Source: Lineus longissimus
Lineage: Eukaryota > Nemertea > Pilidiophora > Heteronemertea > Lineidae
Reading direction: 5' to 3'
Length of the DNA stretch: 64,000 nt
NCBI RefSeq assembly: GCF_910592395.1
Contig: NC_088318.1
Coordinates: forward strand, 9,858,349-9,922,348
The position numbers and the translations under genes are program-made. Below the pieces are notes generated by a model. The model was not told where the DNA came from and made no database searches. It saw nothing but the letters and a program-made list of their open reading frames with translations. Below, one piece after another: positions 1 through 64,000 of the stretch; within the stretch, counting starts at the first letter, position 1, and each line of letters starts with the position of its first letter.

Positions 1-59
1 TTGTGCATTTTAAAACACATGCCTTTTATTAGGTGTCAGACCACTTCTGCTAATCCTAA

Positions 60-515
60 CGAAAGGGCCAAGGGCCATTGTGCTCACCGTATAGATATTT
101 GGTGGTTTGGAATTCATCCTGGTTAAAAAAATGTTATATGTAAAGTTAATAGTATAGGTCAAATCAAAGTCGGTTTGACATGTGATATACCCTTGCTTCG
201 AGTACCTACCAAAAATATATTGTGAAAAACAAGTCACTAATAAACGAGATATTGCACTTTTTACCTATTTTGCTTTGGCTCGCTGGTGGCCAAGTCAAGA
301 ATCATATTGGACCAAAATTCAGGATCAGAAGTTATCTGACCTAGAGGGTCATGTGTACCAAGTTTCAAATTGTTAGCTTTAGTGGTTAAGAAACGTGCCA
401 TTGTTACATTCGAACGGCCAATTTACGCCAATTGACCTCTTTGGCTTTGAAAAGTAGGTCAAATCAAAAACCTAAAGGATGTATCCTTGCTTGGAGTGCC
501 TAATAAAAATATCAT
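60..515 (+). repeat. Truncated satellite-cored element, copy 1
   Basis: The start (GGGCCATTGTGCTCACCGTA) matches the left ends of the longer copies at 8316 and 44967. It is followed by one and a half of the roughly 300-bp core units, with the landmarks CTGGTGGCCAAG near 283, AAGAAACGTGCCAT near 389 and GAAAAGTAGGTCAAA near 449. The copy then stops without the CGA-rich microsatellite or right end seen in the full copies. No gene. Confidence 0.75.
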
Positions 516-2586
516 TGAAGGCGCATTTTTTGCGTGGGGGTCCGGGGCCTGCCCCCGGAAAAATTTTGAAACCTAGATGCTCTGAGGTGCAATTTCAGGC
601 CTAATTCCGATGATATAAAACGACATTGCAGCGTTAGAATCGTAGGCAAAACGTTTTGCTTCACGGCAATTTGCGGCATCACGTCGGTCGGCGGGAGGGA
701 CGCATGGTGGGGTATCCACGTAAATACTAGTATTCAAACCGTTACATACGCAGCGCTGTTTACTTGTACGTTTCAACCGTATTTTGTACGATGTTCGCAC
801 AGCGCTGTACAGTCAGGTACACTATATTATACGGAGAGATAAAAAGTTGTGTTTGTACGGGCACCTGAAGACAGTTTATACGATAAAAAAGTGAAGTTGT
901 ACGAATCAAAAATTCACTGGTTCCAAAAAAAGTTTGTGATCCCCTTGCCCTCCCCGCTCGCTCCCCGGCACCCGACATCGTCAAAGCACATGGTATTTTG
1001 TAACCAGATAGCGGCGCCAAATATAGATGCGCAGTAGCCAACTGCGCATCCCGCAGCCCGCGGATGCGCAGTTACCAACTGCGCAAGCCCTGTGCTACTT
1101 CATGATGACATGATGATGATCGACGATTCTATACATGTACAATGTTAACTTTATTAAAAATTTGTAGAGGTTAGGCCTCTACAAGCGTTCTCCAACCCGG
1201 GCCGCCATGGCGAGATCGTAGGCCGCCATCCCCAAAATTTCCAGTGACTCGCCCGCCAAGTTGCCATCCTTAGCCGCCTTGCCGGATTTTTCACCCGCCG
1301 AGCCAAATAAAATTGAAATCACGTATCACATATCTTCTCGTTTGATCCCGTTGTACCATGTATATCAATTGAAAGAGACTGCTGATTTTACACCATCATC
1401 CACCTGCGGCACACCTGCAAGTACACTTCTTTAGTCTACGATCTCTTTTTATCCTAATTCGCTTTTATCCTATCTGCCAATCGTACAGGTGCGCTTTTGT
1501 CCACTCCCTTCACCTCGTTGCCAAGGCTACGGGTGATTGTTATTGGCCGACCGTCGTCTGCCGGAACACGTGGATAGTAATGGTAGTACTTCGGGCAGTG
1601 CAGTTGAGTTGGGCGCGCGAAGTGGATATCGCTAACTGACTGGGTAGGCCTGCATATTTTTATTCTATTGGTTGGAATTGTGACTGCTCGCTCAAAATTT
1701 CTTAATGAGAGTAGGCAAACGCTTACGTAGCGGCTAGTAGCCTACTGCCAGCCCGGCGGTTTTGCGACTTTCTGTCTGTTCTTTCCATGTCCGGCACTCA
1801 AAGCTTCCGTCGCACACAGAAATGCCCCGTGTCGAAGCTACGATAAAAACGTCAAAATCATCTCCTCAGCTGCCAGGAAATTACATCAGCCTCCCAAATT
1901 TTGAAATTTCCCCGGACCCCCTATTTGCGGAACGGCGCTTGCCGACGCTATATCAATAACGCAGTTTGTAACAGAGTCTGCCTCGATCAGCAGCAATTTG
2001 ACACAGAATTTGGTAGGCAGTGTAGCGCAAATCGCGTGCCGGCTATTGATGTAGTGCTGTACCGGGTAATTGAGATGGCTGGCAGTCGGGTTGCGGTGGG
2101 ATAATGATCGTTGAGTGACGGCGGAATGTTTATATGCGATATTTATGGCTATGTTTGTGTAACTTTTGGCTTGGATTTAAGCATGGCGGAGGTGAATTTA
2201 AAGAGGGCGGCTGCAAATTTAACAGGGCGGGCTAATTTTAGACGGGGCGCATTTTCACTGCCCAAACTTTAAACGGGGCGCTAGCGAAATGGCCTGGTGA
2301 GAACACTGTAGTATGTGTTACTGTTGCCAAAAATTAATTGCCTACCAAACTTGTTTTAAGTTTCTGAATCAGCCAAACAATCTTAAAGCCCCCGGAGATA
2401 ATAGGCATTAATAAACTATGGTGTAACATCCCGTAGCCCGGCTAGCTAAAGTAAGCTTTTTAAAACGCCACATGTCGTCCCTTCCAGAAAACCCATTTCA
2501 AATTTCCACATACCTGGTGTGCAGGGCCTGTTCCAATGCATTGCTAGTACTCCTATGTGCAGATAAAACATCATTGTCTGAGGCTA
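516..2586. other. No recognisable gene; diffuse low-copy sequence
   Basis: Only short open frames without family resemblance are present. GC-rich GGGCGG/CCGCC words recur at about 1195-1300 and 2180-2290, and a short inverted TGCGCAGT motif lies near 1028-1085. I see no convincing promoter, exon or repeat boundary. Confidence 0.5.
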
Positions 2587-2597
2587 CATCATTAGCG

Positions 2598-3646
2598 GTA
2601 TCCAGTAAAATAGGTACAGGTAAAATAGGTACGGGTAAACTAGGTACGGGTAAAATAGGTACTAGGTAAAATAGGTACGGGTAAAATAGGTACACAAAAA
2701 AGAGAAACTAGGTAAAATAGGTACAATCACAAAATTTTATCTGAAACCCTGATTTTTTTAATTTTTCACTTCTTCAATGCTAATTGAGCTTATTGAAAGG
2801 GTTCACTTTATGATAATTTTGTTTTAATCAATTACTTGGAGTGCTAATTAATGCTTGTTATTGAAATAATTCTCTAGTGATTGTTGTTTTTTTCTGGTGG
2901 TGATATCACTACCAACTAATGATTAACTGTTGCTGAGTAACTATGATTGATTGTTGTTAGAAAAATAGATTTGTCTGGTAGAACAGCAAGAGGGCACCTG
3001 CTTTTTTCTGCTTTTGTATGGTTTCCAACAGCTTGGTATGGCCTCAATATTTTCTATGTCTCATCAAAAATAACAGAGGGGAAAAGTTCTTCTTTAATGA
3101 TCGTATGGCTTCTTAGGTTTCAAGTCTGGGGTTGGGTTCCTGAGGTTTTTTATATGTTGAATTGAGAGTTTTTTGGTGACAACGACAAGTGGTAACAACG
3201 AAGGCAAAATATAGTTTAATGAAACTGCATGTATTTATTTTTACACAAATGACGACCTCTGAGTTACAGCACAAACTTGGCACAGTTAAATGAAAATGCA
3301 TTAACCTATTGAACTTACTTAAACTTATCTAAAGTGCATGATTTTTTTCCCATAAAAAGTAAAAAGTAATCATTAAGAGAACTCTTTCAATAAGCATTGA
3401 TAAAATCAGAAATAAAAGAATCATGATAAAAATATATGATCATACCTTTATATTACCTAGTTTCTCTTTTTTATGTACCTATTTTACCCAGTACCTATTT
3501 TACCTAGCACCTATTTTACCAATACCTAATTTACCCATACCTAATTTACCTGTACCTACTTTACCCGTACCTATTTTACCTCGTACCTATTTTACTGTAC
3601 CTGTTTTACCTGTACCTAATTTACCTGTACCTATTTTACCTACATT
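2598..3646. mobile_element. Foldback element with GGTACAGGTAAAATA minisatellite arms
   Basis: The left end is an array of a roughly 15-bp unit (GGTACRGGTAAAATA, about 2613-2725). The right end is the same unit in reverse complement (about 3475-3640). The inner flanks are also inverted: AAAAAAGAGAAACTAGG at the left is mirrored by CCTAGTTTCTCTTTTTT near 3458-3474, and CTTATTGAAAG is mirrored further in. CATCATTAGCG flanks the element at 2587-2597 and 3647-3657, an 11-bp target duplication. No transposase is encoded. A 9-11 bp duplication suggests mobilisation by a Mutator-like enzyme, which is inference. Confidence 0.75.
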
Positions 3647-3657
3647 CATCATTAGCG

Positions 3658-6600
3658 TATGTATTGTGAGCTATTCAGGGCTGCTCACCCCAGATTTTTT
3701 TTGTGTGTATTGTGACCCCCAGAATTGAGTATTTTCCCTCTTAATTGAGTATTTTTGATATTTTGAATGAAAGAAATGAGGATTATTTGCAATAAATGAG
3801 TATCCATAAAAACACCTCTATTTTCAATTATTTTAATGCAATATTGAACACAGAAAATACAATGAGCGAACGAAACCCACTTTTTGAATGGTTTTTCAGA
3901 CCAAAACATTGCTGATTTGTCTTCACTGTCCAGGACATCAACGGTAGAAGAGGGACAGGGACGTTTCCTATGTGGACTTGGAGCAATTTGCTCGTCATCG
4001 CTGTCAAAATCGGAATCCATTGCATTTTAAGATCTCAAGCAACGCCTCAAGCAAACCAAACCTCCAGATACACCGCACACATACACAGCCTTTCGAGTAC
4101 AGCGAGCGAGACTGGATTGGTTCGATTGTCTGCTGATAGGCGCCACTACTAACTTCTTCTAGGGCGGGAACTGGCAGGCGGGAATCGGGAAGCTTTCGTT
4201 GGACCGGGGGCGGCGGACCGGGGCGGGGTTTGAAATCGTTGGGGGTTGTTAAAGAAAAGGTACAAAGCACATGAAATAACGTACAATTTTAACAAACATC
4301 AATGCCTATTTTGAAAAATATTTGCGTACTTTATTAATGAAATGAAATGCGTACAAATTCTTACAATTACGTACTTGCGTATTCAGACATCACAACGCGT
4401 ACCAAATACGTTAATTACGTATGGGTGCGAAGCCCTGGCTATTGCATAGCGATACATAGCAGGCCTGTACCAGACCGTGTATTCGCCAGGATTCTGGTCA
4501 TAGTACATGTAGTACCGGTTTTGGGATAGCAATTAGCATGCATCTGTGATGAGGGTTGGAATTGGTTAGCAAGGACATAAACAAGGTATTGCATTTAGAA
4601 AGTCATTTCGTCTGTTAGAAAGTGATGTGAATTTGGTGCAGCTCTCTTTGAAGCAGCTCTCTTGGGACCTCTGAAATACTAATTCCTGCGATTTCTAGCG
4701 GGTGCATCCTTGCTTTAAGGATGGCTTAATTCGTTTTCTGTGATGATGAAACCTCACAGTGCAACATGAGTGTGAAGTTCCACCATCTTATTCATCAACT
4801 GTAAATAAACAGACCATTATGTAATATAACTTACCAACGATAATTGCATCCTTATAAGTAATATCCCATCGTTTTCCTATGCAGCATGACCTCCTAGCCA
4901 TTCCATGTGTTTTACTAATCAACCACACACCAAAGACACTTTTTCTTGACAGCAGTAACAATCTTGGTGGTGGCAGGCGTAGGACTTCAGCAGAAAAGAT
5001 TGTGACATCGTGAAATCCCAACAAGGTGCGTAGTGTCTTGTCTAACTTCGGCCGCCTTTTTAGTTATTCTGACTTGGGGACGGTGAGTGATTCATCTGAA
5101 AAATATGATGTGGGAATTCAAGAATGAGACATACTTGGAAGTCGAAGCCTAACACTCAAATCAAAAACAACTACACAGTCAGTAGCATCATCTCAAGATA
5201 AACAAGTAACCAGACACCTTCCACATCTAACATGTCAACGTTGAGAATGAGACTGTTCAGTGTGTCCTCCAGATGGGGTGCATGTTCAACCCCTAAGAAG
5301 CCTTTAAAATATACCTTAATTACCAACTGACAATTTCAAAGAAGTTTATTTGAGTGCTGACTGGATCATGCTGTTTATAGCCCTGGTGTCCATACGACAC
5401 TTCAGAACTTGGCCCATGATGATGTTACGTTTTGAGTATAGTCTCGTGTATACCCTCCTCTCTTCTTAAAAAAAAACACTGCGTTGCGCTCAACTACCTT
5501 TAATCATGCTGTGAAGAATATTAATAAAAAGCTGCATCATCCTGCGTACGAGGTTGGACGTGTAACCACTTCGTGAATAGGTGTGGTTGAGTCACTACTT
5601 ATGCTAATTTCAAGGCCAACCTCGTGTCTGCCTGATTATGTATGATAGGCCTAGTCTACATCAAATCATGAAATATTCAATGAAGTCCAGACCTCAACTG
5701 CTGTACTGTAGGAGATTGTACTTGTAAAGTAGATGTACCGTTTTGGTGGCACTTGCCTGCGGTCATCCTAAACAGCTTTCACCAGGTTTGAAGTCAGGTA
5801 TAAAGTCATCAAAATTATAATTTACTGGCCATAAAAAAATTAGTACACCACAAAAATTATTTTCTGCAAACTTCATGACATCTGGGTGTTAGATTTATCA
5901 AGCGAGTTGGTGTTTAAAATTACAAGGCTCCTGTTGTATAGATTGACATGTTTACAAAATGACCCACCACCGTTGGCTGCACGCGTGCATACTCGTATCT
6001 CAACAGAGAGGATGGCGTGACGTAACAATATCAACATCATGGGATCATTGTCGGTTTCACTTGGATACAAGGAGCTTTTCTCGCCTATCTCGTGACTTGC
6101 ATGAAACAATATTTTAGAATAAAACTTGAATACAATTTTGTCATAATAACAGCCGTACAGCATTAGAGAAATCTCAACAGGACAATGGTTTGTGACAACT
6201 TTTCTTCACGAATTAACCATGTTAAAGAGATACGGGAGTGTGTGCGCGTGATGTTTACTAATTAGCCGTGACGTCAGCAGATATATCCATCTATACTGTA
6301 GAATGGAAAATTTTCGCATGCAGAAAATATTTACAAATTTCACGAGTAGGTCAGGCTCGTGAAAAATATTCTGCGGCGAAAATCTCTGGCTTTTAGCTTG
6401 AAATTCATGTCAATGAGGCCATGTTCCCACAGAGGCACTGCATAAGTACAGCTTGGCCCAACGAAGGCCTACATGTATACCCTGTGCAATAAGCAGGTTC
6501 TAACAAACAAACACACCTCTTGAACAACTTTTGCTTAATTATTGCTCATATTGTGGGCTATAGGCTTAATTACTCGACACTAAAATTGAGTATGATATAT

Positions 6601-6831
6601 AGGCAGGCGACATTTACACTACAGTCCCCGTGACTAAGAGCTTCGAGTCAAAATACATGTACAGTTAAAATTTTCTTGAACAAAAATTCTTCAATCGCAA
6701 AAATGTCCATCGTGAGTCATTCACAAAAATTTTATGCCGCAAATGTTTTATGTTCTACCACTGTTCACTGCATGTCTACTATATACTCTATACTATATTC
6801 GGATAGGACATGGAAGACCCTCCAAATTTCA
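3658..6831. other. No recognisable gene
   Basis: Short frames only. A palindromic stretch at about 6302-6385 (GAAAATTTTCGC and GCGGCGAAAATC with AAATATTT/AAAATATT words) could form a hairpin. Nothing else here resembles a known family. Confidence 0.45.
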
Positions 6832-7136
6832 TTAGAGGTCATATATCAAGGTTTTTTGCCATTTTCTGCTGTAAGACGATTTCAAAAGTGTACCTAACAC
6901 TTTATACAATACAGAAAACCAAATGCAATTAGCTCCATCCATTTTGAAGATATAGCCAATTATGTGTTTGACAACTTGATTACCTGATCAGGCTAGCAAC
7001 TGGCTTGTTAGAGCCAGGCGGCAGGTTCAGCAAAAGTTGTGATGTAGATCAGGTCATCTGTACATGTCATGCAATCATAAAAGCAGGAGGGCCTTAATTA
7101 ATTATGCACACCTGAAAGTAATGTGTTTCATTCACT

Positions 7137-7394
7137 ATGGTGTATTGTGTGGCTCCGAATTGTGTCAAGGCTAGCACAAAGAACAATCGAATGACGGATG
7201 GGACCCATTTTCATGAATTTCCAAAGCCAGTTGAACGAGAGAGGAGGAAGCTGTGGATTCGGAAGTGCAAACGTTTGGAGTGTTGGAAGCCTGGGCCTTC
7301 GGCCAAACTTTGCAGTGATCACTTTATCGATACGGATTATCACATGAAGCCGGATATCTGCATCCAACTGAATATTAAATGCCACTTGTTTTAA
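7137..7394 (+). pseudogene. THAP zinc-finger protein fragment, frameshifted
   Basis: THAP domains are C2CH zinc-coordinating DNA-binding modules found in P-element, Kolobok and host proteins. The metal ligands are visible: Cys4, Cys9, Cys59 and His62, with the HEFP motif, Trp40 and Phe63 also in place. The frame stops after residue 85, just before the AVPT motif that closes the domain. Compared with the copy at 60128, a one-base loss and a substitution near 7390 (CTTGTTTTAACAG against CTTGTTAAAAACAG) put the AVPT codons out of frame, so this copy is broken. The start codon follows the left inverted repeat by about 300 bases. Confidence 0.8.
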
Positions 7395-7616
7395 CAGCTG
7401 TTCCAACCATGTCAATTGCATTTAATGCCCGAGGCTGCCGAGGTCGGTTGTTATACATAATGTGTAGGCCCCATTGGGGCCTGTGATACCGCATAGTGTC
7501 TTCTTGTGTTCCAGCCATAGCAAGGTGACAGCGACACAGGTCAGTGTCAGTGACAGCCACTGTCAATGACAGATTATTGTCATCTGACATCTAGGCCTAT
7601 CTAACGTTGCACGGCA

Positions 7617-7988
7617 TTATATCGTCACGTCAAGATGATTGTGCATAATACCGTCACTTTTCAATAGTAGTTCAGAGTCATGACATAACTGGCGATACAA
7701 CACTGACGAGGCGAAACAATATTGTGCAACATTAGTCTGTTCAAAAATCATACATGTTATGCATCTGCAACCGTCTATCAATGTCTTCTTTGCTATATCG
7801 GCAGGTCTGCCATGCAAATTGATTAACCACAAATTCTAATCACTTTCGTCCGAATGATCACTCTCATTATGATCTAGTGATATTAATGGCTCGAACATGT
7901 ACAGCTCAACGTTTAAATATCCTTCTGTATCGACCAAAACATCCTCAAATTCACTGCTCTCACTCTCTGAACTGTATGCGGAAGCCAT
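7617..7988 (-). pseudogene. Acidic N-terminus plus CxCxxC region, possible P2X7-tail-like protein
   Basis: The first 50 codons (7988 down to 7836) give a Ser/Glu/Asp-rich peptide beginning MASAYSSESESSEFED and containing YMFEP, then TAG. The same frame continues to 7617 with a cysteine cluster CRCITC followed by a spaced Cys. Proteins with the P2X7-receptor C-terminal zinc-binding domain often begin with an acidic stretch and a PYMFEP-like motif, and the second copy reads PYMFEP here, so I suggest this family. The in-frame TAG may lie in an unspliced intron or be a true break. The gene converges on the THAP frame in the same element. The match is weak and only partial. Confidence 0.35.
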
Positions 7989-8315
7989 CTTGCTTTGTTC
8001 TGACTGACCTGATCTACGTCATCAAAAAATCCCTAGCGGCCACATGTGGAACTAATCTAAAGTTGTGTGTGGTGGGAAATTCAAATAGTTTAAAATTGAA
8101 AATTGAAATAACTAAATAATGACTTTATTATTAGAATTTTTTTAATGTCTGGGATCTTGTTTTTTTAACCCTCAACATATTTCATGAGTATCAAGCATGT
8201 TTTCAAACCTTGATATATGGCCTTTAAATCTTACAAAAACTAAAACTTTCCACATATATACCTGACATATATATTTACCTGATATCTGGCAAAATTTTCT
8301 TCAAAAGTTTTGTCA

Positions 8316-9586
8316 ATGAAACGGCCAGGGGCCATTGTGCTCACCGTATAGATATTTGGTGCTTTATAATTCATCCAGATTAAGAAACATTGTACATGTA
8401 TAGTATATAGGTCAAACCAAAGTCGGTATGACATGTGATGTATCGTTGCTTGGAGTAAGTACCATAAGAATATCATCAAAAACAAGTCAATAATAAACGA
8501 GATATTGCACTTTTTACCTATTTTAGTTTTGGCCTCCTGGTGGCCGAGTTGAGTACCAGATCAGATCGAAATTCGGTGTCCGAGGTTACATGACGTAGGG
8601 AGTCATGTGTATCAAATTTCAAGTTCAAAGCTTTAGTGGTTAAGAAACGTGCCATAGTTACAATCAAACGACAAATTTATGCCATTTGACCTCTGTGACC
8701 TTGAAAAGCAGGTCAGATCAAAAACTCATATGATATGTGATGTATCCTTGCTAGGAGAACCTACCATAAAAATGTTATTGAAAACGAATCACTAAAAATA
8801 AGCAAGATATTGCACTTCTTACTTTTTCCATTATGGCCCCCTGGTGGCCGAATAAAGAATCAGATCGAGCCAAAATTTGGCATCAGAGGTTATCTGATGT
8901 AGGGGGTTATATGCACCAAGTTTCAAGTTCACAGCTTTACTGGTTAAGAAACGTGCCATAGTTTACACTCTAACGGCCAATTTACGCCATATGACCTCTG
9001 TGACCTTGAAAAGTAGGTCAAATTGAAAACCCGTAAGATATGTGATGTATTCTTCCTAAGGGTACCTACCATAAAAATTTTATCGAAAACAAGTCACTTA
9101 TAAGCGAGATATCACACTTTTTAGATTTCCACTTTTGGCCCCCTGGTGGCAAAGTTGAGAATCAGATCAAACTGAAATTCAGCACCAGAGGCTATGTGAT
9201 ATAGGGGGTTATATGTACCAAGTTTCAAGTTCATAGCTTAAGTGGTTAAGAAACGTGCCATAGTTTACACTCTAACGGCCAATTTACGCCATATGACCTC
9301 TGTGACCTTGAAAAGTAGGTCAAATTAAAAACCCGTCTGATATAAGATTTATATTTGCTATGAGTACCTACAACAAAAGTTTCATCGAAAACAAGTCACT
9401 AATAAGCGAGATATCACACTTTTTAGATATCCACATTTGGCCCTCTGGTGGCCAAGTAGAGAATCAGATCGGACAGAAATTTAGTGTCACGGGTCATCTG
9501 ACCTAGGGGGTCATGTGTACAAAGTTTTAAGTTCATAGGCCTAGCGGTTAAGAAACGTGCCACTGTTTTTGAACTAGGATACGACG

Positions 9587-9621
<35 letters not shown>

Positions 9622-9677
9622 ACGACGGACGACGGACACTGCGGTATTGTATAGACTCCCCTTCGGTGAGCCAAAAA
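8316..9677 (+). mobile_element. Satellite-cored element, full copy 2 (Helentron/pearl-like architecture)
   Basis: The left end ATGAAACGGCCAGGGG(CC)ATTGTGCTCACCG is followed by about four core repeats of roughly 300 bp: AAGAAACGTGCCA recurs at about 8647, 8947, 9247 and 9549. A (CGA/CGG)n microsatellite follows at 9580-9637, then a right end with CGGTGAGCC. The words GCTCACCG at the left and CGGTGAGC at the right form short subterminal inverted repeats. Tandem cores followed by a microsatellite and a short tail recall the non-autonomous Helentron-derived pearl/HINE elements of molluscs. That comparison is inference. No ORF belongs to it; an arginine-rich frame is only the microsatellite read in frame. 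Confidence 0.75.
8687..8850. promoter_or_regulatory. DR3/ERR-like and CTCF-like words in a core unit
   Basis: On the minus strand 8687-8704 reads TCAAGGTCACAGAGGTCA: two AGGTCA half-sites spaced by three bases (DR3), the first being an extended TCAAGGTCA site. About 145 bases on, 8835-8850 reads GGCCCCCTGGTGGCCG, close to the reverse of the animal CTCF core. Both recur with variation in other core units (9136, 9438, 45661, 45961, 47215 for the CTCF-like word). Binding is not shown. Confidence 0.35.
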
Positions 9678-9715
9678 TGTTGACTTTACAGCAACTGTCC
9701 TCATAGTCATGTCTG

Positions 9716-10382
9716 CGGTGGCCCATAGAGGACATGCGTTTATTTTCAATATAATAGAAAAATTTTCTTTTTACAATGCGTTTTTTTTTTCTCGAATTAC
9801 AACCGCCGTCGGATTTATTTCTCACCGCCGAAAAAAATAATTTCCACCGCCGGGTAAAAAATAATAATTCCCACCACCGCCAAAGAAAATAATATCGACC
9901 GCGGTGGAAATTAATATCCACCGTGGTGGAAATAATATCCACCGCGGTGGAAATAATATCCACCGCGGTGGAAATTAATATATCCACCGCGGTGGATATT
10001 AATTTCCACCGCGGTGGAAATAATGGTGGATATTATTTCCACCGCGGTGGATATTATTTCCACCGCGGTCGATATTAATTTCCACCGCGGTGGATATTAA
10101 TTCCCACCGCGGTCGATATCAATTTCCACCGCGGTCGATATTAATTCCCACCGCTGTCGATATTAATTTCCACCGCGGTCGATATTAATTTCCACCGCAG
10201 TGGATATTATTTTCTTTGGCGGTGGTGGGAATTATTATTTTTTACCCGGCGGTGGGAATTATTTTTTTCGGCGGTGAGAAATAAATCCGACGGCGGTTGT
10301 AATTCGAGAAAAAAAAACGCATTGTAAAAAGAAAATTTTTCTATTATATTGAAAATAAACGCATGTCCTCTATGGGCCACCG
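9716..10382. mobile_element. Foldback element with CCACCGCGGTGG core array
   Basis: Left arm 9716-9898 and right arm about 10200-10382 are near-perfect inverted repeats, each carrying CGGTGGCCCATAGAGGAC and a run of about nine A/T bases. Between them lie about a dozen 21-24 bp units around the palindrome CCACCGCGGTGG, alternating with AATAT/AAATAAT. It abuts the right end of the satellite-cored element. It encodes nothing, and the whole 667 bp can form a cruciform. Confidence 0.8.
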
Positions 10383-10490
10383 TACATGTCAAACTGGTGA
10401 AGCATGCTTTCCTGTTGATTGTCATTTGTATTGTATACTACAATGCAGGCAGACTTTCTACACGTATGCATTGTATATTCGGGCTCTAGG

Positions 10491-11229
10491 AAAATTCGTC
10501 CCCGGAAAACTCGTCCCCGGAAAATTCGTCCCCGAGAAAATTCGTCCCTGGAAAATTCGTCCCCGAGGAAAATTCGTCCCCAGATAATTCGTCCCTGTGG
10601 ATAATTCGTCCCTGGAAAATTCGTCCCCGGAATATACATCCCCGAGGATAATTCGTCCCCGGAAAATTTAACAAAAGTTGAAAGTTTCTGACATTACTTT
10701 CTAGTAGTAACTACTACCTACTCCTTTCGACTTTTCTCATTCAGTGTAATATCTCTATTTACTACCCTACTAGCTAGTTACCTACTCCACTTTTTTCATA
10801 GTAGGTAGAGGTAGGCAGGCGAAATAAATTTGTTTTTCTTCAAATAAGTATTTTTACTGGTCAGAATGAAAGAAAAGCTCTAAATTCTTCAATAAAATAT
10901 TTTGCCTGCCTACCTCTACCTACTATAAAAATAGTGGGGTAGGTAACTAGCTAGTAGGGTAGTAAAGAGAGATGTTACACTGAATGAGAAAAATCGAAAG
11001 TAGTAGTTATTACTACAGTCCATTCGACAAGACTTAAGGGTCTTAGAAAGTAAAGTCAGAAGCTTTTAACTTCGTAAAATTTTCTGGGGACGAATTATTT
11101 TCGGGGACAAATTTTCCTAGGGGACGAATTATCCTCGGGGACGAATTATCCAGGGACGAATTTTCCTTGGGGACGAATTATCCGGGGACGAATTTTCCTA
11201 GGGGACGAATTATCCTCGGGGACGAATGT
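10491..11229. mobile_element. Foldback element with AAAATTCGTCCCCGG arms
   Basis: A minisatellite of about 15 bp (AAAATTCGTCCCCGG, 10491-10669) is mirrored by its reverse complement (11075-11229). The inner arms are inverted too: 10715-10815 contains CATTCAGTGTAATATCTC and CTACTAGCTAGTTACCTAC, mirrored at 10910-11010. A loop of about 70 bp separates them. I could not find a target duplication. No coding capacity. Confidence 0.8.
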
Positions 11230-12234
11230 TTAAGAATGAGATTTTGTCACATAATCGATGCAATTCTTAGAGTTAGGCAGACTTTTTTGGCTGACACTAC
11301 AGTTTTTGTCCATCTAACAGTCAGAGGCATGAAGCATCCTTGATGCTGGCTCCAAACTCCCACAATGACGAAATTAAAGATTGTGCTGGTCAAAGGATCA
11401 TGCGCGCGCACTTCAATCGACCAATGGCACGATTTGTCAAAGTGTTTCGGAAATCGTGTTTCGGTAGGCCGATCGACCGTAGTTCGACTGATTCAAAGAT
11501 TACGGCCAAACGAATGATTTGCTCTAGCCTAACCAGTCTTAAAACTTAAGAAGATAAAAGAAAAAAAATACTTCAACGAAGCTTTCTTTTACCTTCGTAA
11601 CTCTCTCCTCAGCGGCCATTACTCCAGAAAAAAGTTTTCTTATCGAGTGTGTAATAAACAAACACAGTGCATGTGCTTTAAACCACAACATGAATTGCTA
11701 CCATGTTAACAAGTACCCTTCGCGGTTGATGAAAAACGTATTTCAAAGCCAAATCGATAGACGAAAATTGTTTAAAATCTCAAGTGAATTTGAAGGCCGT
11801 TTCGAAACCAACTCGATTTCTAAGACGGCTCGTTTCAGACTGTCAAAAAATAGGTCAGAGATTATATCCTAACGAAAACATGTTACATGTGTAAACCGCT
11901 GACAACAACAGTATTTTTTTATATTGTCAAAATCGCTGTGAAGAGAAAAGGGCATCAAGATTTATTTTCTTATCTGTCTAAAATTACAAAAGAATATTAT
12001 CAAAATCAATTAACAATGGAATAACCCTTTGGAGAAATTTGATGTAATTTGTGTTTTTATCTAATCTTTATCGGTCACCTCCTCACAGGTAAAGAACGAC
12101 TCTCTGGTGAGGAGATTGATTACTGCACGTGACAATAATATTGATGGCGGAAGATGCCGGCTTTGCGATTTTCTCGTCAATAAATATAATGCCCAAATAT
12201 GACTTTATTTCTTAGTTGATTTCGAACTTGGTGC
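11230..12234. other. No recognisable gene
   Basis: Short frames of up to about 70 residues have no family resemblance. I see no repeat boundaries. Confidence 0.45.
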
Positions 12235-13330
12235 ATGTAGACACTGTACAGCTACATACATTAATGTGGGCGCAGTGGATATTTGAACGTGCCATGGTTT
12301 TACATTTTTTTCGCTATTTTGCCGGAACTTCCCTTCGACATGCGCAGTTCATGATTTTTGGACTTGGACAATTAGTTGAAATCGGCAATTTTGACATGTT
12401 TATATCTGGTGATGACGATGGAAGGATGCCGCGCACTCTCAGCTGGCGACAAATTATTAGTCTTTCGGCTGGTGAATGCGCTATTAAAGCGCTGAACAAG
12501 AACAGCGTGGATAAAATTTTCTATGAAAGTGCGGTGTTAGTTACTGTTACCCCTTGAGGCCCTTGTGCAGAAGACCGGTGTGCGTCATCCAGCAAAATAA
12601 CATTTTTCGTGTATACTTGCCGTATGGCCATTGCCGGCAGAAACAATAGAAACATTAAAATATACAAGTTCGAAAATCATAAGAAAATTATTATTCGCCC
12701 GACTGTCGTGTCTTGACTGAAGATTTTCTGCGCTATTGACCCAACTACAATATAATGTATTTGCTGGTGGACAGTCGTGTCTTGAGTCAAGATTCCCCGC
12801 GCTATTGACCGGACAACTCAGTTGATGACGTCATCGGGTGGCCAACGTTCCCGAAGCCGCCATTAGGGTTAGTGAGCGGGAAATTAGGGGAAACAATGGC
12901 GGCGAATGTAGGTCAAGCGGGCCTGTCGGTTTGACAAAAATTCGCCAATTTTGCCCAATTTCAATCAAAATTATCAGAATTCGAACAGCAATCTAATGCA
13001 TTTGCACTGGACGGCCGGGTGAATAGTACCAAATTCCTTCACTCGAGACACGACGGTGTCGGGTCTGGAGTGAAGAATTTCAGTATTGGTCACCAGACCG
13101 TCGTGTCCACAGGACCGATTTCCTTAACTCGAGATCCGACGGTCGGGTCAACAAGACAAATCCGACGGTTGTGTAATAATACCGGTCAAATCATAAACTG
13201 CACACGTCAAACGGAAGTTCCGGCTAAATAGCGCAAATAAAATGAAACCGTCACACGGTCAAATATCCACTGCGTAATGTGGTAGCATGATACATTGTAG
13301 TTAGTACTGTAGATTCTGTACATTCACTTT
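12235..13330. repeat. Diverged inverted-repeat element with nested hairpins
   Basis: The left segment (CAGTGGATATTTGAACGTG ... GCCGGAACTTCC, about 12272-12335) returns inverted at about 13215-13280, with partial similarity out to about 12240 and 13325. Inside, a unit with GACAGTCGTGTCTTGA...GCGCTATTGACC occurs twice directly (about 12700 and 12770) and inverted near 13040-13150 (GAGACACGACGG). A frame at 12216-12557 overlaps the left arm and is probably not a gene. Confidence 0.55.
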
Positions 13331-13988
13331 TTATAAATTATAAATTATAATCTTGATAAAATGGACCCAACACAGTGATGTGATATCTTTGACGTCTCTC
13401 TAAGACGTCATATCACTGTGGACCCACTTACCAAAAGTTGAAAAGGGTTAAAAGGCGGGTCATTACGGAAAAATCATCAAGGGCAGAGAAACGTTTACGT
13501 AATGAGCTAATCAAACATCCAATTCCAATGAAGTCCACAACTCAACTGCTGTAACTTATTTTAACACCGCGTGTGTCTGGTGACTGAGCCCTCGAAATCA
13601 AGAGACAGAGTCAGTCGTATCCTCCAGCCTACCCGGCGGCCGGCGGTAGGCCTGTGTCAGTGTGTGTCAATGTACGTGAGGTTGGTTTAGAATTAGAATC
13701 ATTCACAAATTCATTGGATGATGGTCGGTCTTCCAAAAATCTACTGTAAAGCGGACGCTAAAAATAGAGAAAACCGGCACGGTGCTTTCGTTAGACTTAC
13801 CGGCGAAATGTTACGCTGAGTCATGCCATTTGAACCACCGATCTGATGTAACACAACAGGCATACAGACATACAGACATACATAATTTATAAATAACACC
13901 TCGCAAAACTTGGCAATTTCCCTGAAGTTTAGGTGGCAACCAATTTTGTGGGGAATGACGTCACCGTGGAATTCCGTTCATAAGCGTG
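13331..13988. other. No gene; short stem-loop
   Basis: A compact imperfect hairpin at 13371-13420 (CACAGTGATGTGATAT... to ...ATATCACTGTG, with GACGTCT/AAGACGTC in the stem) stands out. The rest shows nothing I recognise. Confidence 0.45.
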
Positions 13989-13991
13989 TCA

Positions 13992-14640
13992 GGTCTCATT
14001 AGGGAGGCTTTTTGTATTAATGCGCGGCCAACCCGTAGTTCCTAAACAATCATTGATTTCTTGATCCTCAAAGTATGCTATTGTTGATTTAGCAGTTGTT
14101 TTGGCAAAAACATGTTATTTAGAGTTTCGGAAACGTAGAGCACTACTTAATAGGCGGCTATTAAACAAAAAAGTACGCGTTTTACTGTTGTTGCCGACGT
14201 ATGTGTACACTGAACTTGGGATGTGCGTCGGGCCAGTGCCAGTCGGTGCGTATTTCGCTGATTAGTGCAAAATTATTTCAAAAGTTCATTGGTTGACCCT
14301 CGATTTTTTAAATTTTTGTGTAGCGTAAGCAACTGACTTTCACGGCAGAATGGTCACTGTTTGTAAGAATTATCCAGATGGAAATGTATAATATTGCCAG
14401 TTGGGATGGTGAACAGAGCTAGGAGCCAATGCGACGCTTATGATTTATTTAAAGAAATGTAATGCCGGATTCAACATCTTGCAGAATAAGGCGAATCAGG
14501 CGTTTCCAGTGATATACGACACAAATGGGTTGTCCTCATGCAATCGCATTGGAAACTCATTTTAAAATAGATGTCACGTCCTGTTAACGGGGCACGTCAT
14601 CGCGTAGGCCTACATTCGGGAAAAACTCCCTAATGAGACC
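13992..14640. mobile_element. Harbinger-like MITE with TCA target duplication
   Basis: The element begins GGTCTCATTAGGGAG and ends CTCCCTAATGAGACC, a 15-bp perfect inverted repeat. It is flanked by TCA at 13989-13991 and 14641-14643. A 3-bp duplication and short inverted ends fit a PIF/Harbinger MITE, although Harbinger targets are usually TWA. It is 649 bp long and non-coding. Confidence 0.65.
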
Positions 14641-14651
14641 TCAGTATCTAT

Positions 14652-15170
14652 TGTAAGATTATTTATTTATTTATTTATTGTAACCTCCGCAGGGGAGAAA
14701 TAGCGTATAAATATCATATGTATATACAACGATACATTAGATAAAAAGCACATAGATAGCAAAAACGATACACACAATACTGTGCAACGCAGTTGATTAG
14801 GCTTTGGTCAAAAGTTTCACCATCGAGTGCTCAACTGAGCCAGCCCTGTTATTCCTGCTGCTGAGGAGGAGACCACGGAGGGAGTCCACGATCCCGTCCT
14901 CCGCAGCGGGGACAACCGGCGGGCACAGCGAGCGGTTCCACGGAGAAAGAGCCAGTTTAGTTGGCGAACGAAAGGCCAACAGAAAGTATCGAGTCCATGA
15001 TCCCTGCACACAAACCCCACCAGCAATCCATTTAGATAAAAAAGGACAATTAAAAGATCTGGTGGGAGAATCCCGGACAAGAATTCTGTTAAACAGTGAG
15101 CACCTTAAATACTTAACACTATGTGTAATACTTTCGATCCCCAGAACATTTAAGAGTTGATTTCTCTTGG
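14652..15170 (-). mobile_element. 3-prime fragment of a LINE-like element
   Basis: On the minus strand a short frame (15009-14797) is followed by untranslated sequence ending in a (TAAA)n tail at 14652-14675, the usual form of a non-LTR retrotransposon 3-prime end. No reverse-transcriptase motif is present, so the class is a guess from the tail. Confidence 0.4.
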
Positions 15171-15239
15171 GAAGTCCTTAAACACGCTTGACATGGTTAA
15201 TCTGAAATTTCTCTGCTCACTGAATTTTCGCGAGATAAT

Positions 15240-15508
15240 GGCCCGTATTCTAAGATGTTCCTTAAATCAACTTTAAAGGGCCCTTTAGTTAAGTGTCCCT
15301 TAGCTAAGTGTCCCTTTCCTTAAGTGTCTCTCAGCCATCCGTATTCCAGAACCAGACTTTGGCTTCCCTGCCACTAAGGTGACACTTTAACAAAGAATTG
15401 CTAAAGGGCCCCTTATAGCAGTGTCCCTTTTACTAACTGACCCATGCTTATGTTTCCACATGTGGTCACCTAAACGTATTCATGAAGTTGTCATTGAGCA
15501 CATGCATT
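15240..15508 (+). mobile_element. PIF/Harbinger element 3, left end
   Basis: The end GGCCCGTATTCTAAGATG resembles the inverted repeat of Harbinger element 1 (GGCCCGTATTCTAGAAGA). The following AAGTGTCCCTT/TAAGGG words are subterminal repeats. The sequence is cut at 15513 by the BEL insertion and resumes at 62516, where the Myb/SANT-like gene of the same element starts 70 bases later. With the BEL removed, the distance from element end to start codon is about 340 bp, close to the 369 bp of element 1. Confidence 0.7.
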
Positions 15509-15513
15509 GTATA

Positions 15514-15711
15514 TGTGCGCCTTGGTGGCACAAAGAGTAGGATCTCATGGAAAGATAATGAATAAGTTCATGCAAGGAATGAAGTGAACGCCATGGTTCC
15601 AAAAACGTGACTAACTATAATTTATAAAACAAGACAAAAGGTTACAATAATATTACAAACAATTAACATGATTACATTATACAAGACAAGTGATGGGCAC
15701 CAGTTACCACA
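15514..15711 (-). repeat. BEL 3-prime LTR, internally deleted
   Basis: It runs from TGTGGTAACTGG (15711) to GGCGCACA (15514) on the minus strand and matches the LTR at 62238-62515. About 80 bp present in the other LTR are missing after AACATGATT; the lost block is bordered by GATT(A) repeats, which suggests a slippage-type deletion. The purine-rich GGGAGAAA just upstream (15712-15726) is the likely polypurine tract. Confidence 0.85.
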
Positions 15712-16085
15712 TTTCTCCCAGCCTCGAAATTTTAATTAGTTTTAAAAAACACTCAATACATCATGTATGGTAAAGGAAACATAAACAAAGGATTAAGGTA
15801 AGATGCGGAGAGTAGACATGACGTAATCAAACAGTCACGTTACACACGTCTAGACAAGATAATCCGGCGATTAACCTAATAACTGATGCTCAATGATTTC
15901 CAGTCAAAATATAAACAACCAAGTTATGTTGATTGAATTTACGTGAAGTGTCAAATGACGTCTCTAAAGAACTATTATAAAATGATTATAATGCACACAT
16001 CAATAATTGGAATCTGCTAATCCGAATAAATGTAAAATGTAGAATTAACCTACAAAGAGATCAAATTATGCAAATATAACACTAT
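15712..16085 (-). other. BEL 3-prime untranslated region, distal part
   Basis: This sits between the 3-prime LTR and Harbinger element 1, and with 20222-20320 it makes up the BEL region after integrase. No open frame. Confidence 0.6.
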
Positions 16086-16454
16086 GGCCCGTATTCTAGA
16101 AGACTCCTGAAATATAGGGTTAGGTGAACCTTTCCAAAGGTCCACTTTGCTAAGGTTAACCTATCGTAAGGTGAGCTTTTTTTGTGGCCTATTCTGAAAG
16201 TTTCCTAATCCTTTTCCTTTCGTAAGGTGAACCTAAAGGAACGACTTCGCCTGAGGAGTTCCTTTAGGAAAGTACACTTTCCTTCAGGTGGACCTGAAGG
16301 TGTTCCTAACCATGTTGCCGGGCGTTGAACAATAGCCTGCCACGCACTGCGAGCAGAGGTCAGGCAGGACACGTTGACTGATAATAGGCCTGAGTGGCAG
16401 TTTAACAGTGTGAATTCGTGGTTGTTCCAGAGGTACAGTACATTGCTGCACTCC

Positions 16455-18412
16455 ATGATGGATGAACTTAAAAAAGCAGGGAAGAAACGAAGAAATTCGA
16501 CCGATGTCGAGAGGCAACTTCTGTTGCAGTTGGTTGAAAGCGAGAAGGGAATCATTGAACAGAGGGAAAACAGTTCTAAAGTGTGGAGACAGAAGGAAAC
16601 TGCATGAGAGACAATTTTGAAACGGTACAACAGCCAGAAAAATGTTTCCAACTTGGACATGAAGGCCATAAAAAAATGTGGGACAATATGAAGGCTAAGG
16701 CCAAAAAAGACGTTTCCAAGGAAAAGAAAGCCAGGCATCGCACAGGTGGTGGAGTGATGGAAGAAGAGGACAAAGCCGATGATTCAGCCCACACAGTAGC
16801 ATCGATATGTAGCGACGTCATAGAGCCTTTAGACAATGATGTTGACGATGATGCAGGGTATCATGTCCCAGGTTGGTAGTGCTACATGCACCATCAATGC
16901 ACACCGCATCCTCCCCTCGCATATTTTATGAACAGCCTAGCCCTGGGCTTATGTTACATGCACGAGTGAAGGTTCGGCTATCCTCAGAGAATTAAATGAA
17001 GCCAAATATATCCTAATTATTTTATTTAATGGAGCTGCTTTCACATCAACAAATTACCATACGCCGATGTAAAGAAATAAATGTCCAGGGAATACAAGTC
17101 CGGCTTCTTGATGTCCAATTGAATTTCTATTTTAGGATTGTGGCCACGTCACTCAATCCAACCCAAACTTTCCACAATGCCTGGTTATTGTAAAGACGAC
17201 TTACAATCCAGGGGATTTTCATTAGATAGATAGATAGATAGAATTAGCATTTCTATAGCGCCCCATATCACTGTCGCAATGTTCTGTGGCGCTCCCCACC
17301 TAGTTTGAATCACACCCCGAAATAGTCTCGAAATAGAAATGTCTTTAGAGAACTTTTGAATGTGGCCAATGAGGTCTCTTGTCGCAGTGTGGCGTCCAAA
17401 GTGTTCCACATTTGGGGAGCAAGAATCTCGAATGCTCTCCCACCAAACGTTTTGAGTCTATATGTTGGCTGAGTTATAATATCCTGCGACCCTGATCTTA
17501 GTGGCCGGGTTGGCACGTAGGGAGTGATGAGGCTGCAAAGGTACCCGGGGGCTGTGCCATGTATCGCTCCGTAGACCAGGACCAACAACTTGTAAATCAT
17601 TCTTTGCTCCACCGGCAGCCAGTGCAATTCCTTCAGGACAGGCGTGATGTGATCAGAGCGCCTAGTTCTGGTAACAAGTCTGGCTGCACGGTTTTGGACA
17701 AGTTGAAGTCTGGCCACGGATGACTGACTGCAGCCAGCAAGGCTGCTATTACAGTAGTCGAGGCACCCTTTCAGTCTTGTTGTTAACTGGTTTACATTGA
17801 AACCAGTGCAAATGTATAAAAACAAATTTGGTTGGCCTGAAGTAAATTCAGAAATATGAGGGTTGATATCAATAACATTTCCATGCTTTCAGTATAATAT
17901 TGGCCTTGACATTTTTTCCAGTGAATCGCCATGGAGTGAAACCAACTGCAGCTGTTGGCTCATCGCAATCCCCCAGCGACGCTTCGTTTTTCGATGAAGC
18001 TCATAGGCCGTCAACCTCCGCGGAACTGCCGAACTCCCAGTATCTTGAAACTTCAAGTGATCCTGCTACTCCTTCGATCCAACCAATCCTAATTCGTGAG
18101 TCAGATTCTGCAGCCAAAGTAACCAAGCGTAAATCTAACCCTGATGAGCCACCGTGCAGTGCATCTGCCCATCAGTCAGTGATGAACATGCAGCAGATAG
18201 AGCATGAGCTACAGGTCAAACGTTACAAGCAGCAAATATTCATGCAAGAAACTGAAGAGGAACGCCGCATTGCCGAACACGAACAGCGCATGAAGGTTTG
18301 GAAACTGCAGGAAACGTTGCTGACAGATCTCATCAAACGGCAAAGAAACTCACGTGATGGAGATGACTCAAGTACGATTTCGATTTCCCGTGTACTTGCA
18401 CAGTTGGAGTAA
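16455..18412 (+). pseudogene. Harbinger Myb/SANT-like DNA-binding protein, broken
   Basis: Harbinger elements need a second protein with a Myb/SANT-like trihelix domain that binds the element ends and helps bring in the transposase. Exon 1 (from 16455) reads KKRRNSTDVERQLLLQLVES, then KMWDNMKAKAKKDVSKEKK and RHRTGGG, the hallmark end of this domain family. A TGA replaces a Trp codon at about 16606 and one A is missing from the run near 16671, so the frame is lost twice. The C-terminal exon (17922-18412, after a TTTTTTCCAG acceptor) encodes a charged coiled coil ending VLAQLE. The intron holds a LINE fragment. Confidence 0.75.
17224..17826 (-). mobile_element. CR1/L2-like LINE fragment (reverse transcriptase C-terminus)
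   Basis: The minus-strand frame 17825-17310 carries LDYCNSSLAGC, RLQLVQNRAARLV, DHITPVLKELHWLPVEQR and WNTL, the conserved C-terminal region of CR1/L2-type ORF2 proteins. It is 5-prime truncated, as is usual for LINE insertions, and ends in a (TCTA)n tail at 17224-17240. It interrupts the Myb-like gene of Harbinger element 1, apparently within an intron. Confidence 0.8.
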
Positions 18413-18479
18413 ATTGTCAAGAGATGCACCCAAATCGAAACAGGCATAAAATCAAGTCTTGTGTTCGTTATTTCAATAA

Positions 18480-18760
18480 AGCTAACCAGTCCCTTGGTCG
18501 ATTCCTAGGACAACCCCCCCACCCCCCCCCCCACCCCCCAGGATAACCCCGAGGTCAATTCCACTATTTATATGTTCCCAACCTCAAAAATATAAGTCAA
18601 GGGTATTATACAGTACGCCTGTGCTGACGCCACCGTCTGATGCCCCTGACCTCTAATTTGGAGGTCGGAAACATAAGTGGAATTGTCCTCGAGGGGGAAT
18701 TGTCTGGAGGCAATTGTCTGGGGGATCATCACGAAAGGGATGCTACTATGTATATTGATC
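18480..18760. other. Non-coding gap between the Harbinger 1 genes
   Basis: It holds a poly-C tract (18513-18540) and an inverted pair around GAGGTC...GTGGAATTG (about 18548-18700). No gene. Confidence 0.4.
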
Positions 18761-18872
18761 CAGGTTACCAGGGTGACAGAGGAACCTGTGCAAAGCCTAT
18801 CACCATGTTCGAGAAATACGAACAGGGGACTGATTAGCTTTCACATGTTTCGTAGTATTTGCCACCTTAGTG

Positions 18873-19933
18873 TTATTGAAAATACTGCTGGACGATTGCT
18901 TGCCTCACAGCATTTCCCAGCAAATCATTCCCTTCAATAGCGAGTTCTTCATCAATTGGCTCCGGAGCATCTCTGTCGAAGTCGGGTTCGGCGAGGTCGA
19001 CTGCAATGTTGTGCAACACGGCTGTTGCAGTGATGATCAACATAGCTGTGTCCAGTTTAACACGAACGCCTGTTCGTAGGCATGGAAAGCGGCGTTTCCA
19101 AACTCCAAACATGCGTTCCACAACACTACGGGTGCGTTTCTGTGCAGTGTTGTAACTGGTTTCTGCGTGACCATGTGGATTTCGGAAAGGAGTCATGAGA
19201 AATGACCTGCAAGGGTATCCGGAATCTCCAAGTAACAGACCGTTAAATTCATCATTTTCAAAACGGGCACAAACCATACTGTTATCCAAAATACGCGAAT
19301 CGTGCGTGGAGCCAGGCCACCTTGCTACAATGTTAATGAACTTCATGTCTGCATCGGCTATTCCCTGCACGTTCAGAGACATGAAACCTTTACGGCATCT
19401 GTAGATTTCTCTGTTCGCCACACTTGGAGCCTGGATGGGTACATGTGTTCCATCAATGCACCCCAAGACACGTGGAAAGCTGTTTTTTCGAAGAACTTGT
19501 GATGCATCATTATGGCATCATTGTCATTCGGGATTCGGATGTAATTCCTCGCTTTTCTAGCAATGGCTAGGGATACTTTGGCAACTATCCGACTCGCTGC
19601 TGGTTGCGAAACATTGTTAAGGTCACCACAAACGATCTGAAATGTTCCCGTGGCGTAGAAACGTAGGGCCACTTGTAGCTGAATAACCGGCGGAATCGGG
19701 TGTCCTCGATTATTCTGAGCAGGGGGGATTTCATCGGCGATGATGTTCAGCACATAATTGAATCCTGCTTTAGTGAACCGGTACCGTTTTCGAAAATTTT
19801 CGTCATTTAGTTCATGAATATCGTCCCGGTACTGTCCACGCGGTTGCCTCACCACCACTCTTTGGTCTATCCTGGGTTGATAAACAGCCCGCACACGATT
19901 TAACGCAGCAATTCTTTGAAGAAAGTCACCCAT
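18873..19933 (-). pseudogene. PIF/Harbinger DDE transposase, one frameshift
   Basis: This is a nuclease of the DDE_Tnp_4 family, which cuts and pastes the element together with the Myb-like partner. The likely start is 19933 (MGDFLQRIAALNRV), though the frame is open to 19999. The N-terminal half has the helix-turn-helix region (LALRFYATGTFQ-type motif, SQPAASRIV). The C-terminal half has the catalytic motifs CIDGTHVP (first Asp), WPGSTHDSRI, LLGDSGYP (second Asp) and VVERMFGVWKRRFPCL (Glu). The halves are in different frames; a T run at about 19482-19487 is one base short for continuity. All catalytic residues are present, so the break is young or a sequencing error. Confidence 0.88.
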
Positions 19934-20320
19934 CTTCTCGGCTGTCTGTGCACAAGTGACAGAAATCAGCCTGTAAGGAACACTTTTAGGATACCCCAAG
20001 GGTATCCTAACGATTTAAGGTGGAGATGAGCCCAAAGTTAGGAATTCCTTATCCTAAAAAACCTTCTAGAAATGGGTCAACCTTTGCATTAGGAGAGGAT
20101 TTTCAGGTATACCTTTGGCGGTATTTTAGGATGCTTCTAGAATAGAAAATGGTGAAGGTGTCACTAAAACGGCCGTTTTAGGGCCACCTTACGCTTTTAG
20201 GATTCTTCTAGAATACGGGCCTAAATGTCTTGTCATATAGTGGACCGTCCATTTTTCAATTTTGATAATGGCGTGTTAATGAAGTTGCCAAACGAATGGT
20301 ATAGGCGTATAGACACATAC

Positions 20321-21576
20321 TTAATCACTACCAGATAACCAGTTGCGAATTTTCAGTAGTGCTCTTTTTGCAGATTCCCTGGTGGGACGGCGATTTTGCG
20401 AGTTATCTGTGACAGTTTTGGTGGTAAGGGTACCACTGTTATCAATATTGTCGCGGGTTTTGTCACTGGCGTGAACAGTTTTGTCACTTGACTGTTCACA
20501 ATTGTCACTGTTCTGAACTTCAAGCCCGCGTGAACATGTGCGCGTGAACAAGTACAACATCGCCAGGTTTGATAGTGTTTGTCAGTTTACCAGTTCTGAC
20601 ACGATCATGTCGCTCCCTGAGGGCAGTGAGATATTCATGTTCCCACTTAATCCAAAATGTTCGCTGAATTTCTCCCAGAATTGTGGAGCGTTTGGTAAGT
20701 GTCGCTCTGGTTTCGTAAGTAGGGTCCATGATTTCATCAGAGTCTGGGATAACATGTGGGAGAGTGTTCAACAATCGACCATGCAGCAGATGAGCGGGGG
20801 TTAAAGCTAGTGCGTCCTTATCATCACCGTAAACATACGTAAGAGGACGGTTATTCAACACACATTCTATTTCGCATAGAAAAGTATTCATCTCGTCAAG
20901 GGTCACAAACGCGCGTCCAAGCACCTTTTTCAGCGTTGTTTTGACGAGACCGACCAGACGTTCGTAAAACCCACCCCACCAGGGGGCACGTTTCGGAATG
21001 AATGTCCAGTCAACATTGTTGTTTGCCATGTAGGTTTGCACAGTCGCGTTTTCTATGATATCTTTAACGTTTTGAGCGCTAGAAATGAATGTTGGGGAAG
21101 CGAACGTCTCGCAGCGAAACGACGGAAAGCGCGCAGAAAGGACTTAGTGCTCATATCTGTGACCAATTCTAGATGAATGGCCCTCGTGTTGGCGCAGGTG
21201 AATAAACAAACGTAACATTTGCGTTGACCATTTTCGGTTTTCACGATCATTTCACCAGTGAAGTCCACTCCAGTTATTTGGAATGGATGTGCGTTTTGCA
21301 AACGCCATGTCGGTAATGGCGCGCGTATTGGTTGAGCATATGGTAAACCACAAATGTACAAAGCCAATAGTTCCAGATGACGGACTTGGCGGTTACGCGT
21401 ATTCTAGTAATCCAGTATGTTTGTCTCAACAGTAACGGTGGCCTGTAGGCCCGAATGCAATATTTTATCATGCGCATCATCGATCACCAGCTTTGTGAAA
21501 GTATGCGTATGCGGCAGCAAGATTGGAAACTTCGCATTCTCACTGAGTGGTGCGTTATGTAACCTACCGCCACAAC
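20321..21576 (-). pseudogene. BEL integrase region
   Basis: The minus strand encodes the start of the BEL integrase domain (GYIRCGGRLHNAPL, near 21570), the catalytic core start (ITGVDFTGEMI, first Asp), the WWGGFYERLVGLVK motif with the catalytic Glu, and the DUF5641-like tail ending in a basic region. It is broken into three or more frames. At the second catalytic Asp (about 21080) the expected DNA dipeptide is lost by a small deletion, so the enzyme would be dead even without the frameshifts. Harbinger element 2 interrupts it just upstream. Confidence 0.8.
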
Positions 21577-21938
21577 GAATATAACCCAGGGTCCATATTT
21601 ATAAAACTTCTTAACTTAAGTATAAAAACGCACTAAGTGACTTGCTAAGTCACTTAGTGCCTCACTTAAGTTGGCATTCATAAAGCCACTAAGTGATCAG
21701 CTAAGCAAAGTACCTCGAATAACTTTAAGTGACTTGCTTTACATTCTGCAAACGTGCCAATGTCGCATTTCATGTCGATTTTTGCGGTTTGGACATGTGC
21801 CAAACCTCATCATGGACAGGAAGACAGCGTCATTATTGTGTAATACTTTCACAAGGCCTAGGATATAAGAAATAGGGCCTATAGAAAGTGTGTCCCATAC
21901 ACTGTCTGATTCATGCAGCTTGGCAGATTGCATGAAAC

Positions 21939-23104
21939 ATGGATAAGAAAAAGAGGAAGCCAAATTTCTCTGAAGCAGAGAAGGTGCGATTAATCGAAGA
22001 ATACGAAAAGGTGATGTCCGTTATTTCCTCGAAGTTTTCACCAAATGTAACTACCAAGAAAAAGCATGATGCCTTGGTGCAAATCGCAGACGCCATGAAT
22101 AGCAGGAATCCAAATGTATTGCGCACGGTCGAAGAACTACAAAAAAAATGGCAAAATATGGCGTCCGGGATGAAAGATGAATACACGAAGGAGCTTTCAA
22201 AGACAGGTACAGGATTTATTCTAATCTAAGACATTTCATTAGTGTTGCTTCACATTCATCAACAGCTGCAGTTCCTGATGATATCACTGACACACTTGTT
22301 GGATATTTATAGGTGGCGGACCCCGACCAGATGAACCATCAACCCTGTCGCAGAAGATCGCAGCTGTGATAGGGGAGGATGATCCGACGGTTGGGATTGA
22401 TGGCGGATATGACAGCATCGAACCTCGGCGGAGCAATATTTCCTTCAACTCACAACCCAGTTCAAGGTAGGCTCCCTTTATTCACTTTAAACAGAGGTGG
22501 AGCTGCAGATTTCTGGCAATTTTAACAGTTTGAAATGTTCACTGCTACATCAATTTAATTTCATAACTCTTTAGCCATTATTGGCAAATATTTCCAAATT
22601 AACATTGCTGAAAAGTCAAGGTTGGTGTTTCTTGAACCATATTTTGTGAAAAACTGTCATTGTTATTTCAGTACCATCACCGATGATGAGCAAACTCTAC
22701 GTCTCAATTATACGTCCTGTACACAAGAGCACAGGCAAGTCTCGGCTGCCGTTGGTCCCCCAAGCAGATTACAACGAATTATGCAAAAACGTGCTCCTCC
22801 TTCAGCGTTGCCAAATCCATGTCCACCTGTGCCCGAATCGGAGAATGAAAAACAAAAAAAAGGAAAGAAGGAAGAAGATAAGAATGAATTAGTGAGCATG
22901 CAAAAGGAGCTATTGATCCTTGAGAAGGAAAGGGCTAACTTGAAAATTGAAAAACTGAAATTAGAAAAAAATAAATTAAATTTAGAAATTGATGTTTTGA
23001 AGATAAAAAAGAATAAGTTAGAAAAACAGCCGGCTGAAATTTATTCATTTTCACACAGAAATGATGGTCAATCATTTGAAAATTACGCATACACCTCTCT
23101 GTAG
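21939..23104 (+). CDS. Harbinger Myb/SANT-like protein, three exons
   Basis: The spliced gene is 21939-22206, 22313-22466 and 22672-23104, with donors AG/GTACAG and AG/GTAGGC, acceptors TTTATAG and TTATTTCAG, and phases that fit, giving 284 residues. Exon 1 is the Myb/SANT-like trihelix (KRKPNFSEAEKVRLIEEYEK ... LQKKWQNMASGMKDE), the accessory DNA-binding protein of Harbinger transposition. Exon 2 is an acidic linker. Exon 3 ends in a long Lys/Glu/Leu heptad region (about residues 200-265), a probable coiled coil. No stop or frameshift, so it is intact. The first residues (MDKKKRKPN) resemble a nuclear localisation signal. Its partner transposase runs towards it from 24706. Confidence 0.85.
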
Positions 23105-23206
23105 AAGTGCATTTACATCTAGGCCCCTAAAGGATGTTCTGTTTGATGGTCTCTTGAAATAAATTTATCATTATAATCTCTCCTTTTTTCTTCGCTTTTA
23201 CTCACC

Positions 23207-24706
23207 TTAGAAGTGTTGGTTGACTATTTGGTTCCTCGCAGCTGCTCCGTTAAGTCGACCAAAGGCAACAACATTTTCTACATCGTCATCATCGTCGTCA
23301 GGCTGTGGCTGTAGCTCGATTGGCTGTTCGTCAAAATCAGGGAGACCTCTGTGGATGGCAATATTATGCAACATTGCGCATGCAGAAATGATGCCGCAAG
23401 CTTTTAACGGTGTATAGCGGAGTTGTCCATGGAGGCAATGGAAACGCCTTTTCCACTGGCCTATTCCGAGACAAGACCACTAATGAATATTCATAGGTTG
23501 GAGGGTCGAGGCCTATCAATTAGACGAGTGCATGTTTTTTACTCTCAAGTACATATTTGGAGAGGTATTGAAAAAATATTTGCTGTGGCAAGTCTACAGA
23601 TATAAAGAAATTATTTGATGAAAAAATTAATTTCGAATTTTGCTAATTGGGTAATAGGGGGCGTGTTTTGAGTTTTTTCTGCCAGTTTGCTGAAAACAGT
23701 GGAAATATCAAAGTCTATCTAATTTGTCGATTATAAAAAAATTTCCGTGGTCAATCACCAATTTCCATCGCACCAGTTACTCGCAAGACTAACCCGTATA
23801 TCATATCCGAATTTCAGTTTCACTACTTGACGCATTCTTTGATGCGTCGCGGTCAAACATTGACAATTTAACTGCTAAAAGGTTAAAAAAATCAATTGTG
23901 GTCTTGTCTCTTCCCCTTTCTACCAAGCATCGAGTTTTTTTGTGGGAACGGTTGTATCGTCGCTGCTGCGGGGTGTTTGGGTTTAGGAAGGGTGTCATCA
24001 GCCATGGTCTTACTGGATACCCGCTGTCGCCTAGAAGGACTTCATTACCCTGCCAGACTTCCATCACTTCGGCTAGCCCACTTTCTCTCAAAATGATCGA
24101 ATCATGGGTGCTTCCAGGCCATCTCGCTACAACGTTTATGAATCGATAATGAGCATCCATGACCACCTGTACGTTGATAGAATAATAGTTTTTCCTGTTG
24201 ACGTATCTCCATTCGTGATGAGTAGAGCCAATGATCCAAACATGCGTACCATCAATCAACCCTATAATGCCAGGGAAGTTCGCTATTTCATAAAATGCTG
24301 CAGAAATACGAGGGATGTCTTGAAGCGCAGGGAATTTAATGATGTTGTGTAGCAAATGAATCAGTGCTTCCGTCACTTGCGTTATAATGCGGCTCATGCT
24401 GGGTTGGGAAATGTGTACCGTATCCCCGGTGACTTCCTGGAATGAACCCGAGGCATAAAATCTTAATGTTGCAAGCACCTTCAGGTCGGCTGGCAAAGCA
24501 TGGTTTCGGTCTGTTTGTGGCTCGATATAATTCCTAACAGCATCGACCAAGTCAAGAATCGTTTGCCTATCCAATCTGTAGCGTTGATATAATTGCAAGT
24601 CGTTGTAGATCTCAAGTGGGTGGACTCTGTCTCGAAAAATTCTCTCACGACGCATAGCACGCCTCGCATCCAAATCCATTTGCACTGCCAACATTAACGC
24701 AGCCAT
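23207..24706 (-). pseudogene. PIF/Harbinger DDE transposase interrupted by element M
   Basis: The gene starts at 24706 (MAALMLAVQMDLDARRAMRR). Motifs in order: VLATLRFYASGSFQ, SQPSMSRIITQV, GLIDGTHVWI (first Asp), RWPGSTHDSIIL, LLGDSGYPV (second Asp) and KKTRCLVERG (Glu). Here M (23468-23910) is inserted with a TTCC duplication (23464-23467 and 23911-23914). Beyond it, from 23463, the frame continues with the expected WKRRFHCLHGQLRY block and an acidic tail to TAA at 23207. No other break is visible, so the gene was intact until M landed in it. Confidence 0.88.
23468..23910 (-). mobile_element. Solitary M element inside the Harbinger 2 transposase
   Basis: It runs from GAGACAAGACCAC to GTGGTCTTGTCTC with 13-bp perfect inverted ends and a TTCC target duplication. 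In reverse orientation it matches the M repeats of the array at 30035-43043. The outer thirds are very close; the middle has diverged (GGGGGCGTGTTTTGAG in place of the M1-M4 middle), so it is a different subfamily member. It has no coding capacity. Confidence 0.9.
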
Positions 24707-24927
24707 CTCTCACGGTGGTTTGCCGCAAAATGAACGTTGTGTTTTGTGACTTCTCCAAACAACTTAAAGTTAAGACAGACCCAGAGGTGTCTCAAATATA
24801 AGGGTATGTTTGAGCAAGTCACTAAGGTTAAGTATCATATAGAATTTCACTTAAGTATGTTGCTTAGATTAAGATGGCGTTTAAGTGCCTTACTTTGACT
24901 TAAGTACGTTTATGAATATGGACCCTG

Positions 24928-25740
24928 GTTATCAAGAAATAACTTGAGTTGTCGGACAAGTGGAGGCGGTACATGCTTCCGTTCAATTCGCATTTTGAGT
25001 CTTGTGAACTCCACGCCTTCGGTGATAGTAGCATAAAAGCTTATGGCGCTTGTGTTTTTCTACGCTGCGGAACAGATACTGCCCTGGTAATTGCAAAAAC
25101 AAGAGTTGCCCCGACGAAACAACTCACACTTTCACGCTAGGAACTGATGGCCGCCCTATTAGCCGCGCGATTGCTAAATACGTGCGCAGTCAAATACAGT
25201 GGAAAAATTACGTCATCCACCCTCTGGTCTGATAGCCAGATAGTACTGCATTGGTCAAAAAGTACCAAAACACTGCCGATCTTTGTTCGAAACCGTGTAA
25301 CAGAGATCAATAGTTATGACATTAACCATTTCCTGTACTGCCCTACTGCTGAGGAATCACAACTCAGCAATTCCTTGAAAACCAAGTGTGGTGGCATGGG
25401 CCAGAGTGGCTCAGAACAGGTTCTTTCCCGCAGCAAATAGCTTGCAACACCGATCTATTATTGTCTAATGACACCGCAGAGTCCGATGACCAGGTTGGTA
25501 TCGGGCAGTCTCCTGAACCGGTAAATCTCGTCAACACCGCAAAGCCCGATGACCAGCTTGGTATCGGACAAACTATTGACATCACCCGTTACGCGACATT
25601 GCGCAGACTAAATCGCATTTCCGCATGGGTCCTCAGGTTCGTTGACAATCTAAAGAAAGCACCCGACCAACGAAATCATGATGCCACTCTCAATGCCAAA
25701 GAAATTCAACGCGCAAATAATAAATGGATTCAGTTTGTCC
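24928..25740 (+). pseudogene. BEL RNase H segment in inverted orientation
   Basis: On the plus strand, opposite to the rest of the BEL, are the RNase H start (CELHAFGDSS), ELMAALLAARLLNT, STLWSDSQIVLHWSKS, then the BEL-specific WWHGPEWL and a NNKWIQFVQ region. In other BEL elements this block lies between the reverse-transcriptase connection and the integrase, exactly the part missing from the minus strand here. Its left edge is the right end of Harbinger element 2. An in-frame TAG (25138-25140) and a frameshift near 25385 break it. It could instead come from a second BEL copy. Confidence 0.7.
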
Positions 25741-25985
25741 AGCAAACCACCTTGGAAAGTACTGTCGCGACATTTTGCATTGTTCAGATGCTAATTTCAA
25801 GTCTTCAGCGAAAGATTTCCACGTTTTACTGAGGTTTGCTGGCAATCGTTCGTCCCATTCCAAACCTTCTTTCCAGAGCGCTTGGATGAAGATCCGCGAT
25901 CTTATGGTTACGGGACTCATATGGCCCAATGGATCATAAACAGAGCTTGCGTAATTCAATACCTCGCGTTTGGTTGGTGTTTGAG
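25741..25985 (-). pseudogene. BEL reverse-transcriptase connection region
   Basis: The minus strand shows SSVYDPLGHMSP and ALWKEGLEWDERLP, the conserved BEL block after the polymerase domain. Its upstream end (25985) meets the pogo-like element at a TA dinucleotide. The reverse-transcriptase frame on the other side of that element (57174) continues into it in the same phase when the insert and one TA are set aside. Confidence 0.85.
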
Positions 25986-26337
25986 TACAGTCTATTAAAT
26001 GGATTGGGATTTATTATTTCTGGGATTCGACATACTGTAAAATATGCGATAAGCGAACGGTCCACACAACTGGTCGAGAGGAAATCATTGCGTATACATG
26101 TGCAGGTCCTTTGAAATAGGCCTAGATGACGTTAATGACACGATTTATTGAGCATGTACATGTACCACAAAATCCACGTCTGATATCACTTTGAATTTAG
26201 ATGACATTGAATAACCGATTTAACGCTGGCCTACTCGTGCATTTAAGATTGTCAATCGCAAGCGTCAGTAAAAAACCAAAATGATGTGCACTGTCTTTTT
26301 TGGCATTTTGATAATGTTTTCTGATTTCGTTCATCCA

Positions 26338-27352
26338 ATGGATAATGGCGACATCAATAATGTTGTTGAAAATGTCGATGCCTTACAACCTCCTGCTCGG
26401 CGTCATCGATCGTATTGACTAGCGGAGAAAATCCGTCTGCTCGATGACTATGAAAACGAAAACATCAGGCAGCCTCATGGGATTTCATCGCCCCAGTTTG
26501 CCAGGGAGTATAACATCCCCTCCGCGACTATGCGCCGATGGCTCCGCGAAGACTGAGGATGACCTCCGAGAGAGACATCGCGAAACTACGAGCAGGCAGG
26601 TCAACAGGCGCAGACAAAGACAAAGAGGCATTGGTGAGTGCTGTATTTTACTTTTAACAGAAAATTAACGCCATCTTCCATGTCATTTTCTTTTCAAATT
26701 TGATGTCCATGAGAACCTGGAACTTTAGATTTGAAATTGTTCTTTTCTAAAGTCCACATTTTTTTCAGCCTTATGGCCAGAGGTTGACAGGTCAGTTCGT
26801 GAATGGATGGCAACAAGGCGACAACATGTGGTACCTGTCTCTGGTGACGATATGATGATTAAAGCTGAACAGTCTTTCCGAACATGGTGGGCAGTGCTTT
26901 CCGAACAGCAGCAACAGGAATACCGGCAGCATCGGCCACAATTAACAAACTTCAGGGCGTCCAGAGGGTGGCTAACTGGTTTTCTCTCTAGGAACGGGAT
27001 TAGTTTTAGGAAACAATGCAAAAAATTTATGGCTATTCCCGAAAACGCGGATGAACTTGTGGCCAATTTTCAGCAAAATGTTACCCAGACAGTTGATGAA
27101 AATGGGATTGAACTTGTGATAAACATGAATGAAACGTTTGCTCTTTTTGACATGGCGCCACAATACAATACAATACAATACAATGAAAAGGGGGCAAAAC
27201 AAATTGATCTTCGCACGTCCCGAGGGAATCCGAAACTAGGATGTACCGTAACTTTAGGGATGACAAGGGATGGGAGAAAGATGATGTTTAATAACATTGA
27301 AATCGAAGACAATGGTCTAGAATTTGTAGATTTGGACGAAGAATTGACTTAA
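26338..27352 (+). pseudogene. Pogo/Tigger-like transposase, truncated and mutated
   Basis: Exon 1 (26338 to about 26632) carries the CENP-B N-terminal helix-turn-helix (EKIRLLDDYENENIRQ, FAREYNIPSATMRRW). An intron with GTGAGT and TTTTTTCAG ends at 26768. Exon 2 has the CENP-B C-terminal HTH (FRASRGWLTGFLSRNGIS) and the start of the DDE domain. The first catalytic block reads INMNET where the family has a MDET-type Asp, so Asp is replaced by Asn. A TGA near 26419, a one-base shift near 26553 and loss of the remaining catalytic domain complete the decay. The element could move only with enzyme supplied from elsewhere. Confidence 0.8.
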
Positions 27353-27595
27353 ACCAGTATTAATCATCACATCCTGTTTGTCTTTTTTTCATCCAATTCA
27401 ACTCAATGAGCCCAAGTGCTTTTGCACGAACGCGGTAGAAGTCTACCACCAATAACCCCTTGGCTATAACCACATGAAAACGACACTTGTCATCAGCGTC
27501 ATCTAGGCCTATTTCAAAGGACCTGAACATGTATACGCAATGATTTCCTCTCGACCAGTTTTGTGGGCCGTTCGCTTATCACATATTTTACAGTA

Positions 27596-27827
27596 TGTCT
27601 ACCAACACCAATACCGGTACTGCCCCAATCAAATGATCTGCGACCCACGGTCAAAGTGGAACAAAAGTCCATCACCACGGCTCTTACAGTCCATAAGGTC
27701 GACTCCCGGTACAAAATAAGATAAAACTCCATGACAATGGTCGTAATCACAAAGAATTTCTAGGCCCGGTGCACATTGATAGATAGCGCTAATTACCCCA
27801 GCAGTCAAATAGGCCTAGATAGTGACC
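27596..27827 (+). repeat. Left terminal inverted repeat of the 29.5-kb element
   Basis: This 232-bp repeat starts TGTCTACC and mirrors 56893-57124. Similarity stops after AGATAGTGACC. Confidence 0.85.
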
Positions 27828-30030
27828 AGATTGTTTGGAGATAGGTTTGTCCCGGTGTAACATCTGTGGTTGTTCCCCATGTTTCAGTGTTTCCAAACAA
27901 TAGGCAGCTAGAGAGACCATGACTTTTCAATAGGGGGGATACACAGAAAAACTCGTCAATCTATTTTTGAGCATTCCCAAACAATGAGGGGAAACACTCA
28001 AAAACAGGGGGACTGACGGGATTTACGAGTTTTTATTACTTGTTAATGGCATTCGCAAAAAGCAGGGCTATTATTAAGCCGCTATACATCCGTGTCCAAC
28101 CGTTTGTCATGAGAGATTTCAACAACGACGGATTGTTTATTTTACAAGAGTTCCATTACAGAGGGCACCTGTTTTGGTTTGAAACCTTTACTTTCTCATC
28201 AAACTGACTTATTTTGTAGATGTGTCATTAGTCACAGCTACAGATGACAGAATGCAACTTAGGCTTTGGTGTCCATTGAACAAAGGTCTTCAAAGGTCAG
28301 GCGGGCGCGTCGATTATAATAATCTATACTATAATGCGCGTTGTGGCCGCTAAATAGGAGGCGATTTTTGTTTCAAAATTGGGCCTCGAAAATGCGTCGA
28401 ATTCTTGCAACTTTTGGTTTCGTAGGTCTGGATCATAAGTAAGAGTGTCACTGAGGGTGTCATACGTCGAATATCTTGGTGGTTTTGGAATAAATAACAA
28501 CTTTTCAGAGAGCACGTCGACTGGAGAGCTCCGCTCATTCTCAAAAGCATACACAAACTTCACGCATATTCTCCCTGCCACATCAGTATTAGCTTCCAGC
28601 ACGTATGTAGTGCTATACAACCTGGTCCATGGTGCAGGGTATTAGCAGGGAGATTAATGATTAGCCTGTTCTATTTTAGTTCTATTCGAGAAACACTGAC
28701 CGGAGTGATAAGGCAAATTCTGCAGGGTGGCCTACCGGAACATGCAGTCAGGGTATCAATAAACAGTTATGCCAGAATGGACAAAATATGTACTGTGGCC
28801 AGCGCTTGCTCTTTGATTTATTCTTTACTGATTGATGTTGTCAGTTTGAATTGCGTTCTGCATCTCTCCATGCGCCTGGCTTTGGTCCGACAGTGGCATT
28901 GGGTACGGGAGTGTGTAGGTGATATGCCTAATATGTGAGGCCCTATTTGGAACAGGACCTGCTGTCACTGGTCTCAATGCATTGTGCAAAATAGCGTACT
29001 CCAATCAATCTATTGGGGGTTGCATGTAGATAGCAGCAATAAGTCCCTAAATGCAGTTAATTACGTGTTTAACCTTTAATAAAACTTCAGTAACGTTAGA
29101 AATTTAATGTAGTTCAATCATCGTGCCCATTTAACTAATGTATATTACATTTCAACTTTGCCCGCTCCATGGGTATATGCTAGTAATATACAATGTATAA
29201 TAATGATCACAATATTGAAGATAAGAAGAAGAATTCCCAAGCTTGTTGGCTTGGGAAGCCTAGTGATTCACCTTCCCTAAAGAATGCATAAGATTCGAGA
29301 CATGTCCATTAAAGGGGCACTATAGGCAGCATCTTGGTAGGCAACATAAAGTTACACAAAGTAGCCAGTGAGTCTCTCACCTCTCACAGTTTGTCCTAAC
29401 CTAGTCACGCCTGTAACAGGGATACATTCAGTGATGAATCAAATAAGACCTAATGCCCTTACTCTGTTTATAAGTCAGCTAAAGTTGGCCAATTTGACCC
29501 CCTGCTCCTACATAGTCCCCCTTTAATGGGAAACTATAGGCAACAGCTAGGTAGGCAAGATAAAGTTACACAAAGTCGCCAATAAGGGTCTCTCACACAA
29601 CAGTATGTTGAAACTATGCACACGTGTTCGAGTGAGTGATAAATCTAACTCCTCCCCCCCCCCCCCCAACCCACCCCACCCAAACGAACGGCCACCCCTT
29701 TAAAGGGAGACTATATAACCCACTCGTACTCGTATGGTTTTTGCAGGTCAGTCGTCAGTTGGTGTAGGTCTAGTTACTCAACGGTAATTCAGTACGTATT
29801 TCCGTAGTTGGCGTACGCCTTTATTCCAATAATCCCAAGAACGGGCATCAGAGAAGCTAGGATAGCAGCCAACGCCATCTATAATTGTTCCAAGAAACCA
29901 TGATCCAATGAATCGACCGCTATTTTGATATCGTCATTATGATCGCTCCGCCTGTTCGCGTGGTGGCGTGGTGGTGGCGTGGTGCCCGTGGTGGCGTGGT
30001 GCAAATACCGCCTGCCCTTCTGGGTTGGGG
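27828..30030. other. Internal region of the 29.5-kb element, no recognised gene
   Basis: One minus-strand frame (28620-28324, 98 residues) has no resemblance I know. A unit with GGGGCACTATAGGCA ... AAGTTACACAAAGT occurs at about 29311 and again at 29523 (about 200 bp each), probably a short interspersed repeat in tandem. A poly-C tract (29647-29668) and a GGTGGCGTGGTG microsatellite (29958-30003) follow. The last 13 bases, GGGTTGGGGCACT with its CACT, are the target of the M-T array. Confidence 0.5.
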
Positions 30031-30034
30031 CACT

Positions 30035-30465
30035 GAGACAAGACCACAATTGATTTTTCAAGCCATTTCCAGTTATTTAAAATGCCTGCCATTAAAGAAT
30101 GCGTGGAGCTGTGAAACTGAAATTCGGATATGATATACGGGTTAGTCTTGCGAGTAACTGGTGCGATGGAAATTGGTGATTGACCACGGAAATTTTTTTT
30201 AAAATTGACAAGTTTGACACAAGTGGACATTTTTACCCATTTCGGCCATTTTCACTCCAAATTTGAACCACCCCCCTATGGCCAGGTTGTCAAAATTCAA
30301 AATTATTTTTTTTACCAAACAATTTATTTATATCTGTAGACTTGCCACAGCAAATATTTTTTCAATACCTCTCCAAATATGTACTTGAGAGTAAAAAACA
30401 TGCACTCGTCTAATAGATAGGCCTGGACCCTCCAACCTATGAATATTCATTAGTGGTCTTGTCTC
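30035..30465 (+). repeat. M repeat 1
   Basis: 431 bp with 13-bp inverted ends. The left neighbour CACT is half of the target duplication of the whole array; the right neighbour is T module 1 (AATGAAGAGGG). Confidence 0.9.
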
Positions 30466-31193
30466 AATGAAGAGGGATAATCTTGAGATATCAATGAAAT
30501 ATGCCTTTTCCCAAGCATTTGAGATGTCTTGACTAACATAACCAAGTTTCATCAAAAATGAACTTGATTTGAGCGAGCTATTAACGTTTTAAAATTTTGT
30601 CCGATACGGACAACCTACCTTATATTTCGTCTTCAAATTGTTTACAGACTGTCTTCAAGTTAAGCTCATTAACTCGTAGAATTCTTAATCGAATGGTACC
30701 GAATCTTCGACAAATCACCAGTGGTCTACAGTCAATCTGAAATAGGAATTTGAAACAATTTTAATTCATGAGAAATATTCAAAAATTTCAATTTTTTGGA
30801 AAAAAATTGTCTTTTTAAAGGATGTTCCAAGGTTGTGACAGTGGTATCATGCTGAAAATGTCAAAATTTCAAATCGAACAATATTAACTTTGTCTGAAAT
30901 TTGAAAAACAACAAATATATGATGCATTATAAGCATGGAAAGCTTGTTAGTAAGGTGTGAAATGAGAAAAAGATTAACCCATATGTTATCTCCCTGTCTG
31001 TCACATCCAAGTCTGACACTTCCACAACAGCAACCATTGTCATCGCTATTGTCCTATCAACATCGACCCTTTTGTAATCTCTTGTCCTTTCTTGTGTATT
31101 TTCAGTCTGTTGAAGGAAGCATCCCGAAATAGACATCTCCTAGGAGTACGATTTTAAGCGAAGAAAGACAAGTATACGAAAAGACAAGACAAG

Positions 31194-33400
31194 ATGAGGA
31201 CAAAGGCGAGGAGATTGATAGGAAAACGGGGTTCTCCGAGGCGTGCTAGGGCATCGAATGCAGCAATGAGAACAATGTTCAAGAGCGGACACGTGCGGAG
31301 TGGAGGTGTCGAGGTGGTGAGCGACGACGAACGAGAAGTAGGCCTACAACCCACATGGAGACGACTCACGCCCCAGGAGTACGGACAGGTCACAACGATG
31401 GGACACGACGGCAAAAGACACATACCGGATATTAATAACCGTACTGCCAAGAATGTCAACTTACTACGGCTGAACATGAAAGAAGACACTGATGATGAGA
31501 TGGAGATACCAGATGAGACCATGGAGCATGATCACGAGAGTTTCGTTGTTCAGACAACCAAACTGATGGATGTGCTCAACGACGTTAACAGGGCCCATAG
31601 CGAATATCACGTGAACTGTCAGCCGATATTCAAATATGGAGAGGTACGTAAGCAGGGGGTGTGTTGTTCAGTCACTGTGGTGTGTAAAAACTGTGGTTTT
31701 TATTCGAAATTGTATAAACTTTTTGAGGACATAGACACTGGCAAGCGCGGACGAAAAGCCGCTCTTGCAAATGTTGCATTACAGATTGCGTTGCAGGACA
31801 CAATGATTGGCAACGAGAGTATGAGTTACATACTGAGCATGATGGGAATCCCGCCCCCCTGTAGGAGTATCATGCAAAAGCAGGCAAATAAGGTTGGTGA
31901 TGAAACAGTTAAAATGAATGTGGCCGATATGGCAGACATACGCGAGAACTTGAAAAGGATACTGCGCCTAAGAAATCAGGACGACACAGGAATCAATGTC
32001 CAAGCTGATGGACGCTATAATAGTTTACACCTCACTTCGAGGAACAAGATGGGCCGTTGTGCGAGCACAATGACTGGATTATGTGTTGAAAATGTGACAG
32101 ATGAACACAAAATCATTGACATTGAGGTTAAAACAAAACTCTGCTGGATAGGGGCTGCAATGCGGGCGAAAGGTTTTGAAGTTAAATGTGGTGCCACTGG
32201 CACAAACGTTGACGAACGACACTCGAAGTGCACGGCTAACTTTCCTGAAGCAGATGCATTCAGAGAATATGATCTTGGGGTTGCATTTGCCGAGACTTTT
32301 GAGAAACAGGGCCTACATGTAGAACATTTGACTACAGATGGTGATTCCAGTTCATTCAAAGGGTTAACTGATGCAACAAAAAAAAGCTCTTCGGCGGCTT
32401 GTTCACGGTGAAGCATCAACTTGACTCTATACATTTGCATCAAGCCCAGACGCGTGCAGGACATAGAGCTGAATTCAGTAAAGGTATGTTCCCGGGACGT
32501 ACTGCTGAGGAGAGAACACTGTTAAAAACAACGTTTCTGAATGATCTTAGGGTAAGGTCATCCAAGATTTTGCAATCTCTATTCAAGCGCTGCAACGGTG
32601 ATCTTGACAGGATCATGGGATACCTGTATGACACTGTTGCCTGTGTTGTGAACTGTTATGGTGGTGACTGCACTGGTTGTCCACAGAACGAATTCTCACT
32701 GTGCTCAGGCACAACTGGTTCTTGGTGGCACAAATCAACACGATGGTCATCTTACGGTGAGATTCCCAAGTTTAAAATGACAGTGATTGACAAGAACTTG
32801 GTACATCTCGTTTTGGAGGTATGCCTTAGTAAAGGAGCGTTGCAACAGCTGAGTCTTGGCGTGACAACCCAGGGGGTCGAGTCCAAGAATCGAGGTCTGT
32901 CGGCCAGCGATCCTAAGATTGTGACCAGGAGCAGGAACTCAACCCCTCGTATCCATTCAGCAGCCCACAGAATGAACCATAACATAGCCGAGAGCGGGCG
33001 ACGGAAACTAAAGTGGTTCAACATCGAAGTCGATACTTGTTGCCGCCCAATGAAAGCACTGGACAGAATTGCAATGAACAGGCAGTACACAGTCAGGTAC
33101 CAACGGAGTGCTAGACACCAGAAGTTAGCTGGTGTTTTGAAAAACATCAGGGCAACAGATTACTTCACCAAAAAGAAAAACAAAACCAGGGGTGGTGACT
33201 ACAAGAAACATGTGATGATAACAATGCCGGACTTGCGAAGGAAGGCTGTCAAGAAGGCTGTTGCACGACGAGACAGACCGCCTGTACCAGAGTGGAAATG
33301 TCTCGACCCAAACAGCAGAAACTATGACCACTCCTACTTTCGGCGATCCTTCAAGATCCAACCAGCCACCAAGACATCCAAGAGGTTGCCATCGCGGTAA
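31194..33400 (+). pseudogene. Mutator-like transposase, T copy 1 (frameshift in an A run)
   Basis: This is nearly identical to the intact copy at 39581-41785, where domains are described. Here the A run at 32378-32385 has eight bases where the other copies have six, so the frame breaks after residue 400 and resumes at 32399. All candidate catalytic residues are still encoded, on the two sides of the break. Because the difference is a homopolymer length in an otherwise identical copy, a sequencing error is a real possibility. Confidence 0.85.
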
Positions 33401-33944
33401 GAAAACTTTCAAATGTCAATTCAATATAATGATATTTTCTTTCAACTTCAACATATAGCTTACCAGGAAAAATGCATTTAGGGCGGTTGCCATGGCCTGC
33501 ACAGACTTTCTTGGCATTGCACCTTTTTCTACTTTGATTGACCCTTCCTCTTTCTATTGTCAAGTGCTCGACTTTCACGCACAGAGGATTATGACAAAGA
33601 TGACTTATATGATAACCTGCGCCAGTTTTGAATTTCAATTCATCATGGTCACACAAAAACATTGCCCGGTGTGCCGTCATTGTGACCGGCTTATCTAAAA
33701 AACTTACTTTAACAAACCCGTATGTTACCCCCCTCTTTTTTTGTTTAGCCCCCTCCCAATTCAAACAAAAACCATTACTTTTAGTCTTTGCTAATATTCT
33801 TGCTCGTAATTCAGATACTTTTCTCTTGAATTCACCTGCTGAAATAAAAAAATTAGTGAAAGCTTGGTACCCTGCCACCCAGCGTGCTCTGTGCCCGACA
33901 CCTCCCAAAATGAAAATAACATGCAAAACAATCAACACTTTCAT
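33351..33944 (-). CDS. I-PpoI-like His-Me finger endonuclease, T copy 1
   Basis: Its sequence is identical to copy 2 and differs from copy 3 at two residues (Phe82 and Val125 here). The motif analysis is given for the copy at 41736. The 3-prime end overlaps the transposase gene by 50 bp on the other strand. Candidate splice sites are an acceptor before 33838 (TTTTTTTATTTCAG) and a donor after 33464 (CTG/GTAAGC); if used, the hydrophobic first 35 residues would be intronic and the zinc/nuclease core would be a single exon. Confidence 0.75.
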   Translation of the reverse strand: MKVLIVLHVIFILGGVGHRARWVAGYQAFTNFFISAGEFKRKVSELRARILAKTKSNGFCLNWEGAKQKKRGVTYGFVKVSFLDKPVTMTAHRAMFLCDHDELKFKTGAGYHISHLCHNPLCVKVEHLTIERGRVNQSRKRCNAKKVCAGHGNRPKCIFPGKLYVEVERKYHYIELTFESFLTAMATSWMSWWLVGS

Positions 33945-34228
33945 TACTATTCACAATTGATGATTGTTATGAAACATATCTAGCCCAAAAAAGTAGAAAA
34001 ATTTGAAATTATTTGAAATTTTTTGAAAATTTAAATTTTTGGCATTTTCACTTAAAAGCCCTGTAGGCCAGGGGGGGGTTAAATTTGAGAATTTTCTTTT
34101 TTTCCACATTTTCCAATTTCAATGATATGTCCACACATTCTCAACACATTTCAGCCAATTCAAACGGTTTTTGTGGATTTCAGAGCTCATTTACTATTTT
34201 TGACCTGTAACCCAAAACCCTCTAAATA

Positions 34229-34660
34229 GAGACAAGACCACAATTGATTTTCCAAGCCATTTCCAGTTATTTAAAATGCCTGCCATTAAAGAATGCGTGG
34301 AGCTGTGAAACTGAAATTCGGATATGATATACGGGTTAGTCTTGCGAGTAACTGGTGCGATGGAAATTGGTGATTGACCACGGAAATTTTTTTTAAAATT
34401 GACAAGTTTGACACAAGTGGACATTTTTACCCATTTCGGCCATTTTCACTCCAAATTTGAACCACCCCCCCTATGGCCAGGTTGTCAAAATTCAAAATTA
34501 TTTTTTTTACCAAACAATTTATTTATATCTGTAGACTTGCCACAGCAAATATTTTTTCAATACCTCTCCAAATATGTACTTGAGAGTAAAAAACATGCAC
34601 TCGTCTAATAGATAGGCCTGGACCCTCCAACCTATGAATATTCATTAGTGGTCTTGTCTC
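34229..34660 (+). repeat. M repeat 2
   Basis: 432 bp between T modules 1 and 2. Its flanks are the T ends (CCTCTAAATA before, AATGAAGAGGG after) with no clear target duplication, as expected for an internal terminal repeat made by recombination. Confidence 0.9.
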
Positions 34661-35388
34661 AATGAAGAGGGATAATCTTGAGATATCAATGAAATATGCC
34701 TTTTCCCAAGCATTTGAGATGTCTTGACTAACATAACCAAGTTTCATCAAAAATGAACTTGATTTGAGCGAGCTATTAACGTTTTAAAATTTTGTCCGAT
34801 ACGGACAACCTACCTTATATTTCGTCTTCAAATTGTTTACAGACTGTCTTCAAGTTAAGCTCATTAACTCGTAGAATTCTTAATCGAATGGTACCGAATC
34901 TTCGACAAATCACCAGTGGTCTACAGTCAATCTGAAATAGGAATTTGAAACAATTTTAATTCATGAGAAATATTCAAAAATTTCAATTTTTTGGAAAAAA
35001 ATTGTCTTTTTAAAGGATGTTCCAAGGTTGTGACAGTGGTATCATGCTGAAAATGTCAAAATTTCAAATCGAACAATATTAACTTTGTCTGAAATTTGAA
35101 AAACAACAAATATATGATGCATTATAAGCATGGAAAGCTTGTTAGTAAGGTGTGAAATGAGAAAAAGATTAACCCATATGTTATCTCCCTGTCTGTCACA
35201 TCCAAGTCTGACACTTCCACAACAGCAACCATTGTCATCGCTATTGTCCTATCAACATCGACCCTTTTGTAATCTCTTGTCCTTTCTTGTGTATTTTCAG
35301 TCTGTTGAAGGAAGCATCCCGAAATAGACATCTCCTAGGAGTACGATTTTAAGCGAAGAAAGACAAGTATACGAAAAGACAAGACAAG

Positions 35389-37592
35389 ATGAGGACAAAG
35401 GCGAGGAGATTGATAGGAAAACGGGGTTCTCCGAGGCGTGCTAGGGCATCGAATGCAGCAATGAGAACAATGTTCAAGAGCGGACACGTGCGGAGTGGAG
35501 GTGTCGAGGTGGTGAGCGACGACGAACGAGAAGTAGGCCTACAACCCACATGGAGACGACTCACGCCCCAGGAGTACGGACAGGTCACAACGATGGGACA
35601 CGACGGCAAAAGACACATACCGGATATTAATAACCGTACTGCCAAGAATGTCAACTTACTACGGCTGAACATGAAAGAAGACACTGATGATGAGATGGAG
35701 ATACCAGATGAGACCATGGAGCATGATCACGAGAGTTTCGTTGTTCAGACAACCAAACTGATGGATGTGCTCAACGACGTTAACAGGGCCCATAGCGAAT
35801 ATCACGTGAACTGTCAGCCGATATTCAAATATGGAGAGGTACGTAAGCAGGGGGTGTGTTGTTCAGTCACTGTGGTGTGTAAAAACTGTGGTTTTTATTC
35901 GAAATTGTATAAACTTTTTGAGGACATAGACACTGGCAAGCGCGGACGAAAAGCCGCTCTTGCAAATGTTGCATTACAGATTGCGTTGCAGGACACAATG
36001 ATTGGCAACGAGAGTATGAGTTACATACTGAGCATGATGGGAATCCCGCCCCCTGTAGGAGTATCATGCAAAAGCAGGCAAATAAGGTTGGTGATGAAAC
36101 AGTTAAAATGAATGTGGCCGATATGGCAGACATACGCGAGAACTTGAAAAGGATACTGCGCCTAAGAAATCAGGATGACACAGGAATCAATGTCCAAGCT
36201 GATGGACGCTATAATAGTTTACACCTCACTTCGAGGAACAAGATGGGCCGTTGTGCGAGCACAATGACTGGATTATGTGTTGAAAATGTGACAGATGAAC
36301 ACAAAATCATTGACATTGAGGTTAAAACAAAACTCTGCTGGATAGGGGCTGCAATGCGGGCGAAAGGTTTTGAAGTTAAATGTGGTGCCACTGGCACAAA
36401 CGTTGACGAACGACACTCGAAGTGCACGGCTAACTTTCCTGAAGCAGATGCATTCAGAGAATATGATCTTGGGGTTGCATTTGCCGAGACTTTTGAGAAA
36501 CAGGGCCTACATGTAGAACATTTGACTACAGATGGTGATTCCAGTTCATTCAAAGGGTTAACTGATGCAACAAAAAAGCTCTTCGGCGGCTTGTTCACGG
36601 TGAAGCATCAACTTGACTCTATACATTTGCATCAAGCCCAGACGCGTGCAGGACATAGAGCTGAATTCAGTAAAGGTATGTTCCCGGGACGTACTGCTGA
36701 GGAGAGAACACTGTTAAAAACAACGTTTCTGAATGATCTTAGGGTAAGGTCATCCAAGATTTTGCAATCTCTATTCAAGCGCTGCAACGGTGATCTTGAC
36801 AGGATCATGGGATACCTGTATGACACTGTTGCCTGTGTTGTGAACTGTTATGGTGGTGACTGCACTGGTTGTCCACAGAACGAATTCTCACTGTGCTCAG
36901 GCACAACTGGTTCTTGGTGGCACAAATCAACACGATGGTCATCTTACGGTGAGATTCCCAAGTTTAAAATGACAGTGATTGACAAGAACTTGGTACATCT
37001 CGTTTTGGAGGTATGCCTTAGTAAAGGAGCGTTGCAACAGCTGAGTCTTGGCGTGACAACCCAGGGGGTCGAGTCCAAGAATCGAGGTCTGTCGGCCAGC
37101 GATCCTAAGATTGTGACCAGGAGCAGGAACTCAACCCCTCGTATCCATTCAGCAGCCCACAGAATGAACCATAACATAGCCGAGAGCGGGCGACGGAAAC
37201 TAAAGTGGTTCAACATCGAAGTCGATACTTGTTGCCGCCCAATGAAAGCACTGGACAGAATTGCAATGAACAGGCAGTACACAGTCAGGTACCAACGGAG
37301 TGCTAGACACCAGAAGTTAGCTGGTGTTTTGAAAAACATCAGGGCAACAGATTACTTCACCAAAAAGAAAAACAAAACCAGGGGTGGTGACTACAAGAAA
37401 CATGTGATGATAACAATGCCGGACTTGCGAAGGAAGGCTGTCAAGAAGGCTGTTGCACGACGAGACAGACCGCCTGTACCAGAGTGGAAATGTCTCGACC
37501 CAAACAGCAGAAACTATGACCACTCCTACTTTCGGCGATCCTTCAAGATCCAACCAGCCACCAAGACATCCAAGAGGTTGCCATCGCGGTAA
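35389..37592 (+). pseudogene. Mutator-like transposase, T copy 2 (frameshift in a C run)
   Basis: Nearly identical to the copy at 39581. The C run at 36049-36053 is one base shorter than in copies 1 and 3, which ends the first frame after 240 residues; the second frame (from 36066) covers the remaining 508 residues including all catalytic motifs. The break lies in the MGIPPPC segment before the DDE domain. As in copy 1, a sequencing error could explain a one-base homopolymer change. Confidence 0.85.
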
Positions 37593-38136
37593 GAAAACTT
37601 TCAAATGTCAATTCAATATAATGATATTTTCTTTCAACTTCAACATATAGCTTACCAGGAAAAATGCATTTAGGGCGGTTGCCATGGCCTGCACAGACTT
37701 TCTTGGCATTGCACCTTTTTCTACTTTGATTGACCCTTCCTCTTTCTATTGTCAAGTGCTCGACTTTCACGCACAGAGGATTATGACAAAGATGACTTAT
37801 ATGATAACCTGCGCCAGTTTTGAATTTCAATTCATCATGGTCACACAAAAACATTGCCCGGTGTGCCGTCATTGTGACCGGCTTATCTAAAAAACTTACT
37901 TTAACAAACCCGTATGTTACCCCCCTCTTTTTTTGTTTAGCCCCCTCCCAATTCAAACAAAAACCATTACTTTTAGTCTTTGCTAATATTCTTGCTCGTA
38001 ATTCAGATACTTTTCTCTTGAATTCACCTGCTGAAATAAAAAAATTAGTGAAAGCTTGGTACCCTGCCACCCAGCGTGCTCTGTGCCCGACACCTCCCAA
38101 AATGAAAATAACATGCAAAACAATCAACACTTTCAT
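37543..38136 (-). CDS. I-PpoI-like His-Me finger endonuclease, T copy 2
   Basis: This is 197 residues, identical in protein sequence to copy 1. It keeps every predicted zinc ligand, the catalytic His and the Asn. It is convergent with the transposase of the same module and overlaps its last 50 bases. Confidence 0.75.
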   Translation of the reverse strand: MKVLIVLHVIFILGGVGHRARWVAGYQAFTNFFISAGEFKRKVSELRARILAKTKSNGFCLNWEGAKQKKRGVTYGFVKVSFLDKPVTMTAHRAMFLCDHDELKFKTGAGYHISHLCHNPLCVKVEHLTIERGRVNQSRKRCNAKKVCAGHGNRPKCIFPGKLYVEVERKYHYIELTFESFLTAMATSWMSWWLVGS

Positions 38137-38419
38137 TACTATTCACAATTGATGATTGTTATGAAACATATCTAGCCCAAAAAAGTAGAAAAATTTGAAA
38201 TTATTTGAAATTTTTTGAAAATTTCAATTTTTGGCATTTTCACTTAAAAGCCCTGTAGGCCAGGGGGGGTTAAATTTGAGAATTTTCTTTTTTTCCACAT
38301 TTTCCAATTTCAATGATATGTCCACACATTCTCAACACATTTCAGCCAATTCAAACGGTTTTTGTGGATTTCAGAGCTCATTTACTATTTTTGACCTGTA
38401 ACCCAAAACCCTCTAAATA

Positions 38420-38852
38420 GAGACAAGACCACAATTGATTTTCCAAGCCATTTCCAGTTATTTAAAATGCCTGCCATTAAAGAATGCGTGGAGCTGTGAA
38501 ACTGAAATTCGGATATGATATACGGGTTAGTCTTGCGAGTAACTGGTGCGATGGAAATTGGTGATTGACCACGGAAATTTTTTTTAAAATTGACAAGTTT
38601 GACACAAGTGGACATTTTTACCCATTTCGGCCATTTTCACTCCAAATTTGAACCACCCCCCCCTATGGCCAGGTTGTCAAAATTCAAAATTATTTTTTTT
38701 ACCAAACAATTTATTTATATCTGTAGACTTGCCACAGCAAATATTTTTTCAATACCTCTCCAAATATGTACTTGAGAGTAAAAAACATGCACTCGTCTAA
38801 TAGATAGGCCTGGACCCTCCAACCTATGAATATTCATTAGTGGTCTTGTCTC
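38420..38852 (+). repeat. M repeat 3
   Basis: 433 bp between T modules 2 and 3. It differs from M2 mainly in the length of a C run (ACCACCCCCCCCTATGG). Confidence 0.9.
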
Positions 38853-39580
38853 AATGAAGAGGGATAATCTTGAGATATCAATGAAATATGCCTTTTCCCA
38901 AGCATTTGAGATGTCTTGACTAACATAACCAAGTTTCATCAAAAATGAACTTGATCTGAGCGAGCTATTAACGTTTTAAAATTTTGTCCGATACGGACAA
39001 CCTACCTTATATTTCGTCTTCAAATTGTTTACAGACTGTCTTCAAGTTAAGCTCATTAACTCGTAGAATTCTTAATCGAATGGTACCGAATCTTCGACAA
39101 ATCACCAGTGGTCTACAGTCAATCTGAAATAGGAATTTGAAACAATTTTAATTCATGAGAAATATTCAAAAATTTCAATTTTTTGGAAAAAAATTGTCTT
39201 TTTAAAGGATGTTCCAAGGTTGTGACAGTGGTATCATGCTGAAAATGTCAAAATTTCAAATCGAACAATATTAACTTTGTCTGAAATTTGAAAAACAACA
39301 AATATATGATGCATTATAAGCATGGAAAGCTTGTTAGTAAGGTGTGAAATGAGAAAAAGATTAACCCATATGTTATCTCCCTGTCTGTCACATCCAAGTC
39401 TGACACTTCCACAACAGCAACCATTGTCATCGCTATTGTCCTATCAACATCGACCCTTTTGTAATCTCTTGTCCTTTCTTGTGTATTTTCAGTCTGTTGA
39501 AGGAAGCATCCCGAAATAGACATCTCCTAGGAGTACGATTTTAAGCGAAGAAAGACAAGTATACGAAAAGACAAGACAAG

Positions 39581-41785
39581 ATGAGGACAAAGGCGAGGAG
39601 ATTGATAGGAAAACGGGGTTCTCCGAGGCGTGCTAGGGCATCGAATGCAGCAATGAGAACAATGTTCAAGAGCGGACACGTGCGGAGTGGAGGTGTCGAG
39701 GTGGTGAGCGACGACGAACGAGAAGTAGGCCTACAACCCACATGGAGACGACTCACGCCCCAGGAGTACGGACAGGTCACAACGATGGGACACGACGGCA
39801 AAAGACACATACCGGATATTAATAACCGTACTGCCAAGAATGTCAACTTACTACGGCTGAACATGAAAGAAGACACTGATGATGAGATGGAGATACCAGA
39901 TGAGACCATGGAGCATGATCACGAGAGTTTCGTTGTTCAGACAACCAAACTGATGGATGTGCTCAACGACGTTAACAGGGCCCATAGCGAATATCACGTG
40001 AACTGTCAGCCGATATTCAAATATGGAGAGGTACGTAAGCAGGGGGTGTGTTGTTCAGTCACTGTGGTGTGTAAAAACTGTGGTTTTTATTCGAAATTGT
40101 ATAAACTTTTTGAGGACATAGACACTGGCAAGCGCGGACGAAAAGCCGCTCTTGCAAATGTTGCATTACAGATTGCGTTGCAGGACACAATGATTGGCAA
40201 CGAGAGTATGAGTTACATACTGAGCATGATGGGAATCCCACCCCCCTGTAGGAGTATCATGCAAAAGCAGGCAAATAAGGTTGGTGATGAAACAGTTAAA
40301 ATGAATGTGGCCGATATGGCAGACATACGCGAGAACTTGAAAAGGATACTGCGCCTAAGAAATCAGGACGACACAGGAATCAATGTCCAAGCTGATGGAC
40401 GCTATAATAGTTTACACCTCACTTCGAGGAACAAGATGGGCCGTTGTGCGAGCACAATGACTGGATTATGTGTTGAAAATGTGACAGATGAACACAAAAT
40501 CATTGACATTGAGGTTAAAACAAAACTCTGCTGGATAGGGGCTGCAATGCGGGCGAAAGGTTTTGAAGTTAAATGTGGTGCCACTGGCACAAACGTTGAC
40601 GAACGACACTCGAAGTGCACGGCTAACTTTCCTGAAGCAGATGCATTCAGAGAATATGATCTTGGGGTTGCATTTGCCGAGACTTTTGAGAAACAGGGCC
40701 TACATGTAGAACATTTGACTACAGATGGTGATTCCAGTTCATTCAAAGGGTTAACTGATGCAACAAAAAAGCTCTTCGGCGGCTTGTTCACGGTGAAGCA
40801 TCAACTTGACTCTATACATTTGCATCAAGCCCAGACGCGTGCAGGACATAGAGCTGAATTCAGTAAAGGTATGTTCCCGGGACGTACTGCTGAGGAGAGA
40901 ACACTGTTAAAAACAACGTTTCTGAATGATCTTAGGGTAAGGTCATCCAAGATTTTGCAATCTCTATTCAAGCGCTGCAACGGTGATCTTGACAGGATCA
41001 TGGGATACCTGTATGACACTGTTGCCTGTGTTGTGAACTGTTATGGTGGTGACTGCACTGGTTGTCCACAGAACGAATTCTCACTGTGCTCAGGCACAAC
41101 TGGTTCTTGGTGGCACAAATCAACACGATGGTCATCTTACGGTGAGATTCCCAAGTTTAAAATGACAGTGATTGACAAGAACTTGGTACATCTCGTTTTG
41201 GAGGTATGCCTTAGTAAAGGAGCGTTGCAACAGCTGAGTCTTGGCGTGACAACCCAGGGGGTCGAGTCCAAGAATCGAGGTCTGTCGGCCAGCGATCCTA
41301 AGATTGTGACCAGGAGCAGGAACTCAACCCCTCGTATCCATTCAGCAGCCCACAGAATGAACCATAACATAGCCGAGAGCGGGCGACGGAAACTAAAGTG
41401 GTTCAACATCGAAGTCGATACTTGTTGCCGCCCAATGAAAGCACTGGACAGAATTGCAATGAACAGGCAGTACACAGTCAGGTACCAACGGAGTGCTAGA
41501 CACCAGAAGTTAGCTGGTGTTTTGAAAAACATCAGGGCAACAGATTACTTCACCAAAAAGAAAAACAAAACCAGGGGTGGTGACTACAAGAAACATGTGA
41601 TGATAACAATGCCGGACTTGCGAAGGAAGGCTGTCAAGAAGGCTGTTGCACGACGAGACAGACCGCCTGTACCAGAGTGGAAATGTCTCGACCCAAACAG
41701 CAGAAACTATGACCACTCCTACTTTCGGCGATCCTTCAAGATCCAACCAGCCACCAAGACATCCAAGAGGTTGCCATCGCGGTAA
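39581..41785 (+). CDS. Mutator-like DDE transposase of the M-T element, intact copy
   Basis: The 734-residue open frame starts at 39581, after a stop-rich stretch. A basic N-terminus (residues 1-35) suggests nuclear targeting. Residues 157-167 (CCSVTVVCKNC) may bind metal. The RNase H-like core shows QADGRY (Asp272), a KCGATGTNVDERHSKC block, TTDGDSSS (Asp382 or Asp384) and GVESKN (Glu562), with an inserted cysteine region CVVNCYGGDCTGC (483-495) followed by GSWWHKS. This order resembles the invertebrate Mutator-like transposase domain, where DG, GDGDSK and HC..G..SWC blocks occur. The likeness is from memory and distant. The C-terminus is Lys/Arg-rich. It should cut or join the ends of M. 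Confidence 0.75.
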   Translation: MRTKARRLIGKRGSPRRARASNAAMRTMFKSGHVRSGGVEVVSDDEREVGLQPTWRRLTPQEYGQVTTMGHDGKRHIPDINNRTAKNVNLLRLNMKEDTDDEMEIPDETMEHDHESFVVQTTKLMDVLNDVNRAHSEYHVNCQPIFKYGEVRKQGVCCSVTVVCKNCGFYSKLYKLFEDIDTGKRGRKAALANVALQIALQDTMIGNESMSYILSMMGIPPPCRSIMQKQANKVGDETVKMNVADMADIRENLKRILRLRNQDDTGINVQADGRYNSLHLTSRNKMGRCASTMTGLCVENVTDEHKIIDIEVKTKLCWIGAAMRAKGFEVKCGATGTNVDERHSKCTANFPEADAFREYDLGVAFAETFEKQGLHVEHLTTDGDSSSFKGLTDATKKLFGGLFTVKHQLDSIHLHQAQTRAGHRAEFSKGMFPGRTAEERTLLKTTFLNDLRVRSSKILQSLFKRCNGDLDRIMGYLYDTVACVVNCYGGDCTGCPQNEFSLCSGTTGSWWHKSTRWSSYGEIPKFKMTVIDKNLVHLVLEVCLSKGALQQLSLGVTTQGVESKNRGLSASDPKIVTRSRNSTPRIHSAAHRMNHNIAESGRRKLKWFNIEVDTCCRPMKALDRIAMNRQYTVRYQRSARHQKLAGVLKNIRATDYFTKKKNKTRGGDYKKHVMITMPDLRRKAVKKAVARRDRPPVPEWKCLDPNSRNYDHSYFRRSFKIQPATKTSKRLPSR

Positions 41786-42329
41786 GAAAACTTTCAAATG
41801 TCAATTCAATATAATGATATTTTCTTTCAACTTCAACATATAGCTTACCAGGAAAAATGCATTTAGGGCGGTTGCCATGACCTGCACAGACTTTCTTGGC
41901 ATTGCACCTTTTTCTACTTTGATTGACCCTTCCTCTTTCTATTGTCAAGTGCTCGATTTTCACGCACAGAGGATTATGACAAAGATGACTTATATGATAA
42001 CCTGCGCCAGTTTTGAATTTCAATTCATCATGGTCACACAAAAACATTGCCCGGTGTGCCGTCATTGTGACCGGCTTATCTAAAACACTTACTTTAACAA
42101 ACCCGTATGTTACCCCCCTCTTTTTTTGTTTAGCCCCCTCCCAATTCAAACAAAAACCATTACTTTTAGTCTTTGCTAATATTCTTGCTCGTAATTCAGA
42201 TACTTTTCTCTTGAATTCACCTGCTGAAATAAAAAAATTAGTGAAAGCTTGGTACCCTGCCACCCAGCGTGCTCTGTGCCCGACACCTCCCAAAATGAAA
42301 ATAACATGCAAAACAATCAACACTTTCAT
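41736..42329 (-). CDS. I-PpoI-like His-Me finger endonuclease, T copy 3
   Basis: The 197-residue frame has the zinc-bound beta-beta-alpha-metal pattern of the I-PpoI family: Cys60, then HISHLCHNPLC with His115 (general base), Cys117, Cys122 and His127, Asn136 (metal ligand), and a second site Cys142, Cys148, His151, Cys157. Relative to His115 the offsets are +2, +7, +12, +21, +27, +33, +36 and +42; in I-PpoI, as I recall, they are +2, +7, +12, +21, +27, +34, +36 and +40. Such enzymes nick or cut DNA, often as homing endonucleases. It is convergent with the transposase. Its hydrophobic first 20 residues could be an untrimmed intron rather than a signal peptide. Confidence 0.8.
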   Translation of the reverse strand: MKVLIVLHVIFILGGVGHRARWVAGYQAFTNFFISAGEFKRKVSELRARILAKTKSNGFCLNWEGAKQKKRGVTYGFVKVSVLDKPVTMTAHRAMFLCDHDELKFKTGAGYHISHLCHNPLCVKIEHLTIERGRVNQSRKRCNAKKVCAGHGNRPKCIFPGKLYVEVERKYHYIELTFESFLTAMATSWMSWWLVGS

Positions 42330-42612
42330 TACTATTCACAATTGATGATTGTTATGAAACATATCTAGCCCAAAAAAGTAGAAAAATTTGAAATTATTTG
42401 AAATTTTTTGAAAATTTCAATTTTTGGCATTTTCACTTAAAAGCCCTGTAGGCCAGGGGGGGTTAAATTTGAGAATTTTCTTTTTTTCCACATTTTCCAA
42501 TTTCAATGATATGTCCACACATTCTCAACACATTTCAGCCAATTCAAACGGTTTTTGTGGATTTCAGAGCTCATTTACTATTTTTGACCTGTAACCCAAA
42601 ACCCTCTAAATA

Positions 42613-43043
42613 GAGACAAGACCACAATTGATTTTCCAAGCCATTTCCAGTTATTTAAAATGCCTGCCATTAAAGAATGCGTGGAGCTGTGAAACTGAAA
42701 TTCGGATATGATATACGGGTTAGTCTTGCGAGTAACTGGTGCGATGGAAATTGGTGATTGACCACGGAAATTTTTTTTTAAATTGACAAGTTTGACACAA
42801 GTGGACATTTTTACCCATTTCGGCCATTTTCACTCCAAATTTGAACCACCCCCCTATGGCCAGGTTGTCAAAATTCAAAATTATTTTTTTTACCAAACAA
42901 TTTATTTATATCTGTAGACTTGCCACAGCAAATATTTTTTCAATACCTCTCCAAATATGTACTTGAGAGTAAAAAACATGCACTCGTCTAATAGATAGGC
43001 CTGGACCCTCCAACCTATGAATATTCATTAGTGGTCTTGTCTC
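42613..43043 (+). repeat. M repeat 4
   Basis: 431 bp, closing the array. It is followed by CACTCCGCCCTTGATAGG; CACT is the second half of the array's target duplication. Confidence 0.9.
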
Positions 43044-43047
43044 CACT

Positions 43048-43300
43048 CCGCCCTTGATAGGCCTACTGCATGCCATGTCATCCACGGTGTGGGTTCTACC
43101 AGGCCTGCCCCCATAGAGGAGACTATCTATGCAACTGCAATGACGAACATGAACATCTTCTAGAAGGATTCTCCTTTGGCCTGCCCCCTCAGAGGAGACT
43201 ATCCCTGTTATTGTAATATCGACCAGGGACATCTTCTACAAGGATTCTCCTTTGGGTTGGGGCACTCCGCCCTTGATAGGCCTACGTCTGTTACGGATCA
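43048..43300. repeat. Target-site minisatellite of the M-T array
   Basis: An approximately 80-bp unit with GGCCTGCCCC..AGAGGAGACTATC and GGATTCTCCTTTGG is repeated (about 43100-43180 and 43181-43256). GGGTTGGGGCACTCCGCC at 43256 is an unfilled version of the array's insertion site. Confidence 0.65.
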
Positions 43301-43400
43301 ACTCTGAAACAGCTTCAACTCTGAAAGACACCAACTCAACTTTGAAACTGCATCTCTGAAAGTATGAAAGCCTATGACCGCAGTTGATTCAGACAAACAT

Positions 43401-43708
43401 AATTCTGAAGCCTGGATAAAAGATACAATGTACATGTGCATGTAGTACAAATATATTGGCCTGGCAAAGTCATGAAGTAATAGGCCTCGTTTCAGAGATG
43501 TTATGGACATATTTATTAGGTCCTTGTCATCTGTTCTTTCTTCCGTCCGTTTCATATTCTGAAGCCTGGATAAAAGATACAATGTACATGTGCATGTAGT
43601 ACAAATATATTGGCCTGGCAAAGTCATGAAGTAATAGGCCTCGTTTCAGAGATGTTATGGACATATTTATTAGGTCCTTGTCATCTGTTCTTTCTTCCGT
43701 CCGTTTCA
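43401..43708. repeat. Perfect 154-bp direct duplication
   Basis: 43401-43554 and 43555-43708 appear identical (start AATTCTGAAGCCTGGATAAA or TATTCTGAAGCC). No gene lies in it. The absence of differences points to a recent event or an assembly effect. Confidence 0.85.
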
Positions 43709-44520
43709 TATTTTCTTATTGATTTTGAAACCTTTTGTCCTTATATGTTAATGTTTTTGGAACAAAGAGATTGATACCCTGTTCACGGATGTGTAACAGC
43801 GCACTACTCCATGACTTGTGTAGGCCTACTACTGTACGTGCATGCGTGTGTGCACATACAGTCTGTTGATGTACACACACGCTGTGTATGCCCTATTCCT
43901 AATTGACTCCTTCCCGCGCTCGTCACCAAGGCAACCCCAATTAGACATAAGGAAGTCCAGGCTTCATTCGTAGATGTTCGTATCAAAATTGCCGAGCACT
44001 ACCGAAGTTGGATGGGATATAGCAATGCAGCAGGCGGGTGGGAGAGGGGGGGGGGGGACTCTTATAAATAGGCTAGGCCTAGAGATAGGTTGTGTCGTGA
44101 CATGTCCTCGGCGACTGTTGTCTCATCTTTAGGCCTACTCTCGGAATAAGACCCCAGCTGGGTGAAACACTAGGCCTACACCCCCTGCCTAATGAAGTAT
44201 ATAGGCCTAAAGGTTGTGACAATCCTCACGTTAATTGTCTCATCTCTCCGAACTATGGGTTGTGACTTGTCTCCAGCCACTATCCTGATAGGCTAGCTAG
44301 GCTACTAGAGGACACCAAATTTGGTCCTGCCTAATATTATTATTATCATTATCCGCATCATCATCATCATCATCTTCCGGTAGGCCTAAATGGTAGGGCG
44401 CAGTTTGCGCGTTATTAACCATGAAGTAGTTGCTCATTACGCAGACGGTGCACAGACGTTTATAAAATCTTGGTCGGTGCGATTAAAACGATAAAATCTG
44501 GTGGTTAAAATAGTTGTGGT
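43709..44520. other. No recognisable gene
   Basis: AGGCCTA-rich sequence with a G run (44048-44058) and a TCA/ATC microsatellite (about 44340-44375). Nothing coding is evident. Confidence 0.45.
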
Positions 44521-44901
44521 CTACGCGGAGCTGGAGGCTAGGGGTCTTGGCAGATGTTGTCGCTTCTGGGAGGGTGTTCCAGCTTCTGATCGTTCTGTGG
44601 AAGAAGGATGATGCCTCTTGCTGGGTGGTATCTGTCCAGGCCTCGGGTCCTCGGGTCGCCCATGGTGATGGAGTCTGGGGCGACGAAGTCCACGAGGCTG
44701 TGCCGGATATTGTAAAGCACTGTAGTGATGCCTTCCTTCTCCTCTCTTTGAGTGTATCCTACTGTAGGGTTTGGAGTTGGCGGGTGACATATCCTGGTCT
44801 TCGGTCTCTGTATTCATTGGTGACAAAAAAAATCGCGCTCCTCTTCGATGAATTCGTTCTAGTAGGTCGGTTGTGACTGCCCTTTTTACGACTATCTGCA
44901 T
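44521..44901 (-). pseudogene. Degenerate LINE ORF2 C-terminal fragment
   Basis: Two overlapping minus-strand frames together recall the extreme C-terminus of RTE/CR1-type LINE proteins: an LLERIHRRGARF segment, then MLYNIRHSLVDF, a GLDRYHPARG stretch and an LEHPP ending in place of the usual W(N)xLP. Frameshifts separate the parts. Confidence 0.5.
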
Positions 44902-44940
44902 CTTAGTATTAGGACACCTTGGTCTTGCCTATGTAGGATG

Positions 44941-44966
44941 GTATCCAGTAAAAAAGGTACAGGTAA
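44941..44966 (+). repeat. GGTACAGGTAAA array, left remnant
   Basis: GTATCCAGTAAAAAAGGTAC matches the start of the foldback element at 2598 (GTATCCAGTAAAATAGGTAC). The array is interrupted by the satellite-cored element and resumes at 47461. Confidence 0.7.
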
Positions 44967-47460
44967 ATGAAACGGCCAGGGGCCATTGTGCTCACCGTAA
45001 GTATTTTTAGTAGACAGTTACAGAAAGTGCTACAGAATGACAATGGTGAATATATTTTTAACTTTGACCTCAGTGACCCTGACAGGTAGGTCAAATAACA
45101 AACCAGGGTGATATGTGATGTAGACACATCCACCTGACCATAACAATTTCATCACTCGTTACACTACAGCAATCGGCAAAAAACGATTTCCAAGATGGCC
45201 GCCTAATTAAATCTATGGCACCAAATAAATGAAAAAATGAAGAAAATGTAAGATAGAACTCAGAAAAGAAAAAAGGAAAAGATGAAAAATAAAAATATTT
45301 TTGGCTGTTCTTGACCGGGGTTTGAACTCACGACCTTTGGATTGCCACAATACGAGGAAAAACCCACAAAACAATTTCGGCCATATTTGAATTCCGATGT
45401 GGCTGAAACTTGGCATACAAATAGTGGCTTCTTAGATGCATCATTACACAAAATTAAAACTCTTTACATTGAACAACGACAAAACGTACCAAGAACGGTA
45501 AAGTTTTCAACTTTGACCTCTGTGAACTTGAAAGGTGGGTCAAATCAAAAACCCGTAAGATATGTGATGTATCCTTGCTAGGAGTATACCTACCATGAAA
45601 CTTTTATCAAAAACAAATCAGTAATAAGCGAGAAATCACACTTTTTGAGTTTTGAGTTTTGGCCCCCTGGTGGCCAAGTCAATAATCAGACCGAACCAAA
45701 ATTCAGTTTAAAAGGTCAACTGACCTAGGGGGTCATTTGTTCAAAGTTTCAAGTTCATTACTGTTGCGGTTGAGAAACGTGCCATAGTTACACTCAAACG
45801 GCAAATTTACGCCATTTGACCTCTGCGACCTTAAAAAGTAGGTCAAATCCGAAAAATCGTGCAACATCTGAGGTAACCTTGCTAGGGGTCCCTGCCATAA
45901 AAATTTCATCAAAAACAATTTGCTAATAAGAAGGCTATTGCACTTCTTACTTTTTCTGTTTTGGCCCCCTGGTGGCAAAGTCAAGAATCAGATCAGGCTG
46001 AAATTCAGCACCAGAGGTTATCTGATATAGGGGGTTATATGTACCAAGTTTCAAGCTCATAGCTTTGGTGGTTGAGAAACGTGCCATAGTTACACTCAAA
46101 CCAAGGAGGATACCGCGGTGACGTCACATCACGTGATCCCGACCCATATTAGTGATCGCTATGGCCAATCAGATTCAGTCTACTGACAGCACCAGCACTG
46201 AACACATCTCCACTTCTCACTGTCTGGTGCGCTCCTGTACACAAAAACACCAATAGACATGAAATATTGCAATACCTAGTATGGATTCTTCCTGTGTAAA
46301 ATAAAATTTACAGAGCAGATTAACTTCCACGAATAAAAAAGACGTTTGGCGTGGCCAAAGTGCGGAAATAATGTCTCCGCTAAAATACACTACGAAATAC
46401 ACTAGGCAATGCACTACGCAATATACAGTAGAGATGCAGTTGAGTTTGTTATTGTTTTGACTTAGAAGCCCGCCCATATCATAATATATTCATGTATTCA
46501 TGAAGTATGAACTCATTTCTGTCCCATACAACTCTAAGAACAGTCAATTTCTCCTTAAATCATCACCGAAACCGCGATATCCGCAGGAAGATTTCGTTCT
46601 AGTGTCCGAAAATGCATGATCTTACAGGGGCGCTAACTCGACAAATAGAGGGGATCTATGGGCATCTATGCGAGTTTTAGGTATTACAGGTTTCGAACTT
46701 GTAAAATCTGTAAACATGCCTCCAAATCCCATTATGATAATGAAGAGATTGCCCCATATCTGGGAGACTGTTTTGAAACCATCGCTAATTTGGAAGATCG
46801 GTGCCCGGCTATTTGGTTTAAAAAACCCTATTTTTCCCCATCAAAACAGCACTTTTCATTATTCAAATGATAGCTTATTGTCCGAAGACTTATTTCATAG
46901 CAGAAAAGTACTAATAACTCTGATTTGATGCGAAAAATCTAACTTTTTTGATGACTTGATTTTCCCTTGGCCGTGGATCGAGTTTGTTTACAATATGCAG
47001 CGCCATCTTGGAAAAGCCGTGACGTCACCGCGGTATCCTCCTTGACTCAAACGGTCAATTCACGCCATTTGACCTCTGCGACCTTGAAAAGTAGATCAAA
47101 TTAAAAACCCGTAAGATATATGATGTATCCTTGCTATGAGTACCTACCACAAAAGTTTTATCAAAAACAAGTCACTAATAAGCGAGATATCACACTTTTT
47201 AGATATCCACATTTGGCCCCCTGGTGGCCAAGTAGAGAATCAGATCGGACAGAAATTTAGTGTCACGGGTCATCTGACCTAGGGGGTCATGTGTACAAAG
47301 TTTTAAGTTCATAGGCCTTGCGGTTAAAAAACGTGCCACTGTTTTTGAACTAGGATACGACGGACAACGACGACGACGACGACGACGAAGACGACGACGA
47401 CGACGGACGACGACGGACGACGGACACTGCGGTATTGTAAAGACTCCCCTACGGTGAGCC
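44967..47460 (+). mobile_element. Satellite-cored element, full copy 3, holding an hAT-like MITE
   Basis: It has the same left end (ATGAAACGGCCAGGGG), core units of about 300 bp, CGA-rich microsatellite (47357-47427) and right end (CGGTGAGCC) as the copy at 8316. It lies within a GGTAC minisatellite whose two parts flank it without an obvious duplication, consistent with insertion into an A-rich site. A 943-bp hAT-like element interrupts the third core unit. Confidence 0.8.
46102..47044. mobile_element. Non-autonomous hAT-like element, 8-bp duplication
   Basis: The ends CAAGGAGGATACCGCGGTGA... and its mirror form a perfect 26-bp inverted repeat containing GTGACGTCAC. ACTCAAAC flanks both sides (46094-46101, 47045-47052), the 8-bp duplication typical of hAT. 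Removing it restores the core unit of the host satellite element. It encodes nothing recognised. Confidence 0.88.
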
Positions 47461-47525
47461 AAAAAGGTACAGGTAAAAAAGGTACGGTAAAAAAGGTACA
47501 GGAAAAAAAGGTACAAGTAAAAAAG
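47461..47525 (+). repeat. GGTACAGGTAAAAAA array, right part
   Basis: Four units of AAAAAGGTACRGG continue the array cut at 44966. The reverse-complement arm seen in the element at 2598-3646 is absent, so this is half a foldback element. Confidence 0.7.
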
Positions 47526-47644
47526 CCAGGTCAGAGCTATCCGTCCAATTTCAACTTAAGCTAAAAGAAATTGCAATGCATCAGGTGTGGATATACCGCC
47601 TTATCATGTGATGTCCAGTTTAGCATGAAGCACGCTGTTTCATC

Positions 47645-48147
47645 TTTACCAAATTCAAATTCAAATTATTTATTTGCACAACTATCACAAGTACAGACAG
47701 TATGGCATATACATGCATGAATATTACAAAACAAAAGACATTACATTAAAACATATCATAAGTCACATTGGTAAAATTATATTGTCATTGCTCCTGAAGA
47801 GCTGCTTGCCTTTCGTAAAAAGCCCTGGAGATAAAAATAGCAGTCTTGATGATGATGTCGTGATCAGTGCTGCTCAATGTGGAAATAAAATCCGAATTGG
47901 AGAACAAGTGACTATCTTTACAAAAAGCAATATTCTTAAAATACTCATCTCTTAGTTTTTGAATAGAAGGACATCTAGCAAAAAAATGAAATTCGTCTTC
48001 TACTACGTCACACCCAAATGGACACAGACGCTTTTCCAACTGAGTACCAAAATGTCTACCTTTTTCGATGAGTAGGCTGTGATTGCTAAGGCGAAACTTA
48101 GCCATTTTGGAAAAGACCCCACGATTTTTTAATGCAAGAGACCCCAC
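47645..48147 (-). mobile_element. LINE 3-prime fragment, same family as 53757-55825
   Basis: The minus-strand frame 48147-47785 contains KFRLSNHSLLIEKGRH, a CPFGCDVVEDEFHFFARC zinc-like motif and KLRDEYF, paralleling the C-terminus of the longer LINE. Its 3-prime end has AAATTCAAATTCAAATT repeats (47650-47668). Confidence 0.8.
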
Positions 48148-48990
48148 GGTACTGGCATTTTGAACTGGGAAATGGAGTCAGAAAGGGTTAAAGAGACTTG
48201 CAAATGAATGAAATGGAGTCAGAAAGGGTTAACGTGACTTGTAGCTGAATCGGGAGCCAGCATTTGAACAGGGAAATGGACTTATAGAGGGTTAAAATGA
48301 GTTAAGACGAATAAGGAACTGGCATTTTGAACTGGGAAATGGAGTCAGAATGGCTTAAAGTGACTTGCAAATGAATGAAATGGAGTCAGAAAGGGTTAAC
48401 GTGACTTGTAGCTGAATCGGGAGCCAGTATTTGAATCGGGAAATGGACTTATAGAGGGTTGAAATGAGTTAAGACGAATAAGGAACTGGCATTTTGAACT
48501 GGGAAATGGAGTCAGAAAGGGGTAAAGTGACTTGCAAATGAATGAAATGGAGTCAGAAAGGGTTAACGTGACTTGTAGCTGAATCGGGAGCCAGCATTTG
48601 AACAGGGAAATGGACTTATAGAGGGTTAAAATGAGTTAAGACGAATAAGGAACTGGCATTTTGAACTGGGAAATGGAGTCAGAAAGGGTTAAAGTGACTT
48701 GCAAATGAATGAAATGGAGTCAGAAAGGGTTAACGTGACTTGTAGCTGAATCGGAAGCCAGCATTTGAACAGGGAAATGGACTTATAGAGGATTAAAATG
48801 AGTTAAGGCGAATAAGGAACTGGCATTTTGAACTGGGAAATGGAGTCAGAAAGGGTTAAAGTGACTTGCAAATGAATGAAATGGAGTCAGAAAGGGTTAA
48901 AGTGACTGTAAATGAATCGGGAAATGGAGTTATAAAGGGTTAAAACGAGTTAAGACGAATGAGGGGCTGGTATTTTGAACCGGGAAATGT
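48146..48990. repeat. 167-bp higher-order satellite
   Basis: ACTGGCATTTTGAACTGGG starts at 48151, 48318, 48485, 48652 and 48819, an exact spacing of 167 bp. Each unit is built of related shorter blocks (GGGAAATGGAGTCAGAAAGG, then GTTAAAGTGACTTG). Decayed blocks continue to about 49205. Not coding. Confidence 0.9.
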
Positions 48991-49424
48991 GTCAGAAAGG
49001 GGTAAAGTCACTGATAGTTGAATCGGGAGCTTGGTAGGAAAGGGCTAAAACCACCAAGTTGAGTTATCGGACTTTGGAGAGTTAATATTTGAAAGAAATT
49101 TTAATTGGGAACTGGGAAATGCTTAACCCATTTCCTAGTTCCTTATTCGTACCCAAACATGGGTACGAACTGCGAACTGGGAACTGGGAACTGGGAACTG
49201 GGAGCCAACTTCACAGACCCATGATTTGTCGTGAAACCGGTAGCGCATTTTAGAGACCCCACTGCGGTCTTAGGCTAACTAATCATCAAAAGAAACCAAG
49301 GTGATCAGAAATTGAGGTCCCCGTAACCAATGTCCGTACCCACTTAAATTACATACGCATGTACTACGGTATATAATAGAACATGCGTTCAAATATTTAA
49401 AGTTTTGGGATGTCTGCCAGCCAA

Positions 49425-49496
49425 TCCCCCATAGTGTAGTGGTCATGGTCCTTGCCTAGTAAGCAGAAACCGCTGGTTCGAGTCCCGCTCGGTCTA
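49425..49496 (+). tRNA. tRNA-like sequence, possible tRNA-Thr(AGT) relic
   Basis: It has an intact A box (TAGTGTAGTGG, 49432-49442), a B box (GGTTCGAGTCC, 49475-49485) and a downstream T run (49501-49507). An anticodon arm CTTGC/CTAGTAA/GCAGA puts AGT in the anticodon position. The T stem pairs at four of five positions, but the acceptor halves (TCCCCCA and TCGGTCT) do not pair, so it is more likely a pseudogene or SINE head than a working tRNA. Confidence 0.4.
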
Positions 49497-49642
49497 TTCT
49501 TTTTTTGTTTATTTCTCTTCATTACATCTTGCATAATCGATTACAATCATTTGAGTGACTCAACATTCAATCATGATCATCAGTGTAGCCTAGGCCTATA
49601 AAACGCAAGTGGAAACTTGTATTGGCCTTCATTCCTGCCGAG

Positions 49643-52600
49643 ATGTCAACCGAAAGAACACCTCATGACCCGCACATTATTTTTCGCTATTTACGGGACC
49701 ATGCCTATCCAGCTCGTTGCAGTCTTTCGAGGAAGCGGTCCATCCGCCGAGCAGCAAAGAACAATTTTAAGGTAAGTTTGGACTTGGATTCCTAGGAAAG
49801 CAGATCTGAGGACTTAGATTCCAAGGAAAGCTGGTCTGGGGGACTTGGATTCCGAGGAAAGCAGGTCTTGGGGCTTTGGATTCCGAGGAAAGCTGGTCTG
49901 GGGGACTTGGATTCCTAGGAAAGCAGGTCTTGGGACTTGGATTCCTAGAAAAGAAGGTCCGGGGGAGTTAGATTCCTAGGAAAGGAGGTCTTGGGGACTT
50001 TTTTTCCTTGGAAAATAGGTCCGGATGACTGGAGGAAGCTTATTTTTTAGAAGGGTATTGATGCGCTGCGTAGGATTTTGGTTATGATGTTTCAAATTCA
50101 ATCAATATATAGACCCCATGCCATAGCATAGGCCTTTTCCTCTCCAGCGCGAAATCTAATGGTACACTTTTTCGACAAATATGTGCAACAAATTCGGTGT
50201 TGCTGATCTAGATTTCAATACATTTTAATGCGTGTACGCACGACTACAGTGTTCATCCCAAACAGGCAATTTTGTTGCAAGCAAAAAAATTTCAAATTTC
50301 TAAAAAAAAACTAGACTGGGAAGCAACAACCATGAATGCTTTCACTGTTAACACCAGCATACGTCTTTTTACAGCTTGAACGCGGTGAACTCGTGTATCG
50401 GCGACTGAAAAAGAAGATAAACGACGTCCCAGGCACTTACGATGATGCTGACCAAGATGGGGAATTACACGAAAGTCCTTGGCGCAAGGTCCTAATGACG
50501 CCAAAACAGATCGATGACGCGCTTGCGAATCTCCATTCGTCGGCCTTAGGTAAGCGATGGATGGTTAATTTATGCGTAGTGTTTACTGATGTGCTTACTG
50601 TTCTAAGGATACACTTGAACACTTATATCAAATAAGCGAATTTTAATTTGAAGGCAACTTTGGTGAAATGATCGTGGTACCAAAAATCTTTTCTCTTTTC
50701 AACTACCATTCCAACATTTCAGGTGGGCATTTAGGAAGGGATAAAACCTTGGACAAAGTTGAAAAGCGCTATTGGTGGCAAAACCTTGTAGCCGACGTTA
50801 ATGCCTTTCTGAAGAAATGCCCAAGATGCCAGCTGGTAAACCGCAAAATGAATATGGTCGCCCCGCCTCTTCACCCGATCCCTGTCGCTAAAGCGCAATG
50901 CTATAGAACGGTGAGTTTACACTCTTCATTGTTTATAACTAACTGCAGTATGCTCATATAAATAGCGATAGTATCTTGCATTTGAATACAATGTAATATC
51001 TCGTAATGCAGTGGTGTCCTACTGGGCAAGACGCTACAATTGATTATCTGCGTTCTAACTCTACTTTCGTTTTGTCCCCTTTTTGTGATTTCAGATTGGT
51101 ATCGATCTTATCGGGCCTCTAGAAGAGTCAAGGAATGGCAATAAATACATATGCACGACGACCTGTTACTTCTCCAAGTGGGCCCAGGCGAACCCACTAC
51201 CGTCAAAACATGCAGAAGGTGTTGCGAAGGTGCTTTTCAAGTCATTCTTGTGGTAAGTTTTATAGACTAAATTTGAACAATGAATAGAGAATGAAATCGG
51301 ACAAATAAATAATTTTCCTTTCTCCTTGATCATGTTGATAGGACATAGGCTTAAGACATAGGCGATCGTCAAATTAGCGCTACTTTGGCAGCTACATGTA
51401 AGTATAACCCATCATGCCTTACTCAGGGACAGGACTGTTCATCAATAGACATACGCACAAAAAAACATAATTCCGTATTCGTATTCTTTATTTCAGTTTT
51501 GGTTTCGCAAGGGTTTTGATCTCCGACCAAGGGCGGGAATTCAACAACGAGATTGTGAAGGGCATAGTGACTGCTTTAGAAATGTCGCACCACCGAACCA
51601 CGGCTTACCACCCTCAGCCGAATGGATTAACTGGTAAGTAAAGGACTTGAGCAGGTTAACTTGTTAGCGCTATATAAATGCAGACAATACATTACAAGGC
51701 CACATATTTATGGGCCCCAGACCACACAGTCTGGGGACCATATTGATATTGCTGGAATTCTGCATTCTATCTGTTACCAAACTTTAGTGTGAGTGTTCTC
51801 TGAAACAGCCGAACAAACCAAAAATCTTTCACCCCAAACCCACCAAGCATACCCCCATCCAAGGGACGTCACTAAAGACTTTTCAAAATTTCGGCTCATT
51901 TTGATGTTATTGACGCTTTTATGCTGAGATTCGTCTGATCGTCTTCTCCCAACATGCCGAAGTCGCGATTCAATCTGACATGCGCTGTGACATGCGCAGA
52001 GGCGAGACGCTGATACATTAGCATAAGCTCCGCCCCGTCATAATGACGTCATTATTCTCAGGAGTTGGTCGAGCGATGGGACGATGGAGGTATTATAAAG
52101 AAACCCAATTCGATTCATGGACTATCGCAAAACGATTTTTCAAAACTCAGAATATTTCGATGCTTTAGATGCGTTTTTATGACTCCAGCTCCTCCCTCTC
52201 TGGGAGCTGGAGTTAGTATTGTTTTCGCTCAGGTTTCTCGTCCAATCACGTGACCTCTCCAACACTCGATAATGCACTCTTTTCGTCCACGTTTTAGGCC
52301 AATCTTCGGCATGAACATGAAATCTAATAAGCGCAGTACTTAAATCAGATGTTTCTCTCGCCTTGAAAACATTCCTGGGTAAAATCCATTGAGATTAGCC
52401 GAGTTAATCTACTTTTTCAGTGATTAAAATCTCTGCCGCTGAATTCTATAAATAGAAACTATTAACATCGCGGCAGTGTGGTTCCCATTGTGCGCCCTCC
52501 CACTTCACACCATGTCTGCAAGTTTTACGGAGAGGGAGGGCGTGCGGTAAGAAGAATGGCCAAAATGACGTCACGTTTTCCTGGCAATGCCTCTTGCCGG

Positions 52601-55600
52601 ACCAGTCAAGCATTGGGAAAGCATCTTTAATTCTCAATGCTATTTCAATTTCATCTCAAACATGTCTTTTTACAGACCCACCCCTTACACAGACAATGGG
52701 TAACATCAAGTCTTCTGTTTTCAAAGTGTTGGAGAAAGTGTTTTAGGCCTACTTCAGTAGCTGAACTGATAAAACACTGTCCAAGATCAGCAAAGCAGCA
52801 ACTGAGAATGGTGTCAACAATGTTTTTAACAGAAACAAGCCTCAAACACTTTCCCCAACACTTTCAAACCCAAGACTTTACCTCACCCAGTGAGTGATGC
52901 ACTCTGAACTATACTTACCAAGAACTGTCTCCACCCTCATTCTCTGGCTAGGATAATGTAATCCATACAACAGTTTACTATCGCTAGGATAACCCAATGC
53001 TCCCTCCATCCAATACTCGGGGGCCCATTTAATTTGCTGTTAAGCAGATTTCTCAATCTAGTCTAATTCTGTTTTATACGTAAATTAATTTCGCTTCATT
53101 TGTTGTATTTTTTTCTCCAGAACGTTTCAATCAGACATTGGAAGCAATGCTACTAAAGATGGAGCCAGGTGATGACTGGGAGAACCAATTGCCTCAAGTC
53201 GTGTTCGCGTACAACACCTCAAAGCACGCCTCAACGGGATTTTCTCCCTTTTTCCTCATGTATGGCAGGTAATTATTGGTCTTCTGTTGTCTAAAAGGAA
53301 AGGAAAATTGACCCAAACTTTTGACACCAAAAAAGTCTTAAATTCAGCTTAGATTGATAATAAGTAAGTGATTCGTTCTGACATGTACTTACCGGTTTCC
53401 AAGTACTAACTGGTTATCAATATTGTTTTAAGCGCTGCGTGTGTAGCTATAAGTGGTTACAATATCCTTGAATCACTCTTATTATGTGTCGCGCAAGTTC
53501 AATCATTATTCATTTTAGGGAACCCATTCTTCCTGAAGATGTGGATGAACCTGAGGGAAACGCCGAAGCAGACGAACCCCGACCAAGTGGGAGTGAACAA
53601 CATGCAGAGGTCAATAAGAGAGTTACTAGAATGCGAGGTCTATAGGGCAGAAAGTGCTTAAAAACATCAAGAAGGCCCAGGGGCGACAAGAAACGCATTA
53701 CAACAAGAGGAGGATCTCTCAAAACGTGAGTGTTAGACAAAACGTATTCATGTATTATTCAAATTACAAATTACAAATTACAAATTACAAAAGTTTATTG
53801 AATCCGTATAAAATTTACATTTTACATGGGACGAAAACACAATAAACAGTGCAGTGCAGATAGAGAGTCAGAAGAAAAGAGAGTAATAAGTAATAAAAGT
53901 AATCAAATAATACAGAAATTACTTAAGAGTGCAAGAGAGTTAGTGGGCATTATTACAATGATTGCAGCAGTATTTTTAATAATTATAGAGCTTTCCTCAC
54001 CTGAAATGCTAGATAACAGAATTTGCCGGTGAGGCGAGCTACATTGCCTTCAGCAGTTAAAAGATATAATAATAGATTTCTATTTGAAAGTTCATTTGTT
54101 AACCCAATTCGAGTTTTGTTCAAATATTTATCACGAAGGTTAGAGAGCAAAGGGCATGAACACAAAAAGTGAGTCTCATCTTCAGTTTCTTTGATTCCCA
54201 ATGATAAACAGTGAGGGCACCATCTCTCATCCCTGGGGATAATAGGACGAGAGTAGCGGCCTTTCTCGATTAAAAGACAATGATTACTCAGTCTTAATTT
54301 GGTAAAATGGGACCTGTGTTCCCTATTTTGAATATCATCGAGATAATTTTCGTAGCAAAATCTATTTTTAAAAGCTACATATGTACAAAATTTCCCCTCA
54401 TTTAAATCAATGTACTTCTGATAGAACTTTTCAAACCAGAACGATTTATAACGCTCCTTCATATGTTCCTTGATTGTTTTAGAGGAGATGTCTGGGTTAC
54501 ATAAATCAAAATTTATTTTCTTCGACAATTCCTTATAAAAAGAGAACCAGGAGTAAAAGCCCTTGGAGTGTAACAACTTTGATTCAGTAAAAGCATCTTT
54601 TAAAACTGGATTGTCGGTATTATCTAGGTGTGTGTGGTAATTATAGATTTTACATATTATATCAATCCCAATAGGGAATCTCCCAAGTTCGCTCATAGTG
54701 GGAATATTACCAGCCTTTTTATTTACACCGAGAAGAAATTTGCAAAAGCTAATATTAACATGTTCAATGACAGAATCATACCACTTCTGCTCAGTGGACC
54801 AGACTCCATGAAACTTGCCTTTCCGAAGATCTTCGGCCGACCAAATTTCGGCCCCATATGTACAAATGGGAGATATGAGTTTGTCAAACAAATTTAATCC
54901 ACTTTTGGGGTTGATCCCAGTATTACGTAGGCAAGCACGTATACTAAATAGAGCCTTCTTAGCTTTACAAGAAGCATTTATTTTAGCATTTGTAAAAGAC
55001 CCTGAAGAACTCAATACAACTCCCAAATATTTATAAGAAGTGCAGTTCTCCAACAAGACACCCTTAAAAAAGAAAGAATCTTTACCTACATGTCCATTTC
55101 CACATAGTTTCATCACTTTCGTCTTCTTTATATTTATCTCTAAATTCCAAGTATTACAAAAAAGTTCAAGTTGTCTTAACATTGAGTGAAGGCCCTTAGC
55201 AGTTCTGGACAGAATAATTAAATCATCTGCATAAAAAAGATGTTCGATAAAACGGCCATTTAGGCAAGGAATATGTTCCTCAGCATCAATATTTTGAGAC
55301 AGGTTTGTAGGAAGGTCATTTATGAAAAGGTTAAAAAGAAGGGGGCTCAAAGTGTCACCTTGTTTGACCCCATTTGTACAGTTAAAAAAGGAGCTTTGAC
55401 GACTATTTGAGCGAACGCATGCAGAGCTCTGTTGATACATCTTCTTGATAACATTGTAGAAATTACCACGAATATTGTACTTAAGTAATTTAAGGAAAAG
55501 ACCATTATGCCATACACTATCATATGCCTTGCGGAAATCAACGAAGCAAGCAAAAAGGGGGGTCTTGCTCTTTTTTATATATTTATCAACAAGAGTGTGG

Positions 55601-56213
55601 ATGGTGAAGATATGATCGGAGGTTCTTGCTCCTTTCTTAAAGCCTAGTTGAGTTGGGGTTAAAATGGTATCCTTTTCGACATGAAGTTCTAGCCTGTTGT
55701 TGAGAATAGTACTAAACAGTTTACTGAGACAACTATTAATAGTAATTCCCCTATCGTTACCTGGGTCAGACCGATCATGAAAATGTTGCTTCATTTGACC
55801 ATGCGAAGATGACGACACTGATCTGAAGAAGGGAAATGTTGCAAGAAGCTATTGTCTAAGGCAAGTGGCACCTTACATGTATTGCAAACTTCTGTTCTCA
55901 AACTTCATATTTCTTTTTGTTGCAGGATATCCCCGTTGGAACTAAGGTCCTGAAGAAAAATTTGGTACGATCGGATCGAAAAGGGGGAAAATCTGCGTTA
56001 CCTTGGCTGGGCCCGTATGTCATAAGGAGCAAGACCAAGAGCGGGGGATACTTGTTAACGAACGAGGATGGTATCCACTTGAAATCCTCAATAAACGTGG
56101 CGAACTCAAAGATATGGCATGAGGGGGAAATAAACTACGTTCCAGTCTTCATGTCACTGTCAACACATTATCAATACCACAATATGTACCAATTCTGGTT
56201 AAAAACAGAGTGA
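49643..56213 (+). CDS. GIN/Ginger1-like integrase gene, eight exons
   Basis: Exons 49643-49771, 50375-50549, 50723-50910, 51095-51252, 51497-51633, 53121-53268, 53519-53725 and 55926-56213 have GT..AG borders and fitting phases. The product is a Gypsy-type integrase: the N-terminal YP motif and IRRAAKNNFKLERGELVYR, an HHCC zinc finger (GGHLGRDKT ... CPRCQ), a DDE core with GIDLIGPL (Asp), LISDQGREF (Asp) and GLTERFNQTLEAML (Glu), and a GPY motif (LGPYVI) in the last exon. Intact splice sites in a retroviral-type integrase are characteristic of GIN/Ginger1 DNA transposons and genes derived from them. A TAG and one-base shift near 53635-53645 in exon 7 are the only breaks. No OTU or ULP domain follows. 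A LINE occupies intron 7. Confidence 0.85.
49782..50030. repeat. 38-bp minisatellite in intron 1
   Basis: About seven units of GGACTTGGATTCC(T/G)AGGAAAG followed by (C)AGGTCTKGG lie in the first intron of the integrase gene. Some units carry CTAGG, others CGAGG. Confidence 0.75.
51634..53120. other. Intron 5 of the integrase gene; no second gene
   Basis: This is the longest repeat-poor intron. It contains a strong hairpin (ACTCCAGCTCC...GGGAGCTGGAGT, 52181-52212) and an imperfect inverted pair around AAAGTGTTGG/CCAACACTTT (52723-52865). The open frames are short and unlike known proteins. Confidence 0.55.
53757..55825 (-). mobile_element. 5-prime truncated LINE in intron 7
   Basis: It is inserted antisense to the integrase gene. 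The 3-prime end is a (TTTGTAA)n tail (53758-53790 on the plus strand as AAATTACAAATTAC). The 5-prime end falls inside the reverse-transcriptase domain near 55825, as expected from incomplete reverse transcription. Confidence 0.85.
53983..55818 (-). CDS. LINE reverse transcriptase (ORF2 C-terminal part)
   Basis: The 611-residue open frame has the polymerase motifs NDRGITINSCLSKLFS, GFKKGARTSDHIFT, FVDFRKAYDSVWH (first catalytic Asp), GVKQGDTLSPLLFNLFIND and FYADDLIILS (YADD), then a thumb region and a C-terminal CPHC...HFLCSC zinc-like motif with the LRLSNHCLLIEKGRY block shared with the fragment at 47785-48147. No endonuclease domain is present because of 5-prime truncation. The frame has no stop, so the insertion is recent compared with the surrounding relics. 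The clade is uncertain. Confidence 0.88.
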   Translation of the reverse strand: MSSSSHGQMKQHFHDRSDPGNDRGITINSCLSKLFSTILNNRLELHVEKDTILTPTQLGFKKGARTSDHIFTIHTLVDKYIKKSKTPLFACFVDFRKAYDSVWHNGLFLKLLKYNIRGNFYNVIKKMYQQSSACVRSNSRQSSFFNCTNGVKQGDTLSPLLFNLFINDLPTNLSQNIDAEEHIPCLNGRFIEHLFYADDLIILSRTAKGLHSMLRQLELFCNTWNLEINIKKTKVMKLCGNGHVGKDSFFFKGVLLENCTSYKYLGVVLSSSGSFTNAKINASCKAKKALFSIRACLRNTGINPKSGLNLFDKLISPICTYGAEIWSAEDLRKGKFHGVWSTEQKWYDSVIEHVNISFCKFLLGVNKKAGNIPTMSELGRFPIGIDIICKIYNYHTHLDNTDNPVLKDAFTESKLLHSKGFYSWFSFYKELSKKINFDLCNPDISSKTIKEHMKERYKSFWFEKFYQKYIDLNEGKFCTYVAFKNRFCYENYLDDIQNREHRSHFTKLRLSNHCLLIEKGRYSRPIIPRDERWCPHCLSLGIKETEDETHFLCSCPLLSNLRDKYLNKTRIGLTNELSNRNLLLYLLTAEGNVARLTGKFCYLAFQVRKAL

Positions 56214-56892
56214 TTTGAGAGCCCAATTCAAGAGCAGGGTATGATACTAGTATTTATGTCAACCCTTGTGAATACTTGCATTAAATACAGAATCTGGTTA
56301 AACAGAAGGACTTGTTGATTTCTTTATGTACATACATGTACAGTACAAGGCGAATGAAATTGTAAAAGCCATTGCCATAGAAAATCGGTAAGCTGCAACA
56401 CCTCACTGCGAATGAAAATTAGGTGCAGGCACTTTGAGTAGAGTAATGTATCTTCCTTGAAAATCTACTGTAGTTTTGCATAGGACTTGGAATACTAGTT
56501 TGTTCTAGTAATGGAAGTCCACCTAGGACGGAGATTACTAGATTTTGGACCTACATTCCTAAGGAGTCACGGTCCAAGGACATTGGTTGCTAGTAACCTA
56601 AGTCCTAGGACTCCAGCTCCTAGCCGTCCAGGACCGTAGGACTTAGATTCCCAGGAGTTAGAGTCCGGCGGACTCCAGCTAGGTAGGTCGTGGGTTACTT
56701 TTACACCGGGTATACCACAATCTCCACTCGACCCTACCCGGGTGACCCGGTATAGCGCAACCTCCTAACAACATATCACGGACCAGCCCGGTATAACGCC
56801 AACTCCATCCAACCTTTCCCGGGCCGCTACGTAGCGCCCCGGGACAATGCTATCTCCAAACAATCTGTCCCGGAGCGCTACGTAGCGACCCG
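56214..56892. other. Downstream of the integrase gene; subterminal palindromes
   Basis: After the stop codon the sequence is anonymous to about 56460. Irregular CTAGGACTT/GGACTCC words follow to 56690. At 56820-56895 two palindromes around CGCTACGTAGCG lie between CCCGGG boxes just inside the right terminal repeat; the left side of the element lacks them. Confidence 0.5.
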
Positions 56893-57124
56893 GGTCACTA
56901 TCTAGGCCTATTTTACTGCTGGGGTAATTAGCGCTATCTATCAATGTGCACCGGGCCTAGAAATTCTTTGTGATTACGACCATTGTCATGGAGTTTTATC
57001 TTATTTTGTACCGGGAGTCGACCTTATGGACTGTAAGAGCCGTGGTGATGGACTTTTGTTCCACTTTGACCGTGGGTCGCAGATCATTTGATAGGGGCAG
57101 TACCGGTATTGGTGTTGGTAGACA
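56893..57124 (-). repeat. Right terminal inverted repeat of the 29.5-kb element
   Basis: Mirror of 27596-27827, ending GGTAGACA, then TA and the last 45 bp of the pogo-like element. Confidence 0.85.
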
Positions 57125-57173
57125 TATGCCGAATCCCAGAAATAATAAATCCCAATCCATTTAATAGACTGTA

Positions 57174-59822
57174 CATGAAATGTCACAAGGTTTGAAACCA
57201 ATTGTATCCAAGTCGGTATCCCATTTCAGACCAAGAAGTGATGCGTTGCTACTGTCATCAAGCACACCTTCATTTTTTGCAGTTTCTTTCAGTAGTTGGC
57301 TGTTTGTTGCCCATGATCTGAGATGGAAACCACCGGATTCTACCAACTGATTTGCTGAGTTGAAATAGTCTAGCGCATTCTGTTCATTTTCAACACCACT
57401 GATTACGTTGTCCACGTAAATGTTGGTGGAAATGTCTCTGGCGGTTTCAGAGTCATTTTCTTTTAGGTGTTTACGGATGACCGCGTTTAGTATGGCTGGG
57501 CTGGCGTTTGAACCGAATAGGACAGATGAGAACCTGTACACGATGAAGTCGCTCTCTGGTTCTTCGGGATGAGGCAACCAGAGGAACTTAGTGAAATCTC
57601 TATCTTGTTCATGTAGACCAACATGAAGAAATGCCTTCTCAATATCACTACTTAGTGCTATGGGATGAAGGCGGAAACGCATGATCATGCCTGTCAAATC
57701 ATTGAGAAGTTCTGGGCCTTTTTGTAAACAATCATTCAAGCTTGGTGTGGTTGCGGATTTACAACTACAGTCGTAAACTATGCGAATGGGCGTGGTAGGC
57801 GAATCCTTCTTTACACAGCGATGCGGTAGATAATGACCCAATCGGTTGTCATCATTCAATACGCGTTCAATGAAGCCACGTTGTTCCTGTTCATTTATGA
57901 TGCGGTCATAGATTTTGATGGTATCAGGTGGGAGGTGCCTAACCAATTTTCTAGTGCGCGCGTTGGCAACATTGAAGTTGGTCGGTAGGTGCGGGTGATC
58001 AGGTTTCCATGGTAGTCTGGAGAAATACTGTTTCTCACGTTTTTCAATGTTCTCAGCGCAAAATGTTTCAAAGTCATCGGAAGCTTCACAAGTTTGTTCA
58101 CTAGGCCTAATGCCAATGCTTTCTAGATCCCATAATTTGGTTAAAGGATCAGTGTTTGCGGATTCGAGCGTTGGTGATGTAACCATCACTTGAAAACTTC
58201 TCACTTCCGTTGGGAAGGTTGCGGTGTCACGTGACGTAGGTCCAGACAAACGGTAACCAAGAGCGGACGAAACAGCGGTGGGGCCATCCCCTTTTAGCAC
58301 GTGGTTTCCAACGAACTGCCAGTAGAAATCGGCGCCTATCAGAACTGAAATGCTAAGTGAGTTCTGAACTGTGATTGGCTGCGCTAATCTTAGGCCACGA
58401 ATGTGCGGGAGGTTGAAAACGTCTGCAGTTACGCGGTTGTTCAACGGGGCGCATATGGTCGGCACAATTAATGCGTTGACTTTAATGTGAGATCCGCTTG
58501 TTGTTTCAACGTTCACAGCAGCGTATTTCACTTTCTGAGTGGTTGGTTCTGAACCAAAGGTTGCGATGTTTACGGTTTATATCTCCCCATCCGGCTTAAG
58601 TTGTAACTGGTCGGCCAACTCTGACGTAACGAAGGATTTAGTTGAGCCCTCATCAAATAGAATATTGGTTCTAGTGGAGGATAGATTGGATTTTATGTTC
58701 GCACATGCGGTTTTTAGGAGGATTGAGTTCAGGGTCTGTGCACCATCTGGTGTTGCCACGGTGTTTGTATGGACTTGGTTGGCGGGTTTCGCGTTAGTGG
58801 CTGGCTTATCAGCGAATTTTGATGGAGTCGGCGGATTAGCGAAAAGGGTAGCGTGGTGAAGCGTAGTGTGATGCTTTCCGGAACACATGCGGCATTTAAA
58901 ATGCGACTCACAATGGCGGGATATGTGTTTGCTACTGAAACAATTCCAACACAAGCGCTCTTTCTTAACGATATCCAAGCGCGTATTATGGTCTTTAACC
59001 CTTTGGCAATCAAGCGCGCGGTGATTTCCCTTGCAAAACACACAGGGCCTTCGAGGTTGCGATTTCGCGTCACTTGCGTTGGTGAGAAGTGCTTGGGCGG
59101 ATGCGGTTCTGGGGGCGCTGAAATCAGAGTAATCATGCACACTTGAATTAGATTGACTAACACAACTTATATCACCTCGCTTTCCTGCTCGCATGGCCGA
59201 TATCTCCTTACGAATTGCTTCACGTAACTCCTTCAGTGTCCAGTTGTCTGAACCGTGATCCCTAGAAATATTCCTCAGAAGTTCCTCGGGTAGTTTCTCG
59301 GTAATGATGGGAATCAGGAGTTCCCCGTATGTTGATTCTGGGCGTCCGATAGCCTGCAGTCCCCGACATTGTCGTGGTCTCGACATTGTCGTGGAAGGTC
59401 TGTAGAGATGAAATGGTCTCCGTTGGTGACGGCAGAGACCATAAGGCTTTCATGTAGGCGTTGCGTAACTTGTGCTGTTGTCCATACCTTTCCTTCAAAA
59501 TCTCCATGGCGTTGGTGTAATTGTCACTAGTCAGGGGAAGCCCCTCGATAACGAGAGCCGCCTCACCCTTCAGCTGGGCACGGAGACATTGGAACTTCTG
59601 GATATTCTCCAATGCTGAATTCTTGTCAATGGCAGCTTCAAACGAATTTATGAAGCTTTGCCATCGTAGAATGTCCCCTTCGAACGTGATCAGTTGTAAT
59701 TTCGGCAAATTGACAGTTTTTGGTTTATGCGACGTAAATGATGTTGTACTTACGGCTGCGCCGGAGGCAACACTCAGTGAAGTATCCACGTTCGTCTGTG
59801 GTCGATTTCGTTCAAGAAGCAC
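57174..59822 (-). pseudogene. BEL gag (C-terminal part), protease and reverse transcriptase
   Basis: On the minus strand the gag DUF1759-like region (LPKLQLITFEGDILRWQSF, ELLIPIITEKLPEELL) is followed by CCHC-type knuckles (CVFCKGNHRALDC, CWNCFSSKHISRHC, CRMCSGKHHTTLHH), a DUF1758-like protease start (LFDEGSTKSF) and the polymerase with SSDIEKAFLHVGL and IYVDNVISG as the catalytic blocks. A 17-bp tandem repeat of CGACATTGTCGTGG (59368-59400) shifts the gag frame, and an in-frame TAA (about 58577) divides protease from polymerase. The frame ends at the pogo-like element (57171) and is continued at 25985. Confidence 0.85.
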
Positions 59823-60127
59823 TTAAAGGCCATATATCAAGGTTTTTTGCCATTTTCTGCTGTAAGACGATTTCAAAAGTGTACCTAACACTTTATACAA
59901 TACAGAAAACCAAATGCAATTAGCTCCATCCATTTTGAAGATATAGCCAATTATGTGTTTGACAACTTGATTACCTAATCAGGCTAGCAACTGGCTTGTT
60001 AGAGCCAGGCGGCGGGTTCAGCAAAAGTTGTGATGTAGATCAGGTTATCTGTACATGTCATGCAATCATAAAAGCAGGAGGGCCTTAATTAATTATGCAC
60101 ACCTGGAAGTAATGTGTTTCATTCACT

Positions 60128-60433
60128 ATGGTGTATTGTGTGGCTCCGAATTGTGTCAAGGATAGCACAAAGAACAATCGAATGACGGATGGGACCCATT
60201 TTCATGAATTTCCAAAGCCAGTTGAACGAGAGAGGAGGAAGCTGTGGATTCGGAAGTGCAAACGTTTGGAGTGTTGGAAGCCTGGGCCTTCGGCCAAACT
60301 TTGCAGTGATCACTTTATCGATACGGATTATCACACGAAGCCGGATATCTGCATCCAACTGAATATTAAATGCCACTTGTTAAAAACAGCTGTTCCAACC
60401 ATGTCAATTGCATTTAATGCCCGAGGCTGCTGA
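60128..60433 (+). CDS. THAP-domain protein or first exon
   Basis: The 101-residue frame has the complete THAP module: Cys4, Cys9, Cys59 and His62 as zinc ligands, HEFP, Trp40, Phe63, and the closing AVPT motif (88-91) that copy 1 has lost. Proteins of this kind bind the ends of their transposon, or, in host genes, regulatory DNA. After AVPT only ten residues follow before a stop, so it is either a stand-alone binder or the first exon of a longer protein whose catalytic part is absent from the element. Confidence 0.8.
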   Translation: MVYCVAPNCVKDSTKNNRMTDGTHFHEFPKPVERERRKLWIRKCKRLECWKPGPSAKLCSDHFIDTDYHTKPDICIQLNIKCHLLKTAVPTMSIAFNARGC

Positions 60434-60608
60434 GGTCGGTTGTTATACATAATGTGTAGGCCCTATTGGGGCCTGTGATACCGCATAGTGTCTTCTTGTG
60501 TTCCAGCCATAGCAAGGTGACAGCGACACAGGTCAGTGTCAGTGACAGCCACTGTCAATGACAGATTATTGTCATCTGACATCTAGGCCTATCTAACGTT
60601 GCACGGCA

Positions 60609-60980
60609 TTATATGGTCACGTCAAGATGATTGTGCATAATACCGTCACTTTTCAATAGTAGTTCAGCGTCATGACATAACTGGCGATACAACACTGACG
60701 AGGCGAAACAATATTGTGCAACATTAGTCTGTTCAAAAATCATACATGTTATGCATCTGCAACCGTCTATCAATGTCTTCTTTGCTATATCGGCAGGTCT
60801 GCCATGCAAATTGATTAACCACAAATTCTAATCACTTTCGTCCGAATGATCACTCTCATTATGATCTAGTGATATTAATGGCTCGAACATGTACGGCTCA
60901 ACGTTTAAATATCCTTCTGTATCGACCAAAACATCCTCAAATTCACTGCTCTCACTCTCTGAACTGTATGCGGAAGCCAT
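60609..60980 (-). pseudogene. Acidic N-terminus plus CxCxxC region, copy 2
   Basis: Same layout as at 7617-7988: a 50-residue acidic peptide from 60980, TAG at 60828-60830, and the cysteine cluster in the same frame downstream. Here the motif reads PYMFEP, closer to P2X7-tail-like proteins than the LYMFEP of copy 1. The family assignment is tentative. Confidence 0.35.
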
Positions 60981-61219
60981 CTTGCTTTGTTCTGACTGAC
61001 CTGATCTACGTCATCAAAAAATCCCTAGCGGCCACATGTGGAACTAATCTAAAGTTGTGTGTGGTGGGAAATTCAAATAGTTTAAAATTGAAAATTGAAA
61101 TAACTAAATAATGACTTTATTATTAGAATTTTTTTAATGTCTGGGATCTTGTTTTTTTAACCCTCAACATATTTCATGAGTATCAAGCATGTTTTCAAAC
61201 CTTGATATATGGCCTTTAA

Positions 61220-61922
61220 AGGGAAGGGCCCGCCAAAAAATGGGGAGTTTTGGACGGCCCGGTCAAAACCTTAGGCGGGAATAAGGTTTCATTGATAAAT
61301 ATAAGGAGTTTCAAGGCCCCCAAATTACTTGTAAGGTTCAATAGATACTGGCCTTTCATTGGTTTACCGTTTGCGTATCATTTACATACTCTCATCTTGA
61401 AAAATATGACAATATTTACGACAGCTAGGTCACTTGGCTGGAATGGCCCCATCTCCTCTTCACTCGTGTTCATTGCCGGCAATTCTGGCAAATATCTTGA
61501 GTCGTCATGGTTGTCAAACAAGTCTTGGATAATATGCTGCTCCATTTCTTCTGTACTGTTCGGATCAGGGGCCTCGCTCTCCACCGGCCCAGAATCCACC
61601 GGCGACTCGAAATATTTTCCATTTTCTCCTCTCTCCAACTCACCACTATCGCTATTGACTGCGTAACATACACTAACATTCTTTCGCTATCATTGCTAAC
61701 TTCATTTACTGGAACACTGGCCTCTTTGTAGCCGATTATGTAACCCATAGTGGAAACACCTGACAGCGCCGCCCGGCACGATACACGTGCTACTGGCATA
61801 TTTATAACTAGTAAATAAGGTTGTAAAAATATGCAAATGAGATGCCGTATATGGAAACCATGACGTCACTAAGCAGTGCTTATTTCTGCTACGGGTGGCG
61901 CTGTTGCTTGCTTCTGGAGGCG
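61220..61922 (-). other. Foreign segment of unknown class within BEL gag
   Basis: The BEL gag frame stops at 61923 (EDIKEVE) and resumes at 59822; apart from the TTAA element, these 703 bp separate the two. On the minus strand an acidic 86-residue frame (61638-61378, MERGENGKYFESPVDSG...) rich in Glu, Asp, Ser and Pro is the only feature. I see no inverted ends. TTGAA/TTTAA at the borders might be a decayed duplication. Confidence 0.4.
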
Positions 61923-62204
61923 CTATTCAACCTCTTTAATGTCCTCGTTTATTCGAATCACATAATCATCAGACTCTTCGAATACAGTACCATAGTCCTC
62001 GGTGCCGAGCAGTTTGTCCAATATCTTCTCGTGTATTCCTTCAATCACTTCGAGTATAGTGGTCACAATTTCGATTGTCGCCTCTAACAAGTCTGCCTCT
62101 GTATCTGAAAGTTCCGGTTTGTCACAAATTACCCTTCCTTTGGCAATTTTTTTGTCTAGTTGAGCGCGACGGCTCTGCACTTTTTGCTTTAACTTATCCA
62201 TCAC
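61923..62204 (-). pseudogene. BEL gag N-terminus
   Basis: The 93-residue frame starts 14 bases after the primer-binding site and is helical and charged (KLKQKVQSRRAQLDKKIAKG), as BEL gag N-termini usually are. It is cut by the inserted segment at 61922. Confidence 0.65.
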
Positions 62205-62218
62205 AAAATCGACAGTAG

Positions 62219-62236
62219 ATCCTGGTCACGGCACCA
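62219..62236 (-). promoter_or_regulatory. BEL primer-binding site
   Basis: TGGTGCCGTGACCAGGAT on the minus strand, one base after the LTR, begins with the TGG that pairs with a tRNA CCA end. I cannot name the tRNA with confidence. Confidence 0.7.
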
Positions 62237-62237
62237 A

Positions 62238-62515
62238 TGTGCGCCATGGTGGCACAAAGAGTAAGATCTTATGGAAAGATAATGAATAAGTTCATGCAAG
62301 GAATGAAGTGAACGCCATGGTTCCAAAAACGTGACTAACTATAATTCATAAAACAAGACAAAAGGTTATAATAATATTACAAACAATTAACATGATTGGT
62401 CAATATTAAAGAGGGTGTGATCGTATAGTGATAAAGATTAAGGAAGCTGTCAATCATGACATGAGTGGAGGATTAATACATTATACAAGATAAGTGATGG
62501 GCACCAGTTACCACA
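62238..62515 (-). repeat. BEL 5-prime LTR
   Basis: 278 bp from TGTGGTAACTGG to GGCGCACA on the minus strand, matching 15514-15711 apart from an 80-bp block missing there. GTATA follows on the outer side. Confidence 0.88.
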
Positions 62516-62584
62516 GTATACATAGTAGGCTACCTCTGCAAGTTGAACATCACAGACATCTGCGAGTTGAACATCTGCACAGCC

Positions 62585-63004
62585 ATGCCGAAGGCCTCTA
62601 AAAAATGTTCCGACGGTCGAACGCGACGAAGCTTCAATGAATTAGAGAAGCAGTTCCTAATGAATCTTGTGCAAAAGGAAAAGAGTATTCTGGACTTGAA
62701 AGAAAATACGAGCAAAGTTACAAGCAGAAAAAACCAGGCGTGGGATAGGATTGTCAAAAAGTTCAATGAGCACCCATCAATAAAGAAAGGGGAAACAGAG
62801 TGCAGTACCACACAGCTGAAGAAGGTCCTTGAGCACTTGAAAGCAAAGGGCAAAAAAGACGTCGCCCAGGAGAAGAAAACTCGCAACCGGACAGGAGGGG
62901 GAGGGGGCGTGGAGAAAGACACTGTCGCCGATGATCTGTCGCATATGGTTGCATCCTATTGTAGTGAAGTGTTGACTGCTACATCCTCCAAACAGCAATT
63001 CTAA
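62585..63004 (+). CDS. Harbinger Myb/SANT-like protein, first exon (element 3)
   Basis: The start at 62585 (MPKASKKCSDGRTRRSFNEL) is chosen because the trihelix domain begins right after it; the frame is open to 62543. The domain reads FLMNLVQKEKSILDLKENTS, NQAWDRIVKKFNEHP, TTQLKKVLEHLKAKGKKDVA and ends in RNRTGGGGG, undamaged, unlike element 1. The element-1 relative has a C-terminal coiled-coil exon, and here a matching exon lies at 63692-63954, so the last residues before 63004 may be intronic. I cannot fix the donor. Confidence 0.75.
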   Translation: MPKASKKCSDGRTRRSFNELEKQFLMNLVQKEKSILDLKENTSKVTSRKNQAWDRIVKKFNEHPSIKKGETECSTTQLKKVLEHLKAKGKKDVAQEKKTRNRTGGGGGVEKDTVADDLSHMVASYCSEVLTATSSKQQF

Positions 63005-63518
63005 AATACCTTGGTACCGTAAAGTCAACTTTTAAATGGAAAATGCATAAGCCTCGTTCTGAGAGCGGAGTGTTTTGGACACGCAACCAAGATGCTCTAC
63101 CAAAGTTCCCTCGGGTTGCACTAAAATGTGGAACCATGCACACGTCACGTCAATGGAATTTCAGCTCACTTCAGAAGTTTGAGGCTCTCAAAACACTGCT
63201 TCAAACACAAATCAGTCAAGGAAGCATCAACCACCCTAAGTTTTTTAATGAGCACTACACATATTTGCCGAGAAAAACGCTCCAAATAGCCCATTTGCGC
63301 GGATTTTAGCATCACTTGAGCGAGCCGATGCGGACTTCCTATGCGCGCTGTACAAAATGTACATGTCTCATTTTCTGTAACGTTGCCGTAACATAATGTA
63401 AACAATGGCGCTACCGGCGCTCCGGCCGGGCCGGCGATGGATAGAATTTTCCAAATTCGCACATATTCAAGATATTTTCGTGGCCTATCTTTTTAAGTTT
63501 GAGGTATTTTAGAATAGA

Positions 63519-63684
63519 AATTGAACCCTCGGCTTCGGACCTTGGTTGAGTTACCAAGACACTCTCGGGTGGAGCTAAAATTTCGTCCAAACCCTCGCCT
63601 GTCGGCTCGGGTTTGGACTGTATTTTAGCTCCACCCTCGAGTGTCTTGGTAACTCAACCAAGGTCCTCCGCCTCGGGTTCAATT
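63519..63684. repeat. 166-bp hairpin element in the Myb gene intron
   Basis: Arms of about 80 bp (ATTGAACCCTCGGCTTCGG ... GGGTGGAGCTAAAAT and its mirror) with only a few mismatches meet at CCTGTCGG. It may be a small foldback MITE; no duplication is clear. Confidence 0.8.
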
Positions 63685-63691
63685 CCTTAAA

Positions 63692-63954
63692 CCAAAGTGG
63701 CTCCCAAAAGCCCTGCCCACGGCCCTGCGAAGACTGCTACTCTGGAAATGCAGAGGAAGGAGCATGCTCTGCAAATGAAATATCTAGAGGAGAAGATTCA
63801 ATTTCAACGGGAAGAACATGACAAGCGCATGGAACTGTTCAGGCATCATATGAATTTATTGGCAAATGCCAACAAACAAGTGGCACAATCATCAGAGCAG
63901 GAAACAGCAAACAACACCTCTGATTACCAACTTTTTAGTACATATTCTGACTGA
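63692..63954 (+). CDS. Harbinger Myb/SANT-like protein, C-terminal coiled-coil exon (element 3)
   Basis: The frame encodes APKSPAHGPAKTATLEMQRK, then KYLEEKIQFQREEHDKRMEL, a charged heptad region ending 30 residues later. The layout mirrors the last exon of the element-1 gene (LQVKRYKQQIFMQETEEERR). The acceptor is uncertain; the frame is open from about 63692. It presumably lets the protein pair or contact the transposase. Confidence 0.6.
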
Positions 63955-64000
63955 ACTGAATCATGGTGCAGTTGTATGGTATAAACAAATAACTGGAAAA

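Follow-up and report, generated by a model that had tools for sequence, protein, structure and literature searches.

The closest described system is KolobokP, reported by Kojima and Bao (2022, Mob DNA 13:24; PMC9587614) in a survey of 228 families that includes Lineus longissimus among the hosts (Table 1). According to the portion of that text used here, these elements combine a long terminal direct repeat (LTDR) of about 450 or 660 bp, which has its own 11–18-bp terminal inverted repeats (TIRs) and RR..YY ends, with an internal unit (INT). They generate target duplications of 3–5 bp without fixed sequence, and occur as solo LTDRs, as (LTDR-INT)n-LTDR multimers and as LTDR-(INT)n-LTDR, the longest INT run named being (INT)4. 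The DDE transposase carries a CCHC finger after the first D, and C/DxxH plus a finger between the second D and the E; it is encoded forward, with an I-PpoI-like nuclease downstream on the complementary strand, and autonomous elements are 4.0–4.7 kb long in Pacific oyster families. INT-INT junctions lose 3–4 bp 'almost always', and single-LTDR excisions lose 1–5 bp. Bacterial composite transposons and IS6-type pseudo-composites are alike in carrying cargo between direct repeats that are each mobile alone, but in KolobokP the transposase resides in the cargo and not in the flanking units (PMC9587614, same portion).

We analysed a window of 64,000 nucleotides from L. longissimus, in which positions 30035–43043 read as (LTDR-INT)3-LTDR. 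A preliminary description of this DNA had reported four M repeats of about 432 bp with 13-bp inverted ends and three T modules of 3.76 kb; these stand, the M repeats (here LTDRs) measuring 431–433 bp and the T modules (here INTs) 3759–3763 bp:

30031..30034: target site duplication CACT, left side of the array
30035..30465, + strand: LTDR 1 (M1), 431 bp, 13-bp TIRs
30466..34228, + strand: INT 1 (T1), 3763 bp; an A-run length change at 32378–32379 interrupts the transposase frame
34229..34660, + strand: LTDR 2 (M2), 432 bp
34661..38419, + strand: INT 2 (T2), 3759 bp; a C-run length change interrupts the transposase frame
38420..38852, + strand: LTDR 3 (M3), 433 bp
38853..42612, + strand: INT 3 (T3), 3760 bp; transposase and nuclease frames both open
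42613..43043, + strand: LTDR 4 (M4), 431 bp
43044..43047: right target site duplication CACT

All four LTDRs start with GAGACAAGACCAC and end with GTGGTCTTGTCTC, forming 13-bp TIRs of the GA..TC type. M2–M4 are 99.3–99.5% identical to M1, and T1 and T2 are each 99.8% identical to T3; five substitutions separate T1 and T2 from T3, one sets T1 apart and one sets T2 apart. The length changes that break the transposase frames of T1 and T2 could be assembly errors. As first claimed, CACT flanks the array only on the outside, the inner LTDRs being set in AATA-M-AATG. INT 3 has the termini AATGA-AGAGGG...CCCTCT-AAATA, that is, a 6-bp inverted repeat lying 5 nt in from each end. These inverted ends are weak proof of a separate transposon, because in a related subfamily, whose INTs begin AATGA-AGGTACA... 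and end ...GTAGTGT-AAATA or AAATG, the matching 6-bp repeat is absent.

The coding content of the INTs is as follows:

33351..33944, − strand: His-Me finger nuclease frame of INT 1, 197 aa
37543..38136, − strand: His-Me finger nuclease frame of INT 2, 197 aa
39581..41785, + strand: DDE transposase of INT 3, 734 aa (PF20700, E 9.7e-53)
41736..42329, − strand: I-PpoI-like His-Cys box nuclease of INT 3, 197 aa, convergent to the transposase (PF05551, E 3.5e-13)

The transposase had been called Mutator-like. A Pfam profile search of both proteins, as had been proposed, confirms a DDE transposase (PF20700) and the convergent I-PpoI-like nuclease (PF05551), but PF20700 is Mutator in name only: MuDR/Mutator elements duplicate about 8–11 bp of target, and the 4-bp duplication and zinc-finger layout found here fit KolobokP, so that membership of the MuDR/Mutator superfamily is rejected. 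The motif order is D272 - CCHC(317-346) - D382 - DxxH(410-413) - C-rich finger(483-503) - E562, the three acidic residues being assigned by the motif order given in the KolobokP paper and not by alignment to Kolobok proteins. By sequence the nuclease resembles I-PpoI with a best chain E of 0.021, weak alone. It is identical to this His-Cys box homing endonuclease (PDB 1evw, 1cz0, 1a73) at the seven positions equivalent to S97, H98, C100, C105, H110, E114 and N119, and the matched stretch holds the catalytic and zinc residues (His115 and Asn136 being the putative catalytic ones); unlike I-PpoI, it lies outside a group I intron. Its structure, predicted from the single sequence, has a mean pLDDT of 36.9, too low to be of use. 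No relatives were confirmed in viral contigs or GTDB prokaryote contigs; the 172 records of distantly similar phage HNH proteins were all below 60% identity, and none covered 80% of the query.

The paired, solo and tandem shared repeats recall LTR retrotransposons and TRIMs. That the array is an LTR retrotransposon, or belongs to a new LTR-like class, is nevertheless practically untenable and is refuted by its coding content. The LTDRs end in 13-bp TIRs, and the transposase is a PF20700 DDE enzyme. In agreement with the preliminary description, reverse transcriptase was not found in the two main frames; M3-T3-M4 has 16 further frames of 60 aa or more, and the nine of these that were scanned gave sub-threshold matches only. 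An RNA route is not indicated.

By its anatomy, its protein families and the published description, the block is almost certainly a trimeric KolobokP transposon, (LTDR-INT)3-LTDR. In comparison with the portion of PMC9587614 used here: (i) The LTDRs fall in the published length class, and their TIR length, RR..YY ends and duplication size agree as well. (ii) It has the same transposase motif layout and the same complementary-strand I-PpoI-like nuclease. (iii) Solo LTDRs, monomers, multimers and INT-INT junctions coexist in this one genome. (iv) A monomer of 4623 bp (C15:3321339-3325961) falls within the autonomous length range. (v) Classical Kolobok duplicates TTAA, which neither the array nor KolobokP does. 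The claim that no described family has this combination was thus wrong, since KolobokP combines exactly these features and is listed from this very species.

The genome at large bears out that M and T belong together, as well as the LTR-like logic first ascribed to M. We identified 39 M-to-T junctions in it (pattern search, at most two mismatches). The three monomers read through all have their own duplications (CTCA, AGCA and TTTA), and the outer flanks of four further LTDR pairs enclosing a transposase match, which were read at their flanks only, are likewise duplicated (ATCA, AGAC, GTAG and GGAT); three of these four are 5.0–5.5 kb long and so contain extra DNA. A dimer on contig C14 is flanked by CGAT, and all six solo LTDRs carry a 4-bp duplication. 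Two other candidate solo LTDRs (L032, L033) turned out to be LTDR-INT ends. Thus one-T units, solo LTDRs with 4-bp duplications and empty sites, for which a genome search had been suggested, were all found. Three features of the window belong here:

23468..23910, − strand: solo LTDR from a related subfamily (444 aligned columns, 83.8% identity to M1), with TTCC on both sides
43249..43285, + strand: paralogous empty site of the window array, 97.4% identical to its joined flanks (38 columns), with one CACT
46102..47044, + strand: intact MITE X with 26-bp TIRs and the 8-bp duplication ACTCAAAC; single ATCG at 46977–46980

The first is the diverged solitary M already reported at 23468 with its 4-bp duplication. 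It splits a DDE_Tnp_4 transposase frame, profile positions 1–122 lying on one side and 124–158 on the other, and we count this split as empty-site evidence for it. The likeness at the second extends for about 19 nt on either side; within the window no second copy of the 46-nt joined flanks was found at up to four mismatches, so this empty site is short. The intact MITE X is an empty site for a 122.7-kb array on contig C13, and likewise for the copy on C14.

That array, with 16 INTs and five LTDRs, lies within one MITE copy between ATCG duplications. Of 654 candidate copies of MITE X, the 40 with the best scores are all unbroken at this insertion site. On C13 and C14 the elements occupy the same MITE position, either as one insertion carried along or as two insertions. 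Separately, two other MITE copies (L057, L059) hold other LTDR subfamilies at this position.

How might such arrays arise? Each LTDR is a MITE-like unit with TIRs, on whose ends the transposase encoded in the INT would act, recognition being deduced; the enzyme would move a single LTDR, giving a solo LTDR, or LTDR-INT-LTDR as one composite, giving 4–5-bp duplications. A monomer would then become an array, inside one insertion, through recombination between its long direct repeats, and the duplication would for that reason be borne by the outermost LTDRs only; circle integration and nuclease-induced exchange are the alternatives given in the portion of PMC9587614 used here, the latter as a hypothesis only. 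We infer that exchange between LTDRs made the window trimer. To homologous unequal exchange alone, LTDR-LTDR or INT-INT and with the nuclease gene uninvolved, we would give an even chance. The single outside duplication and the constant inner junctions are consistent with it, and the five substitutions separating T1 and T2 from T3 could follow from in-place copying of units. On C13, INTs were amplified also without any LTDR between them; 12/12 INT-INT junctions are identical, which argues for a single LTDR loss followed by amplification, and 15 INTs share alleles at three sites that are absent from the eight other INTs compared. What unequal exchange alone leaves unexplained is that each of the three window INTs keeps its nuclease frame intact. 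In the model put forward in PMC9587614 (same portion) the His-Me enzyme makes breaks in LTDRs, and units are added when the wrong LTDR serves as the repair template; we lean somewhat against this. The seven identical I-PpoI-equivalent positions favour it, and so do 26 genomic sites where two opposed TIRs, 4 nt apart, make up a palindrome that could suit an enzyme leaving 4-nt overhangs, as I-PpoI does according to that text. For INTs amplified with no LTDR between them, however, the model would require a different cut site, or none.

The preliminary description held that T without flanking M would make the M-T link accidental. INT-INT tandems realise this in part: the large tandem lies between LTDRs, and all that the second cluster retains is a partial LTDR. 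The junctions keep exactly one of the INT's two terminal 5-mers (15/15 seen), and the loss is 5 bp in both clusters (12/12 and 3/3), not the published 3–4 bp. Because the paper, in the portion used here, says 'almost always' and gives 1–5 bp for single-LTDR excisions, we treat this as a variant and not as a defining KolobokP feature.

At 41 places in the genome a pair of LTDR ends lies face to face, 2–5 nt apart, with a spacer of 4–5 nt in 37. Such junctions with duplication-length spacers would be expected of tandem-dimer or circle intermediates, as in the IS3/IS256 families, where the ends are parted by donor flank. This origin is improbable and disfavoured: the flank beyond the facing LTDRs repeats the spacer in 20 of the 26 testable places (18/24 leaving out spacers of 2–3 nt), which a foreign donor flank would not give and which indicates that one element re-used the target duplication of another; moreover, divergence between the two facing LTDRs exceeds 4% in 16 of the 19 pairs compared (9/12 where both ends of both were found), pointing mostly to separate insertions. 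A predicted trace of INT excision, LTDR-AAATG/AATGA-LTDR, was not borne out, the A/T-rich spacers of four loci (L068, L070, L071, L072) being ordinary re-used duplications; a single ambiguous locus, INT-LTDR-AAT-LTDR-INT (L073), could be such a trace. More tentatively, and in our view rather doubtfully, KolobokP might insert preferentially into the duplication beside a resident TIR, building LTDR-(4–5 nt)-LTDR chains and so making and re-making paired ends. The LTDR-INT-LTDR composite may itself be such a chain, since a 5-mer (AATGA or AAATA) separates its INT core (AGAGGG...CCCTCT) from the LTDR on either side, and INT cores left with one 5-mer after LTDR loss would resemble two insertions sharing one duplication. 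If this is true, the captured homing nuclease would have a natural palindromic site wherever two TIRs stand opposed with 4 nt between them.

The type of element is therefore already known, and three observations go beyond the text of PMC9587614, as far as the portion used here extends: the 122.7-kb array, the 5-bp INT-INT loss and the re-used target duplications. That portion describes neither a 16-INT array with a 12-INT run nor LTDRs re-using each other's duplications. The L. longissimus genome bears on how KolobokP, a composite-like DNA transposon of eukaryotes, keeps up its paired ends. Facing TIRs with shared duplications, together with the single junction type of the 122.7-kb array, help to separate self-targeting, repeat exchange and circles. 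Such arrays also show one way in which a transposon can become a satellite-like tandem repeat.

The array in the window (30035-43043) is real and was correctly seen, and it represents a described kind of transposon in a host already listed for it. It is composed of four direct repeats (431-433 bp, with 13-bp inverted ends; here LTDRs) that alternate with three internal units of 3.76 kb (INTs), CACT flanking the array on the outside only, and a reversed solo LTDR, 83.8% similar, lies between TTCC copies at 23468-23910; in all these points the preliminary description was right. Since the repeats are 99.3-99.5% alike and the units about 99.8%, the array is young. Each of the two enzymes first read from the sequence matches a Pfam family; in the third unit these are PF20700 for the 734-aa frame (E 9.7e-53) and PF05551 for the convergent 197-aa frame (E 3.5e-13). 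The 9 scanned of the 16 other frames gave no match above the Pfam cut-offs. The 197-aa frame can also be aligned to I-PpoI chains of the Protein Data Bank, a match that is weak by itself (best E 0.021), and 7 residues, either named in the text of PMC9587614 or zinc ligands, are identical between the two. As far as that text describes it, KolobokP, an LTDR-INT-LTDR transposon with a DDE transposase and an I-PpoI-like nuclease, is exactly the kind present here, and its host table has an entry for Lineus longissimus; the novelty initially claimed for the family was therefore mistaken. PMC9587614 was the single such description, and the only KolobokP paper, that our full-text literature search found.

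The transposase has at least 66 matches in this genome (61 of 209 candidates scored), at least 22 of them covering residues 1-734 free of stops, and there are 39 LTDR-to-INT junctions with up to 2 mismatches allowed. The simpler forms that the preliminary description had proposed to look for, single-INT units and solo LTDRs with 4-bp duplications, both exist: duplications flank all three monomers read through, four of four further LTDR pairs of which the outer flanks alone were read (three of these span 5.0-5.5 kb and hold extra, unread DNA), and 6/6 solo LTDRs, two of the eight fetched solo candidates having proved to be LTDR-INT ends. Two monomer candidates with one flank each (L041 and L046) are left out of these counts. 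Empty sites, also proposed, were recovered for the solo LTDR in the window, which interrupts a DDE_Tnp_4 transposase (profile positions 1-122 before it, 124-158 after) and whose flanks, joined with one TTCC, restore one open frame. For the window array there is a paralogous site with a single CACT (43249-43285; 97.4% identical in a 38-column alignment spanning the joined flanks, a short likeness), and a 46-nt search of the window with the joined flanks, allowing up to 4 mismatches, gave no match.

A far larger array, of 122.7 kb with 16 INTs and 5 LTDRs, is present on contig C13. It has ATCG at both outer flanks and lies within one copy of a MITE that has 26-bp inverted ends; the duplication around this MITE copy, AGCATTAAT, is preserved. 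The window contains another copy of the MITE, uninterrupted:

46102-47044: MITE, intact, 943 bp, with 26-bp inverted ends and an 8-bp duplication

The site is likewise unbroken in the best 40 of 654 candidate MITE copies genome-wide. The 12 INT-INT junctions of the large array are identical (CCCTCT-AATGA-AGAGGG). All 15 INTs compared out of the 16, the 12 without interruptions plus 3 of the 4 interrupted ones, share alleles at 3 sites that 8 INTs from other places lack. The junction differs in a second INT cluster (C13:10296480-10313821), where it reads CCCTCT-AAATA-AGAGGG in 3/3 cases. Because junctions are uniform within each cluster, and alleles are shared in the large array, one LTDR loss followed by INT-INT amplification suffices for each, and repeated LTDR excision is needless. 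Assembly may have affected the copy number of the large array; most of its copies carry private substitutions and differ from one another. The text of PMC9587614 mentions no INT run longer than (INT)4.

Two KolobokP multimers, on C13 and C14, occupy the same ATCG/CGAT position of copies of this MITE, as do other LTDR subfamilies at two loci (L057 and L059), which may reflect a hotspot, co-mobilisation or replacement. A further repeat family, found at 8317-9672 and 44968-47460, starts with TGAAACGGCCAGGGG and ends with CCCCTACGGTGAGCC; it has tandem units of about 300 bp, an ACG microsatellite near its end, and A-rich insertion sites with little or no duplication, and four more copies are nested within the large array. 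It is reminiscent of Helentron-type elements. RVT_1 reverse transcriptase frames and a DUF1759 frame at 53983-55818, 57161-58531 and 59262-59822 are probably retroelement remains.

In some places two LTDR ends face each other across a short spacer. A genome pattern search with spacers of 2-8 nt gave 41 such places (spacers of 4 nt, n=26; 5 nt, n=11; 3 nt, n=2; 2 nt, n=2; none of 6-8 nt) and a reversed control pattern gave 0, the random expectation being 0.04 pairs for 1,493 elements, a number of unscored first-look candidates that may be too high or too low. Merging places by contig and same spacer leaves 34 groups. We read 36 of the 41, and in 26 a non-INT flank is visible beyond the pair, either host DNA or, in chains (L068, L071, L076, L080), the next spacer. 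All visible flanks repeat the spacer in 20 of these 26 (a 4-nt flank within a 5-nt spacer being accepted), or in 18/24 without two weak cases with 2- or 3-nt spacers. The six exceptions are: (i) L057 and L065, whose flanks mismatch the spacer; (ii) L061, whose flank fits once the spacer is inverted; and (iii) L062, L076 and the second junction of L080, where the mismatching flank adjoins another LTDR end. Pair members are less than 96% identical in 16 of 19 comparisons, partial and truncated copies included (at L049 the second LTDR was ended early at an internal look-alike); this is also true of 9 of 12 pairs for which both ends of both LTDRs were found. Since flanks repeat spacers and pair members often differ, later elements targeted a resident element's duplication. 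Transposons with a fixed target (TA, TTAA) can yield facing pairs trivially, whereas here the target sequence varies. We found no mention of such re-use in the KolobokP text of PMC9587614, nor in the titles and abstract beginnings returned by general literature searches.

Three of these loci have features of their own. At L061 (C11:9121102) the outer flanks are AGAA and AGAA and the spacer TTCT, which looks inverted via recombination between oppositely oriented LTDRs. L071 (C4:12018301-12018350) is a miniature element of only 50 bp that has the two ends of an LTDR and AAAT on either side, and is placed between two larger LTDRs. L073 (C6:7416848) has the order INT-LTDR-AAT-LTDR-INT, possibly because an INT between the two LTDRs was lost cleanly, leaving 3 nt.

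Most likely, the transposase would move LTDRs and LTDR-INT-LTDR units, and exchange between repeats within one insertion would follow; that the nuclease induces this exchange is a hypothesis put forward in PMC9587614. What this analysis adds, the pattern of self-targeting and the giant C13 array, is relevant to how the composite form of KolobokP is maintained.
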